DNA of 64,000 nucleotides from Skeletonema tropicum (taxonomy: Eukaryota; Bacillariophyta; Thalassiosirophyceae; Thalassiosirales; Thalassiosiraceae), in NCBI GenBank assembly GCA_037178625.1, contig CM074136.1:1178001-1242000 (forward strand). The letters run 5' to 3'. The stretch's first letter is position 1. Every line of letters begins with the position of its first letter. Shown piece by piece: positions 1 to 64,000 of this stretch. The position numbers and the translations under genes are program-made. Under the pieces are notes generated by a model, which saw only the letters and a list, made by a program, of their open reading frames with translations, had not been told where the DNA came from and ran no database searches.

Positions 1-8
1 ACGGAGGA

Positions 9-1238
9 ATGGCTGATGATTCTTTCATAGAAAAAGTTAATCTCATCCTCGCGCGGGGCTGCCACGTGTATCCATGCTCGAGTTACTTCGCTGTAGAATC
101 CGACCGTTTCCTTTACTCCATGGAGAAAAAGACGAATTTCAGAAATATTCTGAAATTGCTGTTTGAATTGCCACTCAGCGAATCTTCCCCATCCACCCCA
201 CGCCCAGTGGCCCCTGGGAGTGGTGGCAACTTTGCTAAACCTGGCGAGCCGGTTGTTAACCCACCCACCAAGCCACCAACAGCAAGGCCTACAACTGCCC
301 AGGTTCAGACACCCCCTCCTGTCAAGTTAGAAACAAATGCTCCTACTATTCTTCCCGTCACCTCCAAGCCCACTACCGTAGGTTTCCCTACCGGTTCTCC
401 GATAGAATTTTCTGACATTACCCAATGGAATGATGGAGAGACGCATGTGATCAATAGCAAAGAAAGTTCCTTTTTTGACGAGTCCATTGTCGTCACGAAA
501 CAAACAACACTTTTATTAGAAGAGGGTGGTTACATTGAGGCACCTCTGAACACCAACTGGCCCGCTGTACGTCTTTCAATTGGCTCAATGTTAGTTGGGA
601 GTGGCGGAGCAATTAATGGCAGCTATGCGGATCCAGCACTTCTTGAAGGTGAATATGAGAATGGTGGTGATGGATTGCACATCAACAATGGGCAGTCAAG
701 TGAACTGACTGGAAGTAAGGGTTCGTTTTTTGACGGCGTAGTCATTGTTGGAGGGGATGCACCGATAGGCGTTGGGGGTAATGCCCTCTATGTGAATGGA
801 TTCGGATCAGAAGCAAAGATTCATGGAGGCTCTTTCATAGGAGGCAAAGGTGCAAAAGATAATGGGTATTCAATTCTTGTCCAGAATTCAGCAAAGGTTC
901 ATGTTTATTCAGGTTCATTCGCTGGGGAAATCAAGGTTGATCGAAATGCAGAGATTATTTTTTATGGCTGCTTTATGCGAGATCGGTTGCAAGTGTCGGG
1001 TACCTTTGCTGACGAAACATATCTGGACGTGTCCATCAGAACTTCCTACGGTGGTGCGATTACGTTGGTGGCTGTTTCAGAGCAAGAATGCGAGACTGCT
1101 CCGTCAACGAGCCCAACAAATTTTCCAACCGTGTCTCCAAGGCCTACTCCCAAATACAACTCTGGAGAAAGGAAAACACTATCGTTTGTACAAATATTTC
1201 TGTGCCTAGCTTCTTTGGGCATAGCTTGGCTGTTCTGA
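9..1238 (+). CDS. PT-rich secreted or surface protein, N-terminus uncertain
   Basis: A 409-codon ORF that I do not recognise as a named family. Residues ~60-135 are rich in Pro and Thr, like a glycosylated stalk. The next ~200 residues are rich in Gly, Ser and beta-formers with short repeated turns (GGSFIGGKG, SGSFAGEIK), as in beta-helix surface proteins. A second PT-rich patch follows, then a C-terminal hydrophobic segment of ~17 residues with almost no tail, as in a GPI-anchor signal or tail anchor. No signal peptide follows the Met at position 9, so the true start or a first exon may lie left of the window. It converges on the MBOAT gene with 2 bp between the stop codons. Confidence 0.6.
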   Translation: MADDSFIEKVNLILARGCHVYPCSSYFAVESDRFLYSMEKKTNFRNILKLLFELPLSESSPSTPRPVAPGSGGNFAKPGEPVVNPPTKPPTARPTTAQVQTPPPVKLETNAPTILPVTSKPTTVGFPTGSPIEFSDITQWNDGETHVINSKESSFFDESIVVTKQTTLLLEEGGYIEAPLNTNWPAVRLSIGSMLVGSGGAINGSYADPALLEGEYENGGDGLHINNGQSSELTGSKGSFFDGVVIVGGDAPIGVGGNALYVNGFGSEAKIHGGSFIGGKGAKDNGYSILVQNSAKVHVYSGSFAGEIKVDRNAEIIFYGCFMRDRLQVSGTFADETYLDVSIRTSYGGAITLVAVSEQECETAPSTSPTNFPTVSPRPTPKYNSGERKTLSFVQIFLCLASLGIAWLF

Positions 1239-1240
1239 TT

Positions 1241-2674
1241 TTAGTCCATCTCTATGATGGTAAATACGCTACCTTCGTTTTCCCAAAGGAATCTTCCCTG
1301 GAAGTACGGTTCTACAAACCAAAAGGCAAACGGGAGAGAAGTCATCACAACAAAGATGGGTACTGCACGAGGAGAAATGCCCATCGACGAAAAGCTTCCC
1401 AGCGCCCGTTCGATGCTCGAGACAGCAAACGCCCAAACAAAGAAGGCTAAGTTTGAGCCAAGACGAATGTTACTTGGCTTGTAGATTGAATCAGTGGGCA
1501 CCTCCATGCGATTATGCACCTCTACAGAGTAATTGAGAAACTCATGGATTAGGCCAGACGCAAGGAAGACCGCAAGAGATGCAAACGTCACAGATCTATA
1601 TCTTCGCACTGGTTTGTAGATGCTTCTCTTGAGGACACAATGAACAAGATAATTCCATCGTCGACCCCAAAAGTCTGCGATCGACTCTGACTTGAGAACC
1701 GGAGAATCCATCATCTTGGCTGACTTTATACCTGAGATTGTGATGGACATTGTGGATGCAAGTGCATCCATGAATTCGAGACATTGCTGAAAATAGAGAG
1801 CGATGAAGAGGCAGTTCCCAAGATGTTTCGGATGCACATAGTGCCGACTTTCTCTGCCAAAGGGAGTGTAGTCAACATGTGACATGAAGGAGAAGAAGAG
1901 TGAATTGACGATGATGGTACGAAGAAGTCTCGTGACATTTCGTATGATATCTTTCCTGGTTGCTTTCAATGGCATGGAAGTCTTTGGATCGTAGAGGATT
2001 TCACCAGGAAATATGTAGTAAGTCACATACATTCCGAGTGACTTTGTCGCTCCATGTGGTGCGTACCCAGAGGCAGCCTCCAATGTACGAAAAATATAGA
2101 TGACGATTGGTAGTGCAAATACTTGCCTGAACGCCGGGTTATCGATATGCATTACATCGAAGTAGATGCAAGGAATAATGAGATAAAGACCGATGATCGT
2201 TACTGCAACTGCCGTCGACAATTTCTTTGCCAAAACTCTTCTTCTTTGACAAATCATTGTGTAGTAGATGATGACGGAGAACAACGATGCAATCATTACA
2301 CCATGCAGAAATATTTTGTGAATTGTAGCGTGGAATCCAAAATCGGGAGCCAAGATACCGTACTGTTTACCTCCATTAAGAACTCCAAGCTTTGATGCAA
2401 CTGAGCTGGTATCAAATGTGAGTAGAAGTTGCCTCTCTGGACGAATAGAGGACAGCCCAATTGCTTGAGTGTGTTGGTGACAAGTAGGAGGCACACTTTC
2501 ATCATTGCATTGGTACTTCCCTTCCACTGACGTGGAGAGGAGAATAGACGAGACGTAAAGAACAAGCTTTAGTAGTGTATTCATTGTGTTGTTGTTGTTG
2601 TTGTTGTTGTTGCTGTTGTTGTTGTTGTTTAAAGCTTCATTGCATAAAAGAAGGGGGCGGGCGGTGGGACTCAT
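1241..2674 (-). CDS. MBOAT-family wax-synthase-like O-acyltransferase
   Basis: Membrane-bound O-acyltransferase of the wax synthase type (MBOAT_2), expected to move an acyl group from acyl-CoA to an alcohol or glycerol lipid in the ER. The hallmark DFWGRRWN lies at ~334-341 and the catalytic-His motif SGLIHE at ~373-378, within several hydrophobic segments. The open frame starts at 2674, but residues 12-29 are a poly-Asn tract encoded by a (GTT)n microsatellite. The ATG at 2584, just after it, begins a clean signal peptide (MNTLLKLVLYVSSILLSTSV) and is the more likely start, giving 447 aa. The gene is divergent from the IGPD gene. The substrate cannot be told from sequence. Confidence 0.85.
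   Translation of the reverse strand: MSPTARPLLLCNEALNNNNNSNNNNNNNNTMNTLLKLVLYVSSILLSTSVEGKYQCNDESVPPTCHQHTQAIGLSSIRPERQLLLTFDTSSVASKLGVLNGGKQYGILAPDFGFHATIHKIFLHGVMIASLFSVIIYYTMICQRRRVLAKKLSTAVAVTIIGLYLIIPCIYFDVMHIDNPAFRQVFALPIVIYIFRTLEAASGYAPHGATKSLGMYVTYYIFPGEILYDPKTSMPLKATRKDIIRNVTRLLRTIIVNSLFFSFMSHVDYTPFGRESRHYVHPKHLGNCLFIALYFQQCLEFMDALASTMSITISGIKSAKMMDSPVLKSESIADFWGRRWNYLVHCVLKRSIYKPVRRYRSVTFASLAVFLASGLIHEFLNYSVEVHNRMEVPTDSIYKPSNIRLGSNLAFFVWAFAVSSIERALGSFSSMGISPRAVPIFVVMTSLPFAFWFVEPYFQGRFLWENEGSVFTIIEMD
2587..2629. repeat. GTT trinucleotide microsatellite
   Basis: About 14 GTT units with one GCT interruption. Read on the minus strand they give poly-Asn in the possible N-terminal extension of the acyltransferase, or lie in its 5' UTR if translation begins at 2584. 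Confidence 0.9.
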
Positions 2675-2863
2675 TCAGATCAACGAGAAGCCAAAATTCA
2701 TGCTGGAAAATAATGTTATTTTCATTTCATGTGCTGTGGGGCAATGTATGTTGTTTCTGAGGTTGAGTCGCGCTCGCGTCCTACAATGCTCGATGCGTTC
2801 CACGTGGCGACCAAAAACCATCCAACAACACGATGACAACTAACTACAATAACGAACAACATC

Positions 2864-4270
2864 ATGGAAAATCAAAAATCACTCACAGTATTCTACTTGC
2901 AACTAATCACACTATTGCACTTCTTTTCCTCCACCACCTCAACAATGGCAGATCAATTCACCCTATCCAATGTGGCCTGCATAGACACTGCCAAGAGCCC
3001 CCATCCCATCTCTACGGGAATCGGTTTCTTCGATCACATGATCGACCAGCTCAATTCACATGCACAAATTGGTGTGGCGGTTACCGTCACAAAAAGTAGT
3101 AACGGAGAAAGCAGCAATGGCGACAAACACTCATTTGAATTTGTGAATCGATACGCCGATGAAGATCAAGGTGTGATCATGGGTCAAGTAGGAGCAGCGT
3201 TGGGTAGCAAGCTGAAGGAACTTGTCTACAAGGGGGAGGAATCCAATTCACGCACAAGCCGATTCTGCTGTCCACTCGATGAGGCACTCGTTGAATGTGT
3301 ACTCACCAAAAGTTCTTCATCCAATACCGAAGGGAAATTGACCAAATTTACATTGCCACCATATGGAAAATATCCTGCCAACAAGGGCCGATCCAAGATT
3401 GGCACAATGAAAACACAATTCGTGGAAACATTCTTCACTAACGTTGCTCAATCATCTGGTATGGATATTTCACTTGTGAAAGTACGAGGGGACAATGGAC
3501 ATCATGTGGTAGAATCGGCATTCAAGGCGTTCTCACGTGCCCTACGCAATTTGATCGATGGAGTATCTACCAATAATTATACTTCGGAAGAGTTTGAAAA
3601 GATGTGGGGAGAAACGAGTGTGAGTTACACAGCAGGGTTAGAACTTTGTCGAGAGGGGAAATTGGAGCGTTCGACGAAGGAGACTTCTATTTTGGTTCAT
3701 GTGTTGATGAATGGGCTTTTGAAGGGGAGTGATTCCGTCCAAGTTGATACTGGAATCAAGACGATGGATGACTTTGTTGCAATACTGGCCAAGGAGGCAA
3801 AGATGTCTGTGGTGGCGAAATGCAATGGTGACTTGTATGTCGATGACCATCATACCAGTGAGGACGTTTCAATTGCATTGGGTCAAGTATTAAATACTGC
3901 GTTTGGGACAAAGGCTGGATTGAATCGCATGTGGTGCGCCACTGGTACGTATGGTGATGCGGAAGTGGAGGTGACAATGGACTTGTCCAACCGTCCATGC
4001 ATCACACATAACCTATCTCTCTCTTCCAACCCAAATGATGAAGAGTATGCGGGAGATCTATCAATTGAAATGCTTGACCATGTACTTGAATCACTTGTGA
4101 TGAATAGTAGATCAACTGTGCATATTGTGGAGAACAAGGCAGGAAAGACTGTGTTGGAGACAGCCATGGCAACCGCAATGGCTTATGGAGCTGCTTTGAG
4201 AATGTGTGCTGCGGTAGATCCAAGAAGGGCAGGTAAAACTGCTAGCAGCAAGGGGACTTTGTCTGTTTAA
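2864..4270 (+). CDS. hisB: Imidazoleglycerol-phosphate dehydratase with two IGPD-like halves
   Basis: Histidine-biosynthesis enzyme that dehydrates imidazole glycerol phosphate to imidazole acetol phosphate. At 468 aa it is about twice a usual IGPD (~200 aa). The first half (~32-233) keeps TGIGFFDHM (51-59), LDEAL (138-142) and the DNGHHVVES motif (210-218), but its DDHHTxED motif is replaced by a degenerate KHSFEF. The second half (~293-455) keeps DDHHTSED (327-334), whereas its FFDHM equivalent is TMDDF, its DEAL is DAEVE and its NxHHxxE is ENKAGKTVLE. The two halves therefore carry complementary metal-binding motifs. The N-terminus is hydrophobic (FYLQLITLLHFFSS) and could be a targeting signal; an alternative ATG at 2945 begins right at the enzyme (MADQF). 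Confidence 0.88.
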   Translation: MENQKSLTVFYLQLITLLHFFSSTTSTMADQFTLSNVACIDTAKSPHPISTGIGFFDHMIDQLNSHAQIGVAVTVTKSSNGESSNGDKHSFEFVNRYADEDQGVIMGQVGAALGSKLKELVYKGEESNSRTSRFCCPLDEALVECVLTKSSSSNTEGKLTKFTLPPYGKYPANKGRSKIGTMKTQFVETFFTNVAQSSGMDISLVKVRGDNGHHVVESAFKAFSRALRNLIDGVSTNNYTSEEFEKMWGETSVSYTAGLELCREGKLERSTKETSILVHVLMNGLLKGSDSVQVDTGIKTMDDFVAILAKEAKMSVVAKCNGDLYVDDHHTSEDVSIALGQVLNTAFGTKAGLNRMWCATGTYGDAEVEVTMDLSNRPCITHNLSLSSNPNDEEYAGDLSIEMLDHVLESLVMNSRSTVHIVENKAGKTVLETAMATAMAYGAALRMCAAVDPRRAGKTASSKGTLSV

Positions 4271-4576
4271 TGTTTTAGCAGATTTTATGCACCGAAGTGA
4301 CACGCAACTTGGGATATTTCTTGGCCATGTGCAACCTTGAATGCTGATTTGGATTGTCTTGACCATGTGCTCAAGATGAATTGGCTAAAAAGATACGATT
4401 CGAATAAGAATACTGCGAAACGGCAACACATAGAAAGCTGTGATTATAATTATTTCTTGATAGGGGAAAACTCCATCGTAAATCTGCCGAGATCATTTTG
4501 ACACATGTACGGCAATAATGAAAAACATTAATCTCTCTAGATATTGTACCTTTTATGTATCATTCACCAACCACTT

Positions 4577-5041
4577 CTACTTCTGGTCATCTGTTTTTCC
4601 ACTGTCCTTATTTGCATTTTGATTGCTTGAACTTGAAGAATCCCCCTCGATAAAGGTGCTGCTATCATCAAAGTTGAACTTGCTCATGAGCGAATCCACA
4701 CTCGATTCATCTTTTTTCGACAATGGTTTGACTTGTCCCTCATCCCCGATATTACCTATGTCCGTGCAATACCATGCTCCAACATTGGTGAAAAATCCTG
4801 TGTTGCATAACACTTCATTTTTTTCTTTCAGGGCATAGGCAGGCGGAGGATGATGCATGTCAACATGCTGGTAGTCGTAGTCACCACTCCAGCCCAAAAT
4901 GGCAATTGTGGATGCAATGATCACTTTATTGAACGATTGTAGATGATCAGCAACGAATGTTGCCTTCTTTTCTACATTGAATGCAGCCGATACGCTAAGC
5001 GATGATAGAAGCAACACTGAAGATAATGAAGTCGACTTCAT
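4577..5041 (-). CDS. Putative plastid-targeted, possibly thylakoid protein
   Basis: A 154-aa protein starting at the ATG at 5041; the frame is open to 5119, but the upstream residues do not look like a presequence. It begins with a Ser/Leu-rich signal peptide ending in SVSAAFN, close to the diatom plastid ASAF motif in which Phe follows the cleavage site. A second hydrophobic segment (IIASTIAILGW) and PPPAYALKE follow, resembling a thylakoid AxA cleavage site. The mature part has a CNTGFFTNVGAWYC segment and an acidic, Ser-rich tail. The layout suggests a lumen or membrane-associated plastid protein. The family is not recognised. Confidence 0.6.
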   Translation of the reverse strand: MKSTSLSSVLLLSSLSVSAAFNVEKKATFVADHLQSFNKVIIASTIAILGWSGDYDYQHVDMHHPPPAYALKEKNEVLCNTGFFTNVGAWYCTDIGNIGDEGQVKPLSKKDESSVDSLMSKFNFDDSSTFIEGDSSSSSNQNANKDSGKTDDQK

Positions 5042-5260
5042 TCTGTCGGTTTGATATTTCTGAACACGTTCAAAACACGATTTTGCACTTTGCACACCTT
5101 CTTTCCGAGTCGACAGCAAGATAGTTTACACTAGTGCTAATAAAATGGTCGCCTACTGCTCCGCCCGTACAATGAATGATGGTTGGTATGTCTTCACTCA
5201 CAATAGCATGAGCAATGAGCACTCACTTCAAACAAGTGGCTTAGTTTATGACGCTAAGAC

Positions 5261-5361
5261 TGACGTCTGTGACTGTGACATAGCGTGTCGGGAGTTTGAC
5301 GGTAAATGTATGTACTATCTTTGTTCAGGTGTATTTTAACGTGAACAAGACTGTGACGTCA
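5261..5361 (+). promoter_or_regulatory. CRE-like motifs upstream of LRR gene copy 1
   Basis: TGACGT at 5261-5266 and a perfect palindromic TGACGTCA at 5354-5361, about 200-300 bp before the ATG. Both are kept with the same spacing order in the duplicate. TGACGT elements bind bZIP factors and are known CO2/cAMP-response elements in diatoms; whether they act here is inference. Confidence 0.45.
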
Positions 5362-5555
5362 CACTCCCCGTCGCGTCTTCAACTCGAACTCACATCACAC
5401 AAAAATAAAAATCATCACAAGGGATCACAAGAAACAAGAACTCCGCTCCGTCCAACAAGACCCCCCTACCCCCTACTTCCGCTTAGTTCCGAGCAGCGCC
5501 CACCCAAATTGGTTGATAGTCTACTCATTAATCTAACATAAACAATACAATTTGC

Positions 5556-7154
5556 ATGATGAGCAGCAACAATAACCTTAACAAAAAGCGGAAAGCAAAT
5601 GACCAGGCCACGGCGGACAGTGCCAGCACCAATGACGGCAGTAGCTTCCTGTCGTCAGGGCGGCGTGATGAAACATCATCGCTAGGGCCACCTCAAGACG
5701 ATAACAAACCATCACAGTTGGATCGAATGGAGAACATGATGATGCGGATGGAGGAGAAGCTAGCCACCGTGAGCAGCCTCGAGAGTCGATGTGAAAAATT
5801 GGAGGCAAAGTGCAGCTCTCTTGAAACGAAGCTGGCGACAACATCGCAATCATTGAAGGATCACATAGATAGATCACTCAGGTATCATGAAATGCGGATA
5901 CTGAATCAAATATGGAAGTATTCAGCTCGAATTTATACTGAACGCGAATTGATGGATGCCAATTATGACGATGATGAGGCTGATTATATCATTGAAACTA
6001 GTATGAAGTTAAAAGAGCGCACTGAAGCTCTGAGGAGGGGGGAATTCCCAACGGAAAATAATAGGGAGAATAAGAAGGAGATTTCTTTGCATACTGCCGA
6101 CGATCATCTTTCATTTGATGAAGATACCAATAATGCACTATCTCCTTACTGGAGAGAGTTTGCTGCTGCGTTGAAACAATTCAAGCCTGCGTTTGACAGG
6201 TTGCCCGATGATTGTGAGACGAGCATTACATTTTGGAATTTCACACTGAACCGTGAAATGACTGAGCTTATTCAAGAAGCATTGGTGAACATGCCATTCA
6301 AAAAGCTTTCACTTCAAGATACTTATCGAATTCATGGTGGCATGAGCACGATTGTAAGTATTATGAAAAACAACAGATATCTACTAAGGCTAGACATTTA
6401 TGAAGTTACAGGTATGGACGGGAATGATGTTGCCAAGCTTTGCTCCGCTATACACCATCATCCTTCCATTATAGATGTCAGTATAATAGAGTGCTTCAGT
6501 GATGATGGATTAGGAAATGAGATGCTGCGCACGCTACTCAGGACTGACGAATTGAAGATAGAGAGACTTACCATGGCTGCAAATAATATCTCCTCAGCTG
6601 AGACCACGCTCTTGCCAGATTTTCTGGCAACTAATCCAAGACTAACATATCTTGATCTATCCGGAAATGAATTGGATGGCAATGATGCTGTATTGATTGC
6701 GAATGCTCTTCGCAGTAATACAAGATTGAGGTGTCTGATCCTCGGTTTCGATTGTTTTTCTGACCCTCGTGAAGACGGAGAAGAGGCATTGCGTGTGGCA
6801 GTATGCGATGAAAGTAGCTTAAACGCAGCCGCTGATTCGAATCACAGCTGTGAGATAGATTCTGCCTACCTCTTAGATGTTAACAACAGTGATTCGAGAG
6901 AAATCAATAGAGCCAGAAAGATATATACTCTTTTATCTGCTAGAAATAAAAGCGGAACGGTGTCCAGTGTAAAGGATTTCGTCGACATTGATGTGAAGCT
7001 CCTTCCAAATATACTTGAAGCTGTGCAAAAGTATTCACGGTGGGCGGAAGAAGGCGAGGATTATGTGAAAACCTTGTCAATCGTGTATGAAGTGATGCGT
7101 AGATGGGATAAGGTTTCTCCTTTGTACAAGTCGTTGGGCATGTCTGTAGAGTAG
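5556..7154 (+). CDS. Coiled-coil plus leucine-rich-repeat protein (copy 1, intact)
   Basis: A 532-aa protein that may start at either of two adjacent ATGs (5556 or 5559). Residues 1-50 are a low-complexity basic/polar head (NNNLNKKRK). Residues ~50-110 form a coiled coil (DRMENMMMRMEEKLATV). LRRs of the ribonuclease-inhibitor-like type lie at ~230-400 (for example LTYLDLSGNELDGNDAVLI), and a conserved helical tail at ~450-532 contains VKLLPNILEAVQKY and SIVYEVMRRWDK. No transmembrane or signal segment is seen. This is a lineage-expanded orphan family with two further broken members in this window. The cellular role is unknown; LRRs suggest protein binding. Confidence 0.8.
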   Translation: MMSSNNNLNKKRKANDQATADSASTNDGSSFLSSGRRDETSSLGPPQDDNKPSQLDRMENMMMRMEEKLATVSSLESRCEKLEAKCSSLETKLATTSQSLKDHIDRSLRYHEMRILNQIWKYSARIYTERELMDANYDDDEADYIIETSMKLKERTEALRRGEFPTENNRENKKEISLHTADDHLSFDEDTNNALSPYWREFAAALKQFKPAFDRLPDDCETSITFWNFTLNREMTELIQEALVNMPFKKLSLQDTYRIHGGMSTIVSIMKNNRYLLRLDIYEVTGMDGNDVAKLCSAIHHHPSIIDVSIIECFSDDGLGNEMLRTLLRTDELKIERLTMAANNISSAETTLLPDFLATNPRLTYLDLSGNELDGNDAVLIANALRSNTRLRCLILGFDCFSDPREDGEEALRVAVCDESSLNAAADSNHSCEIDSAYLLDVNNSDSREINRARKIYTLLSARNKSGTVSSVKDFVDIDVKLLPNILEAVQKYSRWAEEGEDYVKTLSIVYEVMRRWDKVSPLYKSLGMSVE

Positions 7155-8074
7155 TTATCCACCCGTAGTGTAATGAGCACGAATTGTTGTTTCATTGACA
7201 ATAAATTTACTCCACCTCCCTCAGATTAGCAATCTCTCGCTCTTCTTGTTCACATTAGTGAGTGAAAGCCAAATCTACCGCTGATCTCATCCCATGATGC
7301 CTTTGAAATACAATGCAATATCTTAGCCTCGACGCTACGGTATCACCAATACTGGAGTTCAGTGTGTTCGATGAGTTTGAACACAATTGTTCTGTTGCAT
7401 AAACAGGTTGTTCAGTTAACGTAAGCAGTGATCACACCTTAACTCCACTGTCATGAACAGGGGCAAATCAACCTAAATCAACCGAGGCGTGGAAATTTTC
7501 GTGCCTAATGTTCTAAATTTTAGTGGTATTGAGGGAGGTTCTGCCATACGTGTTTGAAGTTGTTACAAGGAACAACAGATTATTTCAAAGTGAAGCCCTT
7601 GTCGATCAAAATGAAGTGATGGGAAAAGGATTAGCCTCTGAACACTAATTATAATCGCTCTCCGTTCGACATTTAGAAATCAATTGCTCTGTTTGTGGAA
7701 GTAAGTACCCGGTACATAGTGATCAGACCGATCACTCCTTCAAACCTCCTTCAAACAAGTGGCGTGTATCTATCTGAAGCATGCTACATAAGACTGACGT
7801 CTGTGAGTGTGACATACATAGCGTGTCGGGAGTTTGACGGTAAATGTATGTACTCCTATCTTTGTTCAGTTGTATTTAACGTGAACAAAACTGTGACGTC
7901 ACTACTCTCCGTCGCGTCTTCACTAGAAGCATCACAAGAAACAAGAACTCCGCTCCGTCCAACAAGACCCCCTAAGTACCCCCTGCCTCTGTACCTTGTA
8001 CTTGCTTCTTCCGAGCAGCCACCCCATTGGTTGATAGTCTATTACAATCAAACGTAAACAACACAATTTGCACG
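7155..8074. other. Intergenic region between LRR paralogs
   Basis: About 920 bp. The left ~590 bp hold no coding signal I can support. The right part (from ~7745) is the duplicated promoter of copy 1. An open frame at 7695-8057 is the counterpart of 5145-5541; both are promoter sequence, not genes. Confidence 0.6.
7795..7901 (+). promoter_or_regulatory. CRE-like motifs upstream of LRR gene copy 2
   Basis: TGACGT at 7795-7800 and palindromic TGACGTCA at 7894-7901, in the same order as in copy 1. Retention after duplication is the only evidence for function. Confidence 0.45.
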
Positions 8075-9740
8075 ATGAGCAGCAACAATAACCTTAACAA
8101 AAAGCGGAAGTCACATGATAGCCATGCCACGGCGGATGGTGCCAGCACCAATGACGGCAGTAGCTTCCTATCGTCAGGGCGGCGTGATGAAACATCATCA
8201 TCACTAGGGCCACCTCAAGACGATAACAAACCATCACAGTTGGATCGAATGGAGAATATTATGATGCGGATGGAAGAGAAGCTAGCCACCGTGAGCAGCC
8301 TCGAGAGTCGATGTGAAAAATTGGAGGCAAAGTGCAGCAAACTTGAAGATATGTTGGAGGAAAAATGTAGCAAACTTGAAGATATGTTGGTGGCAAAGTG
8401 CAGCTCCCTTGAAACGAAACTGGCAACAACATCGCAATCGAATTTGCAATCAATGAAGGATCATATGGATACATCAATCAGGTATCATGAAATGCGGATA
8501 CTGAATCAAAAATGGAAGTATTCAGCTCGCGTGTATTCGATTGCTGAATTGATGGATGCCAATCATGACGAAGATGAGGCTGAATATATCTATACAACTT
8601 GTCAAGACTTAAAAACTGACACTGAAGCTATGAGGAGGGGGGATTTTCCATGGGAAGATGATGAGCGGAATGAGAAGAAGATAAGTTTGTGTACTGTGGA
8701 CGAAGATCATTCATTTGATAATACTGATGCCAATAATGCATTATCTCCTCACTGGAGAGAGTTTGCTGCTGCGTTGACTCAATTCAAACCTGCGTTTGAC
8801 ATGTTGCCCGATGATTGTGAGACGATAATCTCATTTGTTTGTGTCCAACTGAACCGTGAAATAACGGAGCTAATTCAAGAAGCATTGGTGTACATACCAT
8901 TCAAAACGCTTTCATTTACATACACTTATCGAATTCACGGTGGCATGAGCACAATTGCAAGAATGATGGATAACAACATATATTTACAGAGACTAGACAT
9001 GTTTCAAATCGAAGATTTGGATGGGAATGATGTCGCCGAGCTTTGCTCTGCTAAGTATACATCGTCATCCTTCCATTAGAGATGTCAGTATAGCATTTTG
9101 CTTCGATGATGAATTAGGAAATGAGATGTTGCGCACGCTACTCAGGACTGACGAGTTGAAGTTAGAGAGACTTACCATGTTTTCGAATAATATATCTTCA
9201 GTTGAGACCACGCTCTTGCCGGATTTCTTGGCAACTAATCCAAAGTTGATACAGCTGAATCTTACCGGGAATGAATTGGATGGCAATGATGCTGTATTGA
9301 TTGCAAATGCTCTTCGCAGTAACACCACATTGCAACATCTGATCATTCGCGTGGGCAAAGACGGAGAAGAGGCATTGCGTGTGGCAGTATGCGATGAAAG
9401 TAGCTTGAACTCAGTTGCTGATTCGAATCACATCTGTGAGATAGAAGCTTCCTACCTCATAGAAGGAAATGGGAGTGGTTCGAGAGAAATCAATAGAGCC
9501 GGAAAGATATATAGGCTTCTATCTTCCAGAAACGGAACGATGTCCAATGTTAAGGATTTTGTTGACGTCGATGTGAAGCTCCTCCCAAATATACTTGAAG
9601 CTGTGCAAAAGTATGCACGGTTGATGGAAGAAGACGAGGATTATGATTATGTGAAAACCTTGTCCATTGTGTATGAAGTGATGCGTAGATGGGATGAGGT
9701 TTCTTTTTTGCACAAGTCTTTGGGAATGTCTGTAGAGTAA
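8075..9740 (+). pseudogene. LRR/coiled-coil paralog (copy 2) with a 4-bp frameshift
   Basis: Starts at the ATG at 8075 (MSSNNNLNKKRK) and follows copy 1 throughout. At ~9051-9058 the sequence GCTAAGTATACATC stands where copy 1 has GCTATACACC, a net 4-nt insertion. The first frame ends at 9079; the rest (LRRs and helical tail, to 9740) continues in the next frame. The coiled coil is longer than in copy 1 by two 11-residue repeats (KCSKLEDMLEE, KCSKLEDMLVA). The downstream half is well conserved, so the break is recent, a sequence error, or bypassed by an unseen splice. Confidence 0.75.
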
Positions 9741-10240
9741 TCATTGACATCTAGTGTAATCAGCGCGATTGTTGTTTGATCAAATAGACCTTGACTCCAA
9801 CAGTCGTGAACAGGGGCTGAATATTATTTACTGCCTTTTGCCATCGGGAGTGGGGCCATGATTATTACGAGGAGGAAGGGCATGTGGATATAGGTGTTGG
9901 CTGACTGGCGGTTAGAGCGCTGTATTGGCATCCCTAGCAGCAGCAGGAGGAGAATGCGGCACACCAGCACCAGCATTAGGGGTGGCAGGCAAGATCCCAG
10001 TATGATGATGTGGAAAGAAATCAGGATGGACGTCGTGCTGCCGCAACGTAGCAACAGCAGCGTCAACCCGCACTTATTCTTATAGTTCAGAGAACAGTGT
10101 TGATCATTGAAATAATGGAGATGCAGCTACAAAGATGGTGTAGCCGGCCTCAGAGCAACAGTGCACATCGTCGACGTTCGTTGTATATTAACCCTTTCCC
10201 AAATTAGTTTCTTTGGCTATTGACTATGCTCTATAAAACC
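9741..10240. other. Intergenic region with a coding-like fragment
   Basis: No confident gene. On the minus strand ~9912-10075 is a stop-bounded frame with protein-like composition (DAAVATLRQHDVHPDFFPHH, then an Ala/Pro-rich end) but no start codon. It may be a gene remnant or terminal exon. Confidence 0.3.
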
Positions 10241-12040
<1,800 letters not shown>

Positions 12041-14023
12041 ATGATGCTCTTGTCGTCAAGCTTGCTCATTCTCCTGCTTGGCTCAGCTCAAATCCACGGC
12101 GAATCTACGTCGACAACTCCGGACTACTCCAATCCTATTGCGATTGACGCTTTGTGCCATCATTCAGATGATTTCGATCAATGCAAATCATTCATAAGCG
12201 GACTTGTGGAGAAGGAAGGGCAGTGGCATCGCAACAATGCAAAGCAGCCATATCTCCGTCAAGCTGCTACAAGACGGCAACTAGTAGACGACAAGCAATC
12301 ACCAAATGAAAATAACGAAGAACACAACTTTAGATTTTATCTAATCAACGTTGGAGGAGCAACTCTCAGCGTGGGTCTAGTTGCAATAATATCAGCCATG
12401 TTCTTGGGATATCTCACGCTAGATCCGTTAGATCTACGCATAAAGATGCGTGCGGCATTAGACCCTACCGAAAAAGAAGCTGCGGCTGCCATTTATCCGC
12501 TTGTCAATCAAAATCATCGGTTGCTGGTTACATTGTTAGTCATGAATTCGCTTGCATATGAGTGCCTTCCTTTGTTCCTTGATGAGTTGATGCCTACGTG
12601 GATGACAATTATCTTTAGTGTGACATTGCTGCTTGTATTTGGCGAGGTAAGAAGAGAAGTATGATGCAGAATGTTTCTTCTTGGTCAAAATAATCTTACT
12701 CATCCACCATCTCTATTGCAGATTATTCCGACAGCCATTTTTACTGGTCCGGATCAATTGATGTTGGCGTCTAAATTGTCCCCCCTTGTGAGTGCTTCTC
12801 TGACAATACTACATCCCGTCACATATCCATTGGTGAAATTGCTTGAGCGCGTGGTACCAGATGAATCAGACGATGATGAAGAGTACAATAGAGCAGAACT
12901 CTCGGCCCTGGTTCGATTACAATTTGAAGAGAGGATGAAAGCACAAAGGCAAAAGGAAATGGCTGCCTCTACGAATGTAAAGAATGGACCACACAGAAGA
13001 ACTACACTTAGAGGGTTGCACATGGCCAATCAACTTCAGACTGAGAAGCAACGCCAGCAACAACTCATACATGATAGTTACTTCAATTCATCTCGCAATT
13101 GGAGACGGCTTAAAAATGAGATTATGGAGGCTGTCACAGAAAAGCAACAGATCGCATCATCTGAAAGTTCAGGCAATATTTTCGGAAGCCTATTTGATGT
13201 ATGTGAGAAAGAAGCTGGTGACGGAAAGTCAACTCGCCGCCCTCGCTCTATGTCGAATTCGTCTGCCTCAACAACTGCAAGTGCAAATGACCATCCGTTC
13301 GAACAGATTGCACCGCCATTGGAGCGTACCGAAGTGAGAGCAGTTGAGGGAGCACTGAATCTCAAAACAATGTGTGCCTTGGATGTGTACACTCCAATAC
13401 GGCAAATATATGCTGTGCCAGAGGATCTTGAATTGTCGAAGCAAAATATTGCAGCGATTTATGGGGAGGGCTACAGTCGTGTTCCCGTATATGATCCAAA
13501 GGGGAAAGGCCACTCTGCAATGAAAGGAATATTGATGACGAGGCAGCTCATTATGATAGATTGGGATGATGAAAGAACTGTCTCTAGTCTGCCGATATAC
13601 ATTCCACCCTGTGTGTCACCGAGGATGAATCTCATCCGACTCCTTCATTTGCTGCGAAAGGGTGGCAGCTTGATTGCGTTCGTCTGTGCTAGTCCTCACA
13701 TTGCCGAGCGCGCATTAGATGAGGGGCGTGCAATACCTCCAGAGGCAGGATTTATGGGGCTAGTAACGTTGCAGGATGTCCTTGAGTCTGTCATACAGGA
13801 GAGAATATACGATGAGGAAGACATTTCTGAACGCAATTTAGCTTCTGCGGTTCTTACGAATTGGGCAGCAACTGTGTTGCAGAGGTTTGCAAAACGTCAG
13901 AAGTTAAGGCGAGTTAATAGCATCGAAGGCTCGACGGCTCATGCTGACCAGATGAGCCCTCGTAATGACAACAACAATCAAGCGGTAGCTGGTGAGCGTT
14001 CTCCACTTTTGAAGTCATCTTGA
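12041..14023 (+). CDS. CNNM/MAM3-type DUF21-CBS membrane protein, two exons
   Basis: Join 12041-12646 and 12722-14023; the 75-nt intron has GTAAGA and TTGCAG ends and restores the family motif as VFGE|IIPTAIF, giving 635 aa. Layout: signal peptide (1-20), luminal segment, DUF21 transmembrane helices (~100-125, ~160-182, ~186-215 and one more), a cytosolic region with a long charged insert (~245-370), then a CBS-pair-like domain with YGEGYSRVPVYD and KGILMTRQLIMID. Family members are linked to Mg2+ and other divalent-metal homeostasis at the plasma or vacuolar membrane. The charged, Ser-rich insert is longer than usual. The C-terminus is low complexity. Confidence 0.85.
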
Positions 14024-14145
14024 GAGATCATTAGAGTCAATCCTCCCCCTGATAGAGTAGAAAGATAGTAGATAAATTAGGTATATTAACATTAGTAATA
14101 GTGATGAAGAATATCTACCATAATTTACTCCCCTGTATGTATGAA

Positions 14146-17100
14146 TCAAAGTTGTATCAGGCCCTTCTCCCTGTTTTGCTTGTCGGCATCAAACAGAAAT
14201 CTTAAATATCCACCCGAACGTTTCTTCAGCAATTCACTCGGTGGGCCCAATTCAACCGGGACACCAGCGTCGAGGACAAGGATCCTGTCGTACCCGAGCA
14301 CTGTCTCTAATCTGTGAGCAACTGTTATTACAGTAACTCCTTTTTGAACAAACTCTCTTCTAATTGTCTCCTGAACTTGGGCATCAGTTTTCATGTCGAT
14401 GCTGCTCGTGGCTTCGTCCAGCACGAGTATTTTGCTCTTCTTCATTAATGCCCTTGCCAGACATATCAGTTGCCGCTGACCTAAAGAAAGATTTTCACCA
14501 CCCTCGGAGATAATAGTGTTTAAGCCTTCCTTTGAGTCTCTAAATTGCTTTGCGAGCTCCGGACTTGCTGACTCCAATGCTGTCCAGGCATCCTCTGGCG
14601 TAGCCTTCCCCGATGCATCCAAATTGTTCATTAGTGTTCCCGCAAAGAGAGTAGGGGTTTGAGGAATGATAGAGATTGAGTCTCGCAGACCTTGAAGGCT
14701 GAGTGATCTGATATCAACCCCGTCAATTGTGATGCTACCTCCTGTGTTGCCCTCAATCTCAGCAAGTCGAAACAAAGTTAACAAGAGGGAGCTTTTTCCA
14801 CTTCCTGCATTAGTAAAGACGCGTTAGCATTTGTTTCACAACAACTAAACATCAAAATGCCTACAAAGAAAACTGATTCTTACCTGTTCGGCCGACAACG
14901 CCCAGCGTGGAACCAGCGGGTACATCAACTGACACATTCTTCAAAACAAGAGGCAAAGAAGGATTGTATCTCATCGAGACATTATTGAACTGGACATGCC
15001 CTCTCCATGGCCATCCCGATTGCAAAAGTTCAGCATCACTTTCAGGTATCGGCGTCGATGAGCTTGAACCGTTTGGCTGTAACGCTTGCAGTGCTTCTCC
15101 AGCACGTGATAATTCTCTTGGCATTCGTGGCTTTGCTTCGTCGATACCTTTCACAGTTTCAGACTCTAAATCAGTCAATTCTACCGTTCTCATTACACTC
15201 ATAAATTGCGTTTCGAGGTCAGTTAGCACACGGACACACCAAGCCAGAAGTCCAGTGATACTTAATGCTTGAGTCAGACCCCACCCGGCTGCACCAGACT
15301 TGAGCCTTCCACCTCTAGTGAGCAATATTGATGCAACAGCAGCAGAGAATACAACGGTGTTGCCTAGTGTCTCGAGGCGGACGCTAAGCCATCTATCAAG
15401 TGATTTCACCGAGTAATAGATCGACAGATTCTCATCAGAGAGGTGCCTATGTTTGCGTGACCAAAGACTAGTAGCCTTCGGTATAGATCGAATAGTATCA
15501 GCACCGCTCAAAGCTTCCCGAAACTGTGTATAAATGGGAGATCTTGATTTCGACTCGATTCTCTTCAAATCACGTGCAGCAGGCCGAAAGAGACCCATAG
15601 TTTTAACGTAGAATATGCCTATCAGTCCCAGTGGAATTGCCATGAGAGGTGTAACAACTCCCGCCAGTGCCAGGGTACTGAAAAACACTTGCAGAAAGCA
15701 GTACATTACCGAGGCAAGTCCATCCGGAAGGCTCCGATCAACAACCTCAAGTTCTTTACCAAAACGGGTGAGAAGCTGCCCACTCGGAGTCGAAGAGAAG
15801 AAGGAGATGGGTGCTCCAAATACAGACTTTACCATGGCTTGATGTATGGTTTTGGAAGCTCTCACGCCAACTTTCATTGTCAGATACGATCTCAGACACA
15901 TTGTAACTGACACTCCAGCGGCAGCATAGATCAACTGACGGCAATATTTGGCACTAACAGCTGCTGCGATTCCACCAGTACTGGCTTCTGTCCATTTAGC
16001 AATAATCAATTGCTGAAAGAACTGGCTGCCATTGGAAGCAAAGTAAGATGCCAACGCCAATGCAATTAGAAGTGGGTTCTTCACGCTACGGAAGTAGGTG
16101 AGGTAGGTGCTTCGAGGTATTGATCCTGTCGACATAGTGTCATCAGTCGAGAGTTGCCTTTGTTGATTCGTCAATGACGTAATACGGTCTTCCCTCGGTT
16201 CAGGTGATTGAGGCATAGCGTGCTCTGCGAGCAATGAAGGGTCTTCTTCCAGAACAATGTGACTGTCAGGATCTGCGTGACTTGATGTCATATTAGTGCC
16301 AATGGGAATTTCACTGTTTTGATAAACAATACTGACATCAATATCTTCAACCTCTTCAACATCAAGTCTTTCTTCTTCGGTGATGCTATCGTCTTGACCT
16401 GCATGCGTGATGGTACGCAGGTCGTGGCCGCGACTTAACAACTCATCGTACGTTCCAACGTCAGCAATCCGTGAACACCCATTTGTGGGATCAGATCCCA
16501 TCAGTACAACTTTGTCACATTGCCTCGGTAAATTAGGATCGTTGGTAACAAAAACAACAGCAGCCTTCTCTTGTCTTAATCGTTCGGTAACACGCTGGAA
16601 AACTATTGAGCCCACTGAAGCATCCAATGCGCTCAAAGGATCGTCTAACACATACACTCCTGCACTCTCTTCGTATAGTGCCCGCGCAAGTGCCACTCGT
16701 GCACGTTGCCCCCCAGAGAGGTTAGAACCATCCTCTCCAACATCAGTGTCATGCGTCAAGTTAGATGATTTAATGTCATCATCAAGCCCAGCCGAGTAGA
16801 TAGCCCTCGCGTATCTTTCTTCGTTGTACTCCCTTCCGAAGACGATTGACTCACGGACCGTTCCTTTGGGTAGCCATGCCTCTTGGGCACAATACGCAAT
16901 AGAACCATGCGCAGTGACTCGTGGTACATCAACCGTTGACCCGTAATCATGTTGGATTTGTTTTGGATCCTGGGGCACTGGGGTCAATTCACCTATCAAA
17001 GACTTGACCAACGCCGATTTTCCACTACCGACGCCACCTATCACAGCAACTACTTCTCCCGGCTGAACTGATATTGATGCACCGCTCAAGGCAGGTGCCC

Positions 17101-18715
17101 CGCTATTACAAGTTTTATCAACACTTCCTTCTTCGCCGCTACTACTAGCAGGTGCAGACCAAAGAAAGTTCCCATTGCTCATCTCAATTCTACCTCCTTC
17201 ACCATTCAACTTCGGTTTGTAGTCAACATATGGGGTTATCTCCTGCGACTCGAGATAGGAAGAAATCCGTCTGAGGGAGTTTTGTCCATTTGCGATAGCA
17301 TCAATCAACATTGGATAGAAGAACAATGGGAACCGCAGCTGATTAAACAAACTAATCGCAGTAAAGATTGTAGATGCCACAACCGGTTTTCCCGTCTTGG
17401 CGTATGCCGTCAATGTCGCCACGAGTGAGATAGCTGGCGCTGTGTTTGAAATAGCCTGAGATAAAGCCCGAACTGCGCCTCGTTTCGTATGGCGTCTCAA
17501 CTCTTCATCTCTTTGGGATTGAATGTCTCTCGCGAAAATGTTTTCCCAGCTCATAAGTTTTAGAAGTTGCATATTGCTGACACTCTCTGTAGTTCTTTTC
17601 ATACGAGCATCCTTTGCTTCGATTTCCTTTACACTCAGTCTATTCAGAATTCTTAGCGTAAGCGCATTGATTGGTATTGTTGTAAGCAGAACGCCCAAAC
17701 CCCAGAATACAGAATTACCGAGGAATCTATACAACAGAGCAATGTAGATAGCAATTTGTAAAGCTCCATCCCAGATAGTGTGAAGTTGCAATGTTAGCAT
17801 CTCCAACATGGTTGCATCACTTTGCATTAAGTTGACCACCTCACCAGATCCCATGGAAGAAGCCCGTTTCTTCTTCTGCTTTTTGTCCTTATCGTTGCCA
17901 CTGGAAGTAACGCTACCACTGGAAAGTCTCAAGCTCTTATCGAAAATCATCCCCCCGATGCTACCTCTCACTTCACATGCACATTTGACGACATTGTGAA
18001 AGTATTGATTCTCGATTACCATTTTCGCACTAAGAACCGACACCAGCAGGAAAGCAGAACGTAATGGCTCAATGGCTCTTATTGAATTACCCGCCTCAAT
18101 CTGTCGTAATAAACGAGCTATCAACAACGATGGAAAGGCTTGAATCACAGTGTTAAGAAGTCGCAGTACTCCAGTCAGAATCAGTGTTTGCTTTTGACTT
18201 GATAGCAGTGCTTTGGCCAGGACCGCCGATTCGGATGACTTCTTCTTTCGTGTTGCAAATTTGGCCTTGGCCTTGTCACGACATTTTGCATACGCTGATT
18301 CCAATGTGGTCACAGTTGTATCCATCAATTTTTCTTGCGGTACACTAAATGCATCCGATGATTCCAACCGACGCTTTGATGCAATTTCCAATAATGGATC
18401 TACGTATTTGTAGAGCAGTTTGCTTGAGAGGGATGAATTGTATTCGCCACTTTTCCAATTATACTTCGATTTCGCGGTTGACGCAACATCAGATTTCGTA
18501 GATCGAAGAGCCGTGGATGATGGTTGTATGAGAGTCGATGGAGTAGAAGCATGAATACCGATGATTGAGAGTGGAGCTGTTGGAACCACGATGTATGACG
18601 CTATGAGAGTCAAAAGTATGGCGCAGACATGAGTTTGAGAGGAAGGCGATTTCCGCCAGTGGCGGTGCTGTCTCCTACTTCTCGTGTAGGCTGCATTTCT
18701 CTCCATCATCATCAC
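14146..18715 (-). CDS. ABCC-type full ABC transporter, two exons
   Basis: Exons on the minus strand are 18715-14884 and 14804-14146, giving 1,496 aa. The 79-nt intron (GTAAGA...TGCAG) splits the second Walker A: GRTG before it and SGKSSLL after it. Order: an N-terminal region with a hydrophobic segment, TMD1, NBD1 (Walker A GGVGSGKS ~560, signature LSGGQRARVALARAL ~665, Walker B VYVLDDPLSALD ~690), an acidic linker, TMD2 and NBD2 (Walker A ~1277, signature LSLGQRQL ~1382, Walker B ILVLDEATSSID ~1405). The layout is that of MRP/ABCC pumps, which export organic anions and conjugates across plasma or vacuolar membranes. The start has four consecutive Met codons. The substrate is unknown. Confidence 0.93.
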
Positions 18716-19071
18716 GTCTGCTTTATGAGGGATGTGTAATGATAGAAACTTTAATTGCTGATGTAGTGACGCAGTGGAAACCTGTCGTACACAGCATGGT
18801 TTCCTCCTGAACTTCTGACGCGATGTTCATTGAAGATGAGTTGGGAGTTGGGAGTGGAAAGTGGAAAGTGGAAGTTGCTGACGATGCGCCAAAAGTAGAG
18901 GCTCCTTCGTAACTGGGACTCAACTCCTATGTAGGAACGATCGGCACTGCCTTCTCAGGTTCATTGGAGGTCCATCCACGTGCGTAGCAAATAATCTAAA
19001 GAGACATGTATGCACTTTAAATCAATGCAATGCACAGCAAAACAACATCTCTCTGCCATTATTGAAATTTC
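18716..19071. other. Intergenic region upstream of the ABC transporter
   Basis: No ORF supported. A short purine-rich stretch at ~18838-18875 repeats GGGAGT and GGAAAGT units and may be promoter sequence. Confidence 0.4.
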
Positions 19072-20754
19072 TTAATTGTCACTGTTACCTAGGGCTTTGT
19101 AAATACTCAGTGTTTTGTCCCATTTACGCATCAACTCATAGACAAGCGACAACCCGGTTACCTGAGTGTTGGAAGTGTAAAACCAACCACCATATCCCCC
19201 AGTGTTTGTGTTTGCATAGAGTTGCACAGCTGGTGGCAGCACTTCCGGCAACAAATCAATACCAATATCGTCAAAGTGTTGAACGTTGCTCATCGTTTTG
19301 TTGCAAGAGGCAAGAAGTGTGTAAAGTTTGCGTCGCCGATTACCAATCGGGTCACCTTGCGTGTTTAGGGCGCGAAAAGTAATTATCAAGTTTCAAGTAC
19401 TCTAAGGTGTTGTTTGTCTCAAGAGCGGTCCCAAAGTAGTGGTCAACGGCACCGAGGGTGAAATCGTTATCTTCCAGTAGTAAGTACTTGAGGGTCTTGT
19501 TTGTCTCCAGAGCAGTTGCAAACGCAGCTGCGTCCTCGTCATTGAAATTGTTCGCCCTCAAATCTAGCCTCTCCAACGTCGTGTTTGATGCCAAACTCTC
19601 AAACAATACTTGCCTTTGTTCGGCGTTAACGGTACCCATATCATCATTTCGCATAGAAATTTCCACCAGCCTATTTGAACGCATCAGCCGACAAAGAGAA
19701 TGACTCTTATCACCTTCAATGCAACCATCTAAGTTGACTTTTGTGAGCGTAGAGTGCCTAACTATTGCCCGAAAAAAATCAACGACATCATTAGCATCAA
19801 TGCAGTTGCAGGTCAATGTCAAAGATCTCAACTCTGGATTGCTGTCCAAAAGGTCAATTACAGACCTTATTCCATAAATCCCGAATTCATTGTGCATGAA
19901 CTTGTAGTGTCTGAATCGCTTGCCACTTAATGACTTTACGATCATCGAAAGAACAGTGGCAGGTAGCTCAATCTGCGATAATTGGAAGCATGACTCCGTA
20001 TCATCTGGCATCACATCTAATATCAAATCAAAGTCGTCTAATGCTTGTGCGAACTCCTCCCAATGCGGCTTGAGACTGCTAATGTAACTAACTGGCTCTT
20101 GAGAATGTTCAACACGACTGTTATCACATGGCCCAAGCAGAACTCCCTGAAGATTCATATCAATTTTATAAATCTCGCTTGCATCTGATACTACCCCCTC
20201 GTGATGATACTCCCCTCTCCTCATTTTGATGGTGCAATTTTTTATACTCTCGTAAAGACGCTGTATATTCATTATTTCATAGTTTGCCATGATCTTACAT
20301 CGGTCGCAGTAATGGTAAGATTCTCAGCAGAATATTTCCAGTCGTTTCTGTTTGTTGCCACCATTTCTTTGTAAGCATTTAGTCGCCCTTCGCTCTCGTC
20401 CTGGTCGTCACTACTGTCATCACTCTCATCCTCACTGCTACTCTCTCCATCTGACGAACATTCTTCTTCGCTATCTTCTTCATCTCTATCTTCATTGCTT
20501 TCACGGTTCTCTAACTTCTCTAGCTTTTCCTCCAAACTCTCTAGCTTCCCTTCCATCTTCAGCATTAATTTCTCCGTACGCTTCATCATCAGTTGATTTT
20601 GAGCGAGCATGTGTTGTGCATTGTCATTGTTATTGTCATCACGCCGACCGGTAAAGTAATAACCCAGCCATGATGATAGGATGCCGATGACTGTTCCGTC
20701 ATTGCCCTTCCGTCTCTTTGCGGAGGAGCCGCTGTGGTCAGGGGAAGAGCTCAT
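19072..20754 (-). pseudogene. LRR/coiled-coil paralog (copy 3) broken by two frame changes
   Basis: Three overlapping frames together follow the family at 5556-7154. 20754-20272 gives the head, an acidic coiled coil (LESLEEKLEKLENRE) and WKYSAENLT. 20290-19352 gives LRRs (LERLDLRANNFNDEDAAAF). 19389-19072 gives the helical tail (MSNVQHFDDIGIDLLPEVL, SLVYELMRKWDK). A possible 38-nt GT-AG intron at the first break would delete ~13 residues that align with the paralog, so a real frameshift fits better. The head has an unusual acidic run (SEEECSSDGESSSEDES) absent from copies 1 and 2. Either a pseudogene or a gene with sequence errors. Confidence 0.65.
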
Positions 20755-21139
20755 GATTGTCTTGTGGAGGGTGGAGAGCGAGAGCAGGCATGCGTATCAT
20801 GCAGATGAGGCAGGCCGCCCGCCGGCCCCGGCGGGAGGATCTCTCTGCTCTTGATTTCCAATGAGGCGGGAAGAAGTCCACATACGTCGGACTTCGTACT
20901 GAAAAAGCAACGAACACGCACCTTCCCACCTTCGTTCTTTTCTTCCTTTGTTCCCTATTCGGATAGAAATGTAATTATTTTGGGCATATTTGCCAACCTT
21001 TCTACTCAGTGTCAGCATCATTTGCACTTTCCTTTTGCACTTTTCATTTCCCGCGTCCAACGCCTCCATCCGATCCATCCACACAAGCGAGCCACAACCT
21101 CGCTCTCCACATCCGTACTATCCCACAAACTCCTCCACC

Positions 21140-23112
21140 ATGTCAAAGAAGAAGAAGTCCTCCATGCAACCCCCCGCCTCCCCCTTCTTCGCCCCCTCCA
21201 CCCCACGCAAACTCGTCAAAGTCTCGACACCCGGAGGGACCTCCCGTCTCGTCAAAAAAGCGTCCTCCGAAACCAAAGAGAACAAATCGACCGTTGCCGG
21301 CGCCACCTCCAACCTAGTCAATGCCATCATTGGCGCTGGGATCGTCGGCATCCCCTACGCCATCAAAGAATGCGGACTGGTAGCCGGTATCATATTGGTA
21401 GTACTATGTGCAATATTAACCGAGAAAAGTTTGAGGGTGTTGGTAAACACGGCCAAGCATGTCGATGTGCCGAGTTATGAAACGTTGTTTGAGAGTACAT
21501 ATGGGAGTGCGGGGTTTTATTTCATATCGGTGAATATGTTGATTATGGCGTATGGGGGGTGTTTGAGTTATTTGATGATTATTAAGGATACGCTGCCGGT
21601 TTTGATGGGGGTGGAAAGGTGAGTTTTGTGCACATCATGTGTCATTTTTTAAATACTAATCTGTGTATCAGCATGGGGTTGCTCAAGACGTATTGACGCT
21701 CGTTCATCTCTTCAATTTCTTTATAATACAGTGGAGATGTGGGAATGGAACGGGCAATATTGGTAGTCTCTACAATGGCAATCATCCTACCCATTTCCAT
21801 GCAAAGAGACATGGCCGATCTGGCAAAGACATCCAAAATCAGTGTCCTCTTTCAATGCTGCATGGTCCTCGTGGTAGTCATATTCTGTCCAGTATCAGAG
21901 TCACTGGAAGAGAATGGAGGGTTGTTGGAAATAGCATCGGGATCGGTCATAAGATCGTCCACTATATTCATTGGCCTCGGAGTATTGAGCTTTGCATTCG
22001 TTTGTCAACATGGTGCATTCATCGTTGCAGGATCGTTAGAGCAACCAACCAAAGAGCGGTGGGGACAGGCAACATCACGAGCATTAACACTATGCCTAGT
22101 CTTGGAGGCTTCATGTGGGATATCGGGATATCTAGCCTTTTTGGAGAAGACACAGGGGGATATCCTCAACAATTTTTTGGTACTTGGTGGGAGTATTACC
22201 AAGGCGGCCAATTTGGCGAGAGGATTGCTGTGTACGACAATGTTCTTTGTGTATCCGGTGGATTTATTTGTTTGTAGGCATGTCTTCGTGGTGCTCTTCT
22301 TTCGTGGGAGGCGTGCCCATGAGGGAGATGATGCAGCGGTGTTGAATAGACGCGATCGTAGGATTGCATTGACTTTGGCTGTTTACTTTTCATCCTTGAT
22401 ACCAGCATGTTATGTGGAAGAGGTTGGAGATGTCCTTGCCATTACAGGTGCGATTGCAGGGTCTTCATTATCTTACATTGGACCAGGAATGATTTATCTT
22501 GCAGTTTATGGAGATGAGTTTCTAATGAAAGTGGAAGAAATTTGGGGCAAGATCGAAGAAAGTACAGATATAACACAAGCAGAGTCAGACGTAGAGTCAT
22601 CTAGATTGTTGACGAATCAGCAAACGAACGAAGCAACAACAACAACAGAATCACCTGCAACTGAACAGAGTTTATTCAAACGCATTGCGTGGTACCTACT
22701 CCTAATGCCGATCTGGTGTAAGGTTGCAAAGATGGGGAAAGCAAAACTACAAGAATTCAAGGAGAAGGAGGCTCTCAAGAGTCCTCACATAAATCGTTTG
22801 GGAAAGGTTGCCCGTCCGGCTATTCAAATGGTACCTGCCAACATCCCACGAGTAGGCTCCGCCGATGGAGGCAACGCAGGAATGCCAACATTCCCCACCC
22901 CCAAGTATGGCGCCACGGCAGGGGGTAATAAAGCGATTGGTGCAGCAATTTTAGCTCAGCAACGATCTGCTTCTTTTAGAGCAGCACCATCGGCACCTGC
23001 TGATTTAGATGAGCCACCCACCGTGTATGATTTTTGGGTAGCCATTTTCTTTGTTGTATTTGGCATGATTGCAATGTGTGCCGGAATGTTTTCTATCTTA
23101 ACGGCGAAATAA
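21140..23112 (+). CDS. AAAP/SLC38-like amino-acid transporter, two exons
   Basis: Join 21140-21618 and 21732-23112; the 113-nt intron has GTGAGT and TACAG ends and the codon formed across it gives GVE-S-GDVGMER. Product 619 aa. The N-terminus is short and basic with Ser/Pro (KKKKSS). Then come the family's first helix motif NLVNAIIGAGIVGIPYAI, ~11 hydrophobic segments, a hydrophilic loop (~370-460) and a last helix at the C-terminus (FWVAIFFVVFGMIAMCAGMF). Known members are proton- or sodium-coupled amino-acid carriers of plasma or vacuolar membranes. The substrate cannot be assigned. Confidence 0.9.
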
Positions 23113-23186
23113 AGATTTTGTAGCAATCCAGAGGGAACTTCAAAGTTGTAGTAAATTAAATAAGTTTCCTAAGTGGGTTTTACTTT

Positions 23187-23220
23187 TTTCCTATTGCATT
23201 TCCTATTGCATTTCCTATTT
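23187..23220. repeat. Short tandem repeat downstream of the permease
   Basis: Near-perfect TTTCCTATTGCA repeated about three times, 75 bp past the stop codon; possibly 3' UTR. Confidence 0.7.
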
Positions 23221-23411
23221 TGACAAGATGTTGATTAGTCTAGGGCGTAGAACATTTCAATTTCACAAGTGGAATCAAGAAGTCATTTGCTTAAGTGTTC
23301 ATGCTCTACCGCCCTCTTCCCTCTTCATGTTTTCTTCTATACATTCAAAACTGTTCTAATTGGAATTGAAAACTGGAGAAGCGGCGTTAACGCTCAAATT
23401 TAGGTGCGGGG

Positions 23412-23648
23412 TCAAAAATGGACTCCATGATGTTTCCTTAGTTGATGGCTGATTGACCTCAACTTGTACACTATGCGATCTCCATACCGTCGTGGTATGC
23501 TGTACATTATTATCTTACTCAAGGTAACACACATCATCGCCATGATAACTAATAATGCCACAATGAAGTGTATGTATTTGATTTCAGGGAGATACATCAT
23601 TTGACCAGCCATCGCCTCTGGGCGTTGTTTCTGCTTGCTTGCAAACAT
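23412..23648 (-). CDS. Possible small single-span membrane protein
   Basis: A 78-codon ATG frame with one hydrophobic helix (IHFIVALLVIMAMMCVTL) followed by basic residues. No family recognised; coding status is uncertain because there is no second copy or splice evidence. A 114-codon frame at 23679-24023 on the other strand is weaker still. Confidence 0.3.
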   Translation of the reverse strand: MFASKQKQRPEAMAGQMMYLPEIKYIHFIVALLVIMAMMCVTLSKIIMYSIPRRYGDRIVYKLRSISHQLRKHHGVHF

Positions 23649-24070
23649 CTTCGTAGGGATTTGTGATAAAAATAAGTAATGGTGTTGTTGATTGACAAAC
23701 TACGTCAACGGATGCTATATTTTGACGATGTCAAGATTTATGATTATGATTTCGATCGACCTGTCTTGCCTGGCCACTGGCTACTAACTGTGTATTGGAC
23801 TGTTACTTGTACTACTCCTACTATTGCTATTGGCTGTGGGTGCTTAAGACCAAGAGGGGTCATGAGACCTGAGAATCGCTACAATACCGCTATACAACAT
23901 CCTGCTACAGTGAAAAAATTTTGGGACAAAATTGGCGGCTCTCATGGTTGGGTCGTTCGCGTGTCATGTCGGGTGATTCGGAGTCTCCATGCTGTAAAGT
24001 TTGCAAACGTCTTTGTGTCGTAGTTCGCATATAAGCGAAGAACAGATAGAGGCGTGCATGGCACACAGAC

Positions 24071-24538
24071 ATGACATGGCAGTGTGTTTTGTCCTCTTTC
24101 GTGAATGAAAGAGGCACACAAAACGCGCGCGTAAGACAGGCTTATGAAGCTTTTGCACGCACCAAAATCGATCAATCAACAATCGAAGGCAAAGCGCGCG
24201 CAGCGATGGCATCTTTGTTCCTCATAGCAAGCTATGAGCATGAGAAAGAAGACATTACCAAAGGAACGATGATGGACGAAGAAACTTACAACGCAATTCA
24301 TGCCCTTCACATTGTCTTCTCCGAACCAAGTGATGACTTTTCCGCGCCGCTAGACGAACCGGCAGAGATTGAGACGGCGTGGCCAAACAGCGTCCGAGGT
24401 GATGTCATGATCGCAGTGGCCCTCATGATTGTCTATTCATCTCTCCATAATTCAATAGCCCGGCTCCGACAGAAGTATTTTGCACCGACGATCAAGAGGC
24501 ATCCTCGTCGTCGATTATCGAATGACGAGGGTATCTGA
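24071..24538 (+). CDS. Orphan 155-aa protein, member of a duplicated family
   Basis: Unknown function. Recognisable blocks are KARAAMASLFLIASYEHEKE, MMDEETYNAIHALHIVFSE and a C-terminal hydrophobic stretch (GDVMIAVALMIVYSSL) followed by basic residues. A degenerate inverted copy of the middle lies at 38354-38570, which supports this strand and frame as the original coding sequence. The start is uncertain; the next Met is at ~24206, within AAMASLF. Confidence 0.5.
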   Translation: MTWQCVLSSFVNERGTQNARVRQAYEAFARTKIDQSTIEGKARAAMASLFLIASYEHEKEDITKGTMMDEETYNAIHALHIVFSEPSDDFSAPLDEPAEIETAWPNSVRGDVMIAVALMIVYSSLHNSIARLRQKYFAPTIKRHPRRRLSNDEGI

Positions 24539-24744
24539 TGAGACTATCGAATATGAGAGACGGAGCAACATGCAACATACAAGCAGTTCAAGCTGGTGAC
24601 AGCGAGCGACACAGCAACATAAAGTTATAGATTACACTTCATTAACAACCAATACTAAGAGCAACACTTTATGTCACATAGCGTCGTCTACTACAGCACA
24701 AACTATTCCTTTCTTGCTTCCTCATTTGCCCCACCAGACAAGCC

Positions 24745-25872
24745 TCACTCAAACTTACTCGTGTCAATATTCATGAATCCCTTTGCATCATATTTCAATT
24801 GATTAATTTGTTTCATATCATCATCACTCAATTCAATCTCATACACATCAAGATTCTCACTCATATGCTTCGGATTACCCGTACCAGGAATGACAGCACA
24901 ACCACTTTGGATAGCCCAACGTAGCATGATTTGTGAGACTGACTTTCCAATTTTGGTGGATAGACCCGCAAGTTTCTCATATACAAGGTCACGCTGATAC
25001 ATTCCTCCAAGAGGTGCGTAGGCAGTCACAGTAATATTCTTTTTGTGACAATATTCCACAGTTTCCATAGTTTCCTCGGGTACGAATGGGTGGAAACTAA
25101 TTTGATTGTTTGCAACAGGAGCAACATCCGTCAACTCCTCCAATTCCTGAATGTGCTTTACGACAAAGTTACTCACACCGACATTTCGGATGAGACCCTT
25201 GTTGCGTAATTCGGATAGAGCTTGCCACGTTTCTTTACGGCATTCAGGTGGTCCCTTCCCCTCCTTGGAGCATGGCGATCTCAATGGCCCAGAAGAGGGA
25301 AAGTGAAGGAGGAATAAATCAATGTAGTCCAATCCAAGGTCATCCAGTTCTGACTTGACCACGTTCATGGCACTTTCATATCCAAAATGAGTTGGAAAAA
25401 TCTTGGTTGTCAAGAATATCTCTTCCCTCTTTATCCCCCGACGCATCGCCTCTCGAATGCCTCTGCCCACAGCCTTATTATTCAGATAAAGTTGCGCCCC
25501 GTCAATATGACGCCCACCCAGGAGTAAATACCACAATGTCGACCGATACACCAATTCATCATCATACGCAGTAGGTCGACAACACATGCCTACACCATTC
25601 TGCGGCATTAAATCTCCGGTACCGGGTAGAGTGACAAACAATTCATTTCTGGGACGGGGTTGAGGAGAGAAATCGTCGGGTACTTCCGGAGTCCCCTCCA
25701 TCTTTCCATGACCGAATATTTGTGGTGGTGGTAACCCTTTGGATAGGGGGATTATAATGGTGAAGAATAGGCCTAGTGGTAGATCGTGTTGAGCAAGATA
25801 TCCGAGGAAGGCGGCCACTGCGAGAGTGATGGCGGGAAGGATGCGCCAGAGGAGAATGCTTTTGATGCCCAT
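24745..25872 (-). CDS. Aldo/keto reductase with N-terminal membrane anchor
   Basis: A 375-aa NAD(P)H-dependent oxidoreductase of the AKR superfamily. The catalytic tetrad is visible: Asp124 and Tyr129 in RHIDGAQLY, Lys157 in TTKIFP and His190 in LLHFP. Later come GVSNF, NQISFHPF and an NADPH-site-like PGTGNPKHMSENL. The N-terminal ~85 residues are an extension with one or two hydrophobic helices (ILPAITLAVAAFLGYLA), so the enzyme is probably membrane-anchored or targeted to an organelle. The substrate is unknown. Confidence 0.92.
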   Translation of the reverse strand: MGIKSILLWRILPAITLAVAAFLGYLAQHDLPLGLFFTIIIPLSKGLPPPQIFGHGKMEGTPEVPDDFSPQPRPRNELFVTLPGTGDLMPQNGVGMCCRPTAYDDELVYRSTLWYLLLGGRHIDGAQLYLNNKAVGRGIREAMRRGIKREEIFLTTKIFPTHFGYESAMNVVKSELDDLGLDYIDLFLLHFPSSGPLRSPCSKEGKGPPECRKETWQALSELRNKGLIRNVGVSNFVVKHIQELEELTDVAPVANNQISFHPFVPEETMETVEYCHKKNITVTAYAPLGGMYQRDLVYEKLAGLSTKIGKSVSQIMLRWAIQSGCAVIPGTGNPKHMSENLDVYEIELSDDDMKQINQLKYDAKGFMNIDTSKFE

Positions 25873-26044
25873 CTTGGTAGGATGCTTTATTATGCTGCTC
25901 AGCTACCACCACTGCACTACTTTTATTTCATTTTAGATGCTATCGAAATGAACAGAATCCGGCCGGCGGCCGGCGGCCTGGTCCATCGTCCATTTCTGGT
26001 CCGTGGGTTGTTGACTCATTTTCTCACTTTGCACTTGGCATGAA
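25873..26044. promoter_or_regulatory. Upstream region of the reductase with a GC-rich palindrome
   Basis: CCGGCCGGCGGCCGGCGG at ~25961 forms a short self-complementary block in otherwise AT-rich DNA. Confidence 0.4.
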
Positions 26045-26400
26045 ATGTCTCATTTTTTGGCGCGCCTTGACATCCGTCAAGAATCGACAAACCAAAGATC
26101 CGCATCATGTTGTCATGAACCCATAGTACACTAGCATACAGCAGTTAACCACCATAACAACAACCCTCTCGCCCCGTCCATCCTCATCCTCTCCGGCGGC
26201 ATCGTCCTCCATGCCGTCGGTGTCACATGGTGTCAAATATGACTTCAGAGCACGACCAAAATGACGGCCAAGATTAGTACAAAATGATGAACAAAAGAGA
26301 TCGTCCAACCGCACCAGTAGCAAACGCCTTAGAACGTGACGGCAAACGACCTCATGCACCAGTGGCTGAATCATGCTGTGATGCCCCAATAAAAACACCA
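26045..26400 (+). pseudogene. Dead copy of the 5' end of the 518-aa gene
   Basis: Matches ~40978-41330 of the intact gene region, from the GGCGCGCCTTGACATC leader into codons for RDRPTAPVANALE and KRPHAPVA. The start codon ATG of the intact copy is ATA here (ATAACAACAACC against ATGACGACTCC), there are internal indels, and similarity stops near 26370. ORFs over this stretch are relics. Confidence 0.75.
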
Positions 26401-27538
26401 CTCAATCCACCTCACTCATATTCGGCCAACAGCACTTTGCAGCTAAGTACTGACATAGCTGCGGCTGCTCTTGTCGACACCCTACGAAGACCGACAACAT
26501 CAACCCTCTTCTTCCGCCTCCCCACCATTCAATACTTTTTTCTGCAGCTCTCATCTTAGCATCGTCGTCATTCACCTTCCCCGAACACATCGGTGACACA
26601 ACTGTTGCCACGCATGGTTCCGACTGCGACGGTGTTTGTCTCTGCCCTCCGCATATGAAGACTCCAATTTGTTGGTTCAACGATATCTACAGGTAGCGAT
26701 CCCATCCCCATGATCTACTTCCTCCAACAATTCGGTCTTGCCTGCACCAAGGCGTTCGCTTTCCAGATCCGTCGACCAATTTGTACCCAGCAGGCCCCAC
26801 AGGCGTCTTCGGGACCTACCAGCCCGAGCCCCTCCAGGTTTAACTCCTTTCTCTACTGACAATAGTGTCAGTCTCTAGAGAGTAGCAACTAAAACAATCT
26901 ATCTACTTATCTAGCGATAATGCAACTTGACCAAATTGAAGTTTATTTGTGTGTAAGTAGGTATGTATGCAGCCTACAACTTTAGCCTCACTTAGCGATG
27001 ATGCATTGTAAAGCGGCGGAGAAACTCCGCTGCATGCAATTCTATTTTATGTCACACAGAATTAGATGACAATGATGAAGTCGCGGAACAGCTGCCTTGC
27101 TTCAGTAACGCGGCGAGAAACAGAATTTTCCACAGCGTGACAATGGCTATTACATCATACATAATGTAAAATGACGATGATGATGAAGCTGCCTTGCTAC
27201 TTAGGTCCACACGTGGCCGCGTCACCAATTAATGGCTCCATCTTGACAAGTACGTACTCAAGCGCAACATCTGAAGAACAGCGCCACATGCAACACAATG
27301 CATTCTTCACATCGATAGTGAAGTACCACACAGGGCATTATAATGACATGATAGTTTGTTGAGGATTAATGTGTTTCCACTATCAATTCTTATGACTCTT
27401 TAGACATAACTATTGAGGTTGCGCTTGATCATTTTTCTTAAAGTATCAAGTATCACCTAGAGAGATTACTATAAGAACTAATTGATTTTTACTAATTGAT
27501 TACTACTCATTGACATTGGAATCCGAAAAGCAGTAGTC
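26401..27538. other. Repeat-rich spacer before family copy 1
   Basis: No gene supported. ~26760-26930 is similar, inverted, to ~44620-44840 (GACGCCTGTGG, TCTCTAGAGAGTAGCAACTAAA). ~26996-27535 is the downstream flank of the 217-aa family and recurs at ~30240, ~32110 and ~39415. Confidence 0.6.
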
Positions 27539-28320
27539 TCAGATATCGTCACTACCTAAAAACATATTATTGCCTTGAGCTTGAGGATCATAATGAAGAT
27601 CACCCCAGTCTTCATTTAGATACGAACGATTTCGCCTGTGCGTGTTGCCTTGGACTTGGGCATCATTGATTCTCTCGACTTGCATAGTCAGAGATAGAGC
27701 GGAGATCCAATCGTCGCCTTCTCCTTCTCCGAAGTCACTGACGATCATGGCAAGTCCTGAGGCGCAAGATGCTGGGTTTAGCTTAGGGCCTGGTTTACAG
27801 TTCTCACTCTTCGTCGGAATGCGCAGTTCTTGCGTGCCCATATCACTTCCTTTTACGACAGAAGTATTGGCAACAGCGGCAGAGATAGAAAGAGAAGACA
27901 AAGAGCTACATTCAGAAGCTTTTTGAACACGTAGCATCTCCAATGGAGAGATCTTGGCCTCTAACGCCTCGACGGAGGCAGCTGGAGCTGTGGAGGAGAC
28001 TATGTTAGGAATGTTATTGCAAGACTGGTGCTCGAGCTTCTTTGTGTGGCATGATGTGCTGTTCATGATGATATATATTGTATTGCTGATTGCTGGAGAT
28101 AATAATATGTCCTCTGCAGGGTGGTGATGGTTTTTGCACCGGACTGCTGGGAAGAGGGCTCGATTGAAAAGGGGTTCAACATCAACATCAATCAACTTCT
28201 ATTCCCGGGTCTAAGCACGGTTCACGAACGTTAGCTAAGACCCGTTTCATGGTTTTAAACTAGCTATGACCTGTTTCATGGTAGGAATAGCTGTCTAAAA
28301 AATAATGGAGTGATTTTCCA
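26996..28320. repeat. Segmental repeat A, copy 1
   Basis: A block of ~1.3 kb containing the 217-aa family gene and its 3' flank, also at ~30240-31570, ~32110-33385 and ~39415-40680. The flank carries a small hairpin, GCGGAGAAACTCCGC (~27014). Confidence 0.85.
27539..28195 (-). CDS. Unknown family protein, copy 1
   Basis: An orphan gene present four times here. The open frame reaches 28195 without an ATG; the first ATG is at 28066 (MNSTSCHTKKLEHQS), giving 175 aa. Features: His/Cys-containing head, Ser-rich segment, a central block ELRIPTKSENCKPGPKLN followed by ASCASGLAMI and an acidic DFGEGEGDDWISALSLTMQ, then a polar tail with NRSYLNEDWGDLHY. Upstream codons continue in copy 3 but are cut off by a TGA here because of one extra base in the ATCAAC repeat. 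Function unknown; no membrane segment. Confidence 0.5.
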   Translation of the reverse strand: MIDVDVEPLFNRALFPAVRCKNHHHPAEDILLSPAISNTIYIIMNSTSCHTKKLEHQSCNNIPNIVSSTAPAASVEALEAKISPLEMLRVQKASECSSLSSLSISAAVANTSVVKGSDMGTQELRIPTKSENCKPGPKLNPASCASGLAMIVSDFGEGEGDDWISALSLTMQVERINDAQVQGNTHRRNRSYLNEDWGDLHYDPQAQGNNMFLGSDDI

Positions 28321-28695
28321 AATTTTACACACAAAACACTAACAAAATGGTGAGAGTCATAAATATGGCCATGATACTCAACAAAAATACATAGAGAAGT
28401 CTAATCATATCATACCAATCAGTCATTATACATTATTTGCTGCATAAGAAACTGTAATTAATCGATATGGAGCACTTATCAACAAAATTGGCACCAAGGA
28501 CTGAAATTTCGAGCTAGAATGACGCATGCCTACGGCCTATCTGCATGCCTATTCTTGCTGTTTTGCGAGAGTAATGCTAATGATGTTGTCCAGTGGTTGA
28601 AAAGCAACATGCTAGCGGCGCCAAAAATTGACACATGCCAAAAATTGAGACAAAATTTATTCCAGCGCGCTCTCACACAAAACTCACACAGATGT
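28201..28695. repeat. Direct repeat of ~495 bp, copy 1
   Basis: Nearly identical to 31445-31938. It lies upstream of the 217-aa family gene and contains GACCTGTTTCATGG near-repeats at its start. No gene supported. Confidence 0.85.
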
Positions 28696-29195
28696 AGCAT
28701 AACCATGTCAGCACACCCCACTACTACAGCCCATAAATACATATTCGACAAAAAAGGCAAGCGGGTATGCCAAACTAAACACTAACCGAATATAGTTATT
28801 CGTTGGTTGAATTATTTATATCTATTCAACATGGAGGTATCTTCAATCGTTCCTGGGTGATTTTCCACATATTTACTAGATAAAATCACTAAGTAAAATC
28901 GCCCCAACACCCCCTCTGACCCATGCATTCTACCACGTCAGGATGAATACAGCAGTTACAATGTTGACCAGTGGCTCAAATGAAAGCTCTTTATATATGC
29001 TGTCATTATATGGCCGATGATTGTGGTGCTACGCCAAGAATGATGCATATCGGGGCCGCAACAGTAAAAATGTCGAAGATAGGGAGGAGTTTTGTGAGAC
29101 GGCCTCGCTCATCTTGCTAGCTTTTGCTTCTTATTTTTGTCTCAAATAAGTTCCACGTGGACAAATTGAGATGTCTCAATTTTTGGCGCCGCTAG
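28612..29195. mobile_element. MITE-like element with 20-bp inverted ends and CATG duplication
   Basis: Perfect terminal inverted repeats CTAGCGGCGCCAAAAATTGA at 28612-28631 and its complement at 29176-29195, flanked by CATG on both sides (28608-28611, 29196-29199). The 584-bp interior has no coding capacity. A related locus at ~32006-32030 (minus strand) reads AAAAGCAA-CATG-AACAA, which is the left flank, one CATG and the right flank: an apparent empty site. A truncated left end is at 31855-31938. Superfamily not determined. Confidence 0.6.
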
Positions 29196-29199
29196 CATG

Positions 29200-30240
29200 A
29201 ACAACACACTGCCTCACCCAGTTTTTTATGCAACATCAGAACATACTCATATTTATAGCTTTCGGTAATTTAATAACCATGTTGCGTCACAAAGTCCTTC
29301 TATATATTACGATAATTGATAATTACTATCAGTTTTATTAATTTCATGCCAATTACACGTATTGATAGAGTGTAGGCCGAATCATCCGCAATTGTTTTGA
29401 TACCATCCGGTAGGAAAGGTGTAGTTAGCAGTCACAAGATAATCTGAAACCAATGTAAAACGCTCAAAACAGACGGCTGTTGGTGTTGTAAGATGAAAGG
29501 GCCCCTATCTTGCGGAGTAAATATACTCAAAATCTCTTCAGATACTCTTTATGTGATAGGGTAGGGCCACCAAAATATGCTATATTTCAACCAGTCCAAT
29601 AATGTCGTAGCCGCAATGAAATAGAGAAACCTGGTCAGGCAGTATTGATTGTTATATAATATTCATCACCTCACTGAGTTTTGGCACCTTTTCATTCCAT
29701 TTTCTATCAGATATACGCATTATTCTTTACGATGTACATGAAGGAAATTATCCATTTTTACCACATGAATTCACTATGCCACCACATGCGTCATAGAGCA
29801 CTCAGACACACTTTCAAAGTAATAGACAGCCGCCGAATAGTATATAGTTGGCACCTGCAACGTTGTTAAGTGGCAGAGCAACTCCAACTATTCATCTGAA
29901 GACCATAATGGAAGCGCATCATCAACCTGCCATTTTCCGGCACCCTTACTTTGGTGTCATAGCATAGCATAGCATGTAGCGAAGGCGTTGGTCTATGATC
30001 AAATGAGGGCATCGCTTCACAGAAATAGTGTTGGAGAGAGAGTTTCTGCAGTACGGTCGTCTAAATTTATGTGTAGGTAGTGTTTACGGTGTCGACGCGA
30101 TAGGGGTCGAGGTGCGCCATGGTGGTGTGGAGTTGTGTGGACGGTGCCAATTTCTCCGAGGTGCGATTTTGTTCCCGCCAGTAGTATGCAGCCTACTTAC
30201 TTCAACCAGATGTAATATTGTTCAACTTCAGCCTCACTTA
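29200..30240. other. Gene-free spacer
   Basis: About 1 kb with no supported gene. Contains a small CATAG repeat at ~29957-29975. Open frames are short and unconserved. Confidence 0.5.
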
Positions 30241-31570
30241 GCGATGATGCATTGTAAAGCCGCGGAGAAACTCCGCTGCATGCAATTCTATTCTATGTCA
30301 CACAGAATATTATCTCTTGATGACGATTATGAAGTCGCGGAACAGCTGCCTTGCTTCAGTAACACGGCGGAGAAACAGATTTTTCCACAGCGTGACAATG
30401 GCTATTACATCATACATAATGTAAAATGACGATGATGATGAAGCTGCCTTGCTAGGTCCACACGTGGCCGCGTCACCAATTAATGGCTCCATCTTGACAA
30501 GCACATACTAATGCACAACATCTGAAGAACAGCGCCACATGCTACACAATGCACTCTTCACATCGACAGTCGACTAGTACCACACAGCAGCATTATAATG
30601 ACATAATAATTTGTTGAGGATAAATGTTTCCATTATCAATTCTTATGACTCTTCAGACATAACTATTGAGGTTGCGCTTGATCATTTTTCTTAAAGTATC
30701 AAGTATCACCTAGATAGATTACTACTAATTGATTGTTACTAATTGATTACTACTCATTGACATTGGAATCCGAAAAGCAGTAGTCTCAGATATCGTCTCT
30801 ACCTAAAAACATATTATTGCCTTGAGCTTGAGTATAATGACGATCACCCCATTCTTCATTTGGATACGAACGATTTCGCCTGTGCGTGTTGCCTTGGACT
30901 TGGGCATCATTGATTCTCTCGATTTGCATAGTCAGAGATAGAGCGGAGATCCAATCGTCGCCTTCTCCTTCTCCGAAGTCACTGACGATCATGGCAAGTC
31001 CTGAGGCGCAAGATGCTGGGTTTAGCTTAGGGCCTGGTTTACAGTTCTCACTCTTCGTCGGAATGCGCAGTTCTTGCGTGCCCATGTCACTTCCTTTTAC
31101 GACAGAAGTATTGGCAACAGCGGCAGAGATAGAAAGAGAAGACAAAGAGCTACATTCAGAAGCTTTTTGAACACGTAGCATCTCCAATGGAGAGATCTTG
31201 GCCTCTAACGCCTCGACGGAGGCAGCTGGAGCTGTGGAGGAGACTATGTTAGGAATGTTATTGCAAGACTGGTGCTCGTGCTTCTTTGTGTGGCATGATG
31301 TGCTGTTCATGATGATATATATTGTATTGCTGATTGCTGGAGATAATAATATGTCCTCTGCAGGGTGGTGATGGTTTATGCACCGGACTGCTGGGAAGAG
31401 GGCTCGATTGAAAAGGGGTTCAACATCAACATCAATCAACTTCTATTCCCGGGTCTAAGCACGGTTCACGAACGTTAGCTAAGACCCGTTTCATGGTTTT
31501 AAACTAGCTATGACCTGTTTCATGGTAGGAATAGCTGTCTAAAAAATAATGGAGTGATTTTCCAAATTTT
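30240..31570. repeat. Segmental repeat A, copy 2
   Basis: Near-identical to copy 1 through the gene and its upstream ~495 bp (to 31938). Confidence 0.85.
30786..31439 (-). CDS. Unknown family protein, copy 2
   Basis: Differs from copy 1 by a few residues (for example RSYPNEEWGDRHYTQ near the end). The same extra base interrupts the upstream extension, so the usable start is MNSTSCHTKKHEHQS at ~31310. The very high identity to copies 1 and 3 indicates recent duplication or gene conversion. Confidence 0.5.
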   Translation of the reverse strand: MIDVDVEPLFNRALFPAVRCINHHHPAEDILLSPAISNTIYIIMNSTSCHTKKHEHQSCNNIPNIVSSTAPAASVEALEAKISPLEMLRVQKASECSSLSSLSISAAVANTSVVKGSDMGTQELRIPTKSENCKPGPKLNPASCASGLAMIVSDFGEGEGDDWISALSLTMQIERINDAQVQGNTHRRNRSYPNEEWGDRHYTQAQGNNMFLGRDDI

Positions 31571-31938
31571 ACACACAAAACACTAACAAAATGGTGAGAG
31601 TCATAAATATGGCCATGATACTCGACAAAAATACATAGAGAAGTCTAATCATATCATACCAATCAGTCATTATACATTATTTGCTGCATAAGAAACTGTA
31701 ATTAATCGATATGGAGCACTTATCAACAAAATTGGCACCAAGGACTGAAATTTCGAGCTAGAATGACGCATGCCTACGGCCTATCTGCATGCCTATTCTT
31801 GCTGTTTTGCGAGAGTAATGCTAATGATGTTGTCCAGTGGTTGAAAAGCAACATGCTAGCGGCGCCAAAAATTGACACATGCCAAAAATTGAGACAAAAT
31901 TTATTCCAGCGCGCTCTCACACAAAACTCACACAGATG
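31445..31938. repeat. Direct repeat of ~495 bp, copy 2 (truncated)
   Basis: Matches 28201-28695 and then stops abruptly inside the MITE-like element, where an inverted segment (31946-32109) begins. Confidence 0.85.
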
Positions 31939-31945
31939 TTATGAA

Positions 31946-32109
31946 GGACTGAAATTTCGAGCTAATTTCAGTCCTTGGTGCCAATTTTGTTGATAAGTGC
32001 TCCATATCGATTGTTCATGTTGCTTTTCAACCACTGGACAACATCATTAGCATTACTCTCGCAAAACAGCAAGAATAGGCATGCAGATAGGCCGTAGGCA
32101 TGCGTCATT
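31946..32109. repeat. Inverted fragments of the preceding sequence
   Basis: 31963-32009 is the reverse complement of ~31704-31750 and ~32017-32109 that of ~31762-31854, joined in rearranged order around TTCATG. The centre (AAGGACTGAAATTTCGAGCT...AATTTCAGTCCTT) forms a hairpin. Confidence 0.75.
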
Positions 32110-33385
32110 CATGATGCATTGTAAAGCCGCGGAGAAACTCCGCTGCATGCAATTCTATTCTATGTCACACAGAATATTATCTCTTGATGACGATGATGAA
32201 GTCGCGGAACAGCTGCCTTGCTTCAGTAACACGGCGGAGAAACAGATTTTTCCACAGCGTGACAATGGCTATTACATCATACATAATGTAAAATGACGAT
32301 GATGATGAAGCTGCCTTGCTAGGTCCACACGTGGCCGCGTCACCAATTAATGGCTCCATCTTGACAAGCACATACTAATGCACAACATCTGAAGAACAGC
32401 GCCACATGCTACACAATGCACTCTTCACATCGACAGTCGACTAGTACCACACAGCAGCATTATAATGACATAATAATTTGTTGAGGATAAATGTTTCCAT
32501 TATCAATTCTTATGACTCTTCAGACATAACTATTGAGGTTGCGCTTGATCATTTTTCTTAAAGTATCAAGTATCACCTAGATAGATTACTACTAATTGAT
32601 TGTTACTAATTGATTACTACTCATTGACATTGGAATCCGAAAAGCAGTAGTCTCAGATATCGTCTCTACCTAAAAACATATTATTGCCTTGAGCTTGAGT
32701 ATAATGACGATCACCCCATTCTTCATTTGGATACGAACGATTTCGCCTGTGCGTGTTGCCTTGGACTTGGGCATCATTGATTCTCTCGATTTGCATAGTC
32801 AGAGATAGAGCGGAGATCCAATCGTCGCCTTCTCCTTCTCCGAAGTCACTGACGATCATGGCAAGTCCTGAGGCGCAAGATGCTGGGTTTAGCTTAGGGC
32901 CTGGTTTACAGTTCTCACTCTTCGTCGGAATGCGCAGTTCTTGCGTGCCCATGTCACTTCCTTTTACGACAGAAGTATTGGCAACAGCGGCAGAGATAGA
33001 AAGAGAAGACAAAGAGCTACATTCAGAAGCTTTTTGAACACGTAGCATCTCCAATGGAGAGATCTTGGCCTCTAACGCCTCGACGGAGGCAGCTGGAGCT
33101 GTGGAGGAGACTATGCCAGGAATGTTATCGCGAGACTGGTGTTCGTGCTTCTTTGTGTGGCATGATGTGCTGTTCATGATGATATATATTGTATTGCTGA
33201 TTGCTGGAGATAATAATATGTCCTCTGCAGGGTGGTGATGGTTTATGCACCGGACTGCTGGGAAGAGGGCTCGATTGAAAAGGGGTTCAACATCAACATC
33301 AACATCAACATCAACATCAACATCATCAACTTCTATTCCCGGGTCTAAGCACGGTTCACGAACGTTAGCTAAGACCCGTTTCATT
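32110..33385. repeat. Segmental repeat A, copy 3
   Basis: Third copy of the block, joined directly to the inverted fragments at its left. Confidence 0.85.
32653..33384 (-). CDS. Unknown family protein, copy 3 (longest, intact)
   Basis: The only copy open from an upstream ATG (33384; MKRVLANVREPCLDPGIE), giving 243 aa. After the head comes a Val-Asp dipeptide run encoded by an ATCAAC/GTTGAT hexanucleotide repeat (~33295-33330), longer than in copies 1 and 2, then the shared body with ELRIPTKSENC and DDWISALSLTMQ. It best represents the ancestral reading frame. Not similar to anything I recognise. Confidence 0.55.
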   Translation of the reverse strand: MKRVLANVREPCLDPGIEVDDVDVDVDVDVDVEPLFNRALFPAVRCINHHHPAEDILLSPAISNTIYIIMNSTSCHTKKHEHQSRDNIPGIVSSTAPAASVEALEAKISPLEMLRVQKASECSSLSSLSISAAVANTSVVKGSDMGTQELRIPTKSENCKPGPKLNPASCASGLAMIVSDFGEGEGDDWISALSLTMQIERINDAQVQGNTHRRNRSYPNEEWGDRHYTQAQGNNMFLGRDDI

Positions 33386-33580
33386 GTCAAATCCCTCTAA
33401 ATTGTACTAAGTATGTTGGCCTTACCTTGCTTGCTTTGAGTTGCAAACTTTAAGGGCAAATAATCTGAAAGGAAATGATTTTATCCCTTTCAAATTTTCA
33501 TTATGGTGGTGATACGTTGACATCCAGGATTAGTAAGTACTAGACCGGACCAGCTCGGCTGCTGGTCCGCTAGCCCACAC

Positions 33581-34045
33581 GGAAATGGTGTGAAATAAGA
33601 ACGCTATACTAAACACGGTAAACGGCTCTGATAAATATGTATTGAAGTACTTACTTTGTTGTTCCGTTTTGCACTGGTACTATGTTGGCCATGGAATGAG
33701 AAGGAGTTGTCGAAGCGGTTCTGCTAGCGGAAATGGTGTGAAATAAGAACGCTATACTAAACACGGTAAACGGCTCTGATAAATATGTATTGAAGTACTC
33801 AGTATGTTGTTATGTTGTTCCGTTTTGCACTGGTACTATGTTGGCCATGGAATGAGAAGGAGTTGTCGAAGCGGTTCTAACTTGCTTGCTATTCGGAAAT
33901 GTGTGTGAAATAAAACGCACGAACCGGCTCTAACTAAATATCTATATATGTTGTTCGTCTGTTTTGCACTACCTACTTATATGCTATGTTGGCCTTGGAA
34001 TGAGAACGGAGTCGTACAAAGCGGTTCTAACTTGCTTGCTAAAAC
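33581..34045. repeat. Three tandem ~150-165-bp repeats
   Basis: Units start with GGAAATGGTGTGAAATAA at 33581 and 33729 and a diverged form at ~33893. Shared blocks include TTTTGCACTGGTACTATGTTGGC and GGAATGAGAAGGAGT. Non-coding. Confidence 0.8.
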
Positions 34046-34098
34046 GTAGCGAATGCAAACCTGAAGGGCAAAAAATCTGAAAGGAAATGGTTTTATCC

Positions 34099-34871
34099 AA
34101 GGGTAAATAAGCAGGGTTGGCGTCGTTTTGTTAAATTTCAAAATCAATTTACCATCTCGTCAGCTCATCGGTACTCGAATTTAGCGATCTTTCACAAATT
34201 CCGACGTAGCACTCCTATGATCCGCAGTGATCCAGAAACGGCATCAAAGTTTCTTAAGTAAAATTGTCGTTACGACTTTGAGCTCCCCATAATTGAGTCT
34301 CGCTCCCTTTCGTTGAGTCTCGGTTGCCCTACTCGATCTCCGTCATTGAAAGCTCAAATTGAACACTCAACCATGGCGACGTTGCCGCCGCTGGAATAGA
34401 CCAAGTTAATAGCCGTAATATGGGCCGAACGGTGGCTGATCGTTACTATGGACTACAATGTTTATGTTATCGTGCTTGGATCCAGCAGAAACGCTCGATG
34501 GGGCGTTCAATAAGCACTGTTCTGTGACCGGCGCTCGCCGGACGTGACCGTATAATATTGCCTCCATACTGCCTTCTCTCAGGGGATTTGGCAGCGACGA
34601 GGGCTTCAGCACCAACATAATAATCCATAGTAACGATCAGCCACCAATCGTCCCATATTACGGCGATTGACTTGGTCTACTATTCCAGCGGCGGCAACGA
34701 TGACATGGCCGTGCCTTGATCGGCGTGGTGCGTGCGTTGCTGATCATCATGATCGGACCGGCACTGGCTTTCTCGATCGAACTTGCTGACGAGACGGTAA
34801 CGGTACTCAGCTTTTTTACTAGGTAAAATTTCGGCGGGAACTGTCGTCGCCAACCCTGCTTATTTACCCTT
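34099..34871. mobile_element. Mutator-like fold-back non-autonomous transposon
   Basis: 773 bp. The ends are perfect 24-bp inverted repeats (beginning AAGGGTAAATAAGC), 26 of 27 with the next bases. They are flanked by a 10-bp direct repeat GGTTTTATCC at 34089-34098 and 34872-34881. A diverged empty site exists at 33477-33486 (GATTTTATCC) in the same sequence context (GAAAGGAAATG before, CTTTCA after). A long imperfect inner inverted repeat (~34380-34450 against ~34628-34700, including TTGCCGCCGCTGGAATAG) makes the element nearly palindromic. No transposase. A 9-11-bp duplication points to the MULE group. Confidence 0.8.
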
Positions 34872-34881
34872 GGTTTTATCC

Positions 34882-35628
34882 CTTTCAGATTTTCAGTATG
34901 GTGGCCTGTATTTATGAAGATGATGCGTTGTTATTGAGGATGTGGATCTACTCCTGAACTACTAAAACGAAAAAAGTTTAGGTTATCACAGCGGATTTTG
35001 ACGAAATGTGACAAACACGTACCGACGACCGACCGTACGAACCACAATTTATATATTTATTAGATGGATCCACATACACCTGGCTACCGCGCAGGAAAAA
35101 AATCAGAGCACTGCATTAGTTGCCTCTATGCCCTTCTACGCCACAACATCGACCCTTCTATCTACAGCACCTACCATAATTTGATAGTGCATGTTATTAC
35201 CTTTCGATTAAACCTTTATGGTCGCCTAAATTATATTTGCATCTGGATACATCTCCTCGAGACATTCCGCGTATTTAGTTTGGGTTCAATACGATTACAG
35301 GTGCGCTCTAGGAGGGTATGCTCACATGGTTGTTTTGTCTGTTTTGTTAGAGTTTTGCTAGTTGATGCGGGGCGCGCGCAAAAAAATTAAATCAGAGTGA
35401 TTTACAATAGTATTTCCTGCAATTAGAGTCTTGATGGAATCAAAGTCCATCCGGTTTTCCTAGAGAGAGGTGTCCCCCTACCATATGCAACGATTTCTAC
35501 GAAAGATACCACCAGCAGATCTTGACCATGTCTACCATGGTGTCCGCTGCAACAGCAGCCTACGCACAACGCAGAATGCTTCTATCCAGAACCAATGATC
35601 GTCGACGTCAGCAGATATCATGGGCTTG
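34882..35628. other. Gene-free spacer
   Basis: A 108-codon frame at 35064-35390 lacks conservation or recognisable features and is not called. Nothing else supported. Confidence 0.4.
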
Positions 35629-36950
35629 AGTAAGAGATTTATTTGCTACGCACGTGAAACGTGGTAGGGCTATTTGTGAGGAAAGTGTTAGGTTGCGGAA
35701 TCGTCAGCAACTCCGCCCGGTCTGAATGAAGTAATCATCTTCTGTGCCACTTCTGGTGTTGGGACTAGAGTTACTTCTACATAAATAGGCGATCGACTCG
35801 AAGTACCATAATCAAGTGCTTATTACTATATCATCCGTGCGTACGAAAGCCTTTGATTATTATTCCTACGAGTACTTCAGCTTCAGTCATTTGACAGCTT
35901 CTAAAATACATGTGGCTGTGTTTCTGCTTTTATGTATATTAAAGTGTAGATTCGGTACATCGCTAGCGCTGTAGTTAATGTTCATTTCCAATTTTAAGTG
36001 GATTGAAAGTTTGATTGAGTGGTAGACGCCAGTGCCCTTACTAGCCTCGTAGCACCTTCGCCACCTTGAGCATATTACAGCATGATACCTTGATATTTTT
36101 GTTGATCATTCGTGCATGAGAAAATCATGACATCCACAGCTTTAATTGAGTTATAGCTCAGCGAAGTAGCATACAAGAAGATTTATAGATGGCGCAGGCT
36201 CAGGGGGAAGCTAGCTGGCGGCATTTGTTTGTGTTTGGTCAATCACCTCAATCGCCTTTACATCGCTAGAAACAGTCAGCTTGAACTTTACAAGTACACA
36301 ATAATACTTAATCTGCGTCTGCTTAAGTAGAGTCCACACCGCGAGTTAGGGAATTACTCATAAAATATTGTAAGATGACGATATTGAAGTCGGAACAGCT
36401 GCCTTGCTTCAGTAACGCGGCGGAGAAAAGGATTCAACCTAAAGACCCTAAACAATTGCGTGATCGCGGATACATAATCCTCTGTAATCGTGGATTTCCC
36501 TCTACTCTTCAATGAAGCCTTTGAGCTCGCTTCTCAGCTTGACAGCTACATAAGTACATACATACATAAGTACTTATAGCTTAGCATCTTTATTCACGGT
36601 TGTTTTGTCACTCACTCTGTCACTCAGATCGCTTTTACATCGCTAGATAGAAGCAAAAGCAGCTGCCTGTGCACTTGAAGTAGGTACATAATCTCACTCG
36701 GAGATTTTCAAGAGGAGATCTAAATGGGGTACGATGAATACTTGACTAAGCGTGGATTTAATTACCCCTTGTTTTTGAGAACCAAAGTTATGGTACCTTA
36801 GTGGCAAGCAGGCAAAGGCAAACAACTTCGTAGAATACCCTATTGAAAACGTATTGCGTGATCGCGGATTATCCTATGTAATCGTCGATTTTCCCCTGTA
36901 CTCTTCAATTATGCCTTTGACGCTCACTCAGCTTGACGGCTACCTAAGAG

Positions 36951-36958
36951 TACATAGC
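36951..36958 (-). other. Empty integration target of the 2-kb repeat array
   Basis: The minus strand reads GCTATGTA followed by CTCT. In arm 2 the same sequence is split after GTA by the four-unit array (45681-53937). It resembles the unit junction GCTAAGTA. Confidence 0.75.
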
Positions 36959-36996
36959 TTTGAATCATAATATGCACAACAAAGAAGAACAATATC

Positions 36997-37455
36997 ATGG
37001 TGTCTGAATTGATCGTAGACTTCCCTCCTAAACGCAACCATGAAGTTGTGCGATTTGCCGAAACAGTACAGCTCTACACAGTTGATCGACACCAAGACAA
37101 AAACGAGCTATGGTACACCAAGGCAGAATACAAGTCAATCAAACGTCATCTTAAGCGAGATGTCCTCCAAGCTCGTGCAAGTGATTCGGCTTCCGATAAT
37201 GACAGTGGCTTCTGGATTGGTATTCCTCATCTACTCACACCGGCCTGTACGTTCGAGGTGCAGGCTTGCAGACGTCGATGTGTACGTGCAGTCCTCGCAG
37301 AGCAGGCGAGCCAGGACAAAGACGGAAGTTTCAGGCCGGAAGATATTGCACTTGATTCGTTCGCCGAAACGAAGAGGGCCGTATTGAGAGCTAGAAAGCT
37401 TGGAAGGCTTCACCAGGATTGTATTGAAAAATATTGCAGTCAATCTTCTCTCTAG
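36997..37455 (+). CDS. Orphan 152-aa protein, inverted-duplication copy 1
   Basis: Starts MVSELIVDFPPKRNHEVVRF; the central ETVQLYTVDRHQDKNELWYT and KAEYKSIKRHLKRDV resemble a short unnamed domain I recall as common in diatom proteins (a hydrophobic-aromatic V-x-F strand followed by WY and a basic helix). The C-terminus is basic (KLGRLHQDCIEKYC). The almost identical copy at 45176-45634 keeps the frame. Function unknown; probably a single-domain protein. Confidence 0.6.
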   Translation: MVSELIVDFPPKRNHEVVRFAETVQLYTVDRHQDKNELWYTKAEYKSIKRHLKRDVLQARASDSASDNDSGFWIGIPHLLTPACTFEVQACRRRCVRAVLAEQASQDKDGSFRPEDIALDSFAETKRAVLRARKLGRLHQDCIEKYCSQSSL

Positions 37456-37876
37456 GTCGTGTGTGTATTACAATTGATGTAAAATAAGAATAAAAATGAC
37501 AATTACAACTGAGTATCGTACAAGTTAGAAAATGCCAGAGTGCTAGCTCGTCAAATTGAGATTGTATATTCACATCAATTATATCTGTTAGCTTTTGTTT
37601 TGTGTACGAAAGCCATGGCCATAGCACTACACTACAGTGCTTCATCTTAGTCATTTTCATTGATACGAAAAGAGAGGTCTAGTGGGAGGTTTTGAAGTAG
37701 GTACAGCAAAGTATAGTCTTGCACGTGTGCTAGAGCGAGCCATCGTTTTGTTTGCCCAAACGTCGCTAAGTATGCAAACGACCGTAGAAAAGATTGACTG
37801 CAAATTCTTGAATACAATAGCCTGATGCAGCCTATCCTAGCTCTCAACGAGAAAGCCCTAAATGTGAGAAGAGAGA

Positions 37877-38332
37877 TTAGACAAAAGAGATTAGGCGCCT
37901 GCACGCCAGCTGAGAGATGACCACCCGGTTGATTGACGAGCGCGGCCTTCTCTGTAGTATCCCGAGGCTCCACATATCAATAGCAACGCTGTAAGACAAT
38001 CCCAAAATCACCTCTGGACTGCGATAGAATCTACTTTGAATGTACGTATACGTCTTTTCATTCGACTTGGACGCAGACCCAATATCAATCAATTTGACAC
38101 CATTGCACTCTAGCGTTTCGAGCATGACATTTTCTGGCTTCAAATCGCAATGTATGATGTCAACATCAGGTCGAGCTAGAAAAGCAAGAGCCTGTAGCAA
38201 TTGTTTCGCAACAGTCCGTAAATCAGCCTCCGCAGCTTTCCTTTTGTTTCGTGCCCTTTTGCTACGCGTGATCATTGGCAAAGTGTAACTGCTCCCAGCG
38301 TCAAGAGATAAAGAGCGGCAAGCGGCAAGCAA
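37877..38332 (-). pseudogene. DYRK-kinase fragment fused to a DYRK N-terminus
   Basis: Encodes [17 protein letters not shown] (as at 56034) joined directly to the catalytic-loop region [34 protein letters not shown], and [15 protein letters not shown] up to DMWSLG, after which similarity ends. The N-lobe (ATP-binding loop and catalytic Lys) is missing, and DFGSAC has become DIGSAS. A non-functional relic of the gene at 58326-60712. Confidence 0.8.
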
Positions 38333-38353
38333 CTGCTTGATTATGTACTTGTC

Positions 38354-38570
38354 TTGGCCACGCCGTCTGAACCTCTGCCGGTTCGTCTAGAGCGGCGCGG
38401 AAAAGTCATCTCTTGGTTCGGAGAAGACTATGTGAAGGGCATGAATTGCGTTGTGAGTTTCTTCGTCCATCATCGTTTTTGTTAATGTCTCCTTTGCGTA
38501 TACTATGAGGAACAAAGATGCCATCGCTGCGCGATTGATCGATTTTGGCTTAGCTTGCACGAGTGATTTG
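38354..38570 (-). pseudogene. Degenerate copy of the 155-aa orphan gene
   Basis: The reverse complement aligns with ~24165-24385: shared stretches include GATGGCATCTTTGTTCCTCATA, ACGATGATGGACGAAGAAAC and GATGACTTTTCCGCGCCGCT. Internal deletions and an in-frame stop (CTCTAGACG) kill it. Confidence 0.75.
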
Positions 38571-38581
38571 TGAGTTAGTGT

Positions 38582-39300
38582 GAGAGATTTATTTGCTACG
38601 CACGTGAAACGTGGTAGGGCTATTTGTGAGGAAAGTGTTAGGTTGCGGAATCGTCAGCAACTCCGCCCGGTCTGAATGAAGTAATCATCTTCTGTACCAC
38701 TTCTGGTGTTGGGACTAGAGTTACTTCTACATAAATAGGCGATCGACTCGAAGTACCATAATCAAGTGCTTATTACTATATCATCCGTGCGTACGAAAGC
38801 CTTTGATTATTATTCCTACGAGTACTTCAGCTTCAGTCATTTGACAGCTTCTAAAATACATGTGGCTGTGTTTCTGCTTTTATGTATATTAAAGTGTAGA
38901 TTCGGTACATCGCTAGCGCTGTAGTTAATGTTCATTTCCAATTTTAAGTGGATTGAAAGTTTGATTGAGTGGTAGACGCCAGTGCCCTTACTAGCCTCGT
39001 AGCACCTTCGCCACCTTGAGCATATTACAGCATGATACCTTGATATTTTTGTTGATCATTCGTGCATGAGAAAGTCATGACATCCACAGCTTTAATTGAG
39101 TTATAGCTCAGCGAAGTAGCGTAAGATGACGATATTGAAGTCGGAACAGCTGCCTTGCTTCAGTAACGCGGCGGAGAAAAGGATTAAACCTAAAGACCCT
39201 AAACTATTGCGTGATCGCGGATACATAATCCTCTGTAGTCGTGGATTGCCCTCTACTCTTCAATGAAGCCTTTGAGCTCGCTTCTCAGCTTGACAGCTAC
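38582..39300. repeat. Direct copy of part of duplication arm 1
   Basis: ~38582-39120 is near-identical to ~35630-36170. The ~200-bp segment between ~36171 and ~36372 of arm 1 is absent here. The match resumes with GTAAGATGACGATATTGAAG. Confidence 0.85.
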
Positions 39301-39414
39301 ATACATACAGCGGGTAATGACCTTCGTGATCTTGTGACAATGGCCGAGCCAAAGCACCCATGTAGAGGATACTTCAACCAGATGTAATATTGTTCAACTT
39401 CAGTTTCACTTAGC

Positions 39415-40683
39415 GATGATGCATTGTAAAGCGGCGGAGAAACTCCGCTGCATGCATGCATTCTATTTTATGTCACATCATCGTGCAGAACAGCTGCCTT
39501 GCTTCAGTAACACGGCGGAGAAACAGAATTTTCCACAGCGTGACAATGGCTATTACATCATACATAATGTAATATGACGATGATGATGAATGCTGCCTTG
39601 CTAGGTCCACACGTGGCCGCGTCACCTATCAATACATATCAATGGCTCCATCTTGACGTGACAAGCACATGCATACTCAAGCACTACATTTGAAGAACAG
39701 CGCCACATGCTACACAATGCACTCTTCACATCGATAGTGAAGTACCACATAGCAGCATTGTAATTGCATAATAATTTGTGAAGGATTAATGTGTTTCCAC
39801 TATCATTTCTTATGACTCTTCAGACATAACTATTGAGGTTGCGCTTGATCTCTTTTCTAAAGTATGATTGTTACTAATTGATTACTACTAATTGACATTG
39901 GAATCCGAAAAGCAGTAGTCTCAGATATCGTCTCTACCTAAAAACATATTATTGCCTTGAGCTTGAGTATAATGAAGATCGCCCCAGGCTTCATTTGGAT
40001 ACGAACGATTTCGCCTGTGCGTGTTGCCTTGGACTTGGGCATCATTGATTCTCTCGACTTGCATAGTCAGAGATAGAGCGGAGATCCAATCGTCGCCTTC
40101 TTCTTCTCCGAAGCCACTGATGATCATGGCAAGTCCTGAGGCACAAGATGCTCGGTTTAGAGTAGGGCCTGGTTTACAGTTCTCACTCTTCGTGGGAATG
40201 CGCAGTTCTTGCGTGCCCATGTCACTTCCTTCTCTTGAGCCAGCGTTGACATCGGCATCGTTAGTCGATTTGGAAAGAGTAGTGGTCATAGAACTGTCTT
40301 TTCCGAAGCCACTGAAGATCATGGCAAGTCCTGAGGCGCAAGATGCTTGGTTTAGCTTAGGGCCTTGTTTACAGTTCTCACTCTTCGTCGGAATGCGCAG
40401 TTCTTGCATGTCACTTCCTTGTACGACAGAAGCATTAACAACAGCGGTAGAGCTGGAAAGAGAAGACAAAGAACTACATTCAGAAGAGCTTTGAACACGT
40501 AGCATCTCCAATGGAGAGATCTTGTCCTTCAACCGCCTCGACGGAGGCAGCAGGAGCTGTGGAGGAGACTATGCCAGGAATGTTATTGCGAGACTGGTGC
40601 TCGTGCTTCGTTGTGTGGCATGATGTGCTGTTCATGATGATATTGTATGGCTTGATGGTACCTATTACGGCTGTACTGCTCAA
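39415..40683. repeat. Segmental repeat A, copy 4 (diverged)
   Basis: The most diverged copy. Its downstream flank again includes the GCGGAGAAACTCCGC hairpin. Confidence 0.8.
39921..40683 (-). pseudogene. Unknown family protein, copy 4, internal duplication and frameshift
   Basis: The start-side frame (40683-40480, including MNSTSCHTTKHEHQS) and the main frame (40532-39921) are separated by a frameshift near GCGGTTGAAGGACAAGATC. The body contains the ELRIPTKSENC...ASCASGLAMI module twice, separated by a short Ser/Thr-rich linker (SSMTTTLSKSTNDADVNAG). The other copies have it once. Confidence 0.6.
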
Positions 40684-41101
40684 TCACGCTGTGGAGAGTT
40701 CTGTTCTTCTTCCGCGTCGTTACGCTACTGAAGCAAGACAGCTGTTTCGGACTTCGACATTGACGGCCTTTTATATTTTATGACGTAATAGCATTGCATG
40801 CAGCGTTTCTCCGCCACTTTACAATTGACGAAGTCGCGGAAGAGCAGAGATATCCTTCACAGCTAGCAGTTGTGTTGATCATCTCAAATCTCAACCATCA
40901 ATCAACATCAACACACCCTCTGGATTTTTGATGCGACACAGCTCGGGTAGTCTCACTGTTACATACTTTCCCATGTTATGGCGCGCCTTGACATCTGTCA
41001 AGAATCGAGAATCGAGAACCATGGTCACAAAAGATCCCATAAAATGGGAACACCACCACCAAAACAGCCTCATACCAGCAAGCTACAGCAATTAACCAAT
41101 C
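40684..41101. promoter_or_regulatory. Region upstream of the 518-aa gene
   Basis: Non-coding. ~40700-40830 contains inverted pieces of the dispersed CAGCTGCCTTGCTTCAGTAAC and hairpin repeats. ~40978-41100 is shared with the dead copy at 26045. Confidence 0.5.
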
Positions 41102-42658
41102 ATGACGACTCCTCTCTCACCCCGTCCATCCTCATCCTCTCCGGCGACATCGTCGTCCATGCCGTCAGTATCAAATATGACTTCAGAGCACGACCAAAAT
41201 GACGGCCAAGATCATAAGTACAAAATTATTAGGAACGAAGATCGCACAAGAGATCGTCCAACCGCACCCGTAGCAAACGCCTTGGAACATGACGACAAAC
41301 GACCTCATGCACCGGTGGCCAAATTATTGCATCAAAACGAACAGAATTATCGACAGCAGCAATTTCAATCGGGAGGTGATGGTGCATCATTTTCACAGCC
41401 AGCAGCTCAGTCTCCGGATCATCATGATCATTCATCATTGCCATCGCCGTCTCCACCGACAATCATCTCGTCACCGAATATCACCTCACCGCATATTCCG
41501 GCAGCTCCTCCTACAACTCCCTACACTCCATTCGCTGCCGCTTCAGTTGGTAATATAACTGTTGGAGGACCAGCACATTCGAATGATCGATTCTTCCCGC
41601 CATTGTCAGAAGCGACCGCATCGTCCTTATCTGCACCAAACTTGAATCATCATCATCGGTCCTACTCTCCACCACTCAATACTACTACACCATCCTTTCA
41701 CACCTCACCACCTACAACCACAACCACCAATAATAATAATAACAACGATACAATCACCAACCTCCTAACACCCCCACAAAACCCCTTCATCAACGATCCA
41801 CACACCACAAACCTCCTTCACACCACCCTCCTCCAAACCCAATCCGACGAACAATCCCGTATCCAACAACTCCTCCAACACGAAACTTCCAACTACACCA
41901 CCATCACCGAATACCGTCACGCCCTTGCCCGTGAACGACGACACTCCCTCTCCCTCGCCATTGAACTATCGCACTACAAATTCCTATCCAAATACCAATC
42001 CTGTACACTCCATTCCAATCTTGAAATATCCGAGGAGGCACGACTCAATCGTATCATTAAGAATGTCCATCAATTCAAACGAGGTATGGAGGAGGAGAAG
42101 ATACGGTGTGTTATGGAGTTGGAACGGGAGGAGGAGGGGATTGTGAATGGGTTGATGGGACGGTTGGAGGATGTGAGGAGGGAGAAGAGGATGTTGGAGG
42201 AGAGGGTTTATAGTAGTGGTGGTAATGGTAATGGTGGTAATGGTGATAATGAGTTGGAGGTTTTGATGAATTTGATGAATCAACAGGAACAGCAGCAGCA
42301 GCAGCAAGAGAAACAGGTGCAGGGACAGCAGCAGAGAGATGTTTCAAGTTTGGTTGGACCTTTTGATCGTTTGGGTTTGGAGGAGACACAAGATACTGCT
42401 GCTACTGCGCGTAGTGGTTCTTCTAACAATGATGAATCAAATAGCTCAACTTCCTGTTCACTTCCTACACCATCTTCTACTCCATCGGCAATCGATGTAT
42501 TCCCTTGCTTGAAAGAAGATGATGTAGTTGAGGAGGAAGAAGAGGAGGAGGAAGAAGAAGAGGATTACAACGATGACATTTTAGGCGGACGTTATCATGA
42601 TGCTGAAATGGAAGAAGAGTTGGAAAAGATGTTGAAAATGAAAGATTCCAAGAAATAG
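41102..42658 (+). CDS. Low-complexity coiled-coil protein, 518 aa
   Basis: Unknown function. Ser/Pro/Thr-rich, disordered N-terminal ~200 residues with poly-Asn; a helical region (~225-385) with LARERRHSLSLAIELSHYKF and an ERMLEERV-type coiled coil; a Gln-rich patch; and an acidic C-terminus with a long poly-Glu run followed by ILGGRYHDAEMEEELEKML. No membrane segments. A truncated dead copy of its 5' end lies at 26045-26400. The intact frame over 1.5 kb supports it as a gene. Confidence 0.7.
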   Translation: MTTPLSPRPSSSSPATSSSMPSVSNMTSEHDQNDGQDHKYKIIRNEDRTRDRPTAPVANALEHDDKRPHAPVAKLLHQNEQNYRQQQFQSGGDGASFSQPAAQSPDHHDHSSLPSPSPPTIISSPNITSPHIPAAPPTTPYTPFAAASVGNITVGGPAHSNDRFFPPLSEATASSLSAPNLNHHHRSYSPPLNTTTPSFHTSPPTTTTTNNNNNNDTITNLLTPPQNPFINDPHTTNLLHTTLLQTQSDEQSRIQQLLQHETSNYTTITEYRHALARERRHSLSLAIELSHYKFLSKYQSCTLHSNLEISEEARLNRIIKNVHQFKRGMEEEKIRCVMELEREEEGIVNGLMGRLEDVRREKRMLEERVYSSGGNGNGGNGDNELEVLMNLMNQQEQQQQQQEKQVQGQQQRDVSSLVGPFDRLGLEETQDTAATARSGSSNNDESNSSTSCSLPTPSSTPSAIDVFPCLKEDDVVEEEEEEEEEEEDYNDDILGGRYHDAEMEEELEKMLKMKDSKK

Positions 42659-42874
42659 AGATTGAATTGTGGATAAGTATCTAAGTAGTGTATGATGTGA
42701 CTTGATTGTGCCTTTTGGAAGGGTAAAGTATCCTCATGTTTGTTACGAGACCGACATAATAAGTATGTTTGTTATAGTTATCGACATTGTAGCGGTAAAC
42801 TATATTTCTATACCATACTATTATATTCTATCCTATTGCTGCACTTTACTTTTCTCTATATACATATACACTTG

Positions 42875-43807
42875 CTACGCTGCACTATTGTTCCATGACA
42901 ACTGCTTCGAACTGGGGGGATGCGACGGAGTACAAAGATCTTGGAGATACTGAGCATACTCATCATGTTTCCTCCAACAACCTTCTTCTCGCTTCTGTCG
43001 TGACCTCCAACATTTTCGTGATGCCTTTTGCATCTCCTTGATTATCCCAACATGGGCACCACTCTCTATAGCTAGTTCGATGGGGTTCATTTCTTCATTG
43101 TCTTCAACGTTGACGGAGCTTGGTGCGGACTGAATCAGTAGCCCTACCGCCCAAAACATGTGCTGATGACATCGGAGGGAGTTGGTACCCTTGTTCTTTC
43201 GAAGGAATTCCTCACAGACGTAGTGAAGGGGGGTCTTCCCTAGTGCATCTTTCACCCCGGCACTAGCGCTGTTTGCATTGATCAGAAAGGAGATCATGTC
43301 CGGCCCGGCACCGCTGATGGCAGCTACATGTATTGGAAACCGTCCATCGCTGTCTGCATGGTACAGCGACTTCCAATATCTCGAGGAAAGGCAAAGGAGA
43401 ATATCCTTGGGGGCTCTATGCGAACATGCATGATGTATTATGAGGTCTCTTGTGACGGCTCCATCCTCGTCTATGATGTCAACGTCGTCCTTTCCAGTGG
43501 TAAGGAGCTCTTGTATGTCCATCCATCTCTCATACGCAATCATCTCGCAGAGATTAGGACCATCTCTCCTCGCAGTCTGAGGGCTGCTTGGTTCGACCGG
43601 GGCTCCTTCTTCTTCAGGAACCTCGGCATTAGTGTCGCTACCCGCATCATCGTCGACTTCGAGATCAATCGTTGGTTGTCTCTTTTCTGCTAGGAGTAGA
43701 TTCTTCTCTCCAACATTCTTCTTCTTGCGGTCACGCCAGGACGGCTTCCGTTTCAACACAGATCTCAACATGATGTTATGGCTATGGCTATGACGAATAT
43801 TGGCCAT
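42875..43807 (-). CDS. Ankyrin-repeat protein
   Basis: A 310-aa protein. The N-terminus is basic (LKRKPSWRDRKKKN) then acidic. About four ankyrin repeats span ~110-270, seen as LIIHHACSHRAPKDILLCL, RFPIHVAAISGAGPDMISFL, KTPLHYVCEEFL and NPIELAIESGAHVGII. A basic helix and a polar tail follow. Typical of the large ankyrin families of diatoms, with a presumed protein-interaction role. Single exon. Confidence 0.85.
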   Translation of the reverse strand: MANIRHSHSHNIMLRSVLKRKPSWRDRKKKNVGEKNLLLAEKRQPTIDLEVDDDAGSDTNAEVPEEEGAPVEPSSPQTARRDGPNLCEMIAYERWMDIQELLTTGKDDVDIIDEDGAVTRDLIIHHACSHRAPKDILLCLSSRYWKSLYHADSDGRFPIHVAAISGAGPDMISFLINANSASAGVKDALGKTPLHYVCEEFLRKNKGTNSLRCHQHMFWAVGLLIQSAPSSVNVEDNEEMNPIELAIESGAHVGIIKEMQKASRKCWRSRQKREEGCWRKHDEYAQYLQDLCTPSHPPSSKQLSWNNSAA

Positions 43808-44889
43808 GCATTATTTTTTATGGTGCCCTCTCTACATCATGAAAAGTACTGGCAATGCAGGATTGTTATTATTTCTTCCCCTCAATCAAACCATACGTGA
43901 TCGAAGAGGTGTTCCTAGTTTCCGATCCGGTATGAAAGCGTAACCTGCGTGCGTGGCCACTGGTTGCCTTAGGACAAATTATATTGACTGACTACCATGC
44001 AGTTTTGAAGTTGTCTCTGTGCATTCTTTTTTGTTGTAATGATTCATTGAAGAAGCTAAATTTAACCTCTTCTCTAAGGCTAATGAGTCCCGGTACGATG
44101 AAATTTCCTCTTTATTTAGAGTTACAGGTTCGTCAATCTTAAAGTTTAACCCTAAATTAGAATATCTCAGCTTGTTGTCGCTCCTGAAGTATTCCAGGTA
44201 CATTCTTAGAGTGACGTTCGCTGACTGTAGGATTATGGAATAATTAGATACCTAGATGAGTACCTAGATAGATTATTTTAGTAGCTATTTATATCATAAC
44301 ACTCCTACATAAGTACTTACCTTACTTAGGAGTACACCTCTAAGTATGTTGTTATGGAAGAAGTTCCAGCTTTGATCTGGGAAATATTATTAGCTACTGC
44401 AGCATGTATTGTATGTTCGTTACTCCTATCAATTAGCGTAAATAATAATGTCGCCTCATGAGGGCCCACCAGACGTACTTTAAAATTTCTGTTACATGGG
44501 AGCATCTGATGAGAGAGAAGGTCGCGCTCGTTAATCAACTAACATAAGGCGTCTCTCCAGATCATTCAGCTACCTTATATTGTATGTATCTCTCAGATAG
44601 AATAGATGGAGATAGATAGATAGATTATTTTAGTTGCTACTCTCTAGAGAGAGACACCAGTGCCAGTAGAGAAAGGCGAACTTAAACCTATTTACGTATT
44701 ATGTACTTAAAAGTAGATAGATAGTTTAGTTGCTACTCCCTCTCTAGAAGCCTAGTACCAGTAAAGAAAGGTGAACTTAAACTAGGAGGAGATCGGGCTG
44801 GTCCCGAAGACGCCTGTGGTGCTTGCTGGGCAGGAATTGGTCTACGGGTGTGGAACGCGAAGGTTAAGTATATGTATGTAGTCTCATCT
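43808..44889. other. Gene-free spacer with degenerate tandem repeats
   Basis: ~44590-44840 has two copies of a ~110-bp sequence (TAGATAGATTATTTTAGTTGCTACT...AGAAAGG(C/T)GAACTTAAAC), related inverted to ~26760-26930. Short frames at 43979-44203 and 44326-44538 have no supporting evidence. Confidence 0.55.
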
Positions 44890-45680
44890 CTCTTCATCTC
44901 ACATTTAGGGCTCTCTCTTGAGAGCTAGGAAGCTTGGTAGGCTTCATCAGGATTGTAGTAAAGAATTTGCAGTCAATCTTTTTCTACGGTCGTTTGCATA
45001 CTTAGCGACGTTTGTATAGTGGTGCTATGACCATGGCTTTCGTGCACACAAAAAATAAAGATAACAGAGATGATTGATGTGAATATTCAATATAGAATCT
45101 AATGCTAACTTATACGATACTCAGTTGTAATTGTCATTTTTATTCTTATTTTACATCAATTGTAATACACACGACCTAGAGAGAAGATTGACTGCAATAT
45201 TTTTCAATACAATCCTGGTGAAGCCTTCCAAGCTTTCTAGCTCTCAATACGGCCCTCTTCGTTTCGGCGAACGAAGCAAGTGCAATATCTTCCGGCCTGA
45301 AACTTCCGTCTTTGTCCTGGCTCGCCTGCTCTGCGAGGACTGCACGTACGCATCGACGTCTGCAAGCCTGCACCTCGAACGTACAGGCCGGCGTGAGTAC
45401 ATGAGGAATACCAATCCAGAAGCCACTGTCATTATCGGAAGCCGAATCACTTGCACGCGCTTGGAGGACATCTCGCTTAAGGTGACGTTTGATTGACTTG
45501 TATTCTGCCTTGGTGTACCATAGCTCGTTTTTGTCTTGGTGTCGATCAACTGTGTAAAGCTGTACTGTTTCGGCAAATCGCACAACTTCATGGTTGCGTT
45601 TAGGAGGGAAGTCTACGATCAATTCAGACACCATGATATTGTTCTTCTTTGTTGTGCATATTATGATTCAAAGCTATGTA
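44890..45680. repeat. Large inverted duplication, arm 2, outer part
   Basis: Inverted match to ~36951-37890. Includes a plus-strand relic of the 152-aa gene's 3' end at ~44915-44990 (LRARKLGRLHQDC). Confidence 0.85.
45176..45634 (-). CDS. Orphan 152-aa protein, inverted-duplication copy 2
   Basis: Differs from 36997-37455 by only two residues in translation (HVLTP for HLLTP and ALASF for ALDSF). Retention of the open frame in both arms suggests either a recent duplication or selection. Confidence 0.6.
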   Translation of the reverse strand: MVSELIVDFPPKRNHEVVRFAETVQLYTVDRHQDKNELWYTKAEYKSIKRHLKRDVLQARASDSASDNDSGFWIGIPHVLTPACTFEVQACRRRCVRAVLAEQASQDKDGSFRPEDIALASFAETKRAVLRARKLGRLHQDCIEKYCSQSSL

Positions 45681-45940
45681 TTGTTTCATGAGAATAAGGG
45701 GACAAAAGGGACCTTGACGGGTGAAGTACAGACATCTTCAAAAAGGGGAGACAAAACCAGGAGGGAGCCCAACCCACCACGAACCCTACTGAAAAACCCA
45801 CACAACATAATGCAGGAAAAGGGCTCCCACCAATAACCCTACTGAAATACCCACACGCATAATGCAGGAAAAGATTGGAATGAAAGTCAATATCGATCAA
45901 TATTATATCAAACGGAACGAACAAATTCACATATATTATA

Positions 45941-46381
45941 TTAAACTAAATATTCTTGCTTCCTCTTCTTCTGTTGGGGTTCTACCGGTGCATTGTTTGT
46001 CTTTTTCGCCTTACGCTTCTTGCCACCCTTCAACAATCCTCTATCCACCATTTTGTTGTAGCATGTTCTCCAACTGTTCTGCTCCCTACAACTTTTTGCA
46101 GCGCTCTTTGCTCCGTGCTTCCCTTGCGTTACGAGGTACGGATCTAAAAGAGGCCAAACTTTCGAGTACAGCGTCGCCACCTTGCTACCATCCCACTTAC
46201 CATCCGACGGCCAAGCATCCACTGTCATTCCAAAGTGCTTTACCTTCTCCATTACTTTACTCATCTTCGAGATGTCCCTCTTTCCATTTTTAACGTGTTC
46301 GATGAAATTATTGTTAGCGTGGAGGAGTCGATACGGTGGTATGTTGTTCTTTTTATCCCCAAGAAACCACTTGGTGATCAA
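45941..46381 (-). CDS. Recombinase-element C-terminal frame (ORF2), unit 1
   Basis: 146 codons continuing in the same frame as ORF1 after a single TGA (46384-46382). No ATG at its start (first codon TTG). Residues KWFLGDKKNNIPPYRLL, then a helical region with DAWPSDGKWDG and YSKVWPLLDPYL, and a basic tail (KGGKKRKAKKTNN). From memory, diatom and oomycete recombinase-like proteins end with a W-x-x-W-F-x-G...PPYR segment and a basic DNA-binding region, so ORF2 looks like the natural C-terminus of ORF1. Confidence 0.55.
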   Translation of the reverse strand: MITKWFLGDKKNNIPPYRLLHANNNFIEHVKNGKRDISKMSKVMEKVKHFGMTVDAWPSDGKWDGSKVATLYSKVWPLLDPYLVTQGKHGAKSAAKSCREQNSWRTCYNKMVDRGLLKGGKKRKAKKTNNAPVEPQQKKRKQEYLV

Positions 46382-47323
46382 TCAGTTCATGTTCATCTGG
46401 GGAAAAGTAAAATCTGGAGGAAGAGGAGTCAAAATGCCTTCAGAACTCACCCCCATCGACCACTTCCGCTGCTGAAGCATCTCCTCTCTTCGCTTCTTTG
46501 CAAGCGCCTCTTTGACCAACGGGGTGACCGCAGCCTTATCCACACCATCCAACGTAGGTTCCTCTGCTGCAATGTCGTATTCTACCACTAAATCATCAAC
46601 ATCATTGTCTTCTTCCTCCTCGTCGTCGTCGAAGGGACGGCGGGTCCTACCACTGGGGCGCTCATAAATGTTTCCAGCTTTCTCTAGTAGCGCATCCAGC
46701 TTCTCCATGATGATGGTTGATTGCGTAAAGTTTGTTCCTCCAACATTTCTTGAATCTAGCTGATTTACTAAGATGTCTTTGAATGATTCCTTGAGATCCT
46801 CTTTCATCTTGGCTAGCTCTTCCTTCAAGCTCTGCACCTTTACCAACAAAGCAACATCTGGAGGTATACCAGTAAGCTCTGGCGTGTCATCTGTCTTGTT
46901 CCAAGGGTACTTTGTTGTCACACAATCAGCGAATGGAACATCCTCGATCCAGAAAATGCTTGTGCGCAGTGGACAATTTGAATGCATTGAGTCAAGGTTC
47001 CCCTTCTTCTTGTGATACACAAGCGATGCAATGCATGCCTTAAACAGTAAAAATACAGCCTCATTTGAGCGTGCCTCCACGGGCATACGAGCCTTAATCC
47101 AAGCATTTACAGCAGCATGCCGGGCGGCATATTCTGCTCCGTCAAAGTCACTGAAATCGAAGTATGGCTGTGACTCCGCAAAACCAACACCCAGTCTATC
47201 CCTACCACAAACCACCTTTCCAACGTGTTCATCACCAGCATCGGCAATCTTGATGTAGCGGTTCAACATGCCGGGCAAAGTCCAACTAGCACGAAGACAA
47301 CTTGAGGAAATAGGTGGTGCCAC
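46382..47323 (-). CDS. Tyrosine-recombinase-like C-terminal protein (ORF1), unit 1
   Basis: 313 codons; the frame opens at a GTG (47323), with upstream codons KGGATHCATGCI back to a stop. CLRASWTLPGMLNRYIKIAD resembles the end of a phage-integrase-type catalytic domain (after the R-K-G-x-A-T box), where RYI would hold the nucleophilic Tyr. Then DAGDEHVGKVVCGRD, KYPWNKTDDTPELTGIPP, a coiled coil (LKEELAKMKEDLKES) and an acidic run (DDDEEEEDNDVDD). The N-terminal core with the first catalytic Arg is not in the unit. Assignment is by remembered similarity. First ATG at 47269. Confidence 0.6.
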   Translation of the reverse strand: MAPPISSSCLRASWTLPGMLNRYIKIADAGDEHVGKVVCGRDRLGVGFAESQPYFDFSDFDGAEYAARHAAVNAWIKARMPVEARSNEAVFLLFKACIASLVYHKKKGNLDSMHSNCPLRTSIFWIEDVPFADCVTTKYPWNKTDDTPELTGIPPDVALLVKVQSLKEELAKMKEDLKESFKDILVNQLDSRNVGGTNFTQSTIIMEKLDALLEKAGNIYERPSGRTRRPFDDDEEEEDNDVDDLVVEYDIAAEEPTLDGVDKAAVTPLVKEALAKKRREEMLQQRKWSMGVSSEGILTPLPPDFTFPQMNMN

Positions 47324-48006
47324 AATGCACCCTGTTGCACAATGTGTGGCGCCCCCCTTTTACTAGCAGTAGTAGGCATGATGGCTGGGGAGTGTAATTT
47401 CTAATGCGGCGGTTGACGGCTTGGTCTACTTATTCTCTCACTGTTTTTTGTTCTGCTGCGGCGCTGCGGCGGGGGAGAGGAAGGATGAAGAAGGGGAGGT
47501 GTTTTGGCATTTAGCATGCACGTTACGTTTGGAACTCGTACACGAGTGCGTAGAAAATCAGGGGACAAAGTTGAACTCAAAACCAAAACTGCGCTGGCAT
47601 AGAAACGCGAGCCTAACAAATTGCGCGTGATCATCCAAACTAAAACACATTTATTTTGAGAAAAAAGGCCAGTTTCCAGTTTGTCCCCCTATTTGTAAAA
47701 ACGCCCAGAAAACTGCCCATGTTGTCCCCTAAATCTGGGCTAAGTATTGTTTCATGAGAATAAGGGGACAAAAGGGACCTTGACGGGTGAAGTACAGACA
47801 TCTTCAAAAAGGGGAGACAAAACCAGGAGGGAGCCCAACCCACCACGAACCCTACTGAAAAACCCACACAACATAATGCAGGAAAAGGGCTCCCACCAAT
47901 AACCCTACTGAAATACCCACACGCATAATGCAGGAAAAGATTGGAATGAAAGTCAATATCGATCAATATTATATCAAACGGAACGAACAAATTCACATAT
48001 ATTATA

Positions 48007-48447
48007 TTAAACTAAATATTCTTGCTTCCTCTTCTTCTGTTGGGGTTCTACCGGTGCATTGTTTGTCTTTTTCGCCTTACGCTTCTTGCCACCCTTCAAC
48101 AATCCTCTATCCACCATTTTGTTGTAGCATGTTCTCCAACTGTTCTGCTCCCTACAACTTTTTGCAGCGCTCTTTGCTCCGTGCTTCCCTTGCGTTACGA
48201 GGTACGGATCTAAAAGAGGCCAAACTTTCGAGTACAGCGTCGCCACCTTGCTACCATCCCACTTACCATCCGACGGCCAAGCATCCACTGTCATTCCAAA
48301 GTGCTTTACCTTCTCCATTACTTTACTCATCTTCGAGATGTCCCTCTTTCCATTTTTAACGTGTTCGATGAAATTATTGTTAGCGTGGAGGAGTCGATAC
48401 GGTGGTATGTTGTTCTTTTTATCCCCAAGAAACCACTTGGTGATCAA
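48007..48447 (-). CDS. Recombinase-element ORF2, unit 2
   Basis: Identical in translation to 45941-46381. Confidence 0.55.
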   Translation of the reverse strand: MITKWFLGDKKNNIPPYRLLHANNNFIEHVKNGKRDISKMSKVMEKVKHFGMTVDAWPSDGKWDGSKVATLYSKVWPLLDPYLVTQGKHGAKSAAKSCREQNSWRTCYNKMVDRGLLKGGKKRKAKKTNNAPVEPQQKKRKQEYLV

Positions 48448-49389
48448 TCAGTTCATGTTCATCTGGGGAAAAGTAAAATCTGGAGGAAGAGGAGTCAAAA
48501 TGCCTTCAGAACTCACCCCCATCGACCACTTCCGCTGCTGAAGCATCTCCTCTCTTCGCTTCTTTGCAAGCGCCTCTTTGACCAACGGGGTGACCGCAGC
48601 CTTATCCACACCATCCAACGTAGGTTCCTCTGCTGCAATGTCGTATTCTACCACTAAATCATCAACATCATTGTCTTCTTCCTCCTCGTCGTCGTCGAAG
48701 GGACGGCGGGTCCTACCACTGGGGCGCTCATAAATGTTTCCAGCTTTCTCTAGTAGCGCATCCAGCTTCTCCATGATGATGGTTGATTGCGTAAAGTTTG
48801 TTCCTCCAACATTTCTTGAATCTAGCTGATTTACTAAGATGTCTTTGAATGATTCCTTGAGATCCTCTTTCATCTTGGCTAGCTCTTCCTTCAAGCTCTG
48901 CACCTTTACCAACAAAGCAACATCTGGAGGTATACCAGTAAGCTCTGGCGTGTCATCTGTCTTGTTCCAAGGGTACTTTGTTGTCACACAATCAGCGAAT
49001 GGAACATCCTCGATCCAGAAAATGCTTGTGCGCAGTGGACAATTTGAATGCATTGAGTCAAGGTTCCCCTTCTTCTTGTGATACACAAGCGATGCAATGC
49101 ATGCCTTAAACAGTAAAAATACAGCCTCATTTGAGCGTGCCTCCACGGGCATACGAGCCTTAATCCAAGCATTTACAGCAGCATGCCGGGCGGCATATTC
49201 TGCTCCGTCAAAGTCACTGAAATCGAAGTATGGCTGTGACTCCGCAAAACCAACACCCAGTCTATCCCTACCACAAACCACCTTTCCAACGTGTTCATCA
49301 CCAGCATCGGCAATCTTGATGTAGCGGTTCAACATGCCGGGCAAAGTCCAACTAGCACGAAGACAACTTGAGGAAATAGGTGGTGCCAC
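48448..49389 (-). CDS. Recombinase-element ORF1, unit 2
   Basis: Identical in translation to 46382-47323, with the same TGA before ORF2. Confidence 0.6.
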   Translation of the reverse strand: MAPPISSSCLRASWTLPGMLNRYIKIADAGDEHVGKVVCGRDRLGVGFAESQPYFDFSDFDGAEYAARHAAVNAWIKARMPVEARSNEAVFLLFKACIASLVYHKKKGNLDSMHSNCPLRTSIFWIEDVPFADCVTTKYPWNKTDDTPELTGIPPDVALLVKVQSLKEELAKMKEDLKESFKDILVNQLDSRNVGGTNFTQSTIIMEKLDALLEKAGNIYERPSGRTRRPFDDDEEEEDNDVDDLVVEYDIAAEEPTLDGVDKAAVTPLVKEALAKKRREEMLQQRKWSMGVSSEGILTPLPPDFTFPQMNMN

Positions 49390-50072
49390 AATGCACCCTG
49401 TTGCACAATGTGTGGCGCCCCCCTTTTACTAGCAGTAGTAGGCATGATGGCTGGGGAGTGTAATTTCTAATGCGGCGGTTGACGGCTTGGTCTACTTATT
49501 CTCTCACTGTTTTTTGTTCTGCTGCGGCGCTGCGGCGGGGGAGAGGAAGGATGAAGAAGGGGAGGTGTTTTGGCATTTAGCATGCACGTTACGTTTGGAA
49601 CTCGTACACGAGTGCGTAGAAAATCAGGGGACAAAGTTGAACTCAAAACCAAAACTGCGCTGGCATAGAAACGCGAGCCTAACAAATTGCGCGTGATCAT
49701 CCAAACTAAAACACATTTATTTTGAGAAAAAAGGCCAGTTTCCAGTTTGTCCCCCTATTTGTAAAAACGCCCAGAAAACTGCCCATGTTGTCCCCTAAAT
49801 CTGGGCTAAGTATTGTTTCATGAGAATAAGGGGACAAAAGGGACCTTGACGGGTGAAGTACAGACATCTTCAAAAAGGGGAGACAAAACCAGGAGGGAGC
49901 CCAACCCACCACGAACCCTACTGAAAAACCCACACAACATAATGCAGGAAAAGGGCTCCCACCAATAACCCTACTGAAATACCCACACGCATAATGCAGG
50001 AAAAGATTGGAATGAAAGTCAATATCGATCAATATTATATCAAACGGAACGAACAAATTCACATATATTATA

Positions 50073-50513
50073 TTAAACTAAATATTCTTGCTTCCTCTTC
50101 TTCTGTTGGGGTTCTACCGGTGCATTGTTTGTCTTTTTCGCCTTACGCTTCTTGCCACCCTTCAACAATCCTCTATCCACCATTTTGTTGTAGCATGTTC
50201 TCCAACTGTTCTGCTCCCTACAACTTTTTGCAGCGCTCTTTGCTCCGTGCTTCCCTTGCGTTACGAGGTACGGATCTAAAAGAGGCCAAACTTTCGAGTA
50301 CAGCGTCGCCACCTTGCTACCATCCCACTTACCATCCGACGGCCAAGCATCCACTGTCATTCCAAAGTGCTTTACCTTCTCCATTACTTTACTCATCTTC
50401 GAGATGTCCCTCTTTCCATTTTTAACGTGTTCGATGAAATTATTGTTAGCGTGGAGGAGTCGATACGGTGGTATGTTGTTCTTTTTATCCCCAAGAAACC
50501 ACTTGGTGATCAA
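50073..50513 (-). CDS. Recombinase-element ORF2, unit 3
   Basis: Identical in translation to unit 1 ORF2. Confidence 0.55.
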   Translation of the reverse strand: MITKWFLGDKKNNIPPYRLLHANNNFIEHVKNGKRDISKMSKVMEKVKHFGMTVDAWPSDGKWDGSKVATLYSKVWPLLDPYLVTQGKHGAKSAAKSCREQNSWRTCYNKMVDRGLLKGGKKRKAKKTNNAPVEPQQKKRKQEYLV

Positions 50514-51455
50514 TCAGTTCATGTTCATCTGGGGAAAAGTAAAATCTGGAGGAAGAGGAGTCAAAATGCCTTCAGAACTCACCCCCATCGACCACTTCCG
50601 CTGCTGAAGCATCTCCTCTCTTCGCTTCTTTGCAAGCGCCTCTTTGACCAACGGGGTGACCGCAGCCTTATCCACACCATCCAACGTAGGTTCCTCTGCT
50701 GCAATGTCGTATTCTACCACTAAATCATCAACATCATTGTCTTCTTCCTCCTCGTCGTCGTCGAAGGGACGGCGGGTCCTACCACTGGGGCGCTCATAAA
50801 TGTTTCCAGCTTTCTCTAGTAGCGCATCCAGCTTCTCCATGATGATGGTTGATTGCGTAAAGTTTGTTCCTCCAACATTTCTTGAATCTAGCTGATTTAC
50901 TAAGATGTCTTTGAATGATTCCTTGAGATCCTCTTTCATCTTGGCTAGCTCTTCCTTCAAGCTCTGCACCTTTACCAACAAAGCAACATCTGGAGGTATA
51001 CCAGTAAGCTCTGGCGTGTCATCTGTCTTGTTCCAAGGGTACTTTGTTGTCACACAATCAGCGAATGGAACATCCTCGATCCAGAAAATGCTTGTGCGCA
51101 GTGGACAATTTGAATGCATTGAGTCAAGGTTCCCCTTCTTCTTGTGATACACAAGCGATGCAATGCATGCCTTAAACAGTAAAAATACAGCCTCATTTGA
51201 GCGTGCCTCCACGGGCATACGAGCCTTAATCCAAGCATTTACAGCAGCATGCCGGGCGGCATATTCTGCTCCGTCAAAGTCACTGAAATCGAAGTATGGC
51301 TGTGACTCCGCAAAACCAACACCCAGTCTATCCCTACCACAAACCACCTTTCCAACGTGTTCATCACCAGCATCGGCAATCTTGATGTAGCGGTTCAACA
51401 TGCCGGGCAAAGTCCAACTAGCACGAAGACAACTTGAGGAAATAGGTGGTGCCAC
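50514..51455 (-). CDS. Recombinase-element ORF1, unit 3
   Basis: Identical in translation to unit 1 ORF1. Confidence 0.6.
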   Translation of the reverse strand: MAPPISSSCLRASWTLPGMLNRYIKIADAGDEHVGKVVCGRDRLGVGFAESQPYFDFSDFDGAEYAARHAAVNAWIKARMPVEARSNEAVFLLFKACIASLVYHKKKGNLDSMHSNCPLRTSIFWIEDVPFADCVTTKYPWNKTDDTPELTGIPPDVALLVKVQSLKEELAKMKEDLKESFKDILVNQLDSRNVGGTNFTQSTIIMEKLDALLEKAGNIYERPSGRTRRPFDDDEEEEDNDVDDLVVEYDIAAEEPTLDGVDKAAVTPLVKEALAKKRREEMLQQRKWSMGVSSEGILTPLPPDFTFPQMNMN

Positions 51456-52138
51456 AATGCACCCTGTTGCACAATGTGTGGCGCCCCCCTTTTACTAGCA
51501 GTAGTAGGCATGATGGCTGGGGAGTGTAATTTCTAATGCGGCGGTTGACGGCTTGGTCTACTTATTCTCTCACTGTTTTTTGTTCTGCTGCGGCGCTGCG
51601 GCGGGGGAGAGGAAGGATGAAGAAGGGGAGGTGTTTTGGCATTTAGCATGCACGTTACGTTTGGAACTCGTACACGAGTGCGTAGAAAATCAGGGGACAA
51701 AGTTGAACTCAAAACCAAAACTGCGCTGGCATAGAAACGCGAGCCTAACAAATTGCGCGTGATCATCCAAACTAAAACACATTTATTTTGAGAAAAAAGG
51801 CCAGTTTCCAGTTTGTCCCCCTATTTGTAAAAACGCCCAGAAAACTGCCCATGTTGTCCCCTAAATCTGGGCTAAGTATTGTTTCATGAGAATAAGGGGA
51901 CAAAAGGGACCTTGACGGGTGAAGTACAGACATCTTCAAAAAGGGGAGACAAAACCAGGAGGGAGCCCAACCCACCACGAACCCTACTGAAAAACCCACA
52001 CAACATAATGCAGGAAAAGGGCTCCCACCAATAACCCTACTGAAATACCCACACGCATAATGCAGGAAAAGATTGGAATGAAAGTCAATATCGATCAATA
52101 TTATATCAAACGGAACGAACAAATTCACATATATTATA

Positions 52139-52579
52139 TTAAACTAAATATTCTTGCTTCCTCTTCTTCTGTTGGGGTTCTACCGGTGCATTGTTTGTCT
52201 TTTTCGCCTTACGCTTCTTGCCACCCTTCAACAATCCTCTATCCACCATTTTGTTGTAGCATGTTCTCCAACTGTTCTGCTCCCTACAACTTTTTGCAGC
52301 GCTCTTTGCTCCGTGCTTCCCTTGCGTTACGAGGTACGGATCTAAAAGAGGCCAAACTTTCGAGTACAGCGTCGCCACCTTGCTACCATCCCACTTACCA
52401 TCCGACGGCCAAGCATCCACTGTCATTCCAAAGTGCTTTACCTTCTCCATTACTTTACTCATCTTCGAGATGTCCCTCTTTCCATTTTTAACGTGTTCGA
52501 TGAAATTATTGTTAGCGTGGAGGAGTCGATACGGTGGTATGTTGTTCTTTTTATCCCCAAGAAACCACTTGGTGATCAA
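52139..52579 (-). CDS. Recombinase-element ORF2, unit 4
   Basis: Identical in translation to unit 1 ORF2. Confidence 0.55.
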   Translation of the reverse strand: MITKWFLGDKKNNIPPYRLLHANNNFIEHVKNGKRDISKMSKVMEKVKHFGMTVDAWPSDGKWDGSKVATLYSKVWPLLDPYLVTQGKHGAKSAAKSCREQNSWRTCYNKMVDRGLLKGGKKRKAKKTNNAPVEPQQKKRKQEYLV

Positions 52580-53521
52580 TCAGTTCATGTTCATCTGGGG
52601 AAAAGTAAAATCTGGAGGAAGAGGAGTCAAAATGCCTTCAGAACTCACCCCCATCGACCACTTCCGCTGCTGAAGCATCTCCTCTCTTCGCTTCTTTGCA
52701 AGCGCCTCTTTGACCAACGGGGTGACCGCAGCCTTATCCACACCATCCAACGTAGGTTCCTCTGCTGCAATGTCGTATTCTACCACTAAATCATCAACAT
52801 CATTGTCTTCTTCCTCCTCGTCGTCGTCGAAGGGACGGCGGGTCCTACCACTGGGGCGCTCATAAATGTTTCCAGCTTTCTCTAGTAGCGCATCCAGCTT
52901 CTCCATGATGATGGTTGATTGCGTAAAGTTTGTTCCTCCAACATTTCTTGAATCTAGCTGATTTACTAAGATGTCTTTGAATGATTCCTTGAGATCCTCT
53001 TTCATCTTGGCTAGCTCTTCCTTCAAGCTCTGCACCTTTACCAACAAAGCAACATCTGGAGGTATACCAGTAAGCTCTGGCGTGTCATCTGTCTTGTTCC
53101 AAGGGTACTTTGTTGTCACACAATCAGCGAATGGAACATCCTCGATCCAGAAAATGCTTGTGCGCAGTGGACAATTTGAATGCATTGAGTCAAGGTTCCC
53201 CTTCTTCTTGTGATACACAAGCGATGCAATGCATGCCTTAAACAGTAAAAATACAGCCTCATTTGAGCGTGCCTCCACGGGCATACGAGCCTTAATCCAA
53301 GCATTTACAGCAGCATGCCGGGCGGCATATTCTGCTCCGTCAAAGTCACTGAAATCGAAGTATGGCTGTGACTCCGCAAAACCAACACCCAGTCTATCCC
53401 TACCACAAACCACCTTTCCAACGTGTTCATCACCAGCATCGGCAATCTTGATGTAGCGGTTCAACATGCCGGGCAAAGTCCAACTAGCACGAAGACAACT
53501 TGAGGAAATAGGTGGTGCCAC
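52580..53521 (-). CDS. Recombinase-element ORF1, unit 4
   Basis: Identical in translation to unit 1 ORF1. Confidence 0.6.
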   Translation of the reverse strand: MAPPISSSCLRASWTLPGMLNRYIKIADAGDEHVGKVVCGRDRLGVGFAESQPYFDFSDFDGAEYAARHAAVNAWIKARMPVEARSNEAVFLLFKACIASLVYHKKKGNLDSMHSNCPLRTSIFWIEDVPFADCVTTKYPWNKTDDTPELTGIPPDVALLVKVQSLKEELAKMKEDLKESFKDILVNQLDSRNVGGTNFTQSTIIMEKLDALLEKAGNIYERPSGRTRRPFDDDEEEEDNDVDDLVVEYDIAAEEPTLDGVDKAAVTPLVKEALAKKRREEMLQQRKWSMGVSSEGILTPLPPDFTFPQMNMN

Positions 53522-53937
53522 AATGCACCCTGTTGCACAATGTGTGGCGCCCCCCTTTTACTAGCAGTAGTAGGCATGATGGCTGGGGAGTGTAATTTCT
53601 AATGCGGCGGTTGACGGCTTGGTCTACTTATTCTCTCACTGTTTTTTGTTCTGCTGCGGCGCTGCGGCGGGGGAGAGGAAGGATGAAGAAGGGGAGGTGT
53701 TTTGGCATTTAGCATGCACGTTACGTTTGGAACTCGTACACGAGTGCGTAGAAAATCAGGGGACAAAGTTGAACTCAAAACCAAAACTGCGCTGGCATAG
53801 AAACGCGAGCCTAACAAATTGCGCGTGATCATCCAAACTAAAACACATTTATTTTGAGAAAAAAGGCCAGTTTGTCCCCCTATTTGTAAAAACGCCCAGA
53901 AAACTGCCCATGTTGTCCCCTAAATCTGGGCTAAGTA

Positions 53938-55960
53938 CTCTTAAGTAGCCGTCAAGCTGAGCGAGCGTCAAAGGCATAATTGAAGAGTACAGGGGAAAAT
54001 CCACGATTACATAGGATAATCCGCGATCACGCAATACGTTTTCAATAGGGTATTCTACGAAGTTGTTTGCCTTTGCCTGCTTGTCGCTGAGGTACCATAA
54101 CTTTTGGTTCTCAAAAACAAGGGGTAAATCCGTAAATCCACGCTTAGTCAAGTATTCATCGTACCCCATTTAGATCTCCTCTTGAAAATCTCCGAGTGAG
54201 ATTATGTACCTACTTCAAGTGCACAGGCAGCTGCTTTTGCTTCTATCTAGCGATGTAAAAGCGATCCGAGTGACAGAGTGAGTGACAAAACAACCGTGAA
54301 TTAATCTATCTATCTACCGTGAATTAAGATTCAAAGCTATGTATGTATGTAGCTGTCAAGCTGAGAATCGAGCGTCAAAGGCTTCATTGAAGGATAGACG
54401 GAAATCCACGATTACAGAGGATTATGTATCCACGATCACGCAATAAGTACGTTTTATTCATGGTCTTTAGGTTGAATCCTATTTCGCCGCCGCGTTGTGA
54501 AGCCAGGCAGCTGTTCGACTTCAACATCGTCATCTTACAATATTGTAAATATTGTATGACATAATAGCATTGCATGCAGTTTTTCTCCACCGCTTTACGA
54601 CTGACCTTCCCACAGCAGCCCCCGATCGAGGTGCGTGAATTGTAATGTCACACAAATATCCCTAATTCGCGTGGTGGGCATTTTACATAAGTTCAAGCTG
54701 ACTGTTTCTAGCGAAGTATAATCGATCTGAGTGAGACGTGATTGACCATAAGTACTACATAGAAATTAGGCAAATGGTAGGTGCATTATTTGCTACCTCT
54801 AGACATCATTGAACCAACAATTGGAGTCTTCATACGCCGAGGGCAGAACCAAACAGCGTCGCAGTCGGAACCTCTCCACAGCTCGTTATAGAGCCCGGGA
54901 TATATTGACGTGAATGTCAATAAGCCTGCATACAGGCGAGATATACAAATTATGATTGACCAAACACCAAAGACATGCCGCCAGGCCAGCTCCCCCCCCC
55001 TGCGCCCTCCCTTTTCCAGCCGAGTGAGCTGGATGGGGCGGGTGGCTCAGAGAAAATGGAAATGCCCGGCTGTACTTAATGTGGTCTTGATCGCGCATCG
55101 TGAGACGGAGGAAATGGGCATTATTGAGCCCGATGTGGTCATCATCGTGAGACGAGCCCGGATGTGATTGTGGTCATGGTAATAATAATAACCACAACCA
55201 GACGACCGGAGGAAATGGGCATGAGCCCAGATAGGAGAAGGATCTGATGATATCGGCAGATGTAGCCACGCAATGACAATGACAATGCAGCAATACGCGA
55301 AGCTGAGTGTGCGTTCTCCCTTTAAACTTAGATTCAAGCACCATATGCAGGGGCTTTTGCCGGAATCTTAAAAGTAACATCTCAGGGGTAAAGATGTGTT
55401 GAAGAGGCAGGTGCATCATCATCTATAAATCTCCTTGTATGCTCTTGCTGAGCTATAACTCAATAAAAGCTGTGGGTGTCATGACTTTCTCATGGATCAT
55501 GTATCAAGGTATTGTGCTGTTTGATGAGTCTGATGGCAAATGTGCTGCGAGGCTAGCAAGGGCGCTAGCGTCTAACCACTCAATCAAACTCTCAATCCAC
55601 TTGAATTGAAAAACAACATTGACTACAGCGCTAGCGATAAACCGAATCTACACTTTAACTTACACAAAAGCAGAAATTAGCCACATGTATTTTAGAAGCT
55701 GTCAAATGACTGAAGTACTCATAGGAATAATAATCGAAGGCTTTCGTACGCACGAATGATATAGTAATAAGCGCTTGAGTGCTTCAAGTGGATCGCCGAT
55801 GTCAGTGAAGCAACTAGTCCCAACACCAGAAATGGTATGCTATAAGAAGATGATGACTTCCGACCGGGCGGAGTATGTAGCTGACGATTCCTCAACCTAA
55901 CACTTTCCTCACAAATAGTCCTACCACGCAATTCACGTGCGTACAATAGCAAGTAAATCT
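53938..55960. repeat. Large inverted duplication, arm 2, inner part
   Basis: 53938-54560 is the reverse complement of ~36360-36950, including a short relic frame (MGYDEYLTKRGF) also seen at ~36727. ~55440-55955 is the reverse complement of ~35640-36150. The stretch ~54600-55440 is unique to this arm, with a small internal repeat (GAGGAAATGGGCAT at ~55109 and ~55209). No gene supported. Confidence 0.75.
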
Positions 55961-56033
55961 CATACATAATCAAGCAGTACCATAGCTTGCCGCTCTTTAT
56001 CTCTTGACGCTGGGAGCAGATACACTTTGCCAA

Positions 56034-58091
56034 TGATCACACGTAGCAAAAGGGCACGAAACAAAAGGACAGCTGCGGAGGCTGGTTCGTCGACGACCGA
56101 AAGGGTGCATGCTGTCATCGTTGATGACGCAGGAGTAAGTCTTGAGCTTGAGCCGAGAACTGATTTGTCGGTGGGGACTCTGCCTCTCTAGCACGAAATC
56201 TTTCATGTGCTGTCATTTCTTCCTCTTTGGGTGGTGTGGTAAACACTTCCGTCCCTCAGTATGAATATGCTCATCGTCGGGCCGCCTTGGTGAGTAATGA
56301 AACCGAGGTCGCAAGAACCGCTCATCAGATACATGCTGGACATGACCCTCAGTCAATTTCCGGTATCGGAGGTATATTGTCCAATAACAATCCGTTTTAT
56401 GACAACCAAGTACAAAGCCTGGGCAATGCATCCTCCTCTATCATGAAAGATATTCAAGATCATCCAATACCTGGATTTACAACGCACCCAGTGATGAGTA
56501 AGATGTCCTTACCGTACCAACAAAAAGTGCAAGCTCGACCAGCTGCGAGGCTGCCTGCTGAGCGGCCTCTAATCAAACTGAGTGTTGGCTTGCTTGGTAT
56601 CTACAATAAAATCAACAAGGCAAGTGATTATTGTTTCTTATCTCTCCCAGTGATTGTGGCTGTCTCTTTTCCTCCCATATGGTGGATGGTTCCCGGGCTT
56701 TGTGCACTCACACGCATATTCGAATCTTGCGGCACAATACGAAATATACTTCCTTCTTCCTATTGAAAACAGAAGTATTACGCCAGTACGTGTGTGTGGG
56801 GCTTTAGGTTATTTGTTATTTGTGAGTGATGATAACGTAGAAAGTAGAAAATGACAGATTTGAGATGGGAGTCTCACAAGGTAGGTTTCCACTAGGGGGC
56901 TTGGTGGGTGAGCAGCCAGGGAGAACCTCAATATTACGGACACGCCAAAATGAAAGCAACGAAAGCATTTGCTCCAATAAAAACATTATATTGTTAATAT
57001 TCTTATGTCAGCGGAGATTGGGATGAATTATCATTGCCTGTCTTTTAGCATGGCATCAATTATCTTCGTTGATTCCGTTTCATATCCATAAAACTCTCTT
57101 ATATCGTCCATCGCAACATCGTAATGAATTTCTTTATCACATGGACGCTCCACACAGTCCTAAACAACTTTCTTCTCGAAAATTTCTGTCGCGTTTCATT
57201 ATCTTGATTTCGTTCACACCGAGTGAATTGTATGGCAGGTCTTGCTCCCATTCCGACCGAGTCTATAATATTCTGTCCAAAAGCGTGCAGCAGCATCGGG
57301 CTGCTACAAGTATTGCTGGTTTCTACCCCTCACCGCACGACCATGTGACTGCACACTTCACATTCCTCACTCGAGCATCCATTTGAGAGCCTTGAACTCA
57401 AACACGCACACATCACCGTTGCTACAGGCTCTTGCCTACCTGGCTCGACCGGATGTTGACGTCGTCCACTGTGATCTAAAGCCTGAGAATGTGATGCTCG
57501 AAACGCTAGAGTGTAAGGGTGTCAAATTGATTGACTTTGGGTCGGCGTGCAAGGCTAATGAAAAGACGCATACATACGTACATTCAAAGTAGATTCTACC
57601 GCAGTCCAGAGGTGATTTTGGGACTGTCCTATAGTGTTGCTATTGATATGTGGAGCCTTGGGTGTATGCTTGTAGAGATGTATACAGGTGAACCTCTATT
57701 TGCAGGAGTGAAAGATGAGTTGGACATGTTGCAAAGGATTGTTGCGGTGATGGGAATGCCTCCCAATGAAATGATTCATCAGGTGAAGAAAATTCGTCAG
57801 CGCATGTTCTTCGAAAGGATGGACGGAGAATGGTGGGCCATCAAGCAAACATCGGGATATGATGCAAGTCAACTGGTAATCCCAAGTCATGATCCAAAAT
57901 CATCCTTGAACGATGCCATTGCCAGTGCTTGCGCGAAGGCAGATAAACCAAAAGAGAATCAAGCAGATTATGATAGCTTTGTGGACATGGTATTTCAAAT
58001 GCTGACATATCAGCCAGAGAATAGGTTGCGCCCGGATCAAGCATTGAACCATCCATTCATTTCAAGTCATAGATTGAATTCACTTACGTGA
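56034..58091 (+). pseudogene. Second DYRK-type kinase locus, broken
   Basis: Begins [19 protein letters not shown] later frame (~56560-56620) has RPLIKLSVGLLGIYNKINK, which resembles the DYRK homology box, followed by a possible GC-AG donor (AAG|GCAAGT). The N-lobe is not found. The kinase C-lobe occupies 57420-58091: [21 protein letters not shown], then a 4-nt insertion (ACGCATACATACG against ACGTATACG) causing a stop after YVHSK at 57592. The next frame continues [11 protein letters not shown] through FQMLTYQPENRLRPDQAL to the natural end. Well preserved, so recently lost. Its C-lobe is close to the intact neighbour on the other strand. Confidence 0.7.
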
Positions 58092-58325
58092 ATTGATGTT
58101 CTCCATCATCTTGAGTACCGACACAGGAGTGTGCAATATATCTGTATTACTTGCCTAAACAAGAGTGGATAGGGAGCATGATACATAATCGATGTCGCAA
58201 ATTTCGTATCGTAGTTCTACGAATAAAATATCTGCATTAATTTATGAATATGTAATGATCATGTGTGCCGTGTATGCAAATAGGAAGTGGCCATCAACGT
58301 ATCTTCTGCTATCACTATTTTTGAC

Positions 58326-60712
58326 TCATACATTCACATTCACTTTCTCAACAATGAACGGGTGCTGCAACCCCTCCTCGGGATTGATCCTATTTTGTGG
58401 TAGATATGTCAACATCTGAAATATCATGTCCACAAAGCTATCGTGTTCCTCAGGTGATTTCTCTAAATTTTCGTATGCGCAGGCTCTGGTAATTGCTTCT
58501 TTCAGTGATTCTTTTGGATTGTGGCTTGGAGTAGTGATTGCGTTTGTTTTACCTCCTGAAGATTGCTTGATGGTCCACTTGCCCTCTTTCTTTTGGAAAA
58601 ACTGACGCTGGCGATTTTTCTTCACCTGGTGAATCATTTCATCGGGGAGCATCCCCAGTATCTGTGGAAACGAAATATATGATATATATATATGAGAAGA
58701 GGTTAAATATCATCAAGTAGTCGTCCAAAACACTGATAATGTCGTCACAAAACCCTCCTTTGCTGTAGACTCACCGCAACAAATCTGTGTATCATATTCA
58801 CCCCATCCGACCCCGCAAACAGTGGTTCGCCCGTATACAACTCTACAAGCATACATCCAAGACTCCACATATCAATCGCAACACTATAGGACAGTCCCAA
58901 AATCACCTCTGGACTACGGTAGAATCTACTTTGAATGTACGTATACGTCTTTTCATTCGACTTGCACGCCGACCCAAAGTCAATCAATTTGACACCCTTA
59001 CACTCTAGCGTTTCGAGCATGACATTCTCTGGCTTTAGATCACAGTGGATGATGTCAACATCTGGTCGAGCTAGGTAGGCAAGAGCCTGTAGCAATTGTT
59101 TCGCTACAGTTCGTACCATATCCAGCTTGAGACCACGGAACTTTGTAGCTGCGAGGAGCTGGTATAGTGTCATGGCGAGTGGTTCAAAGACGATACATTG
59201 ATGATCTTTGTGCATGAATGTATCCAATAGACGTACTGCAAGGTGGTTGATAATAGTAAGAAAAAGAAAGGCGGGGGGTGAATGAGAAACAGAGTTCATG
59301 ACCATGACATATATATCAACTCCCAATGCCATCCAACAACAAATAAAGCAAAGCAACCTACCAATATGATGATTATCCCACCCCAAAGACTCCTCCTGCT
59401 TCTCACATATCCGTCTCAAAAGTCCAATCTCCGTCTGAGCCTGCAACAAAAAATTCTGTTTGGGACCCGACCTCTTGATAATCTTAATTGCGACCTCTTC
59501 ATTATTCCTCTGTGTATCCAAAGCTCGAACCACCTGACCAAATTCTCCCTTCCCCACCCTCTCTACCAATTTATATCGTTCACCAATACATTCCTCACTG
59601 CAAAAGTTATAATCCAAATTTTGATTGGGTGGTAAATCAAATACTATTCGTAAATATTGTACCTTGATCAATTGTGGTTCCATGGTAATACTTTCAAAGT
59701 GAACTTGACATTCGTTGGTTATCTTGTTGATGGATCGGACGTCACCTATTTTACCATTGAGGTATGTTTGATGGTTGATACAACCGTGACAGATGACTGG
59801 TGTCCCTATTGTTGGAATGATGGATTTGCTTGGAACCATTAGTATTTGTTGTTGTTGTTGTTGTTGTTGTTGTTGCTGTGTTTGTGGTTGCTCCCCACCG
59901 ACAATGTCATCTCCAAACGATACTCCACCACCACCACAACCACAATAATTATTATTCTCAATTGGACCCTGTAACACACAACATTCCATATTCTCATCAT
60001 CATACCTCAGCGCACGAAACACACAAGGAGCAGCAGCAGCAGCCTTCTTCTTCCCCTCCACAACACAACACCACTCCTTCTCCTCCACAATCACAAATCG
60101 TAATTTCTTTTGCATCAATGCCAATTCCGCCGCTTGGGTACAACTATTATGATGTGATCCAAAGAGATGATCACTTGTGGAAATTAATTTTTGTAAGAGA
60201 CGTTCGGATTCGATCATCCGGTCGAGGTTGGAGAGGAGGAATGTGTAGGATAGACAGTGGAACATGTTGTTGTTGACATCATTATTCGTCTTGGTACCAT
60301 TGGTGGAGAGTGTGTTGTCTAGAAAATTGTGAAAGGTATTGGACATGTGATTTAATTGGTTGCATTTCGCAGTAGTATCAGTATTGTTGTTTTGGGATGA
60401 TGACCAAGATAGAAAGGAGAAGGAGGTCAATGCCGACTGTGCGGCATTGTTGACTAGACAGGAGAGATGGACGAGGTTGTGACCTTGTGGTTGGAAGGAA
60501 ATGCCTGTTCGAAAATCTTGGACGGATTGTGATGCTGCTGACTTGTTATCGTTTGATTGTAATTGTTGGAAACAGATGTTGCAGTGTAATTGTAATGGGG
60601 TAGAGGAGGAGGAGGAGGAGGTGAAAGTAGAAGTTATGATGTCGCTGCAGCATGTGCCTCCTCCTCCTCCTCTTTCGGGTAGAGCGGCGTCTGAGGCTGT
60701 TCTTTTTGCCAT
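58326..60712 (-). CDS. DYRK-family dual-specificity protein kinase, three exons
   Basis: Minus-strand exons 60712-59362, 59235-58775 and 58661-58326, 715 aa. Introns of 126 nt (GTAGGT...TTGCAG) and 113 nt (GTGAGT...CACAG); joins give HHI-VRLLDTF and RFVA-ILGMLPDEM. Kinase domain ~380-700: [45 protein letters not shown] (the Tyr-x-Tyr loop used for autophosphorylation in DYRKs), and DMWSLGCMLVELYTGEPLF. The N-terminus is unusual: Cys-containing low complexity, poly-Gln, and an SH3-like NGKIGDVRSINK segment followed by YNFCSEECIGERY, recalling MYND-associated modules of algal proteins. The first intron is in frame and open. Confidence 0.88.
59840..59880. repeat. Poly-Gln (CAA)n microsatellite in the kinase gene
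   Basis: About 12 Gln codons on the minus strand, likely length-polymorphic. Confidence 0.85.
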
Positions 60713-60856
60713 TTGCTAAAAAGTTTGATAACTAACGTCCTTTGCCCTTCGGCTTTTATCTTCCGTTGTTGTTATTGCATCATAGCATACTCCTACCGTT
60801 ATTATTTGTGTAATCGTAATAGCTGGATTCTCTTCAGGTATCAGAGTTGCCCTGGG

Positions 60857-61419
60857 TGTTGATGAATGCTTTTGCCAACTAACGTAGATAACCGGTTATC
60901 TACGTTAGTTGGCAAAAGCATTCATCAACATAATGAAAGTCGCTAGCGCCGAGATGACTGTCGTGCAGTCCAGAACCTCGTGTTCGCTGAGCGTATGCTT
61001 CTAAGCATTACAAGCCTGACTGCACTATCAAGTGACAGTCATCTCTAGCCGATTATCTACATTAGATGGAGCATTCTAATGTTGCCCCTGGTGTTCAATA
61101 TTATCACCATCCCCCCATCAGACCACAGGCTACTGGCTGGCTACTGATGGCTCTTACTACTCTGGCTCTTACGTGCGCGGAGGTAGAGTACCTGACTCGG
61201 GGCTCGAACTAGCGACTTTCATTATGTTGATGAATGCTTTTGCCAACTAACGTAGATAACCGGTTAGAGATGACTGTCACTTGATAGTGCAGTCAGGCTT
61301 GTAATGCTTAGAAGCATACGCTCAGCGAACACGAGGTTCTGGACTGCACGACAGTCATCTCGGCGCTAGCGACTTTCATTATGTTGATGAATGCTTTTGC
61401 CAACTAACGTAGATAACCG
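60857..61419. mobile_element. Fold-back element with 154-bp perfect inverted arms
   Basis: Arms 60893-61046 and 61266-61419 are perfect reverse complements around a ~220-bp loop. A 37-bp module (TGTTGATGAATGCTTTTGCC...) occurs four times: 60857-60893 (+), 60894-60930 (-), 61225-61261 (+), 61382-61418 (+). The first two form a 74-bp perfect palindrome centred on CCGG. No ORF. The loop has an AGTTCGAGCCC sequence (minus strand, ~61203-61213) close to a pol III B box, which may be chance. Confidence 0.75.
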
Positions 61420-62022
61420 TCAACACTGGGTAGAGTTTGCCAGGAGTTTGCCGTTGTTGCTATTGTTGTGTGTGTAGTCTGGTGGATGCGAATTGTGCGA
61501 CGGTTGAGAAGGGGGAGCGCAGCAGATGGAGACGGAGTTCTCAACTTTCCTGACATCTTTCTCATGCTGACATCATGTCGCATCGGTTCTGTGATTCACG
61601 GTTAGTTTGCACTCATGCTCACAGCTCGCATCTTTTGCGTTGCACATGGTATTTAAATTCACGCCTAGTATGTTTGCCTAGTATGTTTGACGATTAACGT
61701 CTGTATCTGTTTTACTATCTTTTTTGTTATGAGATACACACTCTTACTTACTGAGATAAATACTTAGGAGTAAGAATTAGTCATTGTGACCCATCGTGAG
61801 TACCCGGTCATCGGAAGCATAAACGCATTTTGCAATTCTTCTGCACTCGCTCTCCTTCAACAACATGACCCAAGCTCAAGGTTCTCCCTTGCTAAAAAAT
61901 AATATAAATACGATGTGGCTAATCGTCGAACCAGCCCTGCCTTTTTCGACATCTCTTCCACATACAAAGCTGCTCTAGCTTGCTACCAACCCATCAACAC
62001 TAAAAGACTATCTACTACAATT
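61420..62022. other. Intergenic region upstream of the last gene
   Basis: No gene supported. Contains a short direct repeat, CTAGTATGTTTG, at ~61666 and ~61678. The open frame from 61915 has no convincing N-terminus before the ATG at 62023. Confidence 0.5.
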
Positions 62023-64000
62023 ATGGATCCAGTCGACATTCTCTTTCCATGGCGCAAACGCACCCCTCCTCAATCCCAACAACCACCACCACCACCACCT
62101 CCCCAACAAGCTTCTTCCAATGAGCGCAGTCATAATCAATCCGCCGTCATGTACGGGTACACTTCCGAATCATCACGAATGTTTGATACTGCCTCAACAC
62201 TTGGTGCTTCCACCTTTAGCTCTGGCATGTCCAAATTCAACAACAACAGTGGAGGTGGATTTGACGAGGAAGGAACATTTGTAGGTGATCGACGAGCTAT
62301 ATTACGTAATTCCAAAAAGAAACAGCAGCAGCAGCATCATTCAATTCTCAATCGATTGATCGAACGATTGCCGAATCATCGTATCCAATGAACAATAATA
62401 ATACGTCACAACGGAGTTTGAATACGTCCACATTGTACAATAATGATACGACTACCATTGGAACAGCCGATAATTATCGTCAAACAGCTCACCTACAACA
62501 ACAACAACCACAACAACAGGGGTATGAAATGGGTACAACGGATGATTTAATGTCCACATATTCCATGGAGATGAGTAATGATAAGCAGTATGTGCAATCG
62601 AGGATGCAGCCTTCGAGACATACGAATTTGGCACCACCACCACAGTCACAGCAACAGCAGCAGGGTGGTGGGGGTGGGGGTAGATTGGCAAGTAGTATTC
62701 ATAGTGGTACCTCCATGGGAGGAACTTCTTCAAGAGGTGGTGGTGGTGGATTGGCGAGTAGTATTGCGAATAGTTTTGTTAGTAGTGGGGGTAGTCATAG
62801 CATGATGCCTCCTCGATTTCGTCATCCCGGTGGCGGTGGTGAGGGAGGATTGGATAATTTGAATCGGAGTGATCATAGTGGAGGAGGAGGAGGTGGAGGA
62901 TTTGGTGGTGGGAATAGGTCTGTCAGCAGTGATTCAGATTCGGTACAGTACCAGAATCAATATGGTCATTCTCCTTCCCAAGGTGGTGCAGCTCGACGTC
63001 CACAACAGAGGCAGCTTCACCAACAGCAACATGGTGGTAGCATGCGTCATAGTACCTATAGCCGTCAAAGCCACGGTGCTAGTATGCGTCAAAGTCACAT
63101 TATTGAAGAAGAAGATGAATACTACATGGATGACGAAGATGACATCATTGACGACACGATGAACTCTTACCCGAAGAAGAAGAAGAAGGTGACGATATCG
63201 AACCCCTCCCAATCTCACCCTACCGTCAACTCATCGATGCCATCAACATGTCCATTTTACCCACCTCCCTCCGTCTCTCGTCTCTCGCACAGGCATGTGA
63301 ATTCTTTGATCATCGGGATAAATCCATCCATGATGCAGAGTTACGGGAGGGTGCGGCATTTGTGTTGTATCAAAAGTTGGCGTTTGTGTTGAGATTGAGT
63401 CGGTGTGGGGAGATTGATGGGGAGATGGAGGAACGGGCCAAGTTGTTGGAGGGTGGTGGTGGTGCGGGTACGGGTACGAATGGTGTTGGTATTGGTGGTG
63501 TTGGGAGTATTATGAAGGATGGTCATTTGAATCTTCTTGGTGGTAGCATGGTAGGTGGTGGTAGTAGCAGTAGTGGTAGAGCCATGATGAATCATCAACA
63601 GACCTATCAACGTCATCTAGTCACCTCGACACACCTCCAAAAACAATCCGAGCACGATAAGGAAATTGCCATGATTTGTAGTTGTCTCGAAATGATCCAT
63701 CGTGCCAATCCAGATGCCATTGCTCAAACTTGGGATGAGTGTGGGGCGGAAATATTACCTCTGTTGGTAAGTGTGTTGGAACGACCGTTTCAAAAGATTG
63801 AACGTGCTGTGTGGAATGCATTGTATAGTCAGAATATGAGTGGGGGAGGTGGTGGTGGTGCGGGTGCGGGTGGTGGTATGGGTGGTGTGAATAATAATGT
63901 TCCGGGGAGTTTGGAACGGGCTGTGGCCATGGCAGTAACGCGTGATCAAAAGTTGGCCTGTGCAGAAGGTTACCAAGGTGTTGGCGATGTATTCGTTGGT
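62023..64000 (+). CDS. Large low-complexity gene, 3'-truncated by the window, two frame changes
   Basis: The ATG at 62023 (MDPVDILFPWRKRTPP) opens a Pro/Gln/Gly/Ser-rich N-terminus. The frame changes near the CAG run at ~62320-62391 and again at ~63150-63190 near a GAA run, after which the frame is open to the window end. The last part is protein-like and helical: DELLPEEEEEGDDIEP, PYRQLIDAINMSILPTSLRL, EGAAFVLYQKLAFVLRLSR, AEILPLLVSVLERPFQKIER, interrupted by poly-Gly linkers. HEAT/ARM-like helices are a guess; the family is not identified. The changes could be sequence errors in repeats, short introns or true mutations. Confidence 0.5.

Follow-up and report, generated by a model that had tools for sequence, protein, structure and literature searches.

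The sequence at 45681–53937 of the window (the whole 64,000-nucleotide stretch of Skeletonema tropicum DNA analyzed here) is an array of head-to-tail copies of a non-autonomous Crypton, a tyrosine-recombinase (YR) DNA transposon. Taking the evidence as a whole, we consider it probable that this element was mobilized in trans and that its arrays arose from one local copy. In the assembly, self-comparison of the window, which contains 0 Ns, resolves three identical units of 2,066 bp and one of 2,059 bp: exact identity at lag 2,066 extends as a single run over 6,130 bp (45678–51807), and past a 7-bp difference it resumes at lag 2,059 (51808–51878). This run confirms the near-identical head-to-tail units reported in a preliminary description of this DNA; the repeat given there stands, but the empty sites discussed below put the crossover 2 bp to the left of its unit boundaries (Table 1). 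The sole difference between unit 4 and units 1–3 is one CCAGTTT instead of two, previously taken as a loss in unit 4. Because the doubled state is absent elsewhere in the window and in L009–L040 (exact pattern search), the sequences read as a gain in units 1–3 rather than a loss. Chance origin of the repeat is excluded by its length and by the presence of the same element at other loci.

Table 1. Features of the array, its junctions and its paralogous empty site (window coordinates)
Feature	Position	Strand	Remarks
Paralogous empty site	36805..37100	-	joined array flanks align over 296/300 bp, gapless, 98.6%
Left host junction, GCTATG^TA	45673..45680		target motif TAWG^; the TA is element sequence
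Unit 1, non-autonomous Crypton	45679..47744	- (coding strand)	2,066 bp, crossover to crossover; exact repeat; two empty sites define the ends
Unit 1 C-terminal region, continued past in-frame TGA (146-aa ORF)	45941..46381	-	TGA private to the array
Unit 1 open frame, 313 aa, without ATG	46382..47323	-	end of YR domain (W, Y) and start of C-terminal region
Same 313-aa frame in units 2–4	+2066, +4132, +6198	-	same frame
Internal deletion scar, unit 1	47355..47362	-	lacks 1,118 bp, YR core included, that L021/L032 have; TT microhomology; same in units 2–4
Doubled CCAGTTT, unit 1	47669..47682	+	exact pattern; likewise in units 2 and 3, not in unit 4
Unit 1/2 junction	47722..47771		equals expected circle junction; inverted 15-bp arms (13/15 match) flank 20 bp with the crossover G^TA inside
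Unit 2, equal to unit 1	47745..49810	-	exact repeat
Unit 2/3 junction	49788..49837		same 50 bp as unit 1/2 junction
Unit 3, equal to unit 1	49811..51876	-	exact repeat
Unit 3/4 junction	51854..51903		same 50 bp as unit 1/2 junction
Unit 4	51877..53935	-	2,059 bp, single CCAGTTT as in other copies
Right junction, GGGCTAAG^TA	53928..53937		element end, then host TA

The earlier reading of the units as tyrosine-recombinase genes does not hold in any useful sense. A complete YR gene is absent from them: everything before K376 is missing (P0001 numbering), R258, K285, H372 and R375 included, and only W401, Y410 and the C-terminal region are left. The encoded proteins are indeed the same in sequence in all units, as had been stated, but they exist only in pieces (one ORF of 313 aa that has no ATG and, past an in-frame TGA, a second of 146 aa) and are dead remnants. 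This TGA occurs in 4/4 window units versus 0/29 other unit sequences (in an alignment leaving out L033–L040). Two longer relatives, L021 and L032, hold an additional 1,118 bp that encode the recombinase core. Their long ORFs are parts of a single YR gene, apart from which neither has an ORF of more than 160 codons; there is no reverse transcriptase, and YR is the only mobility gene. In the reading we favor, the window units are most likely a deletion derivative of this 3.17-kb element, probably mobilized by a recombinase made elsewhere. No functional recombinase for these ends was identified in the assembly; both core-bearing copies carry an in-frame TAA before the core, and the left ends of both are altered. 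Two intact YR relatives of 873 and 883 codons do exist, with 32–33% identity to the core probe.

The recombinase assignment draws on conservation and on a structural model. Across P0001, 30 relatives (31 of the 60 listed proteins) and L032, R258, K285, R375, W401 and Y410 are invariant and H372 is conserved in at least 90%; we take these R-K-H-R-(H/W)-Y positions to be catalytic from the motif and by comparison with Cre. The C-terminal region also aligns across relatives. The fold predicted for an intact relative with 79% identity matches Cre, Flp and Ndc10; in the match to Cre, alignment ends around residue 405 of the relative, short of the tyrosine and in a part modeled with low confidence. 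Lack of profile similarity, proposed earlier as grounds for rejecting YR identity, would have misled. Pfam gave no match on the window unit ORFs, nor on the long ORF of L032 and the L021 pieces, a result uninformative for YR, and yielded only weak matches in a few of 32 relatives (Phage_int_SAM_4 in 2, NDC10_II and Phage_integrase in 1 each, six unrelated families likewise once each); the predicted fold of the intact relative is nevertheless Cre/Flp-like. GCR1_C had no match in the L032 and L021 pieces or the 32 relatives, and PDB sequence searches with a single protein and with a profile returned no YR. The C48 peptidase domain PF02902 is present in relatives P0005, P0007 and P0010. Named relatives come from Discostella, from Fragilaria and from an organism whose name begins with Extub, all presumably diatoms; among viral contigs, 37 stretches fit a pattern and 0 were relatives.

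Two empty sites show that insertion occurs after TAWG, with host bases neither duplicated nor lost. TAWG is common to the target and the element end: the host side has TAWG, often TATG, and the element ends in TAAG. As in a Crypton, the direct repeats at the termini are short, neither long terminal inverted repeats nor LTRs are present, and there is no target-site duplication. Inverted 15-bp arms (13/15 matching) sit 11–25 bp from each end, GGGGACAA is found inverted near both ends, and the dinucleotide to the right is TA in 18/24 copies. In 5/28 copies (L021, L031–L034) the left end is altered, beginning 2–8 bp inside with the motif missing; at L032 the end of another transposon adjoins, as judged by eye. 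The right end is altered in L030. Every unit-unit junction matches the circle junction, and the circle-type junctions seen, eight in all, are chromosomal. Folded as a single strand, the bare 50 bp of the circle junction gave z of -2.0 and -2.4; in 94-nt context z was only -0.9 and -0.5, and a divergent family folds otherwise. We make no claim of a structured single-strand site there.

A search of the 78-Mb assembly found the element at other loci (at least the 60 matches listed); 40/49 candidate loci were scored, and the copy count is a lower bound. Four further arrays have 3, 2, 2 and 2 units, and in that on C16 the first unit is split by another insert. Between units of one array we counted 0 substitutions (four arrays compared, that on C23 left out), and the nearest other locus to an array differs by 2–11. 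Therefore, the arrays appear to derive from one local copy and not from unrelated circles.

We suggest the following course of events. The one long gene of the parent 3.17-kb element would have encoded a tyrosine recombinase of Cre/Flp type that extends into a long C-terminal region. A recombinase acting in trans would carry out crossover between the joined ends of the element, CTAAG^TATTG, and TAWG^ in the host, inserting the element with host bases neither duplicated nor lost. The empty sites and junctions show this outcome; we infer YR as its agent. Each insertion would be a new target, because TAWG^ is present again in both junctions. An array would form by a further round of recombination between the ends of one local element, as suggested by the exact junctions and the zero divergence inside arrays, either through exchange of its left junction with its right junction on the sister chromatid or through re-insertion of a circle from the local copy beside that copy. 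Since 3/4 units carry the 7-bp repeat, the window array would have gone on growing once one unit had gained it. That step may have been ordinary homologous unequal exchange, which could be the source of all growth past two units. The preliminary description was right about a YR-type element of Crypton kind, head-to-tail organization, circle-type junctions and recombinational growth; the serial integration it offered, if of unrelated circles, is disfavored by the zero within-array substitutions.

Generic tandem duplication and unequal crossing-over of a transposon-holding locus, with no recombinase required, is an unlikely origin. Homogeneous units suit it, the 7-bp gain in units 1–3 demands amplification afterwards, and homologous exchange is ordinary for going from two to four units; yet it leaves unexplained why five arrays are joined exactly at the crossover point of single insertions, and the element lacks long terminal repeats to start the process. 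That independent circles of the family integrated serially at one site is quite improbable, given zero substitutions within four arrays though 133/136 locus pairs differ, and a TGA private to all window units. In its favor, the junctions are of exactly the circle type and every insertion regenerates TAWG^ targets; the margin is small for C16, whose nearest other locus differs by 2 substitutions, and identical copies of one source do spread, the dispersed loci L010, L013 and L029 showing 0 substitutions between them. An assembly artefact inflating the repeat number from one or two units is very improbable: with identical 2-kb units the number is difficult to establish, and the count of four comes from the assembly alone, but unit 4 is distinct from units 1–3, host sequence runs on at both sides, and there are four more arrays, one with a split first unit. 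It is scarcely credible that the element is a Tc1/mariner-like DDE transposon, duplicating TA on insertion, or a Helitron that has captured part of a YR gene, for despite the TA flanking most copies and the inverted GGGGACAA, the L014-type empty site has neither TA nor duplication, the host site matches the element's own right end as site-specific crossover predicts, the longer copies encode nothing sizeable besides YR, and insertion falls after TAWG, unlike that of Helitrons, which insert between A and T.

The junctions give a hint that the element might not exchange both strands across a 6–8 bp overlap as is usual; exchange of a single strand, completed by replication as in the Vibrio SEs and in integron cassettes, is doubtful but would produce such junctions. 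At position -4, 15/23 hosts have T or C at left ends, and the element's A is present at 24/24 right ends; right flanks beginning TATT number 0/24, and the element's TATT is found at 23/23 of the left ends counted as intact. Host sequence gives way to element sequence at a single position, whereas mixtures would be the expected outcome of ordinary staggered exchange. Left ends were accepted as intact partly for starting TATTG, right ends were found via GGGCTAA, and the five altered left ends were left out of the junction counts; part of the sharpness is thus built in, which lowers the odds of single-strand exchange. Biased mismatch repair would also give sharp junctions. If single-strand exchange were true, the element would be copied rather than moved, homogeneous arrays would arise naturally beside the donor, and Cryptons would be copy-out elements with head-to-tail arrays as their normal by-product.

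The array is a natural record of DNA insertion by a barely studied transposon class: Kojima and Jurka (PMC3212892) stated in 2011 that the transposition of Cryptons had yet to be studied. This genome offers near-identical insertions, two exact empty sites, the TAWG^ target and eight fixed circle-type junctions, together with a clear deletion derivative whose movement would have depended on a recombinase in trans. Substrates, expected products and crossover point are known, making the Crypton reaction directly testable, and the arrays suggest a way for a site-specific recombinase to build homogeneous arrays in a eukaryote.

The earlier suggestion of a perhaps undescribed YR-type element goes too far: Cryptons have already been published, one from a diatom and non-autonomous ones among them (PMC3212892). 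In the open-licence full texts searched we found no paper on Crypton tandem arrays; the parts available of PMC12477816 contain no Crypton, and those of PMC4157794 nothing on arrays. CryptonS elements (PMC3212892) are YR-only DNA transposons of oomycetes and a diatom with 5–6 bp terminal direct repeats. They resemble our element in being YR-only with short direct repeats and a C48 peptidase in some relatives, and may do so in having no GCR1_C match and a C-terminal region common to relatives. The ends may differ, most CryptonS members having TATGG termini and the element here TAWG^/TAAG; the window element also has inverted GGGGACAA arms and head-to-tail arrays, and the available text of PMC3212892 describes no such arrays. 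From the same available text, CryptonI-1N1_RPro, CryptonA-1N1_OL and CryptonA-1N2_OL are likewise internally shortened and outnumber the autonomous element; terminal repeats were not found for the Rhodnius non-autonomous family, whereas the element here has short direct repeats that are exact, inserts at a defined target and forms arrays. Tandem multimers are also known for KolobokP, another eukaryotic DNA transposon, and are attributed in PMC9587614 to unequal crossover or circle re-insertion, but its transposase is of the DDD/E type, its neighboring copies share long terminal direct repeats, and it makes target-site duplications. Tandem arrays of a site-specifically integrating element are also known from Salmonella genomic island 1, a bacterial genomic island (PMC2297512, in part). 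The strand-biased circularizing Vibrio elements SE-6945 and SE-6283 are YR elements too; the available portion of PMC9345347 describes a circle produced with no empty donor site left, which would permit copy gain and neighboring re-insertion. They are bacterial, SE-6945 is 7.1 kb and 6 bp of flank enter the circle.

The array is real in this assembly (78.4 Mb in 125 contigs; the window is G000:C10:1178001-1242000), and it is composed of a non-autonomous Crypton. The window matches itself exactly at a lag of 2,066 from 45678 to 51807, and continues at a lag of 2,059 up to 51878, which bears out the four units of the preliminary description. Units 1-3 are identical; CCAGTTT is single in unit 4 and double in the others. 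This had been described as a loss from unit 4, but an exact-pattern scan of the window and the loci L009-L040 found the doubled form in window units 1-3 only, and the doubling would thus most simply be a gain. Several diverged local repeats (26977-33387 and 39370-40643; at most 97.7% identity) precede the array; this repeat-rich part of the window also contains an empty site (see table). An ankyrin-repeat protein gene is located at 42875-43807, with relatives 42-83% identical, two of them from MMETSP transcriptomes.

A genome-wide search with one unit for further copies, as the preliminary description had foreseen, returned at least 60 matches (40 of 49 candidates scored), from which we took 32 regions and mapped the element pieces in each. 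Allowing up to three mismatches, the right-end pattern occurs 37 times and the left-end pattern 42 times, and reversed controls 0 times. The right-end/left-end junction was found eight times with no mismatch: the window contains three, contig C16 two, and C7, C14, and C23 one each. Units within arrays run head to tail. On C16, the array comprises three units, of which the first is interrupted by an insert that looks like another TIR transposon. The C23 array (L036) consists of two units of a divergent family (L036-L040), which has its left end in common with the element and the right-end portion in 4/5 loci; in L036, L038, and L039 the ends are ~91% (right) and ~82% (left) identical to those of the element, and the middle is different. 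At L014-L017 (C75 and C11), the element lies within a host repeat whose empty sequence is present in at least 40 places, at 100% over 238 bp; the three C11 copies, near the contig end, are spaced 4,883 bp apart.

Coordinates of the C16 insert and of the window empty site
Feature	Position	Strand	Description
Insert in C16 unit 1 (L018/L019)	C16:451042-453227		2.19 kb, inverted ends beginning TACCGTCGGGCATCC, AAATT (5 bp) both sides
Window empty site	36805-37100	minus	joined array flanks align 296/300 bp, gapless, 98.6%

We examined the host sequence at 23 independent left ends, counting segmental copies once (L015-L017 with L014, L030 with L029, L019 with L018) and setting aside five altered ends (L021, L031-L034). 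It terminates in TAWGTA at 17/23 and in TA at 23/23. Among the altered ends, L021, L031, L033, and L034 start 2-8 bp inside the element, without TAWG, and L032 is adjoined, as judged by eye, by the end of another transposon. Across 24 right ends, found by GGGCTAA, the element terminates in GGGCTAAG in 23 and in GGGCTAAA in one, followed by TA (18), TG (2), TC (2), GA (1), or TT (1); the right end of L030, which duplicates L029 and was left out of these counts for that reason, is altered. The crossover position is pinned down by two empty sites: that in the window and that of the L014 group, whose flanks, joined without TA, match over 238/238 bp at all 40 scored places. They place insertion after TAWG, with the element supplying TATTG...CTAAG and host bases neither duplicated nor removed. 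The joined ends carry 15-bp inverted arms (13/15 match) flanking the crossover region; as a folded single strand, they were not convincing when folded in context.

The units had been said to encode a tyrosine recombinase (YR)-like protein. The YR affiliation holds, but the core itself is missing: it is encoded in 1,118 bp retained at unit position 1679 by the copies on C18 (L021) and C20 (L032). TT microhomology is seen at the deletion of the window units. The open frame through the core spans 761 codons in L032 and 438 in L021, with an in-frame TAA upstream of both. A 289-aa core probe gave 12 matches: L021 and L032 are 100% identical to it, and the remaining ten are 29-33% identical. Two of these ten, YR relatives at L041/L043 (C3) and L042 (C18) with 32-33% identity to the probe, carry 873- and 883-codon open frames with the same motifs and belong to a different lineage. 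The protein cluster P0004 (26 member sequences from another source) starts at MAPPISS, just as the window remnant does, which is compatible with the presence of the deletion form elsewhere as well.

In the four arrays compared (window, C7, C16, and C14), we observed no substitution between units, and one 1-bp indel between C16 units 1 and 2. Against the closest other locus, the window, C7, C16, and C14 arrays show 9, 9, 2, and 11 substitutions, respectively. Among 17 loci, some of partial length, 3/136 pairs are identical, all within L010, L013, and L029. With an estimated ~124,000 TAWGTA sites in the genome, joins onto an existing end expected among eight random insertions would be near 0.003, by a crude calculation. 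Taken together, the absence of within-array substitutions, the differences from the nearest loci, and this low expectation suggest that arrays arose when a resident copy recombined at its ends. Two routes fit: sister chromatids may have exchanged at the left junction of one and the right junction of the other, or a circle from this copy may have re-inserted next to it. The 7-bp gain common to units 1-3 means that the array went on growing afterwards, a step for which homologous exchange may account. Insertion was presumably catalysed by the YR, probably working in trans; circles of the element, and a present-day source of active enzyme, may exist.

The preliminary description considered the element unusual and perhaps undescribed. 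Its kind is known, that of a non-autonomous Crypton, but for the tandem organization we found no description in the open-licence literature on Cryptons. Kojima and Jurka (2011; PMC3212892) give terminal direct repeats of 4 or 6 bp for Cryptons, and of 5 or 6 bp for CryptonS, from oomycetes and a diatom, some with a C48 peptidase; they list non-autonomous derivatives from an insect and medaka, and state that no studies of Crypton transposition had been made as of 2011. The junction evidence of the present array is unusually clean. The Vibrio SEs are YR elements in which one strand is circularised and no empty donor is left (PMC9345347), and KolobokP multimers (PMC9587614) offer a parallel to the Crypton array, but with a different enzyme.
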